Positions 1 through 64,000 of a stretch of 64,000 nucleotides of DNA are shown here, piece by piece. The notes beneath the pieces were generated by a model that was not told the DNA's origin, searched no databases, and was given only the letters and a program-made list of their open reading frames with translations. Both the position numbers and the translations under genes were made by a program. Positions within the stretch are counted from its first letter, which is position 1. Each line of letters starts with the position of its first letter. The stretch comes from Clarkia xantiana subsp. parviflora (Eukaryota; Streptophyta; Magnoliopsida; Myrtales; Onagraceae), in assembly GCA_036873135.1 (NCBI GenBank), contig JAPTYO010000002.1, positions 45,189,452 through 45,253,451 on the forward strand, in the 5' to 3' direction.

Positions 1-1284
1 TAAAGTACGCCTCGTAGTTCATGTGTATGAAGCGTTAAAATGTTTTATACAGACACAGATTATTTGACGTGATTCACTCGTGAATTTACTTAGATGTGAT
101 GTTCAACATGGCTAAAATTTCTCGACTATCTATGCGACAATCATGGATCAAATACACGGTCTTCAGATCAAGAACCCTACCATTGTCATTTATCGTTCGT
201 TCGAGTTACTAAAATCTTGGTTATTTCGAGATTCTGATTTATTGAATAAAGTAGTTTCCGTTCGATTCGAAATGTGATCTACTTGTCAAAATTAATTGAC
301 CCGGTTAATCAGAATCGATCCAAAACGAAATTTCGGCCTGGTAAAAGTGGTCGAATAAAACGAAACGATTCACGTACTCCGTCATCTCATTCGGGACAAC
401 TGAACATACACATTGATTGCGTAGCTAGATCGAAAGATTTAGTATTTCTTAATGTACTCCATAGAATGAAATAATCTGTAATGATGATCATGTGCGAAAC
501 CGATTGGATTAAATTAAATTAAATTCAGAAATAAAACGATTTAACCAATGGTCAAAACTTCGGTAAATAGCGCTACGCACGTGTGGACCTCGAAATACGG
601 AAGACATCGTTTCAAAATACGAATTTAATGATGAATTTTCTGAATGATGATGGGCTGAATTTTCGTTTGCATTCCCTTGGAAACAACTATTGATAACGTT
701 TACATCGGTAAGAAGTAGGATTTGGAAGCTACCACGACCTTGTAAAAGTATCAACTGACGCATAAGGTGAAAACCTGAAATGCTCAGTTTGGAGATGGGA
801 AAAAATCTCTGAGATAAGTTTGCAAACGAAGAAGGATGTAGCCGGTTAAACGATTTTCCTTCCGTACGCCTTGAACGACAAGTCGAGCTAGGCATTCAAA
901 TCAAATCACACACTTCTGGAAGAATAGTTTATAAACATAATGTTAGAGTCACTTAACCAGCTTTCCCTAAAGGGATGATGAGAAGTGATTCACATTCATG
1001 TAAAACTGTGTTCCAATTAAATCAGTAAAACACGCCGCCATAAAAGCTGAAGAATGATACTAAGTTAAATCATATCACAATGCGACATTAATTTGCGCAT
1101 TAAACACGTATTTAGGACAAGAGTACGTTAACTACTCTTTGAAAGTACATGTTTACAGCTTAAAGACATGATGCAGTGGTCGAACATGTAACATTATATA
1201 CTTGAGGACGAATTTTCCGATGCATTGACAGTTTTCAGAATAATGAGTCTTGATCAAATCAGGAGAAATCATTACAGATATCAA
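1..1284. other. AT-rich stretch, no gene recognised
   Basis: All six frames are broken by stops. The longest open stretches (for example minus strand 509-895) match no family I know and show no domain motif. The stretch lies just upstream of recognisable copia linker sequence, so it may be a badly decayed integrase region of Cop-G or an unrelated insertion. I cannot tell which. Confidence 0.4.
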
Positions 1285-1960
1285 GTCCCACTTAATTCGA
1301 GTGGGAGAGAGATTTGAACCAGCAACTCAAGTGAAGGACATGGTAAATGATAATGGGAACATTTTCATAATAAATCCAGTGGGAGGAATAAACACCTACC
1401 ACATGTAATCACTGTTGCTGTTTGGACGAATCAAGTTGAACCTAATTATCGTAATGCTGAACCAGGATTGCCACAACTACATATACTACCCATTGTTCCC
1501 AGTGGGAGTGATCCGAAAAACTTGGTTCCAGATCCTAGTGATCAATGAATTCATCTTGGAAGTAAAACTCCGAGACCGAGAAGTCGTCCAAGGAAAGTTG
1601 TTGCTTATGGTTCAAGCACTGCTCTTGTACCCAATAGAAGTGATTCTCCGATAAGAAGCGTTATTTCGAGTGGGAGAATTGATTCCAATTGAAAAAAATG
1701 CTCTGATTAGAGGCATTATTCCGAGTGGGAGAGACGTTAAGACACAAAGAAGGGATAAACAAGCCTAGATGAAAGTCAAAGGCATCGAACTTCTCCAAAG
1801 AAATATCCCATCTAGAAGGGTGATAACCTCACTCTAACAACTATTGGCCTGCATTGTAAAGACCTCAAGAGGAGAAATGGAGGAAAATAATGAATTAAAT
1901 ACATCGCATAAATGAAAGCCATTATAGTCTGTAGTTGATTTACCTTCTAACCACAGGGGC

Positions 1961-3162
1961 ATAAGGATACGGTGAGTCCTGAAAGAAGGCTCACCACTGA
2001 TGGAAAAGGTCGAGCGATACAAAGCTCGACTTGTTGTGAAAAGCTATACCCAACTTCACGGAGTGGACTTTGATGAAACATACTCACCCACTATGCGTTA
2101 CACCACAGTACGGGCCATTCTGGCATTGGTTGCAAGTCTCGATCTCGAGCTGTACCAAATGGATGTTAAGACCGCATTCCTCCACGGAAACCCGGAGGAA
2201 GAGATATACATAGAGCAACCAGAGGGTTTCATTGCTCCTGGTAAAGAACGTAAAGTTTGTAAACTCCAAAGGTCCATTAACAGTCTTAAACAGTCGTCTC
2301 GACAATGGTACCACAGATTCCACGAGGAAATCGTAGGAAACGGTTTTGTGAATCTTCACGAGGATCCGTGCGTGTATTTTAAGACCTCCGGGTCTAACTA
2401 TGTCATCTTAACCTTATACGTGGACGACATACTCATTGCCGCAAACGACATGAGTTTTATGAACAAGTCAAAGTCCTGGTTGGCATCTATATTTTAGATG
2501 AAGGACATGGGAGATGCCACGTATATCTTAGGCATTAAGATTGCAAGAGATCGGGCTACCCGGATATTATGTCTATCTCAAGAAGCTTATATCAACAAAC
2601 CGTTGAAAAGATTCAGATTATAGGATGCCAAACCCGTGGATACGCCGGTGGTATTTGGGTGCGCACTGTCAAACCGTGACGGCCTCAAGAACCTGGCAGA
2701 GCGTGAACAGATGAAGGGTGCAGAATATTTAAGCATGGTCTGTAGTTTGATGTACGCCATGCAATGTACCCGTCCGAATATCTGTTACGCCATGGCCCTA
2801 GTAGCACGTTTCCAATCAGATCCTGGCTATAAACATTTAAAGGATGTAAAACGAATAATTCGTTATCTTAAAGGTACTGACGACTAACTGCCCTTCTTGG
2901 TGACGATGTCGAGAATAAACCTGTGAAGGTCTTCTCTGACAGTCAAGCAGCCATTGCGGCAGTTAAGAATCTGAAGTACCATAGTAGGACCAGACACATT
3001 GATGTGAAATATTTCTATGCTAAATCTATGATAGAAGACAATATAATCACTATGGAATACTTGTCTACTGATAATATGATTGCGGACCCATTAACTAAAC
3101 CACTACGCATGGAGATATTCAAAAAGCACGTAAAACTGCTTGGATTGCGTAGGGTTTAGAAA
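1961..3162 (+). pseudogene. copia reverse transcriptase-RNase H, broken (Cop-G)
   Basis: This is the C-terminal half of a copia polyprotein, which would copy element RNA into DNA and degrade the RNA strand. The largest open block, 2000-2497, carries the copia RT signatures VDFDETYSP, MDVKTAFLHG and YVDDILIA; YVDD is the polymerase catalytic core. Stops follow at about 2496 and 2621. The next block, 2636-2887, holds CTRPNICYA. The RNase H tail, 2923-3159, carries DSQAAI and ADPLTKPL and ends just before the 3' LTR. The N-terminal part (1961-1999) is readable only by comparison with Cop-H. It cannot make a full protein. Confidence 0.88.
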
Positions 3163-3425
3163 TGGCAAGTATTTGTGATAAAATTTTGATATTAGAAAGT
3201 TACATTTTGTAAGCGAAAGAATTGCAACTGAGTTTATGATCAATCGACGTCATAATGCTTTGATTAAATCAGATTTACGGTTTATAAACTAAGTCGTATG
3301 AGGATGCAATCCTCTGCCAAACTATGTCGAGTGTGGGCCTTACCTCGTCACACAAGTACGATCGTCTTGTGGTGGAGGGAGGCCTATACCAGGCAAGACT
3401 GGCTAAGAATCAGGGGGATAAACCA

Positions 3426-4889
3426 AACTAAGCAAGACGATTTTCTAGTTTCGAAGTGACTCGACACGATCTTTGTTTTGCATATCGTCGTGATGAACTT
3501 CGTTCGTCATTAAACCACATTCTGGGCCATATGAGAATCTGTAATAGCATGATTGACATATCCCTTTCCTGTCAACCCAAAAGGTTCAGGTATGCTATCA
3601 ACGCGTGCTTCATACTACGCGTGCCACGATCGACCACAGGGTCCCAGCTTGGTTGTGCTAGGAAGGAATCCTCGTGAATCTGGCAGGCACAAACTTCTTC
3701 ACCTCGAGCGTGTGATTGATCCCAGAAGCCTTATGAAGAGGAACCTAAAGTATCCTCACTGACTCAGAACTCGTATCTAAGGTCAGGCTCAATGCTCGCT
3801 TCCAGGCGTACGAGCGTAGTGCTGAACAAAAAGGCCCAGTGACCACGTCTTTGGGAACCAGTTGGGTTTGACTAAGGATATGAGCGATGGGGATGGTCAA
3901 GTCACCTATAATTCACCAACTCTTGTATTCACTAGGTGGCCACCAACCGGATATTAGTTGAAGGTTGTGAATACTTGTACGGATGTCTTGGAGAAGTGTT
4001 CCTATGTGGAAACTAGGAAAAAGGAGAATTATCAGTTGACCTAGGATACAACGCGGTACTATATATAAATGTTGTTTATAACAGGTTGATTAGAGAAAAG
4101 GGAATAAACGTTCCGCGGGCGCTATAATACTCCTAACAGATGAGTAGCACGATATCCGTCGTATCCGTCGGTCGCACGGCAAACCTCGTATGAACTGTTC
4201 GGAAGCAAGGACCAGATCGAAGGAGTGAAATGTTGATGCAGATTTGGACGAAAATACATTAACAGGCACTCTCCCATTCCGGCGAGTGGGTGCTGTAAGC
4301 ATATGGTGATGGGCGCCGTAAATGGAAGCCCATTATATGTATATGTTACCTAATTTAATTGGGTAAATGTCAAATTAGGAATTGAGCAAGACCTAAATCC
4401 CAATTGACATGAGAGGCCCAAAATTGGGCCTCCCTATACATGTGGTCGGCTGAAACCCTATGAGGTGGTAAAGTGGACTTTTGTCCACTTTACTCCTCCT
4501 ATATATATGAGGAGTTAGGGGTTTTATTAGGGTTAATAGCAATTCCCTTTAAGTGGTGTTTTGAGAGAAAACCCTTCCCCAAGAACACCATAGTTTCGGC
4601 CAAATCTAAGGTCACCAAAGGTGTGCCAATTTTCCTTCGAGCAAACACTCCAGAGATCTGTCCCTTGCCAAGAATCGATCAGAGGCTTTGCTGTTGAGAA
4701 TATACCGCGTAGGGATTCCTTAACCAGAACCTCTACGGTTGCCGACCGAAGAATCATGAACTCCCTGCAGGAAGGATCTTGGAACTACGGACATCGTTTG
4801 AGGTATGTGCGAATCTTCCGCTGAATAATTTCGATTACTAGCATGTACCATGATTTTGTATCTATAGTGATTACTCCCCGTAATCTAAC
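3426..4889 (+). repeat. 3' LTR of Cop-G (decayed)
   Basis: It follows a purine-rich tract (AATCAGGGGGATAAAC) and aligns along its length with the reverse complement of the Cop-H LTR. Shared landmarks include the region near 3715-3810 and the terminal block near CCCCGTAATC. The canonical TG start has drifted, so both ends are approximate. Minus-strand ORFs within it are chance. Confidence 0.7.
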
Positions 4890-4993
4890 TGTACTAGGTA
4901 CCATAGTCGCTCCTTATGTAATTGTTCCGGACTAACGGTGTGAACCCCACTATGGCTACTCTAAGGTTTGCAAACGTATCTTCCTCTTCGTTC
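4890..4993. other. short unassigned spacer between Cop-G and Gyp-D
   Basis: About 100 bp separates the drifted end of the Cop-G LTR from the point where similarity to the Gyp-D LTR begins. No motif is recognised. It may be the original target or debris of the deletion that removed most of the Gyp-D 3' LTR. Confidence 0.4.
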
Positions 4994-5304
4994 ACGGGTA
5001 GAAAAGAGGTCAGGACCCTTGGTCGGACAGAAAATCCGACCCCTGAGGCCCGACACCGGGTGGATTTGCCCAACCCCTAGGGGTTGGCCCACCCGATCTT
5101 CCCAAGGAGATATCGGGTGAGGTCACCCGATCTCACCTAGGTGAGGTCGATGGACGGGTCCGGGCGAGTGATTTTACCTCGTTCGGACCTTTAGCGTTTT
5201 AGGCGAAGTATTCGGGTCAAAGTTTCGAATTACAATCACAAATGGGGTAATCAAAATAAGACAGTCTGAATTAAAACGGGTTCCAATTGGGCGTATATCC
5301 ATCA
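4994..5304 (-). repeat. truncated 3' LTR of Gyp-D
   Basis: It aligns with about 310 bp of the intact LTR at 61784-62540, from ACGGGTAGAAAAGAGG to the terminal CCATCA. The other half, including the TATA box and hairpin region, is missing. A purine-tract complement follows at 5305. Confidence 0.85.
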
Positions 5305-5318
5305 CTTGCCCCCCGAGT
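5305..5318 (-). other. polypurine tract of Gyp-D
   Basis: On the minus strand this reads ACTCGGGGGGCAAG directly before the LTR start TGATGG, the expected plus-strand primer for 3' LTR synthesis. Gyp-C has the equivalent ACTCGGGGGAATG. Confidence 0.75.
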
Positions 5319-6299
5319 TAACCAATGGCATAACCATTGGTTGACTCTATTATAGGAGGGATGATACGCAAACCGGGACTATACCGCTTGACGAAACCTT
5401 TGCTTGTCCGTAGGTGCGTTTTTCGAGTCTTGTCCGCTGATTTTCAAAATAGAGGAATTGTAAACGTTAGAGCATGCGTACACGTGTTCTAGACACGTGT
5501 CCGCGGAATAAGGATATAATCATAAAAATCTGATCCCTACAAGTATGCATTTTAAAAATATGTATGTGCATGGGGATCAATGCAATCATGGATATGAATC
5601 TACGCACCTCAATTTCCTATGGGGTGAGTACGTGCCGGGAAAAAAAATTTTAATTGGGTCCAAAAATTTCTAAGTATAGGATAATGTAATATATGCCTAT
5701 AGGGTGTTAACTTGAGTAAAAACACGCCTAGCCATAGTTAGAAAATAACTTAGGGTGCTATTTTTTGAAATCTGACCCTTGGATTTTTCCTCTTTAGATT
5801 TAAACGGTGTTAATTTGGTGGTTTTAAAAAACCCTATAAAAAGGGGATAGATGATTACCTCATTTTCGTTGTCCTTATCCTTTTTTCCTTCGGCGGTCGG
5901 GTCTTTTGGTCGATTCTACTTCTTGGGGTGCGTGTTACGGCGAGGTACGTAAATTATTTCTAGTTTAAACGTCGTTCCTTGGGAACGTGATTTTATTTTT
6001 CTTGGTCCGTTCTAGATTCTTGCCTTCCTCTCGATTGCCTTACTTGTTATCTTGCCTCCTGGCTTGTGCGTCCTTGTAGTAATAGGACTATGCTTAGATT
6101 CTCTCCTTGCCCTCTTGCTTTTGCCTCTTATTCAAGTGTTTCGTTTAAGTGTGGTAGGGCTCTCTCCCTGAGTGTTTTTTCATTTGCTCTTGGCTGTCCA
6201 CTCATTGTTTAAGAGGATTGAGTGAAAATCTTATTCGCGTGGCTCTTTCCTTGTTATTTTCGGACTAAAGTGTGTTCTTGCAGTCGGTGAATCTTTTAA
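5319..6299 (+). promoter_or_regulatory. antisense promoter region of Gyp-D
   Basis: There is no ORF. A TATA-like CTATAAAAA lies at 5834-5842, facing into the antisense gene. The 200 bp before it (about 5640-5870) align well with the antisense upstream region of Gyp-C, including TTTTAAAAAACCCTA, TCTAAGTATAGGATA and ATTACCTCA. Conservation in non-coding DNA of two element copies suggests that it matters, probably as the promoter of the antisense gene. Transcription is inferred and not shown. Confidence 0.6.
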
Positions 6300-7369
6300 T
6301 TCTCTGATGAGGAATAAGAGACCGATGTGGTTGGGGGTGTCTGGTTCCGGGACCGGACCCTCGATTGCCAAAAAAAAAACCCTTCTCTTGTGGTGTGGGG
6401 AGTCATCCCATGGCTGAAAGTGGGATTGATGCTGACGTTATGGTGTCGTCTTCTCTCCCTATTCATACCCCCGAATTGAGGGTGCGGGAGCCGGTCATCC
6501 CATCTCCGTTGTTTGGTGAGACTTAGAAAATTGGTATCTTCTTAAAGTGTACTTTGAATGACTTAGTATTTATTTCTTGTAGGTAGAATCCGTCTTCCTT
6601 CGTTGAGCCGGAAGGAGTTGTCTCGTCCTTCTTTTGATGGTATTGTTGGGACCAAGTGGGCTCCTTATTATGGGCGTGGGTATCGTTTTGACAGTCAATC
6701 GTCTTTGCATACTCCTGAGGTTGGTGTTCGCATTTTGCAATCTGCTATTCCTCCTACTGATCGTGTGTCTCTCTCTGATGGGCCGGAAGCAGTTCACTGT
6801 TTAGTGCATGAAGCACTATCTCGATATGTTCTTGTATTCCTCTTCTATCCTTGTTTTCTTTTTCATATATATATTCCTTCTTTGCTATTGTTATGCTTTG
6901 TCTCTTTTCCAGGGTATTGCTGATATCATTAACTTGTCCGCACTTGTTGTTGACCTGGTTGAGGAGAAGAAGTCACATGAAGTGCCTATGTTTCCCTTAC
7001 TTCTGAACTCGTTAGTTGTATGGAGCATAGTCGTGTCTCAGATTTGGAGTGTCGTGACCTGGAAGATCGCATCGCCCTTCTTAAACTGAAGTTGTCACTT
7101 TACAACATAAAGCTGGACATGATAGGGTATTGCGGGCTGCTGAGTTGGCCTCTCTTGAGGAAATGTTTCGTATGGAGGAAAGATAGAATGCTATTGTTGA
7201 GTATAAGGGTTCGTCTTCTTATCGAGCTGCTATTGATGTTCGTTGTTCTTTGGCTAAGCGTATTTCTCTAAATATGATTCTTGATCGAATTTACGCGGTT
7301 GCTCCTGATTTTCCATTTTCTCAACTTGGTGATGTGTCTGCCTTTGCCGTTAGGTATGTTGCCAAGTAG
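6300..7369 (+). pseudogene. antisense accessory gene of Gyp-D, decayed and lacking its N-terminal domain
   Basis: It is encoded against the element. It matches the C-terminal half of the Gyp-C antisense gene and has the same intron positions. One exon starts after TTCTTGTAG at 6583 and carries LSRKELSRPSFDGIVG and HTPEVGVRIL. It ends at 6833 before a GTATTC donor. The intron (6834-6912) ends in TTTTCCAG, and the next exon opens GIADIINLSAL and runs, with frameshifts, to a stop at 7367-7369. An upstream exon end with a GTGAG donor lies near 6521. The large N-terminal domain seen in Gyp-B and Gyp-C is absent here. The function of the family is unknown to me. Confidence 0.65.
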
Positions 7370-8332
7370 AAGAAATAGTATGCTTCTTTTCCTTGATGGT
7401 GTACGTGGTTGTGTTGCATGAGACTTGTGTTTGTTCAATGTGTATGTCTCGTTCTTGCCATCTAGTTTTCATTATGTGGTTGTTTTCTTCTTGTGTTTTG
7501 GGTATGTCACGTGTCCATTTCTTCTATATTCGTCTTTTGAACGTTTGTCCACAGGGGCTGGTTGTAGGTTGTTGGATTGCGATGTAAGTTGCCCATAAAA
7601 GTTGCTAAGTGTCTCATACATTCTTTGTTGTGTTTGTCTGTACCTTGCTTCTCATGTGTACTTCATTTTGTACCCATTGCCCCCGTGGTCTTTAATCTCG
7701 TGGGTTAGGGTAGTGGAAGGTTCAGCCTCAGCTGGACATGATGGTGTCTTTTGGGTGTTTGGTTGAGGTGCCTGTGAGTTGGCTAATGTTCGGGTTTCTC
7801 TTCCTCTTTCTCGAGTTCTTATCAGTGGTTCGTCTTTTGGATTTCAGGACCGCGGGGAATCTTTATTGGCCTCTAGTTGACTACCTGATATCCTTATCCT
7901 TGTACATTTCTCTTTATTTTTCCTTCTCTTGATGGGTTGAGCGACTTCTCTCTTTGGTGGGTCGGGTTTATTTTGTGAGCCTTGTACTTGGGATTTTTAT
8001 GGCCTTACTACTTTTCTTGGTTATGTTGGCTCTCTTTGAGATATCTGCCTTGACTTGTGGTATGGACGGTGGAGTAACTTGCTATTTTCAATGATAACTT
8101 CTTGTGGTTGTTTATGTGTTCCCTTGGTCATTGACTCTTTCTCGTGTATGTGTCTTCTTACTTATCTTCCTTTGGTATCCTTGTCTATTATGATACCTGC
8201 GATCTCATCATGAACAAACTTGTATGTTTTTCATTTCATATATCATTGCCTTGTAAAAAATTTCTCATGACATGCTCTTGTGGGTGATGTAAAGATTACT
8301 TTATCATATGCTCCAATGGGCATAGGCAATTT
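7370..8332. other. non-coding spacer of Gyp-D
   Basis: This is T-rich sequence between the end of the antisense gene and the tandem array. Open frames here are short and match nothing. It probably holds the 3' end of the antisense transcript; the equivalent in Gyp-C is 46851-47298. Confidence 0.45.
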
Positions 8333-9125
8333 TTCACGAGATAGGCTCCCGGAAGGCACATAGTTGTTCACAAGATTGGCTCTTGGATGGCACAGATCTT
8401 TTCACAGGATTGGCTCCCGGAGGGCACAGAACTTTTCAGAGGATTGGCTCCCGGAGGGCGCAGTGTTAGTCCACAAGATAAGCTCTTGGGGGCGTCGAAT
8501 CTTTTCACAGAATTGGCTCTCGGAGGGCACAAAAACTTTTCACAGGATTGGCTCCCGGAGGGTACAGATTTAGTCGACAAGATACGCTTTTGGGGGCATC
8601 GAATCTTTTCACGGGATTGGCCCCGGAGGGCACAGAACTTTTCACATGATTGGCTCCCGGAGGGCACAGTGTTAGTCAACAAGATACGCTCTGGGAGCGT
8701 CGAATCTTTTCACGGGATTGGCTCCCGGAGGGCACGGAACTTTTCACAGGATTGGCTCCCAGAGGGCACAGTGTTAGTCAACAAGATACGCACTTGGGGG
8801 CGCCGAATCTTTTCACGAGATTGACTCTCGGAGGGCACAAAATATTTCACATGATTGGCTCCTGGATGGCACAGAGTTTCGCAGTCTAAAAACTACTCTC
8901 AAGATACGCTCTTGGGGGCGTCAAAGTTTTTCACGAGATTGGCTCTCGAAAGGGCACAAAACTATTCACAGGATGGGCTCCTGGATGGCACAGAATTTCG
9001 CAGTTTAGAACTACTCTCAAGATACGCTCTTGGGGGCGTTGAATCTATTCGCGGGATAGGCTCCCGGATGGCGCAGAATTTCGTAGTTTAGAACTACTCT
9101 CAAGATACACTCTTGGGGGCGTTGA
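8333..9125 (-). repeat. tandem repeat array of Gyp-D (after pol)
   Basis: Degenerate units are built from two themes: GATTGGCTCCCGGAGGGCAC (spaced about 40 bp) and CTCAAGATACGCTCTTGGGG (spaced about 110-120 bp). The same themes, reversed, form the array at 46055-46855 in Gyp-C, at the same place between the last sense gene and the antisense gene. Long open frames on both strands through it come from the repeat and are not taken as genes. Confidence 0.88.
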
Positions 9126-9422
9126 ATAAGTCATAGACTTGATAGTCATATCTGGGTAAGAAGAACATGATGCTTGTCTCATCTCATACTTAGAAAATAT
9201 TTTGATGAACATCTACTTCATTGAGGGCATGCATGCCATATGTACAAGTGGGGGTGTCCTAGGTGGTCCAAGACATCCTTTAGGAGAAATTAGATGGTTG
9301 AAGAGTTGGAGAAACTTCGTGAGTTTTCTGCCTCAAGAGTTGTTTTCGGGAAACAAATTACGGAAATATGCATTAAAAGAAAGATATAGTCAAGGATATG
9401 ATGTTTCATCGGTGCCGGATCC
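9126..9422. other. spacer between array and pol of Gyp-D
   Basis: About 300 bp of unique sequence follows the integrase stop on the minus strand. No gene or motif was seen. Confidence 0.4.
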
Positions 9423-9950
9423 TTAGACATAGAATTTCTTCAGGTGCTCCCCACTGAAAGTGTTTGTAGAGATATTTCCATCTCCGTCTTCCAGGCAGTA
9501 TGCATTCGCAGATGACACTGATGCTATTTTGTATGGTCCTTCCCATTTTGAAGATAGCTTTCTGACTTCGTCTAGGTGTGAGAACACGTTTTTCCTTAGT
9601 ACTACTTCTCTTATACGGAATTGCCTTTCTCGGACTTGTCTATTGTAGTACCTTGCGGATACGAGTCGCAGTCGTGCATGTGCCTCTTCTGAATTCCATC
9701 TCTTTTCGTCTACCAGATCTAGGTCCAAGAGCCTTGCCTTTTTATTTTCATGTTCCTCGAAGTATGTTGTTCTTAGTGATGACACTGCCATTTCTGCTGG
9801 TTCTACTGCCTCGGTTCCGTATACTAAACCAAATGGTGTTTCTCCTGTGGCTATTTTTGGTGTTGTTCGTACTGCCCATAAGACATTTTCTAACTCATCT
9901 ACCCAGCTTCGCTTGGTAGCATGGATTCTTTTATTCAAACCATCTAACAC
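9423..9950 (-). pseudogene. integrase C-terminal part, gypsy (Gyp-D)
   Basis: This open block carries LENVLWAVRTTPK and ETPFGLVYGTEAV, typical of plant gypsy integrases just after the catalytic Glu, then the C-terminal barrel segment KWEGPYKI and the end SGEHLKKFYV, matching Gyp-B. It is the last sense coding part of Gyp-D. It is separated by a frameshift from the catalytic core upstream (10061-10846). Integrase would join element DNA to the genome; this copy cannot be translated whole. Confidence 0.88.
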
Positions 9951-10060
9951 TATCTTGTTTGCTGATTCTACTTGTCTATTTGTCTGGGGGTGCTTTAATG
10001 ATGCGAAACGTTGTTCTATGTTTAACCTCTTGCTCTTGAATTGTGGTCCATTGTCGCTTA

Positions 10061-10846
10061 TTATAACCTTTGGGACTCTGTATCTTGAGACGATGTGTGA
10101 TTGAAAGAAATGATAATTTTTTCATATGTTGTCCTTCCCATTGGTTTTGCCTCTATCCATTTGGAGACGTAATCTATTGCCACCAGTATGCATGTTTTTT
10201 GCCCTTTTGTTTTTGGTAGGGGGCCTATTAGGTCAATCCCCCACTGTGCAAATGGCCATGCTCCCGAAATTGAACTTAGCCTCGCCGCTGGGGCTGTTAT
10301 GTTTCTAGAGTATCTCTGGCAATGCTCACACTTTTGCACCAAGTCTGTCGCTTCCTTGTTCATTGTTGGCCAATAGTAACACAGATTGTAGACCTTCCGA
10401 ATAGTTGATCTTGCACCTTCATAACATCCGGCGTCACCTTCATGGAGCTCTGCCAATACTTTCTCTGTTTCCGGATATGTTATGCACTTGAGGAAAGGTG
10501 TGGAGTATCCCTTCTTATAGAGCTCATTGTCCATCATAGCATAGTTTCTGGCCATCCTCTCAATTGTTACTGCCTCTACCTTGTCTTCTGGGAGCTTTCC
10601 CTCAGTAATGTATTGGCGCATTGGGGTCATCCAGGCCTCCCGTTCATCTATCACCGAGGTTTCCATTTTATCTATCACTGATTGCATTCTTTGTTCCACA
10701 AAGTGGACTTCTTTGCCTGCCTCTGTTCCCAAGGCTAATTTACTTAGGGCATCTGCCTCATGGTTTTGTTCTCTTGGGACTGATTCAATATCGAAGCTTT
10801 GAAAACTAGTTATCAGGTCCTTGGCTTGTTGTAGATATTTCTGCAT
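10061..10846 (-). pseudogene. RNase H end and integrase zinc/catalytic domain, gypsy (Gyp-D)
   Basis: The block opens with the end of RNase H (EADALSKLALG). The integrase zinc segment then reads HEGDAGCYEGAR followed by C-x2-C (CEHC). Gyp-A and Gyp-B have HEGxxACHEG here, so the second His is Tyr in this copy. The catalytic core starts at WGIDLIGPLP, with the first acidic residue. The block runs out of frame near 10080, just before the second catalytic Asp region, which continues in another frame. Confidence 0.87.
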
Positions 10847-10912
10847 ATTCTCTCACTTTGAAATGTAATTCCCCTTCACCTGGTTTACGATCAACTGAGA
10901 GTCACACTTAAC

Positions 10913-11110
10913 TCATAGGTGCTTCACTCCTACCCCTTTGGCTATTCTTAGGCCCGTTATCAATGCCTCGTATTCTGCCTCATTATTTGCTGCCTTTGAG
11001 GTAAGTGCCATGGCGTAACGCAGTGGTGTCCCCCTGCCAGGCGGGTATAATAGGAGGCCCGCACCTGATCCTCCTGCATTGGATGACCCACCAGTGTGCA
11101 TTTCCCACAA
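10913..11110 (-). pseudogene. RNase H start, gypsy (Gyp-D)
   Basis: WEMHTGGSSN stands where Gyp-A and Gyp-B have WEMYTDGSSS, so the first catalytic Asp of RNase H is replaced by Gly. The downstream NNEAEYEALITGLRIAKG fits the family. Stops flank the block. The enzyme would be inactive even if the frame were open. Confidence 0.85.
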
Positions 11111-11221
11111 GTCATCTGGCTGTGCTCCCTGATTGGTACTTGTTTCAGTTTTGCTTGTAATTTCGCCTAAGTCCCCGTCGGGGCTGATTCCGGTGAATTC
11201 CGCAATAAAATCTACTAGTGC

Positions 11222-11797
11222 CTACCCATTGATGGCTGTTCTAGGTGCAAAATGAATACGGAACTCACTTAGCTCGACTGCCCATTTTTTCGGCCTTCCT
11301 GACGTGTCTGCTTTTTGCAAGTGGTGTTTCAAAGGTTGACTTCTGAGTACTGTTATTTCATGCCCATGGAAATATGGTCTCAACTTTCTAGCTGATATGA
11401 TCAATGCGTAGAGGTACTTTTCGATTGCCAAGTAGTTGATCTCAGACTTTGCCAACGTTTTGCTCACAAAATATACTGGCAATTGTGTATTGCCCTCCTC
11501 CTTCACTAGTACCAAGCTTAGTGCCACGTCGCTTACGAAGTTGTAGAGGAACAGGGGTTCTCCTTGTGTCGGCTTTGCTAGAGTTGGTAGTGTCTTGAGG
11601 TGTTGTTTGAGTTGTTGGAAAGCTTCCTCACACTTTGGTGTCCATTCAAACTTCTGATTTGCCCGTAGCACCTCGAAGAAGGGTAGTGCTTTGTCCCCTA
11701 TCTTGGACAAGAATCTATTAAGGGCTGCCAATCTCCCGTTTAGCCGTTGTACTTCTTTGTGCTTTGTGGGAGATTGCATCTCCTCAATTGCTTGCAA
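11222..11797 (-). pseudogene. RT thumb and RT-RNase H linker, gypsy (Gyp-D)
   Basis: EEMQSPTKHKEVQRLNGRLAAL, ARKLRPYFHGHEITVL and SEFRIHFAPRTAING match the RT thumb and connection in Gyp-A and Gyp-B. It ends at a TAG where the relatives have CAG, a change that fits cytosine deamination. It overlaps the upstream block in another frame because of a frameshift near 11960. Confidence 0.87.
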
Positions 11798-12404
11798 TTT
11801 TTCGGGGTTCGCCTCTATTCCTCACTGACTTACTAAAAAGCCTAAAAACTTCCCTGACTGTACCCCGAATGCACATTTTTTCAGGTTCAGGCGGACTTGG
11901 TATTGGCGCATTCTTTCGAAGGTCATGCGAAGGTTCTCGACGTGGTCCTTTTTTTTCTTTGGACTTGACGATCATGTCGTCCATATATGTTTCCATTGTC
12001 TTCCCTATCATGTCGCCAAATATTTTGTTGACCATACGCTGATATGTTGCCCCCACGTTTATGAGTCCGAATGGCATCACAGTATAGTGGTATATTTCAC
12101 TGTCGGCATAGAATGCCGTGTGGGAGGCGTCTTCCTCGGCCATTTTGATTTGGTTATACCCTGAATATGCATCCATGAAGCTCATTAACTTGTGACCTGA
12201 TGTTGCATCCACTAACTGATCTATCATTGGGAGTGGGTAAGAATCTTTGGGGCATGCCTTGTTGAGGTCACGATAGTCGATGCACATTCTCCAGCTTCCG
12301 CCTGCCTTCTTTACCAGCACTGGGTTTGCGACCCATGTTTGGAACCTGATCTCTTTGATGAATTTTGCTTTTAACAGCTTATCAACCTCTTATTGGATAG
12401 CTAT
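11784..12404 (-). pseudogene. RT palm and fingers, gypsy (Gyp-D), cut by Gyp-E
   Basis: FQTWVANPVLVKK, RMCIDYRDLNKACPKDSYPLP, AFYADSEIYHYTVMPFGL and YMDDMIVKSK are gypsy RT motifs; YMDD is the polymerase core. The block is abutted at 12405 by the Gyp-E LTR. The part upstream of the cut lies at 60829-61234. One in-frame TAG lies close to the cut. The frame is lost after YMDDMIVKSKEKK. Confidence 0.88.
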
Positions 12405-13227
12405 TGTTGTGTCCAAATCCAACCGGGTAGTCGGACTCTTCGGCACTTCGGGTTGGGGACACGTCGGGTGTCGGAAATGAACTTTCTGATGTCGGCAAGG
12501 GGATGTCAGCAATATGCACTTGTCGGCATGTTACGGCTGTCTGGAGTGCAAGCTTGTCGGCAAGGTACGGGTGTCTGCAGTGCAAGCTTGTCGGCAAGGT
12601 AAGCTTATCGGCAAGGTACGACTATCTAGTGCAAGCTTATCGACAAGGTACGGCTATCTGCAGTGCAAGATTGTCGGCAAGGTAAGCTTATCGGCTTCGC
12701 GCGACTTCACCAGCACACGGGAAAATAACCGGCACGGAGAGCGGGGGGTGGTGCCGGTTGAGCCCTCTCCGATGCCTAAATGAAAATCTAGAGAGAGAAA
12801 GTCCTAGAGAGAAGTCAGAGCTTCTAGGCCAAACCTCTTGAGGATGCGTGTAAATGGGTGGCCAAGGTCTCCTATTTATAAGCAACCTTAGAACCGAACC
12901 CGGTTTTCGTGCGGTTCGACGCTGGTTTAAAGGAAAGTAAGAACCGTCGTCTGGTTTGTTTAAGTTGGCCTAGGAGAACTCCTTTTCTCAGTGTTCGGAC
13001 GATAAAAGGATGTGCGTGGTACCTGTTGACGGTCCGGACCACGTCGGATTCGACATCCGGCGTGGTCCGGACTGCCTAGGCAATCCGGAGGTTCTGGTCC
13101 GGACGCATACGTGCGTCCGGACCGTTTTAATCATCGGGTGTTTGTTTTTCAGACCCATTTGTGGTTTTCGACGTGTTTGCGAAGTCTGGAATGTAAATAC
13201 GAACCCGAATTGGGCAGATATCCAACA
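12405..13227 (-). repeat. 3' LTR of Gyp-E
   Basis: It is bounded by TGTTG and CAACA and aligns with 59974-60828. On the minus strand it holds a TATA-like CTTATAAATAGG near 12870-12882 and, downstream, the box GCATCGGAGAGGG and a perfect hairpin (12727-12735 with 12751-12759). Differences from the other copy include indels near 12870 and in the GGTCCGG-rich region. Confidence 0.92.
12727..12780 (-). promoter_or_regulatory. LTR hairpin and GGAGAGGG box (Gyp-E 3' LTR)
   Basis: Arms AACCGGCAC (12727-12735) and GTGCCGGTT (12751-12759) pair perfectly around a C-rich loop (minus strand CACCCCCCGCTCTCC). The minus-strand box GCATCGGAGAGGGCTC lies just upstream in the transcript, and its GGAGAG can pair with CTCTCC in the loop. 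Equivalents with different arm sequences occur in Gyp-C, D and F. Confidence 0.75.
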
Positions 13228-13243
13228 CTTGCCCGCGAGTCAA
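13228..13243 (-). other. polypurine tract of Gyp-E
   Basis: On the minus strand, GACTCGCGGGCAAG precedes the LTR start. It is one substitution away from the GACTCGGGGGCAAG tract of Gyp-F. Confidence 0.65.
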
Positions 13244-14439
13244 GTAACGGTTCAGACCATACTTGAATCTATTTTAAGCTAGGATATAAGCCCAATTTTA
13301 GTTCGGAGCTGACCTCAAGGGTGGCTTGTTTGTCAATTGAGCGCAACAGCTTCGATTTTTCTCCACTTTAATTTTTGTCGGGAGGTATGTTTAACTGTCG
13401 ACATGATTAGCGCAAACAACAATATACATATAACAGTGAATGTAAATGATACGCACGTGCTTATGAACTTATGCAATAACTCTCATAGAAGCATGTGCAC
13501 AAGACATATGACATCAACATGAATGTGATGCTAGCATGATTGTGAAAGATGTGAATAGACGATTGATAATTAAATCATGCAAGTAATAATGTGATAATAA
13601 TAAAAGATATGGATCATGCATTCAAAATGATACAACGCGTGTGAAGTCATGCGCGTGTTATGTCATGTGCGTACCAAATCATATGTGCATAGTATATAGT
13701 CATATCATACTTTAGAAAATTCGAAGTGTTGAAATAAGGAGATGACAACATGTAAACATGCTATTTGAGGACTTAGTAATAAATAATCAAAATTTTAGGA
13801 TGCACCCATAGATAATGATTGATATATATAGGAGAGAGAATACCCATTAGTTAATCCTCCACCATTAGTAGCTTTTAGTGTTATCTCCTTTCTTGAAGAA
13901 GAAGAAAACTTGGGAGTGACAAATTTGGAGGCCAAATATTTGAAGACCAAGCAATTTTAGGACAACCACACCAAGGTCATCACCGGTGGGATTCCGGCGA
14001 AGAGAGGGGCAGACGTGGTGCAGCACACTGCGGCGCGTGGGGCAACCAGCGGCGGCGCGTGGACTCCGGTGACTGCGGTGGTCGGCTTCCGGGGAGGTGG
14101 TCGACTTTTCGGGGTCGTCTCGTGGTGGCGAGTTTAATTTCGGGTACGGTTGGACCCTTTGATACTTCGTTTAAGTTCGATTCGTTCTTGATTGCTTCTT
14201 GAATTTGATTAATCTAGGATGCCTACAAGGTGTTTGATAAAAATCCTACAAGAGGTTAGTTCCACAAATCGGCCAAAATTTTGGCTAAGTGCTGGAAATT
14301 TTGGAAAAATAGAGATAAGTTGTTAAACTTCCCTCATGCATTGTGATTGTTGTCAACACGTTGCACTATGGCTTGAGTGACGTTTTGGCATCCTTTTTCA
14401 TTGAGCTCATATGTTGTCTGCAATCATGATAAAACACTT
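13244..14439 (+). promoter_or_regulatory. Gyp-E 3' internal region with relict antisense promoter
   Basis: There is no ORF of note. A TATA-like GATATATATAGG at about 13820-13831 faces right. Downstream, ATTTGGAGGCCAAAT and a GC-rich GATTCCGGCG tract (about 13980-14150) resemble the sequence after the antisense TATA of Gyp-C. The antisense gene body is not found, so only its upstream part seems to survive. The rest is AT-rich and unrecognised. Confidence 0.5.
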
Positions 14440-14596
14440 AGCAAATATTTTTGAGATATTTAATGCTTGTTACCAAGATTGTCGTTGACTGCCGTTATAG
14501 GAGAATACTTAGAATATATTCCTTGATAGTTGACATCTTGTTGTATGTTGACGGTTGTTGATTGTCATCAACTTGTCGCGCGTTGACGGTTGTTGG
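14440..14596. repeat. left remnant of the Gyp-E 61-bp tandem array
   Basis: It contains CTTAGAATATATTCCTTGATAG and GTTGACGG segments like the units at 52431-53700. The array was split by the insertion of Cop-H at 14597. Confidence 0.7.
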
Positions 14597-15265
14597 TGTT
14601 GGATTACGGGGACGTAATACTACGGAATGCTAAACGTGTACTAGCAAGATATCTAATCTACGCAGCGGAATTAGTACACATACCTTTTAGCTTTCCTGCC
14701 CAAGAACGATGTGGAGGGAGTTCTGATCATCCGGCTGGAACCATGTGCTAGTTCTTCGTTAGAAGAAGTCCCACGCTATGTAGCTCCACAACAAGACCTC
14801 TGATCGATTCTTCAACGGAGATGGAACCTCGGACTTGATGTTGGTGGTGCCGAAATTTAGACTAGGGTGACAAGTTTTCTCAATGGAGATCCTTGTTCTT
14901 AATTATGTGTTTAAACCCTTAGGAGTCACCCCTATATATAGTATTGGGTGGAGTTTCCAAAAGGAAACTCCAACCAATGTGGTACTAGGGTTTTGGCCGA
15001 ACCATGCATAATAAGGGTGAGGCCCATTTTTGGCCTCCCTTGTCAACTACTAATTGGATTTGGCACAATTAGCCCAGATTGACAATTACCTAATTAACTT
15101 AGGTAAATCCCTTAATTAACGGGCTCCTATTACAGCGCCACGTCACCATTTGCTAACAACTCCCACTCGCCAGAATGGGAGGGTGCTCGTTAATCTAAAC
15201 GGTTATGCAATAGTTCATACGAGGCTTGCCGTGCGACCGGCTGATACGACGGGCATCGTGCTACT
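14597..15265 (-). repeat. 3' LTR of Cop-H, part 1
   Basis: It starts TGTTGGATTACGGGGACG, identical in layout to the copy at 41648. It is interrupted at 15265 by Gyp-B and continues at 26475; the full LTR is about 1.38 kb. On the minus strand it holds a TATATATAGG promoter motif near 14930-14941. Confidence 0.88.
15261..15265. repeat. target site duplication CTACT of Gyp-B (left)
   Basis: CTACT flanks Gyp-B here and at 26470-26474. A 5-bp duplication is the norm for Ty3/gypsy integrases. Confidence 0.93.
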
Positions 15266-15959
15266 TGATAGGTTCTGCTATGGCCGTTAGGCCCCTTAAC
15301 GGTGAGGAAACGGCGAACAGGCCCACTGGGCCCCAAATGAAGGTCAAGATGACCCAGGTGAAGGGTCCCGACATAGGGAGTCCCGATGATGAAAGGTCCC
15401 GACAGGGTCGGTCCCGATAGGTGAGCTGGAAGCTCCCGATGAGAAGCCTTTAAGTAGGCCCCGATGACGAATCCCTGAGAACGATTGGCCCTGTCACGAT
15501 GACGAGGGGCCCCGAGCGGTGACATAACGAGATAACTCTGGAGTCCCCGATGTTAGTCGGGACTCGCCATCAGAGGTTAAGGCCGAGATACGCGGGGTGT
15601 GGCCGAGATATGCGGAGCGTAGTTGAGATACGCGGGGCGTGGCCGAGATAAGCGAGATCTGGCCTAGATAGGCGGGATCGTGCACGAGATACACGGGATG
15701 CGGGCTAACAATCCCAACGGTTCACCAGGTAACTGAGGTACCTCTCCGCCTATAAAAGGGCAGAGGTCACCTCAGGTCATTTACGTTGTGTTATACACTT
15801 TGAGATTACTGCTTGCCAGTCCATATGAGATACTCATTTAAGCATCAGAGAGGGATTCTGGGTCACCGCCCGTTCTATCCCCTCTTTGCAGGACCACGTG
15901 GAGCGAAGGAGCTAGGATCGCCGTCAAAGACCGTACCGGAGTTCCACCGTGATCCAACA
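15266..15959 (+). repeat. 5' LTR of Gyp-B
   Basis: It is 694 bp, begins TGATAGG and ends CAACA. A TATA box (CTATAAAAGG) lies near 15751-15760, followed by the box AAGCATCAGAGAGGG (15840-15854). It aligns with 25758-26469 at high identity, apart from small indels in the GGCCGAGATACGCGG-rich segment. Short ORFs in it are chance. Confidence 0.95.
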
Positions 15960-15977
15960 TTGGCGCCGTCTAAGGGA
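15960..15977 (+). other. primer-binding site of Gyp-B
   Basis: TTGGCGCCGTCTAAGGGA directly follows the LTR. Gyp-A has TTGGCGCCGTCTGTGGGA at the same place. The start TGGCGCC is common in plant gypsy elements. I do not assign the tRNA. Confidence 0.8.
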
Positions 15978-15996
15978 AGCGTAACAAAAAGCTGAT

Positions 15997-17688
15997 ATGC
16001 CTTATACTCGTTCAATGGTGGCTGGCAAGCAAAGAAGACAAGGACAATCTGGTGGTTCCCATCATCCTGCTGCGACGACCTTGAATTCACCACCAGAGCA
16101 TGCTGAGGACCAGAATCTCCCCGCGGAGGTCTCTCGGACAGGGGGGCATAATGAAGCTCCTGAAGATACTGCTGCTCAACACCAGGGGAACAGGGAGCAG
16201 GTGGCTCCTCCAGCTTCGGACCTAACGAGGGTTGTGGCGGAAGCCATGCCAATGTTTTTGGCTGCTGTGGAGGCCCTCTTAGATCGGAGGGAGGCTGCAA
16301 GGAGGCAAGAGGAGATGCCTCCGCTAGAAGAGGAAGCGCCCCCACCAGCAGAGGTTCAGAACGTGCGGGAGGCTCAGCCCCGAGGCCAGGGCAAGAGTGG
16401 GGAGTCCGTTCAGCCAGAGAGATTCGTGGTTGATGGGCCAGGACCAGTGCAGAACAGGACCATTCCCCTTAATGGTCCCATCACCCCCGATCAGGTGGTG
16501 AAGATCGTGAACATCTGCATGGGAGAGCAGAAGTCGCTGGTGTTGGAGCTGAGGGATCGATCTACTCATCCCTTCGTTCCTCGACTCATAGACACCCTCG
16601 TCCCGCCAGGGCTGGGTATCCCCACGATAAAGGAGTACGATGGCGAGGGAGATCCGGTTCTTCATGTCCAGAAGCACCTCATGGCGTGTCTGGGCAGAGC
16701 CCCGAATGAAGATATTGTGTGTACGCTGTTCCCGAACACACTTGGCGAGAGAGCCTTGACCTGGTTCTTCAGTCTGCCCCCAGGCTGCATCACTTGCTGG
16801 GCTGATATGCACGACCGGTTCATTCGGCAATACCAAGGTCGCAGACGTTTGCTGAAGAGTGTGAGGTCCCTGACCCAGGTGGTACAGAGGCCCGATGAGT
16901 CGCTGGCGCACTATTACCAGCGATACACTGCTAGCGTGGCGGAGATTGACGAGGAAATTTCGGAGGGTGAAACCATCCGCACCTTCATTCGGAACCTAAC
17001 AGCCCCTTACGGTTCCGACCTGATGCACAGCGTGGCTGAGAAGGCTGTGTGGAATATGGAGGCACTGCAGAAGCGGGTAAAGCGGAAAATTGATGTCCAG
17101 GAATCGAAGATAGCCGCTGGAGAGCTTGGGCCCCCGAAGTCGAATAAGGGAAAGCAGTCGGTCAAACCCTTAGACGAGCGTAAGTCGAAGGATAAAGCCG
17201 AAGGAAGTCGGGGTCGAGGTCGCTCTGATCGGAGGGATGATAGGCGTTCCTCGAAAAAGGACAGGCGAGAGAATCATGACATTCCTCTCAACAGCTCTAT
17301 GGCGGAGGTGTTAACGGGCATGGAGCGACAGGGTATCTCTAGGTACCCCCCGAAGAAGGAAGGAGAGTTTTTAGGATCCTGCACCGACCGCTACTGTCGA
17401 TTCCATCGCGCGAATGGCCACGACACCAACCATTGTCGGGAACTAAAGAAGGAGATCGAGAAGCTGATCCAGAAGGGGAAGCTTAAGGAGTTTGTCGGGG
17501 AGAAACGGTGCCGATCCCGTTCACGATCCCGATCACAATCCCGTTCCCAATCCCGTGATCGGTCCCCAAAGAAGAAGAGGTCCGACCCGGAGTCTTCTGG
17601 TGCCCGTAAGGAGAAGCGGGGCACTATAAATATGATTCATGGAGGATTTGCCGCAGGGGGTGATACCTCGTCCTCCCGGGAGGTTTAA
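15997..17688 (+). CDS. gag: Gag polyprotein of Gyp-B
   Basis: This is the 563-residue structural protein that packages element RNA in virus-like particles. After a Gln/Glu/Ala-rich N-terminus, the retrotransposon Gag core covers about residues 230-370 (WFFSLPPGCITCWADM, FIRQYQGRR, FIRNLTAPYGS). A zinc knuckle of C-x2-H-x4-H-x4-C form (CRFHRANGHDTNHC) sits near residue 467. It is followed by an Arg-Ser repeat tract (about 507-525) and the box GTINMIHGG. The start ATG lies about 20 bp after the PBS. The ORF ends at TAA where Gyp-A reads TAC (Tyr), so the stop is probably a mutation and gag and pol were one frame. Confidence 0.93.
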   Translation: MPYTRSMVAGKQRRQGQSGGSHHPAATTLNSPPEHAEDQNLPAEVSRTGGHNEAPEDTAAQHQGNREQVAPPASDLTRVVAEAMPMFLAAVEALLDRREAARRQEEMPPLEEEAPPPAEVQNVREAQPRGQGKSGESVQPERFVVDGPGPVQNRTIPLNGPITPDQVVKIVNICMGEQKSLVLELRDRSTHPFVPRLIDTLVPPGLGIPTIKEYDGEGDPVLHVQKHLMACLGRAPNEDIVCTLFPNTLGERALTWFFSLPPGCITCWADMHDRFIRQYQGRRRLLKSVRSLTQVVQRPDESLAHYYQRYTASVAEIDEEISEGETIRTFIRNLTAPYGSDLMHSVAEKAVWNMEALQKRVKRKIDVQESKIAAGELGPPKSNKGKQSVKPLDERKSKDKAEGSRGRGRSDRRDDRRSSKKDRRENHDIPLNSSMAEVLTGMERQGISRYPPKKEGEFLGSCTDRYCRFHRANGHDTNHCRELKKEIEKLIQKGKLKEFVGEKRCRSRSRSRSQSRSQSRDRSPKKKRSDPESSGARKEKRGTINMIHGGFAAGGDTSSSREV

Positions 17689-17937
17689 GCCTCCAGAATT
17701 GCGGCTGCTGTGGTGCTGGGTAAGAGGTCCCGATCCTGGACCCTGAAGGAAGAGATGGTGATCTCCTTTTCGTCGGAGGATCTCATAGGCGTGGAGACTC
17801 CGCACGATGACGCTCTGGTCGTGACCTTGGATGTGAACGGGTATGAGATGAAGCGAATTCTGATCGACGGAAGGAGCTCCTCCGATATTCTGTTCATGGA
17901 TGCACTAGAGGCCATGGGAAAACGAAGAAGGACCTGA
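17689..17937 (+). pseudogene. aspartic protease N-terminal part (Gyp-B)
   Basis: It continues the gag frame after the TAA. PHDDALVVTLDV leads to ILIDGRSSSDIL, the place of the protease active-site Asp. Gyp-A has DGGS here, so the residues after the Asp vary. The protease would cut the polyprotein. The block ends because one A is missing from an A-run near 17921 compared with Gyp-A, and the frame resumes at 17955. Confidence 0.85.
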
Positions 17938-17954
17938 AGGAAGCGAACTTCCCG

Positions 17955-19919
17955 ATGGTCGGATTCTCTGGCTCCACCTCCTATCCGCTAGGGGTGATCA
18001 CCCTACCAGTGGAGTTTGGTAGCGGATGGAAATCAGAGAGGAGGAACGTGGAGTTTGTAGTAGTTGATTCCGCGGGGACTTACAACGCGATCATCGGGAG
18101 AACTACCATCAACCCCCTAATGGCGGTTGCCTCGACTGTACACCAGAAGATGAAGTTCCCGACTGACCATGGAGTCGGAGAGGTCAAGGGCGACCAGGTG
18201 GCTTCCCGAAAATGTTATGTCAACGCCACCCGAAGGAGGAGACGAGAGGCCATGACTGTCCTCCAGACAGATGCTGATCCTAGAGAGGAGTTTGGGAGTC
18301 CCGCCCCCGTGGAGGATCTAAAAGAAGTTGAGATTGACGGACCTCAGGAGAAGGTGAAAATCGGGTCTGCTTTGACCGAAGAGACAGCACGAAAGTTGAT
18401 CGATCTGCTGAAAAAGTTCAAAGAGCTGTTTGCCTGGTCCCCGAGCGACATGCCAGGAATCAGCCCCGATGTGATCGTACACGACTTGAAGATAGATCCC
18501 GCGATCAAACCTATCACGCAGAAAAGGCGTCCGATGGGCACAGACAAGAGGATCGCGATCCAGCAGGAGGTGGGCAGGTTGCTCGATGCTGGGTTTATCG
18601 AGGAGCTCCGATTCCAGACTTGGGTTGCTAACCCGGTGCTGATAAGGAAGAGCAATGGGAAGTGGCGGATGTGTGTTGACTTCCGCGACCTGAATAAAGC
18701 TTGCCCGAAGGACTGTTACCCGCTCCCGAGAATCGACCAGCTGGTGGATGCCACGTCAGGACATAAGCTGTTGAGCTTCATGGACACATACTCGGGCTAC
18801 AATCAAATCAAAATGGCTAAGGAAGATGCTCCTCACACAGCATTTTATGCAGACAGTGACATCTATCACTACGATGTCATGCCTTTTGGGTTGATCAATG
18901 CCGGGGCAACCTACCAGCGGATGGTGAACAAGCTGTTCGGAGATATGCTAGGGGAGACCATGGAGGCTTACGTGGATGATATGTTGGTGAAGTCCCGACA
19001 GGCTGAGGATCATGTTCACAACCTAGCCATGGCGTTTGAGCGGATGAGGCTTCATCAGGTTCGTTTAAACCCGACAAAATGCGCCTTCGGAGTCCACTCA
19101 GGGAAATTTTTGGGCTTCATGGTGAGCCAAAGAGGAATTGAGGTGAACCCCGAGAAGCTGAGGGCGATCGAGGAGATGCAGTCTCCGATAAACCATCGGG
19201 AGGTGCAAGTGCTGAATGGCCGACTGGCTGCAATGAATCGCTTCCTGTCCAAGGCAAGTGACCGATCAATGCCATTTTTTGAAGTCCTGAGGGCCAACAA
19301 GAAGTTTGAGTGGACCGCCAAGTATGAAGAAGCGTTCCAGGCACTCAAGCAGCACCTCCGCACCCTCCCGCCGTTGGCGAAACCGGTTCCAGGCGAGCCG
19401 CTCTATCTTTACTTGGCTGTTTCTGAATTTGCCATTAGCTCTGTATTATTGAAGGTTGTCGAGGGTATTCAAGTCCCCATCTATTATGTAAGCGAGGCGT
19501 TTGCCAGGTCTGAATTGAATTATCCTGCCGTTGAGAAGTATCTCTTTGCGCCGATTATAACTGCTCGGAAGCTGAGGCCTTATTTCCATGCACACGAGAT
19601 TACTGTGCTGACGAACCAGCCTCTGAAGCATTTTTTGAACCGACCGGATGCGTCGGGGAGATTAGTGAAATGGGCAGTCGAGCTTAGTGAGTTTCGCATA
19701 CACTTTGCTCCGAGAACGGCTATCAAGGGCCAGGCATTGGCGGATTTTATAGCAGAGTCTACAGCCCCCGATCTAGAAGAAGCGGGCCCTGTAGAAGGGG
19801 CAACCATGGAGGTCCCGATGGCAGAACAACCAGAGATGGCAGAGCAATCAGAACAGCAAAACGAGGAAAATACTTGGGAGATGTACACGGATGGCTCCTC
19901 GAGTTCGGAGGGATCATGA
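17955..19919 (+). pseudogene. pol: protease end, reverse transcriptase and RNase H start (Gyp-B)
   Basis: This open block of about 654 residues begins in the protease (MVGFSGSTSYPLGVITLPV). RT covers about residues 190-400: WRMCVDFRDLNKACPKDCYP near 237, MPFGLINAGATYQRMVNKLFG, and the catalytic YVDD near 338. The RT-RNase H connection follows (ARKLRPYFHAHEITVL), then RNase H opens at MYTDGSSSSEGS. It ends at TGA where relatives have GGA (Gly). It copies element RNA in cytoplasmic particles in active relatives. Here it is cut off from RNase H and integrase. Confidence 0.92.
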
Positions 19920-20942
19920 GCAGGCTTTGTATTGATACCACCAGGCGGAGGTGAACCACTTCGATATGCCTTGGTTTTAACGTTTAAGGCGACGAATAAC
20001 AAAGCTGAGTACGAGGCCCTTATCACGGGCCTAAAAATTGCCAAAGGTACGGGAGTCGCTCACTTGAGAGTGAAGTGTGACGCGGCCCTGATTGTAAATC
20101 AGGTTCAAGGACGATACGAGGCGAAGAGCCCGATGATGAAGAAATACCTGCGCGAGGTGCAACCCATTAAGGAGAGTTTTAAAAGCTTTGACATCGAGGC
20201 GATCCCAAGGGAGGAAAACGTGGAGGCAGATACCTTGAGCATATTTGCCCTGGGGGCACCCTTGGAGGAAAACCAGAAGGTGCACTTCTTGGAGAAGGTG
20301 ATCTTGTCGACCACCGACCCGTCACAGGTGTGCGATATTGAAGCAGGATCGGAGGAGGAGCCCACTTGGATTACCCCGATAGTCGTGTACCTGACTACGG
20401 GGGTAGTCCCCGATGACAAAGTAATAGCTGACAGGATATGTCGGATCGCGGCTAATTACGTGATGCTGGAAAATCAGCTATACAAGAAGGGCTGGTTCTC
20501 GACTCTGTACTTGAAGTGTGTGGCTGAGCCTGACACAAGTCGAATCCTGAAAGAGGTGCATGAAGGGGTCGCGGCTTGTCATGAAGGGACTCGATCCATT
20601 ATGAGGAAAGTACTGAACTTGGGCTATTATTGGCCTACAATGAGCAAGGAGGCGACGGCGTTGGTCGGATCCTGCGACGCGTGCCAGAGGTACGCCCCGA
20701 GTATTGTGGCTCCGGCTGCTAATCTGACGTCCATCAAGAGCGCTTGGCCCTTTGCACAGTGGGGCATCGACTTGGTGGGACCTCTTCCACAAGCACAAGG
20801 TCAATGTATGTATTTGCTTGTAGCTATCGATTACTTTTCGAAATGGATAGAGGCAAAGGCGTTGGCCAAAACAACGAGGAACCAGATCGCAAGTTCCTCC
20901 AGACCCATATTGTGTCCAGATACGGGATTCCTAAGGTGGTGA
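19920..20942 (+). pseudogene. pol: RNase H and integrase N-terminal part (Gyp-B)
   Basis: The block continues the same frame after the TGA at 19917-19919. RNase H residues follow (AEYEALITGLKIAKG, ALIVNQVQGRYE). The integrase zinc segment comes next (HEGVAACHEG, then CDACQRY), and then the first catalytic Asp region (WGIDLVGPLPQAQG). One T is missing near 20888 compared with Gyp-A, which throws the frame off and ends the block at 20942. Confidence 0.9.
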
Positions 20943-21601
20943 TCAGCGACAATGGTCCACCGTTTAACGGGTCTCAGGTGAAGGAGTATCTGGAGGAGTT
21001 GAATATCGAGCATCGGACAGCTTCTGTACGCCATGCTCAGACTAATGGCCAGGTGGAGTCAGCCAACAAAATCGTGATGGATGGCCTGAAGAAGAGGGTC
21101 TATGCCTTGAAGGGCAAGTGGCTGAACGAGCTGGAAAACGTGCTTTGGGCCGTTAGAACAACACCCAAACGAGCAACTGGGGAGACTCCGTTTGGCCTTG
21201 TTTATGGCACGGAGGCTGTAGCTCCCGTGGAGGTAGCCGTGGCATCCCATCGGATGAGATATTACGAACCTCTGACGAACGATGAAATGAGACGTCTGGA
21301 CTTGGACTTGCTCGAAGAGAAGAGGCGGGAAGCCGACGAAGTCCAGGCTCGAATGCGATTAACGACGGCGAGGTATTACAATCGGCGAGTTAAGTCCCGA
21401 CAATTCTTCGTCGGGGAGCTGGTTTGGCGTCGCAACGAGTTTACCCTTTTGGATCGGATCGGCAAGATGTCACCAAAATGGGAAGGACCTTACAAGGTCG
21501 TGGGGATGCCAGCCCCGAATGCATACAAGTTGGAAGACCTCGATGGCAGAGTATTAAAGCATTCTTTTAGTGGCGAACACTTGAAGAAACACTATGCTTG
21601 A
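20890..21601 (+). pseudogene. pol: integrase catalytic core and C-terminus (Gyp-B)
   Basis: After the frameshift, the second catalytic Asp (VVISDNGPPF) and the catalytic Glu (VESANK) are present with normal spacing, followed by VLWAVRTTPK and the C-terminal KWEGPYKVVG. It ends SGEHLKKHYA then TGA, right at the start of the tandem array. The catalytic triad residues are intact, but the frame is not joined to the upstream part. Confidence 0.9.
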
Positions 21602-22330
21602 CGAAAAGTCGCCTTAAGTGGTGCCCGATGAAAAGTCGCCTTAAGTGGTGCCCGATGAAAAGTCGCCTTAAGTGGTGCCCGATGAAAAGTCGCCTTAAGT
21701 GGTGCCCGATGAAAAGTCGCCTTAAGTGGTGCCCGATGTAAAATCGCCTTAAGTGGTGTATGTTATTTATCGTTTGATTCGATGTAAATGAATTTTGTGC
21801 CATCAATAAATGAAGAGGTTGCTTCCAATCAGAGTTATTCTTAGATTTATTCTAAGCACTATAAAGTCGCCTTAAGTGGTGCACGAGAAAAGTCGCCTTA
21901 AGTGGTGCACAAGAAAAGTCGCCTTAAGTGGTGCACGAGAAAAGTCGCCTTAAGTGGTGCACCAGAAAAGTCGCCTTAAGTGGTGCACGAAAAAAGTCGC
22001 CTTGAGTGGTGCACGAAAAAAGTCGTCTTGAGTGATGCACGAGATAAATTCGTCTTAAGTGATGCACGAAATTAAGCCGTCTTAAGTGATGCGTGATTCT
22101 TGGATTTATTCTAAGTATTGGAAAGTTGCCTTAAGCGGTGCATGATGGTAAGTCACCTTAAGTGATGCAAGTTAGTAAGTCGTCTTAAGTGATGCGTGAT
22201 TCTTGGATTTATTCTAAGTATTGGAAAGTCGCCTTAAGTGGTGAATGATGGTAAGTCGCCTTAAGTGGTGCAAGTTAGTAAATCGTCTTAAGTGATGTAT
22301 GAGAATATCTTAAGTGTCGAGGTTTCGACT
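21602..22330 (+). repeat. 27-bp tandem array of Gyp-B
   Basis: Units of about 27 bp (GTCGCCTTAAGTGGTGC plus a variable link) run right after the integrase stop. Early units are regular, later ones drift, and two longer units contain CTTGGATTTATTCTAAGTA. Gyp-A carries the same unit at 30600-31262. Tandem repeats at this place are known in plant Tat elements and can seed satellite DNA. Confidence 0.92.
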
Positions 22331-22462
22331 TAAGAAAGTATAGTAAAGCCACTTGGAGAAGTGCAATGAAAAAATCAGAACTAAGAAAGTCTGATATTAA
22401 TAGGGCTCGAAGGCCCGATGATTACAAAAGGCGGAGAATACAAGGACTCTAAAGATAAGCAG

Positions 22463-25209
22463 TTAGGCTTGGTCCTTGTTAGCGGCATCAACGGGAGCTG
22501 GGTCCACGAGGTCGGTGGCAGAAGGCTCCACAGGTTCAGCCGCCGGAGGGTCGATTATCGGAGCGTCGGCGCTTGGAGGCTCTGCTGCATCTTCAACAAT
22601 CGCGGGAGTGCTCCCTCCATCACTCTCCTCTGAGAGAGCAAAGTACTTCTTCGCGAAGGGAGCAAGAGAGGGAAACTTGTCGAAGTTGATGGCGTCGCCA
22701 TACTCCAGGTAGAGTTCCTCGACTGCGTTGAAGAGGGTGTTCTCCTCTTCCGCGCTGCAGAACTTTACAGCATCAGCCTGGAAGTCTTCAGACCCCCGAT
22801 AATCCTCCCGGCGCTTGGTCTCGGCCGCGACCAGCTGCGCAGGAACCCTCGCAACTTGCTCCTCCAGAGCCTTCTTCTCGAGGACCAGCTTGTCCTCAGC
22901 AGCCTGCCGCTCCTGTTGCTCCCGTCTCAGGAGCTCCTCAAAGTCACCAACCTGCTTTTGGAGGTCCCGAGCCTTTCGGTCGAGGATGGCCTGCTCCTTG
23001 GCCAGTTTCCCCCGCGAAGATTTGGAGGCCGCGAGATCCTCCTTGAGCTTGGCGATGGCCGCCCGGTCTCGCTCCCGGGACTCCTCAAAGGCGAAGAGGT
23101 ACCCAAAGAGACGGTTGATGTCCCCGATCTCCTGCGATAGAAGAAAGAGAAGTGTTAACGGATAAGCAACCAGTTTTACTGATGAAAGAGAGAAGCGAAT
23201 CTTACCTCTATCCGACGCATGGACATTTCTCGAACATCCCGACGCATCGCCTCCCGATTCAAGGAAATCGGATACCGCATGCTGGGCAGGATCGAGCCTG
23301 CCAGCAGATGCAGAGCCAGCTCCGGGTGGGCATCCCCTTGTCGAAGCTGGACCCCTTGCAGCGTTTGGATTGGGGTCCAGGGAGCATCCACTTGCGCGGG
23401 GTCGAAGGCCCTGTAGAAACTCCCGTCGAGAGGGAGAGGAGAAGGGCCAGCACGAGTCGTGGAGGGGCGCGCCGACGAGTCGTGGAGGGGCGCGCCGACG
23501 AGTCGTGGAGGGGCGCGCCTCCGGCACGCCCCGGGCGGGGGAAGGAGTGAAGTCGTGGATGGGCGACGGCTGTCGCTGCTGCGGAGAAGACGAGGGGGGC
23601 AGCCCCTGGGAGGTTGGTTTCAGGGGGGACTGCCCCGTCCTCCGACGATGACGAAGGGAGCCACCCTCATCAGTCTCCTCGGAGGAGTCCAAGGTTTCCA
23701 CCCGACAAAATTGTTCGTCGGTCGGGGTTTCCTCCCCTGTTGAAGGAGGCGCCCCTGTTGAGGGTGGTGCACCCGCTGAAGCTCCAGCACCCGACGGAGC
23801 TCCTGAGCGACCTGCACCTAAAGGACGAAAGAGGCTTTAGAAATGTAATCAGGAAGTTCATCAGAGCCCTTACACCAAACAATACGTCGGGAGACATATT
23901 GGTCCTTCCCGCGATAGTTGTAGTAGCCCGCCTTCAGGACACGAGGATTTTCCCCCCGAAGGAATCGTTTGACATCGGCGATGCGGGCCTCCATGGTCGA
24001 AGGAATCAACTCCTTCGGGACCATCCTCCTGTAGGATTTAATAGCAAGACGGAGCTTTTTACCTTCTTCAGCGATCTGGACGTCAAAGAGCTTATCCACC
24101 TCCACGCGACTCCGCTTTGGTTGCTCCACGGAAGGAGATCCCGATGAAGCAGCAGTCTTCTTGGCTGACTTCCTCTTCCACGTGGGGCGGACAGCATCGG
24201 TCTCCCCCTGTTTAAGGATCAGATTGGTCAGCACGGATACCTTCTTGGCTGCAAACAGTAAAGGAAAAAGGGTCAGAGATTTACCCAGGAAACCATATTG
24301 GAGGGGCCGTCGAAGAGCTGCCCCCCCCCCGGAGACTATGTCGAGGAGTAGGATCCCGGCATTCACCAGGTCCCGCTCCACAAGAGAATTGGCGTCAAGG
24401 GGAGTGTAGGACTCCCCCCACCGATAAAGCTGGATGAGCTGAAGAGTCTGGAAGTCTTCGTCGGTGTAGGTGTGGAAGGCGGGGGGAGAATCCGCTTCCA
24501 CCTCCCATCGGGGCCATGGGATCGAGGAGTTTTTGATGAAGAAGTAGCTCCTCTTCCACCCGCTGTTGTCGGACCCCGTATCGACCAGGAGTCCCCGACC
24601 CTTGACCACCTTCCAGGTGTCAGTGGTCCAGTTGCACAACCCGAGTTGCGTCTTGTTCCACTTCGGCATCCGGAGATAGAAGGCGCAAACCCCTGCCTCG
24701 TTGCACTTCATCCCGTAGAAGGTCCTGAAGAGCTTGAGGCTGTATACCCACTGCTGTCGGAAGCAGAGGACCTGGAAGGCGTTCCACAGCGTATGGCATG
24801 CGGAGAGAAAGTGGTCGGATGGGTTTTGTAGTGCTGGCACATCTCGACCAGATTACCGCAGAAGGGAAATCTGATCTCCGCGGATACTTGTCCCGTAGAG
24901 ACAAATACCTCCCCTTTCCGGGGACGAGTAACCTCAAGGTTACCCGAGGTTCGAGGCCAGGGATAGGGAAAACGAGGTTCCCAGGTAGAGGTGATGCATC
25001 CCTCCCGGAGAGCTACATCGTAGGCGGTGCTGGAGATTTCGTTCAGAGCATAGTCGAAGTTAAAGGGCTTCCTTCCTTCGGAACCGGAATCACTGTCTGA
25101 AATCAGCCATGGAAAGGGACATTGGGTTTTCCGGGAAATTGCGAACAAATCAAGCAGAGATTAAGGGAGAAGATAAGCGAACAACAAAGAAGAAACCCTT
25201 ACCAGACAT
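22463..25209 (-). pseudogene. antisense spliced gene of Gyp-B (Transposase_28-like)
   Basis: It is encoded against the element. Exon 1 is seven bases (ATGTCTG, 25203-25209) with donor GTAAGG. The intron (25097-25202) ends TTTCAG, and exon 2 opens DSDSGSEGRKPFNFDYALNE. A long globular domain follows (HAIR, LWNAFQVLC, WKRSYFFIKNSSIPWPRW). From memory this resembles the plant 'putative gypsy-type transposon' family. Further splice signals are an acceptor at 23818 and an intron at 23132-23205 (GTAAG to GCAG). The C-terminal part is coiled-coil-like (22700-23130) with an acidic end before the stop at 22463. A frameshift near 24810 breaks exon 2. The gene body ends about 130 bp from the array. Function is unknown. 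Confidence 0.72.
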
Positions 25210-25367
25210 GATGATTGAAGGTTGAAGGAGTGAACTTGACGTGCCGGAAAGATGATCGGAGGAACACTAAGATCTTCGGAATCGCAGAGCTTGAATTTGC
25301 AGAGAAATTGCAGAAAGCTTTTGAAAATTCGGAGACGGTAAAAGTGAAACTGTGCCCAAGGTTAGGG

Positions 25368-25375
25368 TTTTATAG
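25368..25375 (-). promoter_or_regulatory. TATA box of the Gyp-B antisense gene
   Basis: On the minus strand CTATAAAA, followed by CCCTAACC, lies about 160 bp before the antisense ATG. Gyp-A has the same motif at the same distance. No other ORF lies between here and the PPT. The region 25376-25741 is non-coding and shared with Gyp-A. Confidence 0.65.
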
Positions 25376-25741
25376 ACGAAGAGGACAGTCGAAGGGACGC
25401 TTAGATCTGAATCGTCGAAGTTGAAGCGTTCTGATCTGAACCGTTGAGATGAAACGTGCAGAATGGCAACGGACACAATGATGAAACAGCCTGAAAAGCA
25501 CTTTTCAGAAAAAGCAGGCGCGAAAAATCAGGCACGAGTACTGAAGACGTCGCTTCGTTATCTGCTGCATTAAATGGCTGGGGAACCGAGGAATCCTCTC
25601 AGATTTGGCAGTTATCCACAGGGTATTGAGGAAACGTAAACAAGAAGACTCACACTAAGTGACCATGCCAAGGGAAAAGATCCCCGACTTCGACGTCGGG
25701 AGGTCGGGAGTTGAGAAGACACGACAAACTGTAAGTCCCTC

Positions 25742-25757
25742 ATGTCTTGGGGGCAAA
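25742..25757 (+). other. polypurine tract of Gyp-B
   Basis: ATGTCTTGGGGGCAAA lies directly before the 3' LTR start TGATGGG. The same tract is found in Gyp-A on the other strand. Confidence 0.8.
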
Positions 25758-26469
25758 TGATGGGTTCTGCTATGGCCGTTAGGCCCCTTAACGGCGAGGA
25801 AACGGCGAACAGGCCCACTAGGCCCCAAATGAAGGTCAAGATGACCCAGGTGAAGGGTCCCGACGTAGGGAGTCCCGATGATGAAAGGTCCCGACAGGGT
25901 CGGTCCCGATAGGTGAGCTGGAAGCTCCCGATGAGAAGCCTTTAAGTAGGCCCCGATGACGAATCCTTGAGAACGATTGGCCCTGTCACGATGACGAGGG
26001 GCCCCGAGCGGTGACATAACGAGATAACTATGGAGTCCCCGATGTTAGTCGGGACTCGCCATCAGAGGTTAAGGCCGAGATACGCGGGGCGTGGCCGAGA
26101 TACGCGGAGCGTAGTTGAGATACGCGGAGCGTGGCCGAGATACGCGGGCGTGGCCGAGATAAGCGAGATATGGCCTAGATAGGCGGGATCGTGCACGAGA
26201 TACACGGGATGCGGGCTAACCACTCAACGGTTCACCAGGTAACTGAGGTACCTCTCCGCCTATAAAAGGGCAGAGGTCACCTCAGGTTATTTACGTTGTG
26301 TTATACACTTTGAGATTACTGCTTGCCAGTCCATACGAGATACTCATTTAAGCATCGGTGAGGGATTCTGGGTCACCGCCCGGTCTATCCCCTCTTTGCA
26401 GGACCACATGGAGCGAAGGAGCTAGTATCGCCGTCAAAGACCGTACCGGAGTTCCACCGTGATCCAACA
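25758..26469 (+). repeat. 3' LTR of Gyp-B
   Basis: It is 712 bp, from TGATGGG to CAACA, and aligns with the 5' LTR at 15266-15959. It is followed by the second TSD copy CTACT (26470-26474), after which Cop-H LTR sequence resumes. Confidence 0.95.
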
Positions 26470-26474
26470 CTACT

Positions 26475-27182
26475 CATATGTTAGGAGTATTGTAGCGCTC
26501 GTAGAACGTTGATTCCTTTTCATGAACCAAACCTGTTTGAAATAAAACTATTTACCACACTGTATCCTTGGTCAACTGTTAATTCTCCAATTGCCAAGTT
26601 TCCCACAAAGGAATACTTCTCCAGAGCACCCGTACAAGTGTTCACAACCTTCAATTAATATCCGGTTGGCGGCCACCTAGTGAACACGAGAGTCGGTGAA
26701 TTAAAGGTGAACTTGACCATCCCCATCGCTTATACCCTTAGTCTGACTCAACCGGTTTTCAATACGTGGTCACTTGGCTGTTTTCTTTGGCACTACGATC
26801 GTACGCCGGGAAGCGAGCATTGAGCCAGATCTTAGGTATAAGTTCTGAGTCCGTGAGGATACTTTGGATGCCTCTTCATAAGGTATATGGGATCAATCAC
26901 ACACTCAAGGTGAAGAAGTATGCGCCCTTTGAATCACAAGGATTCTAGCTAGCACAACCGAGCATGACCCCGTGGTCGAACGTGGCACGCGCAGTATGAA
27001 GCACGCGTCGATAGCACACCTGGTAAAGTCAGGGATGGGATATGTCAATAATGCTATCGCAGAATCTCTCATCTGGCCTTGAATGTGATATATAGTGATT
27101 GACAAAGTCCAACTCGGCGATTTACAAAACGAAGATTAAGTCATGCAGCTAAGCGTGACAATGTTAATATTTTTCTTAATCA
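26475..27182 (-). repeat. 3' LTR of Cop-H, part 2
   Basis: It continues the LTR cut at 15265. It aligns with the Cop-G LTR, for example around 26880-26920 against 3700-3740. The end at TTAATCA is set by the purine tract that follows. ORFs within are chance. Confidence 0.82.
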
Positions 27183-27199
27183 AGTTTACCCCCCTGATT
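27183..27199 (-). other. polypurine tract of Cop-H
   Basis: Minus strand GAATCAGGGGGGTAAAC lies at the inner LTR edge. Cop-G has the matching AATCAGGGGGATAAAC. Confidence 0.75.
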
Positions 27200-27466
27200 C
27201 TTAGCCAATCTTGTTATGGTAGAGGTCCCTCTCTCCTTACAAGATGACCGTGCCTGTGTGACGAGGCAAGGTTCACATTCGACATAATTTTGGTGGAAGA
27301 ATTTTACTTCTTCCTACGACTTAGTTTATAGACCGTAAAATCCGATGTTGTTAATCATTATTACGTCGATAAATCATAAACTCAAATTGCAATTCCTTTA
27401 TTCAAATTGAAACATAATTTCAAATGTCAAAATGTTATCACTTTTACAAGCCACACAGTTTAAGCC

Positions 27467-28578
27467 CTACGTAATCCAAGAATTTTTTACGTGCTTTTCA
27501 AAAATCTCCCTACGTAACGGCTTAGTTAAAGGGTCTGCGACCATATTGTATGTAGGCAAGTATTCTAAAGTGATTATGTTGTCTTCTAGAACAGATTTAG
27601 CATAATTGGATTTCACATCAATGTGCTTTGTCCTACTATGGTACTTTGGATTCTTAACTGCCGCAATGGCCGCCTGACTGTCGGAGTGCACTTCACAGGT
27701 TTACACTTCTTGTAAGTGCCAATTAATGCAGTAAGAATCCGTTTCAGCTAGACCGCTTCTTGTGCGTTTTTTGAGAGGGCAACGAATTCTGATTCCATAG
27801 TGGAAAGCGCAACACAAGATTGCTTCTTGCTAACCCATGATATGGCAGCATTAACAAGGAGGAAAACTCCTCCTGTGGTGGACTTACGATCATCCGGATC
27901 GCCACCGTGGTCGGCGTCACTATAATCGGTTAATTCGAGCCGATCGCCCTCATAGCACAGAACGTAGTCAACAATACCTTTCAGATATCTGATAATTCGT
28001 TTTACGACCTTTAGATGTTGATAACTAGGATCTGATTTGAATCTTGCTACTAGACCCACAGCGTAACAGATGTCTGGCCGAGTACAGAGCATGGCGTACA
28101 ATAGACTCCCTACCATGCTCAGATACTCTGCATTCTTCATTTGTTCACGCTCCTGCTGGTTTTTCGGGCCATCACGCTTCGATAGCGCGCACCCGAACAC
28201 AACCGGCGTATCCACGGGTTTAGCATCCAGCATTCTGAATCTTTTCAACAGTTTGTTGATATATGATTCCTGAGATAGACATAATCTCCGGGTGGCACAA
28301 TCTCGGGCAATTTTGATGCTTAAGATGTACGTAGCCTCTCCCATGTCTTTCATCTCGAATGCTAACGCTAACCAGGACTTTGATTTATTCATGAAACTCA
28401 AGTCGTTCGCAGCAATTAGTATGTCATCCACATATAGTGTTATGATGATATACTTAGACCCGGAGGTCTTGGTGTATACGCAGGGATCTTCGTGAAGATT
28501 CACGAATCCGTATCCGACGATTTCCTTGCGGAATATGCGATACCATTGCCGAGACGATTGTTTAAGGCCGTATATAGA
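27467..28578 (-). pseudogene. pol: copia RT C-terminal half and RNase H (Cop-H)
   Basis: The block 27748-28503 holds the RT core YVDDILIAAN, then CTRPDICYAVGLVARF and RNase H residues (SDADHGGDPDDRKSTTG, STMESEFVAL). It ends at a stop after KNAQEAV. The RNase H tail continues at 27467-27691 (DSQAAIAAVKN, ADPLTKPL). The order RT then RNase H, with integrase upstream, is that of copia. Frame breaks at about 28578 and 27747 make it non-functional. It is closely related to Cop-G. Confidence 0.9.
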
Positions 28579-28768
28579 TCATTGGAGTTTGCAAACTTTA
28601 CGTTCTTTGCCAGGAGTAATGAAACCCTCCGGCTGCACCAAATAGATCTCTTCCTCTAGGTTTCCATGGAGGAATGCAGTCTTAACATCCATTTGATGTA
28701 GCTCTAGATCAAGACTAGCAACTAGGGCAAGGATGGCCCTTACTGTGGTGTAACACACAGCTGGTGAG
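28579..28768 (-). pseudogene. pol: copia RT fragment right at the Gyp-A insertion (Cop-H)
   Basis: YTTVRAILALVASLDLELHQ, MDVKTAFLHG and VQPEGFITPGKERKVCKLQ are copia RT finger and palm motifs. The fragment is cut at 28768 by the Gyp-A LTR, with GTGAG as the TSD. The upstream part is at 37619-37851. Confidence 0.9.
28764..28768. repeat. target site duplication GTGAG of Gyp-A (left)
   Basis: GTGAG occurs here and at 37614-37618. Removing Gyp-A and one copy restores colinearity with the Cop-G reverse transcriptase at about 2080. Confidence 0.94.
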
Positions 28769-29473
28769 TGTTGGATCACGGTGGAACTCCGGTACGATCT
28801 TTGACGGTGATCCTAGCTCCTTCGCTCCACGCAATCCTGCAAGAGGAGATAGACCGGGCGGTGACCCAGAATCCCTCTCCGATGCTTAAATGAGTATCTC
28901 GTACGGACTGGCAAGCAGTAATCTCAAGTAAGGTATTTCAACGTCAGTGATCTGAGGTGACCTCTTGCCCTTTTATAGGCGAAGAGATACCTCAGTTACC
29001 TGGTAAACCGTTGGGGGTGGTTAGCCCGTATCCGTGTATCTCGGGTGTGATCCCGCCTATCTAGGCCATGATCTCGCTTATCTCGGCCACGCCCCGCGTA
29101 TCTCGGCCACGCTCCGTGTATCTTAACCATGTTCCGCGTATCTCGGCCACGCCCCGCGTATCCCGGCCTTATCCTCTGATAGCGAGTCCCTACTAACATC
29201 GGGGACTCCAGAGTTATCTCGTTGTGTCACCGCTCGGGCCCCCTCGTCATCGTGACAGGGCCTAATGTTCTCAGGGATTAGTTATCGGGGCCTACTCAGA
29301 GGCATCTCGTCGGGAGCGTTCAGCTCGCTTATCAGGTCCGACTCTGTCGGGACCTCTCATCCTCGGGCTCCCTTCGTCGGGATCCTTTGTCTTGGCCTTC
29401 GTTTAGGGCCCACCAGGCCTATTTGCCGTTTCCTCACCGTTAAAGGGCCTAACGGCTGTAGTCGAACCCATCA
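28769..29473 (-). repeat. 3' LTR of Gyp-A
   Basis: It is 705 bp, TGTTGG to CATCA on the plus strand. The minus strand carries TATA (CTATAAAAGG, about 28971-28980) and the box AAGCATCGGAGAGGG. It aligns end to end with 36907-37613. Confidence 0.95.
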
Positions 29474-29490
29474 TTTGCCCCCAAGACATG
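29474..29490 (-). other. polypurine tract of Gyp-A
   Basis: Minus strand CATGTCTTGGGGGCAAA precedes the LTR, as in Gyp-B. Confidence 0.78.
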
Positions 29491-30023
29491 AGGGACTTTT
29501 AGTTCGTCGTGTCTTTCAACTCCCGACCTCCCGACATTGGAATCGGGGATCTTTCCTTTGGCATAGTCACTCAATACTAGTCTTCTCCTTCACGTTTCCT
29601 CGATGCTTTGTGGATAACTGCCAAATCCGAGGGGACTCCTCGATTCCCCAGTTCATTAAATGCAACAGTTAGTGAAGCGACGTCTTCGGCACTCGTGCCT
29701 GATTTTTCGCGCCTGCTTTTTCTGAAAAGTGCTTTTCAGGCTGTTTCATCATTATGCCCGTTGCCCTTCTGCACGTTCCATCTTCAACGGTCCAGATTAA
29801 AACTCTTCAACTTCGACGACTCGGATCGAAGTGTCCTTTCAACTTTCCTCTTCGCCTATAAAACCCTAACCGTGGGTGTTGGATCACTTTTACCGTCTTC
29901 GAATTTCCAGGAGCTCTCTACAACCTTTGTGAATTCAAGCTTTTGCGATTCTGAAGACCATTAGTGCTTTTCCGACCATCTTCCCGGCAACGCCCAGTTC
30001 ATTCCTTCAACCTCCAATTCGTC
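29491..30023 (+). promoter_or_regulatory. antisense promoter and leader of Gyp-A
   Basis: TATA motif CTATAAAA at 29856-29863 is followed by CCCTAACC, about 160 bp before the antisense ATG at 30024. It matches the Gyp-B arrangement. The rest is non-coding; plus-strand ORFs here are not conserved in Gyp-B. Confidence 0.6.
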
Positions 30024-30423
30024 ATGTCTGGTAAGGATTTCCTCTTCGTTGCTTGCTCATCTTTTCCTTGTTTGCAGCTTTCCGAAAATCCCACTGTGCC
30101 TTCCTTGCCATTGCTACTTTTCAGACAGTGGATCCAGCTCTGAGGGAAGAAAGTCCTTCAACTTTGATTATGCTCTGAATGAAATCTCTAGCACCGCTTA
30201 TGATGCAGCTCTCCGGGAGGGATGCATCACTTCCACCAGAGAAGCCGATGCTCAAGGCCGGAAATGCATACCACAAGTTCAGAGTGAAGAGGAGCTACTT
30301 CTTCATCGGAAACTCCTCGATCCAATGACCCCGATAGCGAATCCTCCAACGGCTGACCCTGTGGAGCCTTCTGCCCTAGACCTTGTGGACCCTGTTCCCG
30401 TTGATGCCGCTAACAAGGATTAG
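30024..30423 (+). CDS. shortened antisense spliced gene of Gyp-A
   Basis: Exon 1 is ATGTCTG (30024-30030) with donor GTAAGG. The intron 30031-30124 ends TTTTCAG. Exon 2 (30125-30423) stays in frame from SGSSSEGRK to the stop and encodes about 100 residues in all. The first third matches the Gyp-B N-terminus (FNFDYALNEISSTAYD) and the end matches its acidic C-terminus (DPVPVDAANKD). The middle is a short piece read in another frame. Nearly the whole globular and coiled-coil part is gone, yet the frame is open. Whether it is made is unknown. Confidence 0.6.
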
Positions 30424-30599
30424 GCCTAACTGCTTATCGCTAGAATCTTTGTATTCTCCTCCTTTCGTAATCATCGGGCCATCGAGCCCTATTAATATCA
30501 GACTTTCATAGTTCCGATTCTTTCATTGCACTTCTCCCAGTGGCTTTATTATACTTTCTCAAGTCGAAATCTCGATACTTAAGATATTCTCATACATTA

Positions 30600-31262
30600 T
30601 TTAAGACGATTTAATAAATTGCACCACTTAAGGCGTCTTTTCAATACTCAGAATAAATCTAAGAATCACGTGCCACTTAAGACGGCTTAATCTCGTGCAT
30701 CACTTAAGACGACTTAATCTCGCACATCACTTAAGACGACTTAATCCCGTGCATCACTTAAGACGACTTAATCTCGTGCACCACTTAAGGCGACTTTTCT
30801 CATGCATCACTTAAGACGACTTTTTCGTGAATCATCTAAGACGACTTAATTCTTATGCACCACTCAAGGCGACTTGGTATCGTGCACCACCTAAGGCGAC
30901 TTTTCAGTACTTAGAATAAATCTAAGACTCACGCATCACTTAAGACGACTTGACTTCGCGCATCACTTAAGACATCTTTTCAATACTTAGAATAAATCCA
31001 AGAAACATGCATCACTTAAGACGACTTAACTTCGCGCATCACTTAAGACGTCTTTTCAATACTTAGAATAAATCTAAGAATCATGCACCACTTAAGGCGA
31101 CTTTTCTCGTGCACCACTCAAGGCGACTTTTCTCGTGCACCACTCAAGGTGACTTTTCTCGTGAACCACTCAAGGCGACTTTTCTCGTGCACCATTCAAG
31201 GCGACTTTTCTCGCGCACCACTCAAGGCGACTTTTCAACTTGCGCCACTTAAGGCGACTTTC
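30600..31262 (-). repeat. 27-bp tandem array of Gyp-A
   Basis: Units read CACTTAAGGCGACTTTTCTCGTGCAC or TTAAGACGACTTAA variants on the plus strand. They are the reverse of the Gyp-B unit, placed between the integrase end (31264) and the antisense gene. Longer units contain TACTTAGAATAAATCTAAGA, as in Gyp-B. The stretch 30424-30599 is unique spacer. Confidence 0.9.
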
Positions 31263-31263
31263 A

Positions 31264-32730
31264 TCAAGCATGGTGTTTCTTCATGTGTTCGCCACTAAAA
31301 GAATGCTTCAATACTCTGCCATCGAGGTCTTCCAATTTGTACGCATTTGGAGCTGGCATCCCCACGACCTTATAAGGTCCTTCCCATTTTGGTGACATCT
31401 TGTTGATTCGATCCAAAAGGGTAAACTCGTTGCGACGCCAAACCAGCTCCCCGACGAAGAACTGTCGGGACTTTACTCGCCGATTGTAGTACCTGGCCGT
31501 CGCCAAACGCATTCGAGCTTGGACTTCATCGGCTTCCCGCCTCTTCTCTTCGAGTAAGTCCAAGTCCAGACGTCTCATTTCATCATTCGTCAGAGGCTCG
31601 TAATATCTCATCTGATGGGACGCCACAGCTACCTCCACGGGGGCGACAGCCTCCGTGCCATAAACGAGGCCAAACGGAGTCTCCCCCGTTGATCCTTTGG
31701 GTGTCGTTCTAACAGCCCAAAGCACGTTTTCCAGTTCGTTCAGCCATTTGCCCTTCAAGGCATAGACCCTCTTCTTCAGGCCATCCATCACGATTTTGTT
31801 GGCTGATTCCACCTGATCGTTAGTCTGAGCATGTCGTACGGAAGCTGTCCGATGCTCGATGTTCAACTCCTCCAAATACTCCCTCACCTGAGAGCCGTTA
31901 AACGGTGGACCATTGTCGCTGATCACCACCTTAGGAATCCCGTATCTGGACACAATATGGGTCTGGAGGAACTTGACGATCTGGTTCCCCGTCATTCTGG
32001 CCAACGCCTTTGCCTCTATCCATTTCGAAAAATAATCGATAGCTACAAGTAAATACTTACATTGACCTTGTGCTTGTGGAAGAGGTCCCACCAAGTCGAT
32101 GCCCCATTGCGCGAAGGGCCAAGCGCTCTTGATGGATGTCAGATTAGCGGCCGGAGCCACGATACTCGGGGCGTACCTCTGGCACGCGTCACAGGATCGG
32201 ACCAACGTCGTCGCCTCCTTGCTCATCGTAGGCCAATAATAGCCCAAGTTCAGCACTTTCCTCATAATGGATCGGGCCCCTTCATGACAAGCCGCGACCC
32301 CTTCATGCACCTCCTTCAGGATTCGATTTGTGTCGGGCTCTGCCACACACTTCAAGTACGGAGTCGAGAACCAGCCCTTCTTGTATAGCTGATTGTCTAG
32401 CATCACGTAATTAGCTGCGATCCGACGTATCCTGTCGGCTACTACTTTATCATCGGGGACTGCCCCCGTAGTCAGGTATGCGACTATCGAGGTCATCCAA
32501 GTGGGCTCCTCCTCCAATCTTGCTTCAATAGAACACACCTGTGTCGGGTCGGTGGTTGATAAGATCACCTTTTCCAAGAAATGCACCTTCCGATTTTCTT
32601 CCAAGGGTGCCCCCAGGGCGAATTTGCTCAAGGCGTCTGCCTCTACGTTTTCCTCCCTCGGGATTGCCTCGATGTCGAAGCTTTTAAAGCTCTCCTTCAA
32701 GGTTTGTACCTCGCGCAAGTACTTTTTCAT
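31264..32730 (-). CDS. pol: RNase H end and complete integrase of Gyp-A
   Basis: This open block is 488 residues. It starts at the end of RNase H (EADALSKFALGAPL). The integrase zinc segment has HEGVAACHEG then CDACQRY. The catalytic triad is D in WGIDLVGPLP, D in VVISDNGPPF and E in VESANK. The C-terminal segment KWEGPYKVVGMP ends SGEHMKKHHA. All integrase key residues seem intact, unlike Gyp-B and Gyp-D. The upstream stop in GR*EARNP separates it from RT, so it would not be made from the polyprotein as it stands. Confidence 0.92.
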   Translation of the reverse strand: MKKYLREVQTLKESFKSFDIEAIPREENVEADALSKFALGAPLEENRKVHFLEKVILSTTDPTQVCSIEARLEEEPTWMTSIVAYLTTGAVPDDKVVADRIRRIAANYVMLDNQLYKKGWFSTPYLKCVAEPDTNRILKEVHEGVAACHEGARSIMRKVLNLGYYWPTMSKEATTLVRSCDACQRYAPSIVAPAANLTSIKSAWPFAQWGIDLVGPLPQAQGQCKYLLVAIDYFSKWIEAKALARMTGNQIVKFLQTHIVSRYGIPKVVISDNGPPFNGSQVREYLEELNIEHRTASVRHAQTNDQVESANKIVMDGLKKRVYALKGKWLNELENVLWAVRTTPKGSTGETPFGLVYGTEAVAPVEVAVASHQMRYYEPLTNDEMRRLDLDLLEEKRREADEVQARMRLATARYYNRRVKSRQFFVGELVWRRNEFTLLDRINKMSPKWEGPYKVVGMPAPNAYKLEDLDGRVLKHSFSGEHMKKHHA

Positions 32731-32748
32731 TATCGGGTTCCTCGCTTC

Positions 32749-33128
32749 TTATCGCCCTTGAACCTGGTTTACGATTAAAGCTGCGTCAGACTTCACTCTC
32801 AGGTGATCGACTCCAGTGCCTTTAGCAATTTTCAGGCCCGTGATAAGGGCCTCATACTCCGCTTCGTTGTTTGTGGCCTTGAATGTTAAAGCCAAGGCAT
32901 ATCGTAGCGGCTCACCTCCACCCGGTGGTATCAACAAAAAGCCTGCTCCTGATCCGTCCGAACTCGAGGAGCCATCCGTGTACATTTCCCAGATATTTTC
33001 CTCGTTTGGCTGTTCTGATTGCTCTCCCTCTCTGGTTGTTCTTCTGTCGGGACCTCCATGGTTGCCCCCTCTACATGGCCCGCTTCTTCTAGATCGGGGG
33101 CTGTAGATTCTGCTATGAAATCCGCCAA
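32749..33128 (-). pseudogene. pol: RNase H, gypsy (Gyp-A)
   Basis: There are two overlapping frames. 32931-33128 carries the linker (ADFIAESTAPDLEEAG) and then shifts. 32749-32985 carries MYTDGSSSSDGSGAG with the catalytic Asp and AEYEALITGLKIAKG. A frameshift near 33030 and a stop at about 32749-32751 break it. Confidence 0.88.
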
Positions 33129-33146
33129 TGCCTGGCCCTTAATGGC

Positions 33147-34118
33147 TTATCTTGGAGCAAAGTGTATGTGAAACTCACTAAGCTCTACTGCCCATTTCAC
33201 TAATCTTCCCGACGCATCCGATCGGTTCAAAAAATGCATCAAAGGCTGGTTCGTCAACACAGTAATCTCGTGTGCGTGGAAATAAGGCCTTAGCTTCCGA
33301 GCAGTAATAATCAACGCAAAGAGATACTTCTCAACGGGAGGATAATTCAATTCAGACTTGGCAAACGCCTTGCTTACATAATAAACGGGGACTTGATTAC
33401 CCTCGACAACCTTCACTAACACAGAGCTAATGGCAAATTCAGAAATAGCCAAGTAAAGATAGAGCGGCTCGCCTGGAACCGGTTTCGCCAACGGCGGGAG
33501 GGTGCGAAGGTGTTGCTTGAGTGCTTGGAACGCTTCTTCACACTTGGCGGTCCACTCAAACTTCTTGTTGGCCCTCAGGACTTCAAAAAATGGCATTGAT
33601 CGGTCGCTTGCTTTGGACAGGAAGCGATTCATTGCAGCTAGTCGGCCATTCAGCACTTGCACCTCCCGATGGTTTATCGGAGACTGCATCTCCTCAATCG
33701 CCCTCAGCTTCTCGGGATTCACCTCAATTCCTCTCTGGCTCACCATAAAGCCCAAAAATTTCCCTGAGTGGACTCCGAAGGCGCATTTCGTCGGGTTTAA
33801 GCGAACTTGATGAAGACTCATCTGCTCAAATGCCATGGCTAGGTTGTGCACATGATCCTCAGCTTGTCGGGACTTCACCAGCATGTCATCCACATAAGCT
33901 TCCATGGTCTCTCCCAGCATATCTCCGAATAACTTATTCACCATGCGCTGATAGGTTGCCCCGGCATTGATTAACCCGAAAGGCATGACATCGTAGTGAT
34001 AGATGTCACTGTCTGCATAAAACGCTGTGTGAGGAGCGTCCTCCTTGGCCATCTTGATCTGGTTGTAGCCCGAATACGCATCCATGAAGCTCAACAGCTC
34101 ATGTCCCGATGTGGGCAT
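33147..34118 (-). pseudogene. pol: reverse transcriptase palm to connection (Gyp-A)
   Basis: SFMDAYSGYNQIKM, MPFGLINAGATYQRMVNKLFG and the catalytic YVDDML are all present, then the thumb and connection to SEFHIHFAPR. It ends at a TAA where Gyp-B has ACG. The start is set by an extra C near 34114 that shifts the frame from the upstream block. Confidence 0.92.
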
Positions 34119-34296
34119 CCACCAACTGGTCGATTCTCGGGAGTGGGTAACAGTCCTTCGGGCAAGCCTTATTCAGGTCGCGGAAATCCACACACATCCG
34201 CCATTTCCCATTAGTCTTCTTCACCAGTACCGGATTAGCGACCCAAGTTTGGAATCGGAGCTCTTTAATAAACCCAGCATCGAGCAACCTGCCCAC
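34099..34296 (-). pseudogene. pol: reverse transcriptase fingers (Gyp-A)
   Basis: FQTWVANPVLVKKTNGKWRM, CVDFRDLNKACPKDCYPLPR. It is bounded upstream by a TAG where Gyp-B has CAG and downstream by the one-base insertion near 34114. Confidence 0.88.
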
Positions 34297-34299
34297 CTC

Positions 34300-34818
34300 C
34301 TACTGGATCGCGATCTTCTTGTCTGTGCCTATCGGACGCCTTTTCTGCGTGATAGGTTTGATTGCGGGGTCTATCTTCAGCTCGTGTACGATCACATCGG
34401 GGCTGATTCCTGGCATATCGCTCGGGGACCAGGCAAACAGCTCCTTGAACTCCTTCAGCAACTCAATCAATTTTTGGGCTGTCTCCTCAGTCAGAGCAGA
34501 CCCGATTTTCACCTTCCTCTGGGGTCCGTCGATCTCAACTTCTTTTAGATCTTCTATGGGGGCGGGACGCCCAAACTCCTCTCTAGGATCTGTATCTGTC
34601 TGGAGGACAGTCATGGCCTCTCGCCTTCTCCTTCGGGTGGCGTTAACATAACATCTTCGGGATGCTACCTGGTCACCCTTGACCTCTCCGACTCCGTGGT
34701 CGGTCGGGAACTTCATCTTCTGGTGCACTGTCGAGGCAACTGCCATTAGGGGGTTGATGGTGGTTCTCCCGATAATCGCGTTGTAAGTCCCCGCGGAATC
34801 AACTACCACAAACTCCAC
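34300..34818 (-). pseudogene. pol: protease end and RT N-terminus (Gyp-A)
   Basis: EFVVVDSAGTYNAIIGRTTI and AVASTVHQKMKFPT are the C-terminal part of the protease domain. KELFAWSPSDMPGISPDVIVH and ITQKRRP lead into RT. It is bounded upstream by a TGA where Gyp-B has TGG (Trp), and it ends at the TAG just before EVGRLLDAG. Confidence 0.9.
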
Positions 34819-34836
34819 GTTCCTCCTTTCTGATTT

Positions 34837-36870
34837 TCACCCACTACCAAACTCCACTGGTAAGGTGATTACTCCTAGCGGATAGGAGGTAGAACCAGAG
34901 AACCCCACCATCGGGAAGTTTGCCTCCTTCAGATCTTTCTTCGTTTTTCCCATAGCCTCCATCGCGTCCATAAATAGAATATCGGAGAAGCTCCCTCCGT
35001 CGATCAGAATTCGCTTCATCTCGTACCCGTCTACATCCAAGGTCACAACCAAGGCGTCATCGTGCGGAGTCTCCACGCCTATGAGATCCTCCGACGAAAA
35101 GGAAATCACCATCTCTTCCTTCAAGGTCCAGGATCGAGACCTCTTACCTAGCACCACAGCCGTAGGAATTCTAGAGGCGTAAACCTCCCGAGAGGACGAG
35201 GTATCACCTCCAGCAGCAAATCCTCCGTGAATCACATTAATGGTGCCCCGTCGTTCTTTGCGGGCACCGGACGGCTCCGGATCGGACCTCTTCTTCTTTG
35301 GGGACCGATCGCGGGATCGAGAACGGGACCGCGATCGGGACCGAGAGCGGGATCGACACCGCTTATCCCCGACGAACTCCTTGAGCTTCCCCTTCTGGAT
35401 CAGTTTTTCGATCTCCTTCTTCAGCTCCCGACAATGGTTGGTGTCGTGACCATTTGCGCGGTGGAATCGGCAGTAGCGATCCGTGCGGGATCCTAAGAAT
35501 TCTCCATCCTTCTTTGGGGGGTACCTGGAGATACCTTGTCGTTCCATGACCGTTAGTACCTCCGCCATGGAGCAGTTGAGAGGAATGTCGAGATCCTCCC
35601 ACTTGTCCTTCCTTAAAGAACGCCTATCATCTCTCCGACCAGAGCGGCCTCGATCCCGACTGCCCTCGGGTTTACCCTTTGACTTACGATCGTCGAAAGG
35701 TTTAACCGACTGCTTCCCTTTATTCGACTTCGGGGGCTCCAGCTCTCCAGCGGCTATCTTCGACTCCTGGACATCGATTTTCCGTTTCACCCTCTTCTGT
35801 AGTGCCTCCATATTCCACACGGCTTTCTCAGCCACGCTGTGCATTAGGTCGGAACCGTAGGGGGCCGTTAGGTTCCGAATGAATGCACGGATGGTTTCAC
35901 CCTCCGAGATCTCCTCATCAATCTCCGCCACACTGGCAGTGTACCGCTGGTAATAGTGTGCCAGCGATTCGTCGGGCCTCTGTACCACCTGGGTCAGGGA
36001 CCTCACACTCTTCAGCAAACTTCTACGACCCTGGTACTGCTGAATGAACCGGCCGTGCATATCTGCCCAGCAAGTGATGCAGCCTGGGGGCAGACTAAAG
36101 AACCAGGTCAGGGCTCTTTCCCTAAGTGTGTTTGGGAACAGCGTACAAACTATGTCTTCATTCGGGGCTCTTCCCAGACACGCCATGAGGTGCTTCTGGA
36201 CATGACGAACCGGATCTCCTTCGCCATCGTATTCCTTTATCGTGGGGATACCCAGCCCTGGTGGGGCTAGGGTGTCTATGAGTCGAGGAACGAAGGGATG
36301 AGTAGATCGATCCCTCAGCTCCGACACCAGCGGCTTCTTCTCTCCCATGCAGATGTTCACGATCTTTACCACCTGATCGGGGGTGATGGGACCATTCAGG
36401 GGAATGGTCCTGTGCTGTACTGGTCCTGGCCCATCAACCACGAATCTCTCTGGTTGAACGGACACCCTACTCCTGTCTTGGCCTCTGGGCGAAGCCTCCC
36501 GTACGTTCCTAACCTCTGCTGGTGGGGGTGCTTCTTCTAACGGGGGCATCTCCTCCTGCCTCCTCGCGGCCTCTCTCCGATCCAAGAGAGCCTCCACGGC
36601 TGCCAAAAACATAGGCATGGCTTCTGCCACAGCTCTTGTCAGGTCCGTAGCTGGGGGAGCCTCCTGCTCCCTATTGCCCTGGTGCTGAGCGGCAATCTCT
36701 TCGGGACCTTCATTATGCCCCCCTGTCTGGGAGAGCTCAGCAGCAGGATGGTTCTGGTTTTCCTCCTGTTCTGGTAGTGAATTTAGAGTTGTCGCAGCGG
36801 GGTGACGGGAACCACCAGATTGTCCTTTCCTTCTTTGCCTGCCAGCCGCCATTGAACGAGTAGAAGGCAT
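34837..36870 (-). CDS. gag-pro: Gag-protease of Gyp-A
   Basis: This 677-residue frame shows that gag and protease are one open frame in this family. The Gag core has WFFSLPPGCITCWADM, FIQQYQGRR and AFIRNLTAPYGS. The zinc knuckle CRFHRANGHDTNHC lies near residue 466, and a strong Arg-Ser tract near 503-522. Then come the GTINVIHGG box and the protease active-site region ILIDGGSFSDIL. The ATG lies about 18 bp from the PBS. The frame ends at TGA (34837-34839) where Gyp-B has Trp. It matches Gyp-B across its length, with small indels in the N-terminal third. Confidence 0.94.
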   Translation of the reverse strand: MPSTRSMAAGRQRRKGQSGGSRHPAATTLNSLPEQEENQNHPAAELSQTGGHNEGPEEIAAQHQGNREQEAPPATDLTRAVAEAMPMFLAAVEALLDRREAARRQEEMPPLEEAPPPAEVRNVREASPRGQDRSRVSVQPERFVVDGPGPVQHRTIPLNGPITPDQVVKIVNICMGEKKPLVSELRDRSTHPFVPRLIDTLAPPGLGIPTIKEYDGEGDPVRHVQKHLMACLGRAPNEDIVCTLFPNTLRERALTWFFSLPPGCITCWADMHGRFIQQYQGRRSLLKSVRSLTQVVQRPDESLAHYYQRYTASVAEIDEEISEGETIRAFIRNLTAPYGSDLMHSVAEKAVWNMEALQKRVKRKIDVQESKIAAGELEPPKSNKGKQSVKPFDDRKSKGKPEGSRDRGRSGRRDDRRSLRKDKWEDLDIPLNCSMAEVLTVMERQGISRYPPKKDGEFLGSRTDRYCRFHRANGHDTNHCRELKKEIEKLIQKGKLKEFVGDKRCRSRSRSRSRSRSRSRDRSPKKKRSDPEPSGARKERRGTINVIHGGFAAGGDTSSSREVYASRIPTAVVLGKRSRSWTLKEEMVISFSSEDLIGVETPHDDALVVTLDVDGYEMKRILIDGGSFSDILFMDAMEAMGKTKKDLKEANFPMVGFSGSTSYPLGVITLPVEFGSG

Positions 36871-36888
36871 ATCAGCTTTTTGTTAGTT

Positions 36889-36906
36889 TCCCACAGACGG
36901 CGCCAA
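36889..36906 (-). other. primer-binding site of Gyp-A
   Basis: Minus strand TTGGCGCCGTCTGTGGGA abuts the inner end of the 5' LTR. Confidence 0.8.
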
Positions 36907-37613
36907 TGTTGGATCACGGTGGAACTCTAGTTCGATCTTTGACGGTGATCCTAGCTCCTTCGCTCCACGCAATCCTGCAAGAGGGGATAGACCAGGCGGT
37001 GACCCAGAATCCCTCTCCGATGCTTAAATGAGTATCTCGTACGGACTGGCAAGCAGTAATCTCAAGTAAGGTATTTCAACGTCAGTGATCTGAGGTGACC
37101 TCTTGCCCTTTTATAGGCGAAGAGATACCTCAGTTACCTGGTGAACCGTTGGGTGTGGTTAGCCCGTATCCCGCGTATCTCGGGTGTGATCCCGCCTATC
37201 TAGGCCATGATCTCGCTTATCTCGGCCACGCCCCGCGTATCTCGGCCACGCTCCGTGTATCTTAACCACGTTCCGCGTATCTCGGCCACGCCCCGCGTAT
37301 CCCGGCCTTATCCTCTGATAGCGAGTTCCCGACTAACATCGGGGACTCCAGAGTTATCTCGTTGTGTCACCGCTCGGGGCCCCTCGTCATCGTGACAGGG
37401 CCTATTGTTCTCAGGGATTCGTCATCGGGGCCTACTCAGAGGCATCTCGTCGGGAGCGTTCAGCTCGCTTATCAGGTCCGACTCTGTCGGGACCTCTCAT
37501 CCTCGGGCTCCCTTCGTCGGGATCCTTTGTCTTGGCCTTCATTTAGGGCCCACCGGGCCTATTTGCCGTTTCCTCACCGTTAAAGGGCCTAACGGCTGTA
37601 GTCGAACCCATCA
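36907..37613 (-). repeat. 5' LTR of Gyp-A
   Basis: It is 707 bp and nearly identical to 28769-29473. The second TSD copy GTGAG follows at 37614-37618. On the minus strand it has the TATA box and the box AAGCATCGGAGAGGG. Confidence 0.95.
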
Positions 37614-37618
37614 GTGAG

Positions 37619-38493
37619 TATGTTTCATCAAAGTCCACTCCGTGGATTTAGGTATATCCTTTCGCAACTAGTCGAGCTTTGTATCGCTCGACTTCTCCAT
37701 CAGCAGTGAGTTTGAGTTTTAATACCCACTTTGCTCCTATTGCTCTGCGGTTCATAGGCAAATCAACTAATGACCAAACCGTATTAGCTTTCACTGAGGC
37801 GATTTCATCTTCCATTGCTTTTCTCCATTCCTTTGCTTGAGGTACGTCCATCGCTTGTTAAACCGTTACTGGTTCATCAACAGATCTGAGAGTGAATATT
37901 TCGCCTCTCTCAATGGGATACCTTTTAGGGAGTTTGACCCATACTTCCACTTGGAATAATGCTTCTTATCGGGGCACTACTCCCGCTGGGAATGTTGGCG
38001 TTACTAGAACTTTGAGCAACAACTTCCCTAGGACGACCCCTTCGTCTCGGAATTTCACCTCCGAGATTAGTTCTTTGATCGCTAGGATCTGGAACTGGAG
38101 CGATCATCCCACTCCCACTTGAAATAATGGGAATTTCGGGTAGTTGTGTGTTATGAATGTCAGGTTCTACTTGATTCGCATTCCCAGCAATAGTGATTTG
38201 TATTGGGGGGGGGGGGGGGACTGAGCCCTCCCACTGGATTATAATGGGAATATCGTCCTCATTAACCGGATCACTTGTTGCTGAGCCAAATCTCCCACTC
38301 GAATAAAGTGGGACCTTAGAATCATCATCATCACGTCTCTGGATTCATGTTCGTACACACTACCTTTTTCTTGAGTTGACACAAATACATAACCTTTTGA
38401 GTTCTCGGAGTATCTTATAAAGATGCTCTTAAGTCCTCTGAGGCCTAACTTGCCAAATCGGCTGTCAGTTGTATGTGTGTAAGCTGCGCACCC
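37619..38493 (-). pseudogene. pol: copia integrase-RT linker and RT start (Cop-H)
   Basis: 37648-37851 reads KEWRKAMEDEIASVKANTVW and KARLVAKGYT, the start of copia RT, and is cut by Gyp-A. The linker 37852-38493 repeats GTGGGAGT-like words and aligns with Cop-G 1285-1960. It contains a G-run near 38206-38219 that probably breaks the frame. Confidence 0.85.
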
Positions 38494-39055
38494 CTAAGGT
38501 CGCAGCCCGGTAAGATTTAACTCTCTACCAGTCCAGAGCTCATATGGTGTTGTGTTAACTGCTTTTGATGGGACAAGGTTTACTACATGAGTGGCAGCAA
38601 GCAATGCGTCTCCCCAATAATAAATTGGTAATTGTGCTTGTGACATCATGGTTCTCACCATGTCTAGGAGAGTCTGATTACGACGTTCAGCAACACCATT
38701 CTGCTGTGGTGTGTTGGGGATCGTCGTTTGACGGGCGATCCCACTTTCTTTGCATAACTTATCAAACTCATTAGAGAGATATTCTCCACCTCTATCGGTG
38801 CGAAGGATTTTCACCTTCCGCTCCTGTTGATTCTCCACGAGCTTTAGAAAGCTTTTAAAGCAATCTATAGCTTCAGATTTGTGAGTAATCAAATGAGTAA
38901 ACCCAAATCGGGTGTAGTCATCAATGAAAGTTAAAAAGTATCGCTTTCCATTCCTAGTAGTTACGTTCATTGGTCCACAGACATCGGAATGGATTATCTG
39001 CAATGTAAATTCTGCTCGTTTTGCTTCACCGAATGGCTTGCGGGTGGACATTCCA
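38494..39055 (-). pseudogene. pol: copia integrase core (Cop-H)
   Basis: GEAKRAEFTLQIIHSDVCGP carries the first catalytic Asp, RTDRGGEYLSNEF the second and QNGVAERRNQTLLDM the Glu. FIDDYTRFGFT is also typical of copia. The start is truncated: the frame runs at 39056 into a 49-bp piece of inverted LTR, so the zinc-binding N-terminus, protease and most of gag are missing. It ends at a stop at 38494. Confidence 0.9.
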
Positions 39056-39104
39056 GCTAGTACACGTTTAGCATTCCGTAGTATTACGTCCGCGTAATCC
39101 AACA
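39056..39104 (+). repeat. 49-bp inverted LTR end inside Cop-H
   Basis: GCTAGTACACGTTTAGCATT through to AATCCAACA is the 3' end of the Cop-H LTR in the opposite orientation to the element. The junction with integrase shares GCTAG. The Cop-H LTR has these bases at 14597-14645 in reverse. Confidence 0.88.
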
Positions 39105-39105
39105 G

Positions 39106-39118
39106 TGGTATGAGAGCC
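39106..39118 (+). other. copia primer-binding site, plus orientation
   Basis: TGGTATGAGAGCC, one base after the inverted LTR end, is one mismatch from TGGTATCAGAGC, the complement of plant initiator-Met tRNA used by most copia elements. Confidence 0.82.
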
Positions 39119-41330
<2,212 letters not shown>

Positions 41331-41627
41331 AATTATGACTCGTGGAGCAAAGGCGTCATTACGGTTTTTGAAGCACAAGGTCTGTGTGACCACATACAAA
41401 TAACCATGAATTACCCGAATGTCGGACTCACCAAAGATCTGGCATTTGCCCACTTTAAGTGGGAGCAAGATGACAAGAAAACAAAGGAGCTGATACTGTC
41501 GGAAATGTCAGAAGATTTCTATGTCCGCTATAAGAATGATTTGACGACAAAGGACATCTGGGATGCCCTCTTTCTGAAATATGAAAGTGGCATGCAGTTA
41601 CACTGCACCCACTTATACCAACATTAG
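41331..41627 (+). pseudogene. gag: copia gag N-terminal fragment, inverted in Cop-H
   Basis: The frame open from about 41331 reads VFEAQGLCDHIQ, FAHFKWEQDDKKTKELIL and KDIWDALFLKYE, which is the pattern of copia Gag N-termini. It faces away from the pol gene of the same element. It stops at 41625-41627, four bases before the second PBS copy, so most of gag is lost. Confidence 0.7.
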
Positions 41628-41633
41628 AAACCT

Positions 41634-41646
41634 GGCTCTGATACCA
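41634..41646 (-). other. copia primer-binding site, minus orientation (Cop-H)
   Basis: Minus strand TGGTATCAGAGCC, one base from the LTR end. This is the proper PBS of Cop-H, facing left. It stands opposite the plus-oriented copy at 39106. Confidence 0.88.
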
Positions 41647-41647
41647 C

Positions 41648-41728
41648 TGTTGGATTACGGGGACGTAATACTACGGAATGCTAAACGTGTAATAGCAAGA
41701 TATCTACTCTACGCAGTTGAATTAGTAC
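41648..41728 (-). repeat. 5' LTR of Cop-H, part 1
   Basis: It starts TGTTGGATTACGGGGACG like 14597 and is cut at 41728 by Gyp-C (TSD AGTAC). It resumes at 51951. Confidence 0.9.
41724..41728. repeat. target site duplication AGTAC of Gyp-C (left)
   Basis: AGTAC flanks Gyp-C here and at 51946-51950. The uncut LTR at about 14672 has a single copy. Confidence 0.94.
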
Positions 41729-42397
41729 TGATGGATATACACCCAATTTGAACCCGTTGACTTCCGAATCGTTTTATTTTTATCACCCCGTTAATGATTA
41801 TAAATCGAAACTTCGACCTGAACACCCCGCCGAAACACCAACGGTCCGGACGAGGCGAAAATACTCGTCCGGGCCACGCGACGAACTCACCTAGGTGAGG
41901 TAGGGTGGCCACACCCGACCTCCCCTAGGGGAGATCGGGTTGGCCAACCCATCTCCCCTAGGGCAACCCCTACCCTTGGGGGTCGGATTTTCTCTCCGCC
42001 CCCAAGGGCCCTGGCACCGTTTTCCGACTCCCACACTTAGATTATTTCCGCCAACCTCTCCATGCTTTAAGGTTTTAATTATGTGATCAAGGACTAATTA
42101 ATTGTGTTCGAAGGTTAACGATGTCATTAAGTCACCTTAATGACACCGTTGCCTATAAATACGACCCTTCCACCACTCATTTGATCATCTGGATTATTGT
42201 GAAGTTTAGCTCTGGCATCTCTCTAGCTTTATCTCTCTAGAAGTATCATTCTGACTTAAGCATCGGAGAAGAGAAGCAAGGAAGCAGAAGGACGTGGATC
42301 AGAACGACAAGCCCCAAGAGCACTGAACCCGTAATTTCACCAGTGAGGAATAAGGTTTAGATCGACAACCCGTTGACCTAAAGCTTAGAACCTAACA
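41729..42397 (+). repeat. 5' LTR of Gyp-C (lacks the hairpin)
   Basis: It is 669 bp, TGATGG to TAACA. TATA (CTATAAATACG) lies near 42153-42163. Compared with 51188-51945, it lacks 69 bp spanning the C-rich hairpin, bounded by the repeat GGAGA, and about 20 bp near 41960. Confidence 0.95.
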
Positions 42398-42416
42398 CTT
42401 GGCACCATCTGTGGGA
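42398..42416 (+). other. primer-binding site of Gyp-C
   Basis: CTTGGCACCATCTGTGGGA follows the LTR. It differs from the TGGCGCC of the other gypsy elements here, so a different tRNA primer or a drifted site is possible. Confidence 0.72.
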
Positions 42417-42430
42417 TTCGAATAGAAAGC

Positions 42431-44364
42431 CTGGCAATCACGAGAGCGATAACGAACAGCTTAGCGTCTAGAGGTGATCGCCCACCTGGGGGCAATAGGC
42501 AAGAGAGACAGGCTATACCTCCAGCAAGGCAGCCTAACCCAGAGAAACAGCCTGCACACCCAGAGCCTCAGGTAGCCCCACAGGCACCCCAGCCTAACAA
42601 TCAGGGAGGAGGACCTTCACGCCCAGCTGGGGCCGAGTCTTCCACAACTTCAACTCCATTGGCTAGGAGGCCACAAAGACAGGGTGGGCAACAAGGAGTG
42701 CCATCCCAATACACGGCACCTCCTCAGGGGTACTACTATGAGGCACAACCTCAAGGGTATCCATATGGAATGCCGGCTCAAAGGAACGACAATCGCGCAC
42801 ACACAACCAACACAAGGCCCGCATACTCACAAGGAGCACAGACAGTGAATCTGGGGTTGATGAGCGCATTGGATGAGCTGCTAGCCTATAGAGAGACTCT
42901 GAGGAACAGGCAGGGAAGGCAACACCAGCATGAAGAAGAAGAAGTTCATGAGGAAGAACAAGTCCCAGAAGAAGAACACTACTCGCACCCTCCGACAGGG
43001 CAGCGAGAAGGACAAAGGAGAGATGACCAAAGTCCACCCCCAGAGGGAGGGCAGCAGTTTGTGCCTCCAAGGCAGAAACAGCCACAACAGGATGCCAGGG
43101 CATACACCCCGCTGGGGGCAGATAGACAGGCAAGACCTCCAAGGAGGCAGGAATTCAACCAAGTACCCCAACAGGGACATCAAGGATACGCTTATAGTCC
43201 GTACCAGCACGGACAAGGGATCCCGATAAGCCCAGTATACAATTATGGAGGATATCAGAGAGACTATACTCCAACGCCGGTGATGATAACCCCGGAGGAG
43301 ATAGAAGCCATGATAGCAAGGAAGATGAGTGAGTCCAAGAGGAACGCATTGCACTGCCTGAGTGACAACACAAACCACCCCTTCACGAGGGAGTTGGAAA
43401 TGAACAAAGTGCCAGACTCCTTGCATACAATACAGATAGCAAAATACAATGGCAAGGGAGACCCTTTAGAGCACATCTAGCAGCATGAAGCCTCTCTATT
43501 CGGGAGAACAACAGATGACCGCTACAAGGCACTATTATTTCCAAACACCCTGTCAGGGGTGGCGTCACATTGGTTCTTCAGCCTACCTACTGAGAGCATC
43601 CACTCATGGGCACAGCTAAAGGCAAAGTTTCTTCAGAGATATTTAGGAGAAAGGAAGCTCTCAAAGGGACAGGTTCCCTAGATGATGTGAAGCAAGAGAA
43701 TGATGAATCTTTGGCTGATTACTACACAAGGTTCAACCAGAACATATCAGACATACAAGGCGACATCACCGAGGGTGAAATAATAAGAGCCTTCATAAGG
43801 AACCTAGGCCGCTTTGGGTCCACATTGGCAGAAAAGATGGCCAAAAAACCTGCAAGTACCTTAGAGGAATTGGCAGGGAGAGTGAAAACTCACATAGACC
43901 TAGAGAGGCACATAGTGAGTAAGAAAGCCAAGATTCAAGCAGCAAAGGAGGACAATACAAAGCAGAATAAGGGAAAGCCACCTCAGGCACCTCAACCCAC
44001 AAGGCAACAAGAATGGCGTCCGCCTCAGCAAAGAAATCAGATGGGTGAGCCATTGAAGGCTAGGGAAATAAATGTTATCAAGTTCATACCATTGAACACC
44101 ACCCCAGCAGTGGTCCTGAGAGAGATGACAAATCAGAAATTATGGTCGCCCCCCGGAAGATGGAGAGCCCCAACGGTAGGGACACACAAGGATAGATGGT
44201 GTGTTAATCATGAGGCTTATGGGCATGATACGAACGAATGCTTTATCTTGAAGCTAAGTATCAACAATATCATCCAAAGAGGAGAGCTAAAACAGTTTGT
44301 TGATCACGGTGGCAATAGCACACAACTAGGGCCATCATACAGGATAAGGGCAAAGACAAGGTAG
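42431..44364 (+). pseudogene. gag: Gag of Gyp-C, broken by one stop and one frameshift
   Basis: The frame is open from about 42431, where the expected ATG reads CTG, through a Gln/Pro-rich N-terminus. The Gag core begins at EEIEAMIARKM. A TAG at 43478-43480 stands where a Gln is expected, and the same frame goes on with HWFFSLPTESIHSWAQLKAK. A one-base shift near 43668 moves to the frame 43606-44364 (DESLADYYTRFNQNI, RAFIRNLG), with a zinc knuckle CVNHEAYGHDTNEC near 44199-44240. This is Gag of the same branch as Gyp-A/B but clearly a different family. Confidence 0.88.
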
Positions 44365-45191
44365 ATTATAATCCCCCACCTAACAAGAGGGGGACTATAA
44401 ACATGATACATGGAGGAGTGGCATCGGGTGGCCCAATAGCCAATGCAAGGGAGGTTTATGCATCCAAGCTGAGCTCAGTGCCAAAGTGGAGAAAGAGCCC
44501 ACGAGAAGGAGAGGAGATGAAGATTGAGTTTTCAGAGAAGGACAAGAGTCATATTGTCTTCCCGCACGATGATGCTTTAGTCATCACAATGGACATCGAT
44601 AACTTCGATGTAAAAAGGATACTGGTAGATGGAGGCAGCTCCACAGACCTTCTAAGCCTAAGGGTCCTAGAAGAGATAGGAAAAAAAAAGGCGAATATCA
44701 AACCAGTCAACTTCCCTCTGGTTGGCTTCTCAGGGGAAACAAGTTATCCCCTAGGAATGATAACCGTGCCAGTGACCATGGGCCAGGGATGGACACAGCT
44801 AAGAGTGAACGTCAACTTCATGGTGGTTGAAAGCCTAGGAGCCTACAACGGGATCTTAGGATGAACAACCATAAAACCATATGAAATTGTGCCATCTACC
44901 GTGCATCAGAAGCTGAAGTATATCACCGAAAACGAAATTGGGGAAGTCTTGGGTGATCAACGCACTACAAGGCAGTGCTACGTCAACTCCATGAGACGTG
45001 GATCACACAAGTCAGACGCAGTGGCTATGGTCATGACTGGGGCCATCCAAGACAAAGAGAAGGTGATGAAAAGGCTAAGGCAGGGAAAGATGAAAAAGGG
45101 AGTTACACTCCGCCTGAGTAAGCAGTTCTTTCAAGGACTAGCTAAGAAGAAGCAGAGAAGTAAGGCTGTAAGGATAACAAGCATACCTTGG
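44365..45191 (+). pseudogene. pro: Gag-protease junction and aspartic protease of Gyp-C
   Basis: 44403-44864 carries the junction box MIHGGVASGG, then HDDALVITMDID and the active-site region ILVDGGSSTDLL, then LVGFSGETSYPLGMITVPV. TGA at 44862-44864 stands where relatives have Arg. The domain goes on (STVHQKLKYITENEIGEVLG) and ends at TAG near 45192 after a basic stretch. No RT follows. Confidence 0.87.
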
Positions 45192-45795
45192 TAGCCAGAG
45201 AATGCAGAAGGAAAGAGAGCAAGGGACTCCATTGTAAAGGGTTTCCGATATATAGACGACATCAAGCAAATGCCAAAGGAGTCCATATCAAGCTACTTTG
45301 GGAGATTCTTCAGCTATGGTGCAAGCATGGACATCACAAGAAGTGAGGTCGTAAGGGCCTTCCTTAGAAACATGCATCCAACCTCAATTGAAGCATATGG
45401 AGGGCTCTATGAGGTGGTCATGACAAGCACAATGAGGGAGCTCAAAGAGAGACTGGACAAGGCATTCGCAAAAGAGATAGGGCAATGTGAAGAGGTCCTT
45501 AAAGAAGAAAAATTGAACAACATACTTGAAAGAGTTAAAGACTTCAAATTCACACCCCTCACGGCAGATATGGAAGAAATTTTTGAAGAGTACCTCAAAA
45601 AGGAGCTACAAAGTGCAAGGAGGAAGGCAAGGCCTTCCTGGGGAAAGATGCACAGGGTTGGTGTGAGTACCATGGGACCTGGGGGCATCAAACCAATGAT
45701 TTCATGGTATTGAAGATAGAAGTGGAAGAGATGATTTACAAAGGAGGCCTAAAGGAGTACGTGGCAACAGACACACTCACCACCCCATATCCTTA
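45192..45795 (+). pseudogene. second, divergent gag-like segment of Gyp-C
   Basis: The frame 45270-45713 has a Gag-core look: MPKESISSYFGRFFSYGAS, VRAFLRNMHPTS, FTPLTADMEEIFEEYLKKEL. In the next frame (45661-45790) a zinc-knuckle remnant reads CEYHGTWGHQTNDF, with the last Cys lost, followed by LKIEVEEMIYKGGLKEYV. It is not a simple copy of the first gag (42431-44364). It occupies the place where RT would be, so it may come from recombination with another element. Assignment rests on motif pattern. Confidence 0.62.
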
Positions 45796-46054
45796 GTTTA
45801 ACATTCAGAACTTTGCATGTTCAAGCATTTTAAGTTTTCCAAAAACAACTTTTGAGAAGGAGAACTCAAGAAGTTACTCCGACTCTACAACTATCTTTGA
45901 ATTCCTCTAAAGGGTGTCTTGATTCATCCAAGGCACCCCAAATGTACATAAAGCATGAATGCTCCTAATGAAGTAGAAGTTACTCAAAAGTATCTTTCAA
46001 AGAAGACGGTGATATAATCATTATGTTATCCTTACACATATATGACTTCCAAGT
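45796..46054. other. spacer in Gyp-C
   Basis: Unique sequence between the second gag piece and the tandem array. No feature was seen. Confidence 0.4.
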
Positions 46055-46855
46055 CAACAACACCCTCAACGCCCCCAAGAGCGTATCTTGAGAGTAGTTT
46101 TCATACTACGACCTTCAACGCCCCCAAGAGCGCATCTTGAGAGTAGTTTTCATACTACGACCTTCAACACCTCCAAGAGCGTATCTTGAGAGTAGTTTTC
46201 ATACTAAGACCTTCAACGCTTCCAAGAGCGTATCTTGAGAGTGGTTTCCAAAAACTACGAACTTCGACGCCCCCAAGAGCGTATCTTGAGAGTGGTTTCC
46301 CAAAACTACGAACTTCGACGCCCCCAAGAGCGTATCTTGAGAGTGGTTTCTAAAAACTACGACCTTCGACGCCCCCAAGAGCGTATCTTGAGAGTGGTTT
46401 CTAAAAACTACGACCTTCGATGCCCCCAAGAGCGTATCTTGAGGTAGATTTCAAACTACCAGATTCGACGCCCCCAAGAGCTTATCTTGAGGTAGATTTC
46501 AAACTACCAGATTCGACGCCCCCGAGAGCGTATCTTGAGGTAGATTTCAAACTACCAGATTCGACGCCCGAAAGAGCGTATCTTGAGGTAGATTTCAAAC
46601 TACCAGATTCGACGCCCACCAGGAGCGTATCTTTGGTCTAACTTGTGCCCTCCGGGAGCCTATCCTGTGAAACGTTAAGTGCCCTCCGAGAGCCAGTCTC
46701 GTGAACAGTTTTCGACGCCCACCAGGAGCGTATCTTTGGTCTAACTTGTGCCCTCCGGGAGCCTATCCTGTGAAACGTTAAGTGCCCTCCGAGAGCCTGT
46801 CTCGTGAACAGATTCGACGACCACCAAGAGCGTATCTTTGGTCTAACAGTACCAT
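46055..46855 (+). repeat. tandem array of Gyp-C, shared with Gyp-D
   Basis: Units of about 50-60 bp are built on CGCCCCCAAGAGCGTATCTT. Then come longer units of about 115 bp that add TGCCCTCCGGGAGCC and GAGAGCC segments. The themes are the reverse of those in Gyp-D at 8333-9125. ORFs on both strands follow from the repeat. Confidence 0.92.
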
Positions 46856-47298
46856 ATATACCATTTAAAGGCTATCAGAAGAGATCATTGCACCACAATA
46901 AGAAGGATTCCTTGAGAAAATAATTGCAAAGCAAAGTTGTATGAAGAACACATTATGTTTTTTCTTGATGAGATAGCAGGCATGATGTGAAGGAAAACAC
47001 AAAAGAAAGATAAGCAAAGGAAAGCGCAAGGAAAGGAAGAGTCCATGTTCAAAGGAATATATACAGAAGCATATGAACCAACCATCAAAAGTAACAACTC
47101 ACCCTACCATGCATACCACAACCAAAGGCAAGTGTTCCACACACTACCAACATAACCATGCAAAGAAGGAAAGCAACAAAACATCCCAAGTATAGCAATC
47201 CCAAAATGAACTCGACCCATCAAGGGGAGAAACACTCAACCCATAAAAGGGGAGGAAAGGTAAAGTCATATGTACAAGGATAAAGAGATACCAACATA
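46856..47298. other. spacer between array and antisense gene in Gyp-C
   Basis: A-rich non-coding sequence. It probably holds the 3' end of the antisense transcript. No gene was seen. Confidence 0.45.
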
Positions 47299-49776
47299 TC
47301 AACCAGAGCCTGCTGGAGAGTCCTCACGATCCTGACCCTCTGAGGAAGAACCACCAACAGAGCTCGAAGAAGATGAGGAAGAGCCTGAACTATCAACATC
47401 CACGGGTATAGCATCCACCTGTGCAAGGGCAGGCTCATCAGCAACGGCAGCTTGACCCCTAAGAACGGCCATATAACCAGCAACATATGGCCCAAAGTCA
47501 CCCAGATCATTGACGGGAAACTGGGGATCAATACGGAAGATATGATCGACAAGGTACTCCCCGAACTGGTTCATCTCCTGGTTCAACCGAACGCTGTAAT
47601 CAGCAGTAAAGGCAGGGGAAGCTTTGTACTCAGCTACTGCAGCAGCTCTCTCCTCCACCCGGCACCTCGCCTCAAGCTTCGTCAACTCCTCAGCATGGAG
47701 TGACGAGGCAACATCAGCCTCACGGTGCAAACCACCCACGGTAGTCTCAAGTAGAGCTACCTGGTCCCTAAGCTCCTGCATCTGCAAGTCAGACAGGCGA
47801 GCATTCTTAGCGGCAGTGGCAAGCTCCGCCTTCAAGGATACCTGGTTATCCTCAAGGGCCTTCTTCTCATCTGACAGCTCAAGCGCAAGAGACGACATAT
47901 TCACCATGTCGGACATACCCTGAAAATTCAACAAGGGGTAAATGACTTAGCAAGCAATCACATGAAAGTAGAAAAGGAAGAGAAACACCACTCACAGGAA
48001 CATAGCGGGATAACACCCTCTGGATGAAGCGCCGGGTCTCCTTAGGGGACTTGGGCTGAGGAACACGATCACCAGGAGCGATGGCACCGCGAAGTACCCG
48101 AATGCCAACCTCCGGGGTGCGCAAGGAGGAACCGCTGTCAAAGTGGAACTCCTTCAATCCAGCAAAGGGAGACCACTCAGCTCCCACAATATCCTCGTCA
48201 ATGAGGCGCACAAAGTCCTTCCGACTCAGCCGGAGGCCCACCTATGCATAGAAAGCAAAGTAAAGAAAAATACAAGCATAGAAGCATCAATGAAATAAAG
48301 AATAAACGAACCTGTAGACCGTGCCCTCGGCTGGGGGGCAGGAGATGGAGAATCAGTGACCACCCCACCATCGCCAGCAGGCCGCTTCCCTTTATCAGCC
48401 CGGGAAGGCGCCTCTTCGACCACTATCTCTTTGTCGCGAGACAGGGTCGGGTGACGAACAGCCTTCTTCTTCTTGACAGCCGAGGCCCCAACCTCAGAGT
48501 CAGACCTCCCTGACTTGGACTTAGAAGGTCCAGAGCCCTTGCACACAGAGATGACTCTCTCGGTCACCAAGGGAGAGTGCCCTAACAACACCAGGAAAAC
48601 AACATGAGAGAAAACACAAGTATACCATAAGACGAGAAAGAAAGAAGCATACCAGAGGCCCCAGCAGTCTTCCCAGACATAGGGGACTTCTTCGGAGTAG
48701 AGCTGGAGGGAGCCCTCCTCTTGCTCAAGTAAATTGGCGCTGCCTGCACGTTATACGTTTTCCCGTGAAACCAACCTATAAGGAAAAAACAGAAAATAAA
48801 TATAGATGAGAAGACTAAGTAACATACCGAATCCCCGGAGAGAGGAGTCAAACTAATCCCTGCCTCATAGAGGTCTGTCTCGGTCACCAAGGACACAGGG
48901 CAGTAAGACTGGGTCTTGTGGCTCTCGTAGATAGTCTTCATGGTCTCCAAGTCCACAGAAGAGAACTCCCCAAAGGCAGGCCAGCCGTCCGATCGGTCCT
49001 CATTCAGAACCGACCAGGTGACGTATCGATCCGTGATAAAGAAGTAGTGTTTGGCCCAATGGCTCGCCGAATTATCGCTCCGAACCACGAAACAAAGAGA
49101 AGTATTCCACTCAACCCCGCTCAACCCGAAATGAGCAAACCGGGAATCTTTGAGGGAAGGGTAGCGAGTCACGAAACTCGCGAAGCCTACCTTCTTCTGA
49201 TACTGAAATCGGAAGAAGCACCGGAACAAGACCAAGGAGTACTTCCAGGAGTACCACTGACATAGCACCCGGAAACCCACCCAGATGCGAATAGCGCTGG
49301 GGGCAAGGTTCACAGGGGAGATCCTAAAGAATCTGCTCAGCTCTACGAGCCCATCACAATAGGGTAGGCGTAACCCAAACCGAATCTGGGAAGGATAGAC
49401 GACAACCTTCCCCCTAGGAGGCTCTGTCACTGTCTGGCGAGTGTTTCCCAAAGAAGGGAGGAAGGGGTACAAAGGCTCATCTAAAGGACAAATGTCGCCT
49501 AAGGTGACATGCTCATTATAGTCGGACCTAGTCAAATGGTTCTCCGACAAAGCAGCGAGACCTAAATCAAAGGCGGTGAGAAATTCCAAGCTCGAATCAG
49601 GCTCCGACCAATACCCTGACTCAGTATCCGACTCAGAATCCGACTCCGAACTAATGCCAGGAAAGAAAATAACGCGACGAACAGAGGGAAATAAAAACTT
49701 ACACATCCTTCGAAGGATATAGCGCCTCTGCCAAGTTTGTGTACGGGGGCACCACCACGAGTACAATACCTGTCAT
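47299..49776 (-). CDS. antisense spliced gene of Gyp-C (Transposase_28-like)
   Basis: It is encoded against the element in about six exons. I place introns at 49651-49702, 48744-48827, 48582-48652, 48242-48311 and 47920-47995, each with GT and AG ends and most at 70-84 bp. Exon 2 holds an acidic start (SESDSESDTESG) and a globular domain (PLDEPLYPFLPSLG, APSAIRIWVGFRVLCQW, WAKHYFFITDRYVTW). From memory this resembles the plant 'putative gypsy-type transposon' family. Next come a Lys-rich segment, LSRKDFVRLIDEDIVG, a coiled coil (about 47600-47900) and a Ser-rich acidic tail before the stop at 47299. Phases agree at four of five introns; the one at 48242-48311 is off by one base. The first intron (52 bp) is short. 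Start choice (ATG at 49776) is tentative. Confidence 0.7.
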
Positions 49777-51174
49777 AGCATGACTGGTGTTAAGATAAGA
49801 AGATCTCCAAAAAATCCGGGCATACCCCGGCACCCGACAAGCAACAACCAAAAATTCAAAGGCACCCAACGAAGGTAATGAACACATGCTAAGGACACTA
49901 CAACGACAAAATCGGGCAATTTTGCTCGGATCAAAAATCGATTCCCAAGAAAAATTACGATTATGCCCCTCAATGGAAATCAACATGCAAATGGCATCAC
50001 AAACATCGAAATTCAAGCGGGAATAGTTTAAACGAGCAAAAAACTATCTCCGGGCAAACGACTATCTACGACAATCACGAATCAAAAGTCCAAACGATCA
50101 TCACATAACAAACATGGGCAATCAAAAATTGGCAATTCAAGTATCGACATTTTGTACGGAAAGGAAAGGGAAAAGGATTGGACCTTCGGAAAACCCGACC
50201 CGATTCGATAAACGGGTCCGGAATTCGAATTTTGGGGTCGCCGGAAATCAGATTCTGCCGTCACCGGAGGCTGTCCCCCACCGCGCTGGAGCTGCCCTTC
50301 GCCTTCGCAGGACCTAGCCGGACCAGGCGCCGCCTTCGCCCGTGGCAGCCTCGCCGTCGTCCGCCGCGCTGGACCCACCTGGTCCTGGCTCACGTCGCCT
50401 CCACCCCTCGTCCAGCCACCGCCCAGCCGGAGTCATGCCGCCGTCCTCTGCTGGCCCTCCCCGCGCCTCCGCTCCGTCCGATGGCCACCACGTGGGTGGC
50501 CGGAATTCTGGCCCTTGCTGGAATTTCGGCCGGCCCCCCTCCCTTGGTATGCAAAATTTTCTCCCTTGGCCTCCAAGTGTGGGAAAATGAGGAAAATATG
50601 ACAATGGTGGTTAAGTGAGGTAATTTCTTTACTCCTCTATATATTTGAAAAGGTGTAGGGTTTTTTAAAGTGACATAATCTCAACCATCCATCAATTAAA
50701 AGGAGATCCAAGGGCTTAGATAGAAAACTACTATCTTCTCCTTTATTAACTAAGGTTAGGAGTATTACTATCCTAGTTAGCATCCTATAGGCATATTTTT
50801 TAGTATCCTATACTTAGAAAAAATTTGGACCAAAATCGAAATTTTTCCCACAGAGGCTTACCCCGTCGTGAAATTGAAGCATGGACTCACTTAACTATAT
50901 TCATGTTGCATCCCCACATATGCGTATATTTCCCGAGTTTAAGCTCGTGACGGTATTGGATTTATTATTTCCATCTCAGACGGACACGGGCTTGGACACG
51001 TGTCCGTGCTATTCTGACATTTGCAATTCCTCTATCTTATAAGACAGGGGGCAGAGTCAGAGATACACACCCATGGGTAAGTAAAGATTCCGACAAAAGG
51101 TAAAATCCCGGCTTCTAATTGCGCGTGTCATACCATCCTAAAATAGAGTCAATCAAGGGTCAGGCCATTGGTTG
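49777..51174 (-). promoter_or_regulatory. antisense promoter region of Gyp-C with GC-rich leader
   Basis: TATA-like ATATATAG on the minus strand lies near 50638-50648. About 200 bp further upstream (50650-50900) aligns with Gyp-D 5640-5870. Between TATA and the gene is a GC-rich stretch (about 50200-50540) open in several frames. It could be leader, an extra exon or a captured host fragment. The part next to the PPT (50900-51174) aligns with Gyp-D 5319-5520. Confidence 0.55.
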
Positions 51175-51187
51175 ACTCGGGGGAATG
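51175..51187 (+). other. polypurine tract of Gyp-C
   Basis: ACTCGGGGGAATG directly before TGATGG of the 3' LTR. Confidence 0.78.
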
Positions 51188-51945
51188 TGATGGATATACG
51201 CCCAATTTGAACCCGTTGACTTCCGGCTTGTTTTATTTTTATCACCCCGTTAATGATTATAAATCGAAACTTCGACCCGAACACCCCGCCGAAACACCAA
51301 CGGTCCGGACGAGGCGAAAATACTCGTCCGGGCCACGCGACGAACTCACCTAGGAGAGGTCGGGTGGCCACACCCGACATCCCCTAGGGGAGATCGGGTC
51401 AGCCAACACATCTCCCCTAGGGAGGGGTTGGGTGGCCACACCCAACCCCTACCCTTGGGGCTCGGATTTTCTCTCCGCCCCCAAGGGCCCTGGCACCGTT
51501 TTCCGACTCCCACACTTAGATTATTTCCACCAACCTCTCCATGCTTTAAGATTTTAATTATGTGATCAAGGACTAATTAATTATGTTCAAAGGTTAACGA
51601 TGTCATTAAGTCACCTTAATGACACCGTTGCCTATAAATACGACCCTTCCACCACTCATTTGATCATCTGGATTATTGTGAAGTTTAGCTCTGGCATCTC
51701 TCTAGCTTTATCTCTCTAGAAGTATCGTTCTGACTTAAGCATCGGAGAGGGTTCATCAAGCACCACCCCCCCCCCCTCCGTGCTTGATACTGCCCCTCTT
51801 GCAGGGTCGCGTGGAGAAGAGAAGCAAGGAAGCAGAAGGACGTGGATCAGAACGACAAGCCCCAAGAGCACTGAACCCGTAATCTCACCACTGAGGAATA
51901 AGGTTTAGATCGACAACCCGTTGACCTAAAGCTTAGAACCTAACA
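51188..51945 (+). repeat. 3' LTR of Gyp-C
   Basis: It is 758 bp. TATA (CTATAAATACG) lies near 51632-51642, then the box GCATCGGAGAGGG at 51740-51752 and a perfect hairpin at 51755-51788. It ends TAACA, followed by AGTAC (51946-51950). Confidence 0.95.
51740..51788 (+). promoter_or_regulatory. LTR hairpin and GGAGAGGG box (Gyp-C 3' LTR)
   Basis: Arms ATCAAGCAC (51755-51763) and GTGCTTGAT (51780-51788) are perfect complements. The loop is CACC followed by a C-run and TCC. It is about 100 nt after the TATA box, hence in the transcribed R/U5 part. Confidence 0.78.
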
Positions 51946-51950
51946 AGTAC

Positions 51951-52430
51951 ACATATCTTTTAGCTTTCCTGCCCAAGAACGATGTGGAGGGAGTTCCGAT
52001 CCTCCGGTCGGAACCACGTGCAAGTTCTTCGTTAGAAGAAGTCCCACGCGATGTAGCTCCACAACAAGACCTATGATCGATTCTTCAACGGAGATGGAAC
52101 CTCGGACTTGATGTTGGTGGTGCCGAAATTTAGACTAGGGTGACAAGTTTTCTCAATGGAAATCCTTGTTCTTAATTGTGTGTTTAAACCCTTAGGAGTC
52201 ACCCCTATATATAGTATTGGGTGGAGTTGCCAAAAGGCAATTCCAACCAATGTGGTACTAGGGTTTCGCCGAACCATGCATAATAAGGGGGGAGGCCCTT
52301 TTTGGGCCTTCCATGTCAATTACTAATTGGATTTGGCCCAATTAGCCCGGATTGACAATTACCTAATTAACTTAGGTAAATCCCTTAATTAACGGGCTCC
52401 TATTACGGCACCACGTCACCATATGCTAAC
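51951..52430 (-). repeat. 5' LTR of Cop-H, part 2 (truncated)
   Basis: It continues from 41728 and aligns with 14677-15150. Similarity ends at ATATGCTAAC (52430), so about 0.8 kb of the LTR is missing. Tandem units of Gyp-E resume right away. Confidence 0.88.
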
Positions 52431-53750
52431 CGTTGGTTAATGGCATAGTGGAACACTTTAGAAAATATTCCTTGATAGTCGACACCTTGTCATATGTCGA
52501 CTGCTGACATAGTGGAATACTTAGAAAATATTCCTTGATAGTCGACACCTTGTCATGTGTCGACTGCATGGAACACTTAGAAAATATTCCTTGATAGTCG
52601 ACACCTTGTCACATGTCGACTGCTGACATAGTGGAACACTTAGAAAATATTCTTTGATAGTCGACACCTTGTCATGTGTCGACCGCTGACATAGTGGAAC
52701 ACTTAAAAAATATTCCTTGATAGTCGACACCTTGTCATGTGTCGACTGCTGACATAGTGGAACACTTAGAAAATATTCCTTGATAGTCGACACCTTGTCA
52801 CATGTAGACCGCTGACATAGTGGAACACTTAGAAAATATTCCTTGATAGTCGACACCTTGTCATGTGTCGACAGCCGATATGGTTGGAACACTTAGAGAA
52901 TATTCCTGATAGCCGACATCTTGTTGTATGTCGACAGCTGATATGGTTGGAACACTTAGAAAATATTCTTGACAGCCGGCATCCCGTTGTATGTCGACAG
53001 CTGATATGGTTGGAACACTTAGGAAATATTCCTGATAGTCGGCACCCCGTTGTATGTCGCAGTTGTACGCGCGTGTTCGTATGTGCGCGCTAGTATGAGC
53101 GCACTTGCCCCCACACTTAGAATCTTTTCTCTATCCCTGGCTATGTACGTTGTATCCATAGGCTTGATGTAAAAATAGGTTGTATGTCGTCGGTTTTCAT
53201 GGAAAAACACTTAGAAAATATTTCTTGATAGTCGACACCTTGTCATATGTCGACTGCTGCCATAGTAGAACACTTAGAAAATATTTCTTGCTTGTCGACC
53301 TCCCATCACATGTCAACATGCTGACATGTTGACATGTAAGAACACTTAGAAAATATTTCTTGCTTGTCGACCTCCCGTCACATGTCGACATGCTGACATG
53401 TTGACATGCAAGAACACTTAGAAAATATTCCATGCTAGTCGGCCTCCCATCACATGTCGACATGTTGACATGTATGAACACTTTGAAAATATTTCTTAAT
53501 TGTTGAAACGTGCTATCTAACATATGGTAGAGCACTTAAAAAATATTTCTTCGCCAGTTGATACTTCGTCATATGTCGGCTGCTGACATAGCAAAATACT
53601 TGGGAATATTTCTTGATAATCGACATCTTGTTATGTGTTGTCTGCTGACATTGTGGAATACTTAGAAAATATTCCTTGATAGTCGACGCTTGTTATCTGT
53701 TGCACGCGTTGTTCATTGCGCGCGTTGCTCGTTGTGTACATGATCATAGC
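52431..53750. repeat. about 61-bp tandem array of Gyp-E
   Basis: Units of CACTTAGAAAATATTCCTTG followed by ATAGTCGACACCTTGTCATG and TCGACTGCTGACATAG. About ten regular units run to 52870, then variants with CAGCTGATATGGTTGG and others with GACATGTTGACATG. Low-order ORFs on either strand follow from the repeat. The array continues left of Cop-H at 14440-14596. Confidence 0.92.
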
Positions 53751-53884
53751 ATGCGGGATGTAATATCTTGAACACTTAGAATTTCTCGTTTGTATGTCAA
53801 CATATATGTCGTAGTCTTGCATTAACTGGCAAATACAGGAAAGTATTAATGTTAGTGCCATAGTTATATTCACACCTGTTACCT

Positions 53885-54107
53885 TAAATGAAGGCGTAGT
53901 ATCATGTAGACGCGCGTTGATTACGTAGAACACGTAGGTATCGGGGTGAGGCCCATGTTGACATAGAGTCTTATGTAGATGCACATAGATCACATAAAAC
54001 ATGTGAGTGTCGGGACGAGCCCCATGTTGACATAGAGTCTCATGTAGATGCGCGTAGATCACATAAAACATGTGAGTGTCGGGACGAGGCCCATGTTGAC
54101 ATAGAGT
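53885..54107. repeat. about 70-bp repeat, three copies (Gyp-E)
   Basis: Three units share CATGTAGAtGCGCGTAGAtc and a GGGACGAGGCCCATGTTGAC end with CATAGAGT links. It is separate from the 61-bp array. Confidence 0.85.
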
Positions 54108-55744
54108 TACCCCCCGAGGGGGATGTTTGCTATATGATGTATAGAGACTAACAAGTCTGTAGATATGTAGTTATCTCCATCGAGAGAGTGTTCATTCCTT
54201 AGTGCTTGCATTAATGACTGTCGCGTATACATGCGCTGAATAAGTTGTTGTTCATCCTTATAGACTGAGTTTTCAAAGCGTATCTTCCAGAGTACACATC
54301 TAGACTTAGCTGATTGTTGGCATGTCGACACGTGTGTACGTGTACTCTCGATCATGGCAGTTATACTTATCATTTGGAAATGAGTTGTTACATCTCCTGT
54401 CGACGTGTCGAAGCATGAGCGTACTATATCCTGTTTGTTGCCACTATCTTTAGTTTTTTAACAAGAGGTGTCATTTCCGCTTCCCAACACGTCGATACAC
54501 GCGCGTTGATGCTTGATGTCTTCATACTTAGTTTGTGAACAACGTGTCTTTCTGAGTCCAAGTTAGGATCGAGGTCGACTTACCGTCGTCGTCGCTAGTG
54601 ATGCTTTCACTTGATCCAGAATAAAGCGATCCGACTCCGAGATTCGTCCTTCGAGCAACTCCGGGTGATCTTAGTTTACTGCCAGCGGACTCGCCCATCT
54701 GCCCCCGTGTCGAAGGACCGGATCTTGGTGGAGGAGTCGCTTGAATCGAGCATACTGCTTATATTGATGATCTTCCATTTTCCATCTATCCATCTTTCTT
54801 GCTTGTTTGATAGTAATATTTCTGAGGTTTCGTGCGCATGCTAAGGGGTTATGCGCGTGTTAAGGGATTGCGCGCATGCTGAAGGTGTGCGTGTATGCTA
54901 GTCCGTTTTTCCCCCGTGCGTCTTGTTCTTCACTCTAAGTATATGCTGCTTAGGTGCTTAGGTTGTTGTATTGGAGACAGTTGTCTTTGTTTGATAGGCT
55001 CAAGTCGTTATTCTTGATTCCAAGGTGACTATCCTTCGTACGAAGGTTGCTGATGATAGCGAGGTGCGCAATTACGCCGTGATGACATCTAGACAAGCGT
55101 TGGCGTCTTGATGTATGATTTATGGAGGTTGTGTACATTCTTGCCCCCGTGTCCTCGTTTTGTTAACTCAAAATTTTGCTAAGTCGGTCGTTGATTGAAT
55201 GGCACCCTTTGCGCACTTAAAGTGTGATTGTACATTGCATTATAAGGGCCGCATGGCTGCACATGTAGATGTTGAGTGGAATATTTCACTTGCATCCTGT
55301 ATGAAGTTGATTGTGCTTTGCCAAGATTTGTACATCATTTCGGGGTTGAGGTTACGCCAGGTGTTGTTCCCTGAACCTTTATATGTTTGATGTCGTCGAA
55401 TAGACCTGTCTTGATCATAGTAGAAATGCATGATAACTCGTTAGTAGTATTTCATACCTTGCGTTATCTATGATGTCCGTATGCTTTGGACTTGGATGAT
55501 AGGATAGATATCCTTAGATGATGAACATGATGTCCGTAGTTGGGACTGTATGTCGCGCATTGTTGAGTGTTATGAGCACCCCTCTTGGTTAGATTCCAAG
55601 GAATGGCAAGATGCGTACACTAGGTACTTGTAGCGTTGTAAGTAGTAATATACTCGGCGCGGGCACTTGGCACTTGGCACTCGGCACTGGCACTTGACAT
55701 GTAGGAGAGTCGTCTTGACGAGGCAAGACTTTAGTTTATACCGT
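54108..55744. other. Gyp-E interior, unassigned
   Basis: No known protein was recognised. The longest minus ORF at the left edge (54107-54373, 88 residues) has no motif I know. Short CACTTGGCACT-type repeats lie near 55665-55697. The sense pol gene expected here in a complete element is missing. Confidence 0.4.
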
Positions 55745-56223
55745 CTTTTAGTTCCACTCTAAGGCGACGTTGTGACAAGACGCTACTTGTTCTATACTAT
55801 GCGTTTTTCCATCCGTCAGTTGGGCACACCCCGCATGATGTTGTTGCAAGGCTTTCCATGGTTAGACCCGTATTTACTTTGCGATGCTACTACGTCTCAA
55901 CTTGGTTAATCCAAGGGACGGGACATAGGTCGTATCCATACGCCTTGTAGTTTTTACCGTCTCTTGAACCATTTCAAGGCGACGTTGTGGCAAGACGCTA
56001 CTTGCTCTATGCTACGCGTTTTTCCATCCGTCAGTTAGGCACATCCCGCGTGACGTTGTTGCAAGGCTTTCCATGGTTAGACCCGTACTTACCCTGCGAT
56101 GCTACTGCACCTCTCCATGGTTAGTCCAGAAGGGTTGCACAAGACCGCATTGAAGCGACTTACAGTTTTTACCGTCAGTTGGTCCACTCCAAGGCGACGT
56201 TGTGGCAAGACACTACTTGCTGC
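55745..56223. repeat. about 210-bp repeat, two and a half copies (Gyp-E)
   Basis: Units share AAGGCGACGTTGTGGCAAGA, TTTTTCCATCCGTCAGTT and GCAAGGCTTTCCATGGTTAG. Copy starts are near 55746, 55975 and 56191. Confidence 0.87.
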
Positions 56224-56289
56224 GTTTGGTGTGTTTTATTTGATGTGTTTGGTCCGCTCCTGTTAGACTGAAGTTATCCTAACAAAGAA

Positions 56290-56570
56290 TACGTCTTCAC
56301 GGAGTATGCACCCTTGAGTGAGTATACATACTTGTAGAGTACATGAAGCTGCCCACTTAAGGAATGAGTCTTCATGAAGTATGATTCCGTGATTGGTTGT
56401 TCATACTTTTTTTAGAGTACATGAAGCTGCCCACTTAAGGTATAATTCTTCATGAAGTATGATTCGGTGATTGGTGGTTCATACTTTTTAGAGTACATGA
56501 AGCTGCCCACTTAAGGTATAAGTCTTCATGAAGTATGATTCCGTGATTGGTCATTCATACTTTGTTGATT
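56290..56570. repeat. about 84-bp repeat, three copies (Gyp-E)
   Basis: Units share AGAGTACATGAAGCTGCCCA, CTTCATGAAGTATGATTC and GTGATTGG. Confidence 0.9.
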
Positions 56571-56659
56571 TGTGGGGTTGTCGTCTAACAAGAGGAATTC
56601 CGCCACGATGGGGTGATCAGTCCCACCTGTTTGCCACATCCTGTTTTGTATTCAGGGAA

Positions 56660-56828
56660 TGGCTTATGAACATGGGGGTTTTCCCTTAAAAGAGGATGTC
56701 GCAGCATGCCATTTTGTAGTTGTGAACATGGGGGTTTCCCTCAAAGGAGGATGTCGCAGCATGCCATTTTGTAGTTGTGAACATGGGGGTTTCCCTCAAA
56801 GGAGGATGTCACAGCATGTCACTTTGAT
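56660..56828. repeat. about 58-bp repeat, three copies (Gyp-E)
   Basis: Units share GAACATGGGGGTTTCCCTCA and GGATGTCGCAGCATGCCATT. The plus-strand ORF across them (56659-56922) only reflects the repeat. Confidence 0.9.
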
Positions 56829-57899
56829 AGATCTTGGTTTAAACTCAAGATATAGGATGTTGTTGACGCTATTCGGGGTAGTCGTCATTATAGATAGAGA
56901 GTGTTTCTATACTTTTTGTTGATGTTGACAGTTGATTTGTCGCCGTTCGATATAAGTTGACTGTTGTACATAGCGCAATGGCTTGTATTGTTGATGTGAG
57001 TAATATGCTTGTAGTTGTTGGTTGGGGTAATTCCAAGGTAGTATGCATGATATAGTAGTATACCTATGAAAGTAGATTAACTTCATTAGATAGTTGCAAT
57101 ATTTACAAGTTTGCAAAAATATGGGGTTATGAATTTTCTTTTGAGTAATTCATATAATAGATAAAATAAAGGAGTCTGATACGAGGACTCCTTGGTTGTG
57201 CAGGAAACTTCCCTAAGTGCGGACGCGATAGGTGCGGATGTGATAGGTGCGCACATGACGGGAGCGGATCTTTTTCAAGTACCACCCACTATATGTGTTT
57301 GTGAATATGTACGTACAAAGAGAGACTATGCATTGTTGTATGCGTCCTTTCGTCGATACGCGTCGATGCTTCCTTAGCGTGATGCACATAGGTATATATG
57401 ATCGTTGCTTGGTATTGTTTCCAAGGGAAGAGCTGATGTTTGAGTAGAATATTCGCTGAGATGTCGCGAGTTATAATTAACTTGGAGACTTGTTGCGATA
57501 ATGCAAATGATATATACGTGACCATTACTTGGCTTAGATGCCTAAGTAGAATGTCCATAGATAGAGAATTCCAGAGAGTCTTGCATACAGCTCCTCCAAG
57601 TGTTGCTTTCTTGATATGGTGTGTCATTGAGACATCTCTTGGATGTACATATAACCTGTCTCAAATTAGTCGCAATACTTTGAGATATATATTGGTTAGG
57701 GAATATAATGGATTTATAAGTCTCCTCATATGGCTCTATCGCCTGCAATGCCAATATGACTGGATCAGACTATTTGCGACTATTCTGTTACATTCAGCTT
57801 GGATTTTGTTTTGACTAAATCGGGCTACCCTGAGTAGATGTCCTACTCGAGTGGTCTGCTTTATTCATAGTAGTGCCGTTGTGGAGTTGTTACCTCATA
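56829..57899. other. Gyp-E interior, unassigned
   Basis: Broken frames only. The ORFs on either strand (for example plus 57440-57814) show no motif of gag, pol or a known cellular protein. A short repeat GATAGGTGCGGATGTGATAG lies near 57228-57250. Confidence 0.4.
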
Positions 57900-59640
57900 C
57901 CTGAGTTTACCTTTGGCAGTAACGCGTGTTACCTGGACCTTGTTCAAGTAGAAGAGATCGTCTTTTGAGGACGATGCTTGGTGTTTCCCTCTTGAGACCA
58001 ATCCATATAGGATGTTGAAGTTGTATTCCTTGTTGGTGCATTTTCTTAGAGGAGCAGTACTGCGTTTTATTGCAATGATTCACTTTTTCACTTCGGTGGA
58101 ATGCCAAGCACTTGTCAGCTTGGTGCCCCCCCAAGCCGCTTGGTAGTCTTATTATTGTTTCTTGATATAGTGTAATGATTGTATCCTGTACGGGGGATGT
58201 TGTGTCCTGTATGCGGGGGTTCAACAAGATGCCCCCGCTCTTGCGTCGAGTGTTGAGGGTGTCTCTTGGTAGCTGTCATGCAGCCGTGCTCATACTTGAG
58301 GAAGACTTGTAAATTCGCTCTTCTCTCTTCTTGCATTTTGATGAAAGTTTGTTTGTTGCTAGGAGTGAGTAAGAGTAATCCTTCCCTTCTCAGATGCGGG
58401 TCGAAGATGATGTTTTCCTGCCAGCGTACGTTTTGAGTGGTACGACCCGTCTTGTGTGCTTGACAAGGGTAAACTTGCTGGATGTTGGAAATAATTCTCT
58501 AACTTTTCTCACGTGATGGGTTTGGCACAGGCGTGCGTATAACATAGGAGTCCATCTGAATTCCTGTCTTCCGCAATGGTGGTGGCGTTTTCACTTAGGT
58601 GATGCCCTCGCCTTGTTTATTACTGCAGCGCGATTTTTAGTCTTGTGCGCATAGAACGCCTGAGGCTCCATTGAATGGGTGTAGTTGGTGCATGCCCTCG
58701 TTGGGGATTTTCGTGAAGATCCGGGATTTGTGCGGATGCGTCGGGAGCGGTGTTATCCTTCCCAGCAAGTACGCCCCGTGATGTTGCACGTGTTCGATTG
58801 GATCTCCCTTTCCTCGATACTTGTCTCCTCCTAGTCTATACAGAGCGTTTGGGACGCGGCTGTACACCAACTTGTCAGCAAATGGATGCGACGCATTCTT
58901 TTCCAACGCGTGCATTCCTTTAAAATTTGACTCTCGCATCTTCTTTTCGATTATTGCCTCCAACGCCTTTGCTGTGAGACCTGTGATTGGGATGTCTTCA
59001 TTGATGACAAGTATTCTTCATCCAGCATTGCGATGGATGTCAGCATTTTTATGACTTGTTCCTTGGAGGGAGACTTCCTTGTACTGCTGCTGCGAGCGGG
59101 TACGTGGAGGTTGTCTCCTTGCTTTTTTCGGATGCTGCATACTTCCATACGGAGTGTATGAGCGTGTTGGCTCCTGCCTTGGTTGCTGGTACTGGAATGC
59201 ACCTTTTGTGTATTGGCCTCTTCCTCCTTGTTGTTGTGACTCTTGTCGTCCGGTGTCGTGCGACACTGCTCTTGCCGGGGCGGCTTGTCTATTGACCGGT
59301 GGTGGAGGTGGTGGTGGCAGAATAAATCCTTGGCTTCTCAGAGTGACTGGTGGGTGTGACTGGTGGCGCTGGGTTGGCACCTCCTTCCTGTTGCTGAACA
59401 CCCTCAGCTGGCATCCCGTAAGGGAACTCTTCATGCCTCCTTGGCTCGAATCCGGGCGGTGGTGCTCCGCGCGGTGTGGTCTGGACTTCTGGGCTGTGCT
59501 GTGCGACAGGCACACTCCTTGCTGGCACGTAGGAAGCAGTGGACGCTGCTTCGGGGATGTGCGAAGGTCTAGGCTGACTCCTTGTCGGATTTTGCGTGGT
59601 TATGACTAAGGCATCGTTGTGTGGGTACACAATGTGTTTT
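57900..59640 (-). pseudogene. gag: Gag of Gyp-E, decayed
   Basis: Read on the minus strand. 59018-59515 and 59289-59640 give a Gln/Pro-rich N-terminus (EEFPYGMPAEG; Gyp-C has YPYGMPAQ). 58637-58963 has EAIIEKKMRESNFKGMHALE, ASHPFADKLVYSRVPNAL and YRGKGDPIEHVQHHGAYLLG, matching the Gyp-C Gag core. 57907-58336 ends with a knuckle remnant KCLAFHRSEKVNHCNK. Frameshifts join these blocks. No protease, RT or integrase follows. Confidence 0.75.
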
Positions 59641-59903
59641 TTGTCTTTTAACGAGAAGCCAATGATATCTTTCATGACGGCATCCTTCATGACGGCATCT
59701 TTCATGACGGCATCCTTCATGACGGCATCTTTCATGACGGCATCCTTCACGACGGCATCCTTCATGACGTCATCCTTTATGACGGGATCCTTCATGACAG
59801 AATCCTTCATGACATCTTCTTCGGACTTGTGCATTGTCTGTGCAGCGTACACTTCTCGCTTGTATAATCTCTCACCTCTGGCGTCAAAGTCTCCATGGAT
59901 CAA
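59641..59903 (-). pseudogene. protease-leader segment placed before gag in Gyp-E, with MKDAV repeat
   Basis: On the minus strand it starts with IHGDF and KREVYAAQ, the box that in Gyp-A, B and C follows gag. Then come about ten five-residue repeats (MKDAV and variants, 15-bp DNA units at 59671-59813), then HIVYPHNDALVITT, again from the protease leader. Gag-like sequence continues in the same frame. So the usual order gag then leader is reversed. The active-site Asp segment is missing. Confidence 0.7.
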
Positions 59904-59954
59904 GTGTACGTTTGCCGTCTAGGTATCTTTGGGAGCGATTATTTCTTGTTCGAA

Positions 59955-59973
59955 TCTCGCGGACGGCGCCAAG
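59955..59973 (-). other. primer-binding site of Gyp-E
   Basis: Minus strand CTTGGCGCCGTCCGCGAG adjoins the LTR. It is nearly the same as Gyp-D (CTTGGCGCCGTCCGTGG). Confidence 0.78.
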
Positions 59974-60828
59974 TGTTGCGTCCAAATCCAACCGCGTAGT
60001 CGGACTCTTCGGAACTTTGGGTTGGGGACACGTCGGGTGTCGGAAATGAAATTTCTGATGTCGGCAAGGGGCTGTCAGCAATATGCACTTGTCGGCATGG
60101 TACGGTTGTCTGCGATGCAAGCTTGTCGGCAAGGTACGGCTGTCTGCAGTGCAAGCTTGTCGGCAAGGTAAGCTATCGGCAAGGTACGGCTATCTGCAGT
60201 GAAAGCTTGTCGGCAAGGTAAGCTTATCGGCTTCGCTCGACTTCACCTGCGCACGAGACAATAACCGGCACGGAGAGCGGGGGGTGGTGCTGGTTGTGCT
60301 GGTTGTGCCCTCTCCGATGCCTAAATCAGAATCTAGAGAGAGAAAGTCCTAGAGAGAAGTCATAGCTTCTAGGCCAAACCTCTTGAGAATGTGTGTAAAT
60401 GGGTGGCCAGGCAACCTTATAACCGAACCCAGTTTTCGTGCGGTTCGATGCCGGTTTAAAGGAAAATAAGAACCATCGTCTGGTTTGTTTAAGTTTGGCC
60501 TAGGAGAATTCCTTTTCTCAGTGTTCGGACGATAAAAGGATGCGCGCGGTACCTGTTGACGGTCCGGAACGTCGGATTCGACATCCGGCGTGGTCCGGAC
60601 CGCCTAGGACAATCCAGACTGGTCCGGACTGCCAAGGCAATCCGGAGGTCCGGTTTGCCCTTAGGAAATCCGGAGGTCCGGTTTTCCCTTAGGCAATCTG
60701 GAGGTTCCGGTTCGGACGCATACGTGCGTCCGGACCATTTTATTCCTCGGGTGTTTGTTTTTCGGACCCATTTGTGGTTTTCGACGTGTTTGCGAAGTCC
60801 GGAATGTAAATAAGAACCCGAATTGGGC
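59974..60828 (-). repeat. 5' LTR of Gyp-E
   Basis: It starts TGTTGCGTCC and aligns with 12405-13227. The far end lacks the last dozen bases (AGATATCCAACA in the other copy). Two extra GGTCCGG-type units lie near 60630-60710. The hairpin arms here (60263-60271, 60287-60295) have one mismatch, and the right arm is duplicated. Confidence 0.9.
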
Positions 60829-61234
60829 TTATCTTCTGTGTTATCGGGCGCGTTCCCGGGTCTATGTTGAACTTGTGTGATATTGCCTCCTCGGATATCC
60901 CTGGCATGTCGCTTGATGACCAGGTGAACAGATCTTTGTATTCCCTTATCAATGCTATTATGTGCACCTCCTCTTCTTTTGTCAGAGCTGTCTCGATTTT
61001 CACCTTTCTATCGGGTTCTTCTATTAGTATTTCCTTCAACTCCTCCATAGGTGCAGGTCTTTCGTGATCTTCCCTTGGATCCTCATCTATTGATAGGACT
61101 TCCCTGTTGGATTTATTCTTTTTGGTTAGTGGAATCCTTGTACACCTCCTTGCTACCTTCTGATTTCCTTTTACCTCCCTATTGCCATCATTTGTGGGGA
61201 ACTTCATTTTCTGATGCGGTGTTGATGGAACCAT
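60829..61234 (-). pseudogene. pol: protease end and RT N-terminus (Gyp-D)
   Basis: STPHQKMKFPTNDGNREVKG is the protease C-terminus. DLFTWSSSDMPGISEEAISH and GTRPITQKI lead into RT. It is cut by Gyp-E at 60828; RT resumes at 12404. Confidence 0.88.
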
Positions 61235-61720
61235 ACCTCATTTGTTGATTGTAGTGGTGCTTAGGACTCCATTGTACTCCTCCATTTCTTCAATAATAAA
61301 GAACGGAATATCAATCTTTAAGTGTCTCTGGTCTGTGCCTAGTGTCACAGGTAGTGTGATTGCCCCCATTGGGTAAGTTGGCTCTCCCAAAAATCCTATG
61401 AGGGGGGAGTGGACTTCTTTTATGCTGCTTCGTCTTACACCTAATCTGTCAATCACTTTCTTGCTGATGATATTAGGTGAGCTTCCACTATCTACTAGGA
61501 TCCTTCCGACGTCCATGTCGGTAATTTTCATTGTTATGACTAGGGCAGCGTTGTTGCTTGGTAACACATGCTCCATGTCCTTTCTTGAGATCTGTATCGT
61601 ATCTTCTATCTTTCCTTTCACTTGTTTTTCTTCGAACGTGTGATTTCCTAATTGTGTCATATATGCCTCTCTTGAATTTTCTGATTCACCGCCAGCTCCG
61701 TAACCTCCATGAATGACATA
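61235..61720 (-). pseudogene. pro: protease of Gyp-D, first coding segment after the PBS
   Basis: It starts about 60 bp from the PBS with VIHGGYGAGGESENSREAYM, the junction box that follows gag in relatives. Then NAALVITMKITDMDVGRILV and the active-site motif DSGSSPNII (classic D-S-G), then PLIGFLGEPTYPMGAITLPV. No gag precedes it. A stop separates 61238 from 61234. Confidence 0.88.
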
Positions 61721-61765
61721 TATGTTTGCAATCTGACTCGTGGTAGTTAGGCTTTTTGTTCAAAG

Positions 61766-61783
61766 GCCACGGACGGCGCCAAG
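61766..61783 (-). other. primer-binding site of Gyp-D
   Basis: Minus strand CTTGGCGCCGTCCGTGGC, next to the LTR end TTAACA. Confidence 0.78.
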
Positions 61784-62540
61784 TGTTAAGTCGCGTCACT
61801 TGGGTCAACGGGTCGTCGGTCCAAGTGTCACTTCTCACAGGTAGATAACTTGATCTGATGCTCTATTCGTTCGATGGTCTGATCCGTATCCTTTTCTTCT
61901 TCTGACTTCTCCCTTCTGACTGACCTGTAATAGGGGCAGTACCAATCACGGAGGGGGGGTGGTGCTTGGTGAACCTCTCTGATGCCTAAGTCAGTCTAAA
62001 GTTTCTAGAGAGACAAACTAGAGAGAAGGCAGAGTAAAAGCTAGTAAATGATCAACGTGTTGGAAATGAATAGGATACGAGTTGTATTTATAGGCTTCGG
62101 GGGGATTAAGGTGGCTTAATGACATCGTTAATCCCCTAATTGTATTTAATTAACTCATAACCGTGCGATTAGACCCTTAAAGCATGGAGAGGTAGGCGAA
62201 ATAATCTAAGTGTTGGACGGGTGGAAAAGAGGTCGGGACCCTTGGGGTCGGACAGAAAATCCGACCCCTGAGGCCCGACACCTGGTGGATTTGCCCAACC
62301 ACTCCTAAGAGGGGTTGGGTGAGCCAACCCGGTCTCCCCTAGGATAGATCGGGTCAGCCCACCCGATCTCACCTAGGTGAGGTCGATGGTCGGATCCGGG
62401 CGAGTGAGTTTACCTCGTTCGGACCGTTAGCGTTTTTGGCGAAGTATTCGGGTCAAAGTTTCGATTTACAATCATAAATGGGGTAATCAGAATAAGAAAG
62501 TCTGAATTAAAACGGGTTGTAATTGGGCGTATATCCATCA
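61784..62540 (-). repeat. 5' LTR of Gyp-D
   Basis: It is 757 bp, TGTTAAG to CCATCA on the plus strand. Minus-strand TATA (CCTATAAATAC) lies near 62086-62096 and the hairpin at 61941-61970. The first 250 bp on the minus strand align with the Gyp-C LTR. Confidence 0.93.
61941..61990 (-). promoter_or_regulatory. LTR hairpin and box (Gyp-D 5' LTR)
   Basis: Arms ACCAATCAC (61941-61949) and GTGCTTGGT (61962-61970) pair with one mismatch around a C-rich loop. The box on the minus strand reads GCATCAGAGAGG. Confidence 0.7.
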
Positions 62541-62677
62541 TCATCCAAGGCATTCGACCCTTTCGGGAGTTGTCTCTCACCCAGATATCTTTGAATACAT
62601 TTTGTTTTCAGTTGTTCCCATGAAGATATTGAGGCCTTTGGAAGTCCAAAGAACCAATGTGAGGTCGCACCTATTGT
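62541..62677 (-). pseudogene. gag fragment between Gyp-D and Gyp-F
   Basis: Minus strand IGATSHWFFGLPKASISSWE and QLKTKCIQRYLGERQLPKGS match the Gag core of Gyp-C (SHWFFSLPTESIHSW). It is the remains of another gypsy element into which both neighbours inserted. Confidence 0.82.
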
Positions 62678-63436
62678 TGCGTCCGGGATGAACAAGGTCG
62701 TGGGGACGCGTCTGTTCGTGTAGTTGTGCGGGCTTTTTTGGGTTGTAACCCTTCCGTCAGGAAGAGGTTGGGCCACTGACGAGTGTTCGGACTTGTTCCC
62801 GTATGAGGTCTGAGTTTCGGTACGGCTGAGTCTCGGTAAGGTTGTGTCTCGAACGTCGGTTCCTGCACGAAGGACCAATGCTAGCACGGAGAGGGGGGGT
62901 GGTGCTAGCGGAGCCCTCTCCGAAGCTTAAGTCACTATAAGGTCAAAAAGGTAATTTCTAGAGAGAGAATATTTCTAGAGAGAAGTCAGAGCTCAAAATA
63001 CCAAAGTTGGGCAAATGAGAGAATGTGTGAAAATGGGTGGCCAAGACCTCCTATTTATAGGCTTTCTTGGGACCGGACCCGGTTTTAAAGCGGTTTGATG
63101 ACGGTTCAAGATTATGCGGGAACCGTCATCCATATTGGTAATGTGCGAACTTGACTTCTCTACGCGTAACGGTAATCGCGGATACGGTAGTCGCGCGATA
63201 CCCGTAAGGCAATCCGGACCTCGTCGAATTTGGGCAATTCGGCGAGGTCCGGATCGCCGCGCAACCCGGACCTCCAGATTGCTTTGCGCAATCCGGAGGT
63301 CCGGTCCGGACGCGCGTAAATGCGTTTCCGGACCGTTTTGATACCGTGGGAGATGTTTTTAAACCGAGATGAAATTTTTGACTCGTTTACGAGGCCCGAA
63401 GTGTAAATACGAACCCGAATTGGACATATATCCATC
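62678..63436 (-). repeat. 3' LTR of Gyp-F
   Basis: It is 759 bp, TGTTGCGTCC to CCATCA. Minus-strand TATA (CCTATAAATAGG) lies near 63050-63061 and a perfect hairpin at 62880-62909. The first ten bases equal those of the Gyp-E LTR. Confidence 0.87.
62880..62925 (-). promoter_or_regulatory. LTR hairpin and GGAGAGGG box (Gyp-F)
   Basis: Arms GCTAGCAC (62880-62887) and GTGCTAGC (62902-62909) pair perfectly. On the minus strand the loop contains CCCTCTCC, the exact complement of GGAGAGGG in the box just upstream. Confidence 0.78.
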
Positions 63437-63450
63437 ACTTGCCCCCGAGT
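63437..63450 (-). other. polypurine tract of Gyp-F
   Basis: Minus strand GACTCGGGGGCAAG next to the LTR start TGATGG. Confidence 0.72.
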
Positions 63451-64000
63451 CGAGAAACGGTTTAGAACCTTTCTTGACTCTATTTTAAGTTAGGATACTT
63501 GTCCAATTTGAGTTTGACGCTAACCTTTCGGTTTTGATCGTTAGTTGGACGTAGGCGTCTTGATTTCGTCCGTCGTTTGATTTTCCGACCGAATAACTTT
63601 GTTTCCTGTCATCATGGTTAGTGCGATAGGAAATGTATGTGTGCAAGTATGGTTATCGCCGGAGACATGGGCAATTGGCAATACACTATGCGAGTATGCA
63701 TCAATCAATACGTATACATAAGTAATGGTCATGGCAAGATCGTAATTACGCGATACAAAAAATAGAAACCGTATGCTTCTAAAATGACTTAGTGATTATC
63801 AAATCATGAATCATGCGATCGCAACGTACATGTAAAGTGACGGGTTTGATACGTGCAATGTCAAGATATGCATAGGAGTAGATATTTTTAGAGGAGAGGG
63901 TAGAGTATACCGTAGGTGTTTAGGCTTGAATGTAGGTAAACTAATCCTTTAATCCTTATCAACAAAGCATCTCTTGGGATTTGTAAATACACACATCCCC
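63451..64000. other. Gyp-F 3' internal region
   Basis: Non-coding. It aligns in part with Gyp-E 13244-13850. The plus-strand TAGAGGAGAGGGTAGAGTAT near 63890-63910 recalls the relict antisense promoter there. No ORF of note. Confidence 0.45.

What the first reader, a model, noticed from the sequence alone, without database searches (positions are those of the whole stretch)
61941..61970. Covarying hairpin with a conserved C-rich loop in the LTRs of four gypsy families
Seen: a short hairpin sits at the same place after the TATA box in Gyp-C (51755-51788), Gyp-D (61941-61970), Gyp-E (12727-12759) and Gyp-F (62880-62909). On the transcript strand the arms are ATCAAGCAC/GTGCTTGAT, ACCAAGCAC/GTGATTGGT, AACCGGCAC/GTGCCGGTT and GCTAGCAC/GTGCTAGC. 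The inner GCAC/GTGC is fixed, the outer pairs change together, and the loop keeps CACC, a C-run and TCC. Pairing kept through sequence change argues for a selected RNA structure in the R/U5 leader. Inference: it may act in packaging, dimerisation, 3'-end formation or translation. I know of no description of it.
Basis: partly seen in the sequence, partly recalled or inferred. Interest (0 to 1): 0.85.

Follow-up and report, generated by a model that had tools for sequence, protein, structure and literature searches.

The report
Conserved RNA stem-loop in retrotransposon leaders
Many related jumping genes in this plant-like genome carry the same RNA stem-loop near the start of their transcript, whose letters change in matched pairs so that the fold survives; it looks like an undescribed control signal of these elements, but what it controls is not yet shown.

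Summary
The hairpin is real and selected as a structure. In 55 modules 92.0% of arm cells pair (shuffles 75.8%, 0/500). On a tree, 8 double compensations stand against 1.0 expected (0/2000). Pattern matches in the genome run to thousands, reversed-pattern controls 0-1. The C-rich loop is common, not universal. The module starts mostly 77-136 nt after the TATA box in a nearly AUG-free leader (1.2 ATG/kb against 13.4 upstream), so it is very probably transcribed. Loops mostly lack G and are not self-complementary, which argues against loop-loop dimerisation; searches for poly(A)-tailed copies and a long-range partner found none. Best reading, inferred: a cis-acting signal on the element's genomic RNA, packaging most likely. 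Other plants could not be searched.

The parts
51734..51805 (+). Whole module, family C, in the 3' LTR 51188-51945: basal stem P1 + apical hairpin P2
   Evidence: R1 98.3 bits; R2 78.3 bits
51739..51752 (+). P1 5' strand, the conserved 'X box' GCA-UC-GGAG-A-GGGU
51755..51763 (+). P2 5' arm AUCAAGCAC
51764..51779 (+). C-rich loop
51780..51788 (+). P2 3' arm GUGCUUGAU
51792..51805 (+). P1 3' strand and box GCCC-CUCU-UGC-AGG
51633..51640 (+). TATA box of the same LTR, 101 nt before the module
61924..61990 (-). Module, family D (P2 at 61941-61970, one G.A mismatch)
62862..62931 (-). Module, family F (P2 at 62880-62909)
12710..12780 (-). Module, family E (P2 at 12727-12759)
60246..60325 (-). Module, second E-like copy with a duplicated stretch at the 5' arm (P2 at 60263-60295)
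15837..15892 (+). Module, element G1, 5' LTR (short P2, UGGGU/GCCCG)
26347..26402 (+). Module, element G1, 3' LTR (CUGGGU/GCCCGG)
36974..37028 (-). Module, element G2, 5' LTR
28836..28890 (-). Module, element G2, 3' LTR
42255..42280 (+). Remnant in the C 5' LTR (41729-42397): X box kept, the rest lost by a 69-bp deletion between two GGAGA repeats

Best explanation
A conserved cis-acting RNA element of Tat-like Ty3/gypsy LTR retrotransposons: a roughly 45-75 nt two-tier stem-loop in the R/U5 part of the 5' leader. Shown: P2 (6-9 bp) and, between families, P1 (X box with TGCAGG box) keep pairing through sequence change; P2 starts at a nearly fixed distance from the X box; the module sits mostly 77-136 nt after the TATA box in a nearly AUG-free leader before the PBS. 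Inferred: the folded leader marks the element's genomic RNA for a replication step, most likely recognition for packaging into virus-like particles, by Gag or a host RNA-binding protein reading the near-invariant basal stem and its bulges, while the apical stem holds up a G-poor, A/C-rich single-stranded loop. Being in the LTR it would be present at the 5' end and, if within R, at both ends.
For: Structure: 92.0% vs 75.8%; covariation 0.377 vs 0.123, 0/500; slid versions at most 0.210; 8 double compensations vs 1.04, 0/2000; 76 of 100 flank-selected strings have a stem of >=5 bp at the site vs 10.5% of shuffles; with every start tried, 74 of 77 such longest stems begin 3-5 nt after the X box; 26 of 32 vs 16.0%. 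Transcribed leader. Abundance. Shared by element G1 with gag, RT, RNase H, second RNase H and integrase matches and by copy C, where the 8 ORFs scanned (of 28 listed) gave no RT, RNase H or integrase match: fits a signal read in trans. Analogy: leader structures act in packaging or dimerisation in Ty1 (PMC5454406, passages), Ty3 (in vitro dimer site; PMC11381356, passages) and MMTV (PMC8096270, passages).
Against: No function was tested. Within the 55-module set P1 shows no covariation (0 pairs changed on both sides; 90.7% vs 91.0% in shuffles); its support is between families I chose, mostly one column pair, and the number of pairs with a change on both sides is not beyond shuffles (3 vs 1.8, 59/500). 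The purine GGAG of the X box is mostly predicted paired, so the likeness to exposed retroviral Gag-binding purines is weak. No C-x2-C-x4-H-x4-C knuckle was found in the window. G.U over A.C excess is weak (53:29 cells, P=0.011 but not independent; 35:24 contexts, P=0.19; 9:4 among multi-copy arms, P=0.27). Near-invariant boxes in many families also fit a host factor with another role.
Confidence: 0.42

Rival explanations
1. 3'-end formation element: the stem-loop lies in R and helps poly(A) site choice near UUUUGCA, or masks the 5' copy, as the HIV-1 poly(A) hairpin does (recalled).
For: Position soon after the TATA box, where the end of R could lie; strongly conserved UUUUGCA-type box with a YA dinucleotide; conservation across families suits a host machine.
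Against: No AATAAA seen by eye between TATA and module in the C and G1 LTRs read. No module-derived poly(A)-tailed copy: 20 listed hits at 6 places, none a module by eye, with 19 control hits (weak test, reaches about 60 nt past the X box).
Confidence: 0.22
2. Translation or export control: a moderately stable leader hairpin that tunes scanning to the gag AUG, or binds an export factor.
For: 84 of 98 leaders have no ATG from TATA+30 to X+60, so scanning from the cap is plausible; 18 family modules fold at -17.0 to -29.3 kcal/mol.
Against: Stability alone does not call for near-invariant boxes; few upstream ATGs, so classical shunting on an upstream ORF is unlikely.
Confidence: 0.15
3. Dimer initiation by loop-loop or X-box-loop kissing.
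For: The X-box GGAGAGGG can pair with CUCUCC in the loop of some families; it is in the MFE of C, F and E2 pieces and of A and F.
Against: 120 of 141 loops have no G, 3 of 141 a palindromic 4-mer. The X-to-loop pairing does not covary beyond shuffles (0.095 vs 0.085, 27/500; pairs changed on both sides 1 vs 2.0), and families G, H, N lack the partner by eye.
Confidence: 0.08
4. 3' splice site: YTNAY branch-like site before the X box, hairpin looping out the distance, UGCAG|G acceptor.
For: T[GC]A before the X box is nearly invariant (A in 103 of 104); UUUUGCAG|G fits a plant acceptor (consensus CAG/G quoted in PMC3735527, one passage).
Against: Several AG dinucleotides lie between the supposed branch site and acceptor (seen directly); splicing there would remove R sequence needed for strand transfer (established logic of reverse transcription).
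Confidence: 0.05
5. No RNA function: descent, C-tract slippage or a DNA dyad explains the pattern.
For: In a tree-aware all-pairs null no pair is significant (best E 1.29 and 1.88); loops are slippery C-runs; one swap test was weak (4.12 vs 3.71, largest permutation 4.15).
Against: Those two best of about 10,000 column pairs are P2 pairs (about 0.001-0.002 for nine proposed pairs, my arithmetic); 0/2000; 145/150 pairs vs 103.9, 0/100000 (families and register chosen by me). Loop lengths from 3 to over 20 nt do not suit a fixed protein-dyad site.
Confidence: 0.08

Closest known systems
Retroviral R-region hairpins (HIV-1 TAR and poly(A) hairpin)
   Same: Stem-loop soon after the transcription start, in the LTR, so possibly at both RNA ends
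   Different: No Rfam match; no trans-activator known here; the A/C-rich, G-poor loop differs (TAR dimerisation/packaging paper PMC3432602 seen as search listing only; the rest recalled)
MMTV/MPMV packaging signal: purine strip near a stem-loop (ssPurines GGAGAAGAG, PMC8096270, passages; MPMV PMC7674771, listing only)
   Same: GGAG-rich purine strip beside a stem-loop in the leader
   Different: Here GGAG is predicted mostly paired and the loop is not palindromic
Ty1 leader pseudoknot and kissing loops (PMC5454406, passages); Ty3 PAL6 dimerisation site (PMC11381356, passages)
   Same: 5'-end RNA structures of LTR retrotransposons
   Different: Different fold and place (PAL6 lies in the GAG ORF); those rest on complementary or palindromic loops
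Sirevirus LTR palindromic motifs (PMC2829016, passages)
   Same: Conserved non-coding motifs in plant LTR elements
   Different: Repeated DNA dyads upstream of the TATA box, in Ty1/copia elements; not a single transcribed stem-loop

Membership tests
Tat lineage of Ty3/gypsy (host elements) | gag-pol with RT, RNase H, a second RNase H and integrase (feature recalled) | tested here: met
   G1: PF03732, PF00078, PF17917/PF17919, PF13456, PF17921; rve below its cut-off. Fragments beside E carry RVT_1, RVT_3, Integrase_H2C2. Not shown for C; D and F not tested.
Tat lineage of Ty3/gypsy (host elements) | Antisense extra ORF, as known in some Tat elements (recalled) | tested here: inconclusive
   Antisense ORFs at 22466-24852 (no Pfam hit) and 48585-49772 (PF04195 Transposase_28)
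Any Rfam family | Match to a curated covariance model | tested here: not met
   0 matches in the window at gathering threshold; 0 at E<=10 for 51640-51950
Retroviral dimer initiation site | Self-complementary apical loop | tested here: not met
   3 of 141 loops hold a palindromic 4-mer, 1 a 6-mer
Retroviral packaging signal (psi) | Needed for selective RNA encapsidation by Gag | not testable with these tools
   Needs bench work
Poly(A) hairpin / R-region 3'-end element | Lies in R, overlaps or controls the poly(A) site | tested here: inconclusive
   Position could be R; R end unmapped; no poly(A)-tailed copies found

The most novel reading that the evidence does not exclude
An undescribed structured-RNA family carried by many Tat-like retrotransposon families of this genome, perhaps of plants generally: a two-tier leader stem-loop that serves as the common packaging/replication tag of autonomous and non-autonomous elements, and would be a covariation-supported cis-RNA signal in plant LTR retrotransposons.
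Probability: 0.33. Interest if true: 0.82.

Novelty: new variant of a known kind. Interest (0 to 1): 0.62.

Why it matters
LTR retrotransposons make up as much as 90% of some plant genomes (abstract of PMC12786077, listing), yet which RNA signals tell the machinery to package, copy or process their transcripts is poorly known: in that 2025 review of the plant LTR-element life cycle the terms 'packaging signal', 'dimeriz', 'hairpin' and 'secondary structure' have no hit in the main text (term search). A defined stem-loop with covarying pairs in thousands of copies gives a concrete candidate, a covariance model to find elements by their leader, and a direct test of how non-autonomous elements borrow the machinery of others.

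Tried and rejected
Rejected or weakened: (1) X-box-to-loop pairing as a switch: good by MFE in some copies, no covariation beyond shuffles. (2) Long-range pairing of the X box: longest complement in 2 kb downstream 7, 6, 8 nt vs 6.55, 6.5, 7.25 by chance in G1, C, G2 (for C the X box of the deleted 5' LTR was used). (3) Poly(A)-tailed copies to map the R end: none. (4) Upstream ORF/shunting: 84 of 98 leaders without ATG. (5) Strand test by G.U vs A.C: right direction, weak. (6) Arm swapping over 37 raw arm variants: weak. (7) Non-plant collections: 4 X-box matches lie in unrelated sequence by eye; in the 20 loci model R2 gave two weak matches, E 0.051 and 0.98. (8) Literature strings: searches returned 21 and 28 papers (20 listed each); by title only a bean marker paper looked relevant, holding an X-box-like primer (PMC10213521, one passage).

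Rows dropped or missed: searches used 54 modules; L025 was added for A1 (55). A1 holds 20 rows from loci fetched by the hairpin core, 31 from X-box loci, 4 from the window. G modules under 58 nt are not in those sets. The two are also missing. One non-module string was dropped (165 kept); one search parsed 176 of 177. One search used 144 of 165. In one search the 25 family arm pairs and their register were chosen by me; so were the 23 families.

Full report
WHAT IS THERE. The four hairpins are at the stated places and strands. The core pattern occurs 5 times in the window against 0.15 expected; the fifth hit is a second E-like LTR. A covariance model from 55 modules finds nine full modules in the window (C, D, E, E2, F and both LTRs of two G elements), the remnant at 42255 (E 0.0046) and one match at chance level (38184-38243, E 0.33). 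A model from 23 family representatives finds the same nine, E <= 2e-9, and nothing else at E <= 1; both models contain window or near-identical sequences. The host genome has 695.6 Mb in 59 contigs.

ABUNDANCE. Exact pattern matches in the genome, both strands (reversed-pattern control in brackets): GCACCACCCCCC..CCGTG 7034 (0); CATTTRGGCATCGGAG 784 (0); GACTTRAGCATCRGAG 2948 (0); TCGGAGNGG..CCCTTTTGCAGG 4913 (0); ATCGGAGTGG..TGCAGG 175 (0); AGCATCGGAGGG..TGCAGG 57 (0); AGCGTCGGAG..TGCAGG 1184 (1). The sets overlap, a few matches are not modules, and about 100 places at most are listed per search.

In alignment A1 (55 distinct modules, MAFFT) the nine arm pairs are standard in 92.0% of cells against 75.8% in shuffles (0/500), covariation score 0.377 against 0.123 (0/500), pairs changed on both sides 6 against 3.1 (1/500), slid versions at most 0.210; the number of further pair types is no higher than in shuffles (15 vs 14.7, 286/500). 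One pair shows AU 19, UA 16, UG 8, GC 7, CG 2; another AU 22, UA 21, CG 7, GC 4. Twenty of the 55 rows come from loci fetched by a core that fixes inner GCAC/GTG, so the inner pairs are partly selected; the outer pairs are free. Because copies are related I ran tree-aware tests. In an all-pairs null the two best of about 10,000 column pairs are P2 pairs, but with E 1.29 and 1.88, not significant unless only the nine proposed pairs are tested (about 0.001-0.002, my arithmetic). Counting events on the tree, 8 double compensations were seen against 1.04 +- 1.01 in 2000 simulations with none reaching 8; paired fraction 0.918 against 0.610, none reaching it; broken events (16 vs 19.4) were not significant (238/2000).

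SAMPLES CHOSEN BY FLANKS ONLY. Among 100 distinct ATCGGAGTGG..TGCAGG strings, 76 have a stem of at least 5 bp starting 3-5 nt after the X box, against 10.5% of shuffles; mean MFE -8.77 vs -4.40; when every start is tried, 74 of the 77 longest stems of 5 bp or more begin at 3-5 nt (first run with 98 strings). Among 32 distinct AGCATCGGAGGG strings, 26 do, against 16.0%; MFE -14.53 vs -7.76. Over 165 modules, starts 4 and 5 only, 126 have such a stem, with 42 different outer arm pairs. 25 family arm pairs that I selected pair in 145 of 150 positions, against 103.9 +- 4.5 when arms are swapped (0/100000). An earlier swap over 37 raw arm variants was weak (own 4.12, swapped 3.71 +- 0.14, largest 4.15).

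THE LARGER FOLD (P1). Free folding of 18 family modules shows in 16 of them, by eye, the X box paired with the TGCAGG box, typically GCA/UGC, GGAG/CUYU and GGGN/NCCC; A and F prefer the X-to-loop alternative. Examples: GGAUU/AAUCC (I), GGGCU/AGCCC (J), GGGAU/AUCCC (G). RNAalifold on A1 finds P2 and three P1 pairs. Within A1 P1 is well paired (90.7%; slid 44-55%) but does not covary. Between 23 families it does: 88.5% vs 84.7% (0/500), score 0.190 vs 0.123 (0/500), slid at most 0.081; pairs changed on both sides (59/500) and further types (269/500) are not beyond shuffles, and the signal sits mainly in one column pair (CG 8, AU 5, UG 5, UA 3) (first version). With a register set only by the two boxes, the sum over three positions is reached in 1 of 20000 shuffles, the middle one alone in 14, the other two in 2242 and 2054. 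So the boxes are best read as the strands of a basal stem that also carry sequence constraint. In 180-310 nt leader context most P2 pairs have probability 0.6-1.0 in six window leaders (D's mismatch 0), and GGAG is mostly predicted paired in the eleven pieces scored.

POSITION. In 99 of 104 modules (fetched loci and window) a TATA-like box was found, median 101 nt before the X box, 96 of them 77-136. In 51 of 98 leaders CATTT lies exactly 24 nt after the TATA start, an initiator-like site. ATG density is 2.0-41.3 per kb upstream, with a low stretch of 2.0-6.1 at -220 to -120, and 0.5-2.6 per kb from the TATA box to +200, while the permuted triplets do not fall in step; leader 1.23, U5 1.59, U3 13.44 per kb; 84 of 98 leaders and 36 of 43 U5 stretches have no ATG. 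Copies are related, so these are not independent. This is the mark of a scanned 5' UTR, so the module is very probably transcribed and lies before the PBS (123-354 nt from X box to PBS in 45 modules). Seven later pieces show TATA distances of 84, 102, 105, 96 and 105 for H, I, K, N and R and a TATA about 100 nt before M; none was found for S. R keeps three ATGs and K one between the inferred start and the X box.

LOOP. Over 141 loops: C 74%, G 2%; 120 without G; 115 with at least 60% C; 3 with a palindromic 4-mer. Families N (ACAA), P (UCCAAC) and S (UCCAA) show that a C-run is not needed; the common feature is an A/C-rich loop that cannot pair with itself. The C-run is likely slippage-prone (inference).

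HOST ELEMENTS. G1 has Retrotrans_gag, RVT_1, RNase H, RVT_3 and Integrase_H2C2, i.e. the two-RNase-H layout of Tat elements (lineage feature recalled). Copy C shows a gag match below its cut-off and an antisense Transposase_28 ORF among the 8 ORFs scanned, of 28 listed, so it may be non-autonomous; it keeps the module in one LTR and lost it from the other by a 69-bp deletion between GGAGA repeats.

MECHANISM. Shown: selected RNA fold, leader position, broad sharing among families. Inferred: a cis-signal for replication of the genomic RNA, packaging being the most likely step (about 0.4). Rivals and their tests are given in their sections. Exposed-purine Gag binding and loop-loop kissing are both weakened by my own results.

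NOVELTY. Rfam has no match. Searches with the box strings and with terms (one search returned nothing) listed no paper describing the element, judged by titles and abstract starts of the rows shown. Benachenhou et al. 2013 could not build LTR models for plant Metaviridae (PMC3601003, abstract and passages). Most subscription papers are outside the library, so this is not proof. The library holds one bean primer with an X-box-like string (PMC10213521), a hint that the box occurs in other plants; I also recall similar LTR strings in other plants from memory, untested. The element is filed as a new variant of a known kind (structured retroelement leaders).

Noticed in passing
41729-42397 vs 51188-51945: The 5' LTR of element C lost the whole module by a 69-bp deletion between two GGAGA repeats; the 3' LTR keeps it. 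Structure-assisted template jumping is a possible cause (inference).
   Followed up: partly
60246-60325: The E2 module carries a duplicated stretch at the P2 5' arm (AACCAGCAC twice), a possible slippage event across the hairpin.
   Followed up: no
L120 (G000:C1:28362400-28362800): Two S-family modules lie on opposite strands within 401 nt, in an inverted-repeat arrangement.
   Followed up: no
22466-24852 and 48585-49772 (-): Long antisense ORFs inside elements G1 and C; the second matches Transposase_28 (PF04195).
   Followed up: partly
52387-53700; 21837-22070; 30743-31262; 59637-59843; 46054-46644: Tandem repeat arrays with 63-, 26-, 26-, 15- and 48-51-bp units, several inside or beside elements.
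   Followed up: no
15266-21758 vs 31112-37613: The two G elements lie in opposite orientation and share 6.5 kb at 89.6%.
   Followed up: no
just before the X box: A nearly invariant T[GC]A precedes the X box (T in 101, A in 103 of 104 modules); it is outside P1 and unexplained.
   Followed up: partly
L115, L117: In families H and M the TGCAGG box runs on as TGCAGGTA, which resembles a plant splice donor.
   Followed up: no
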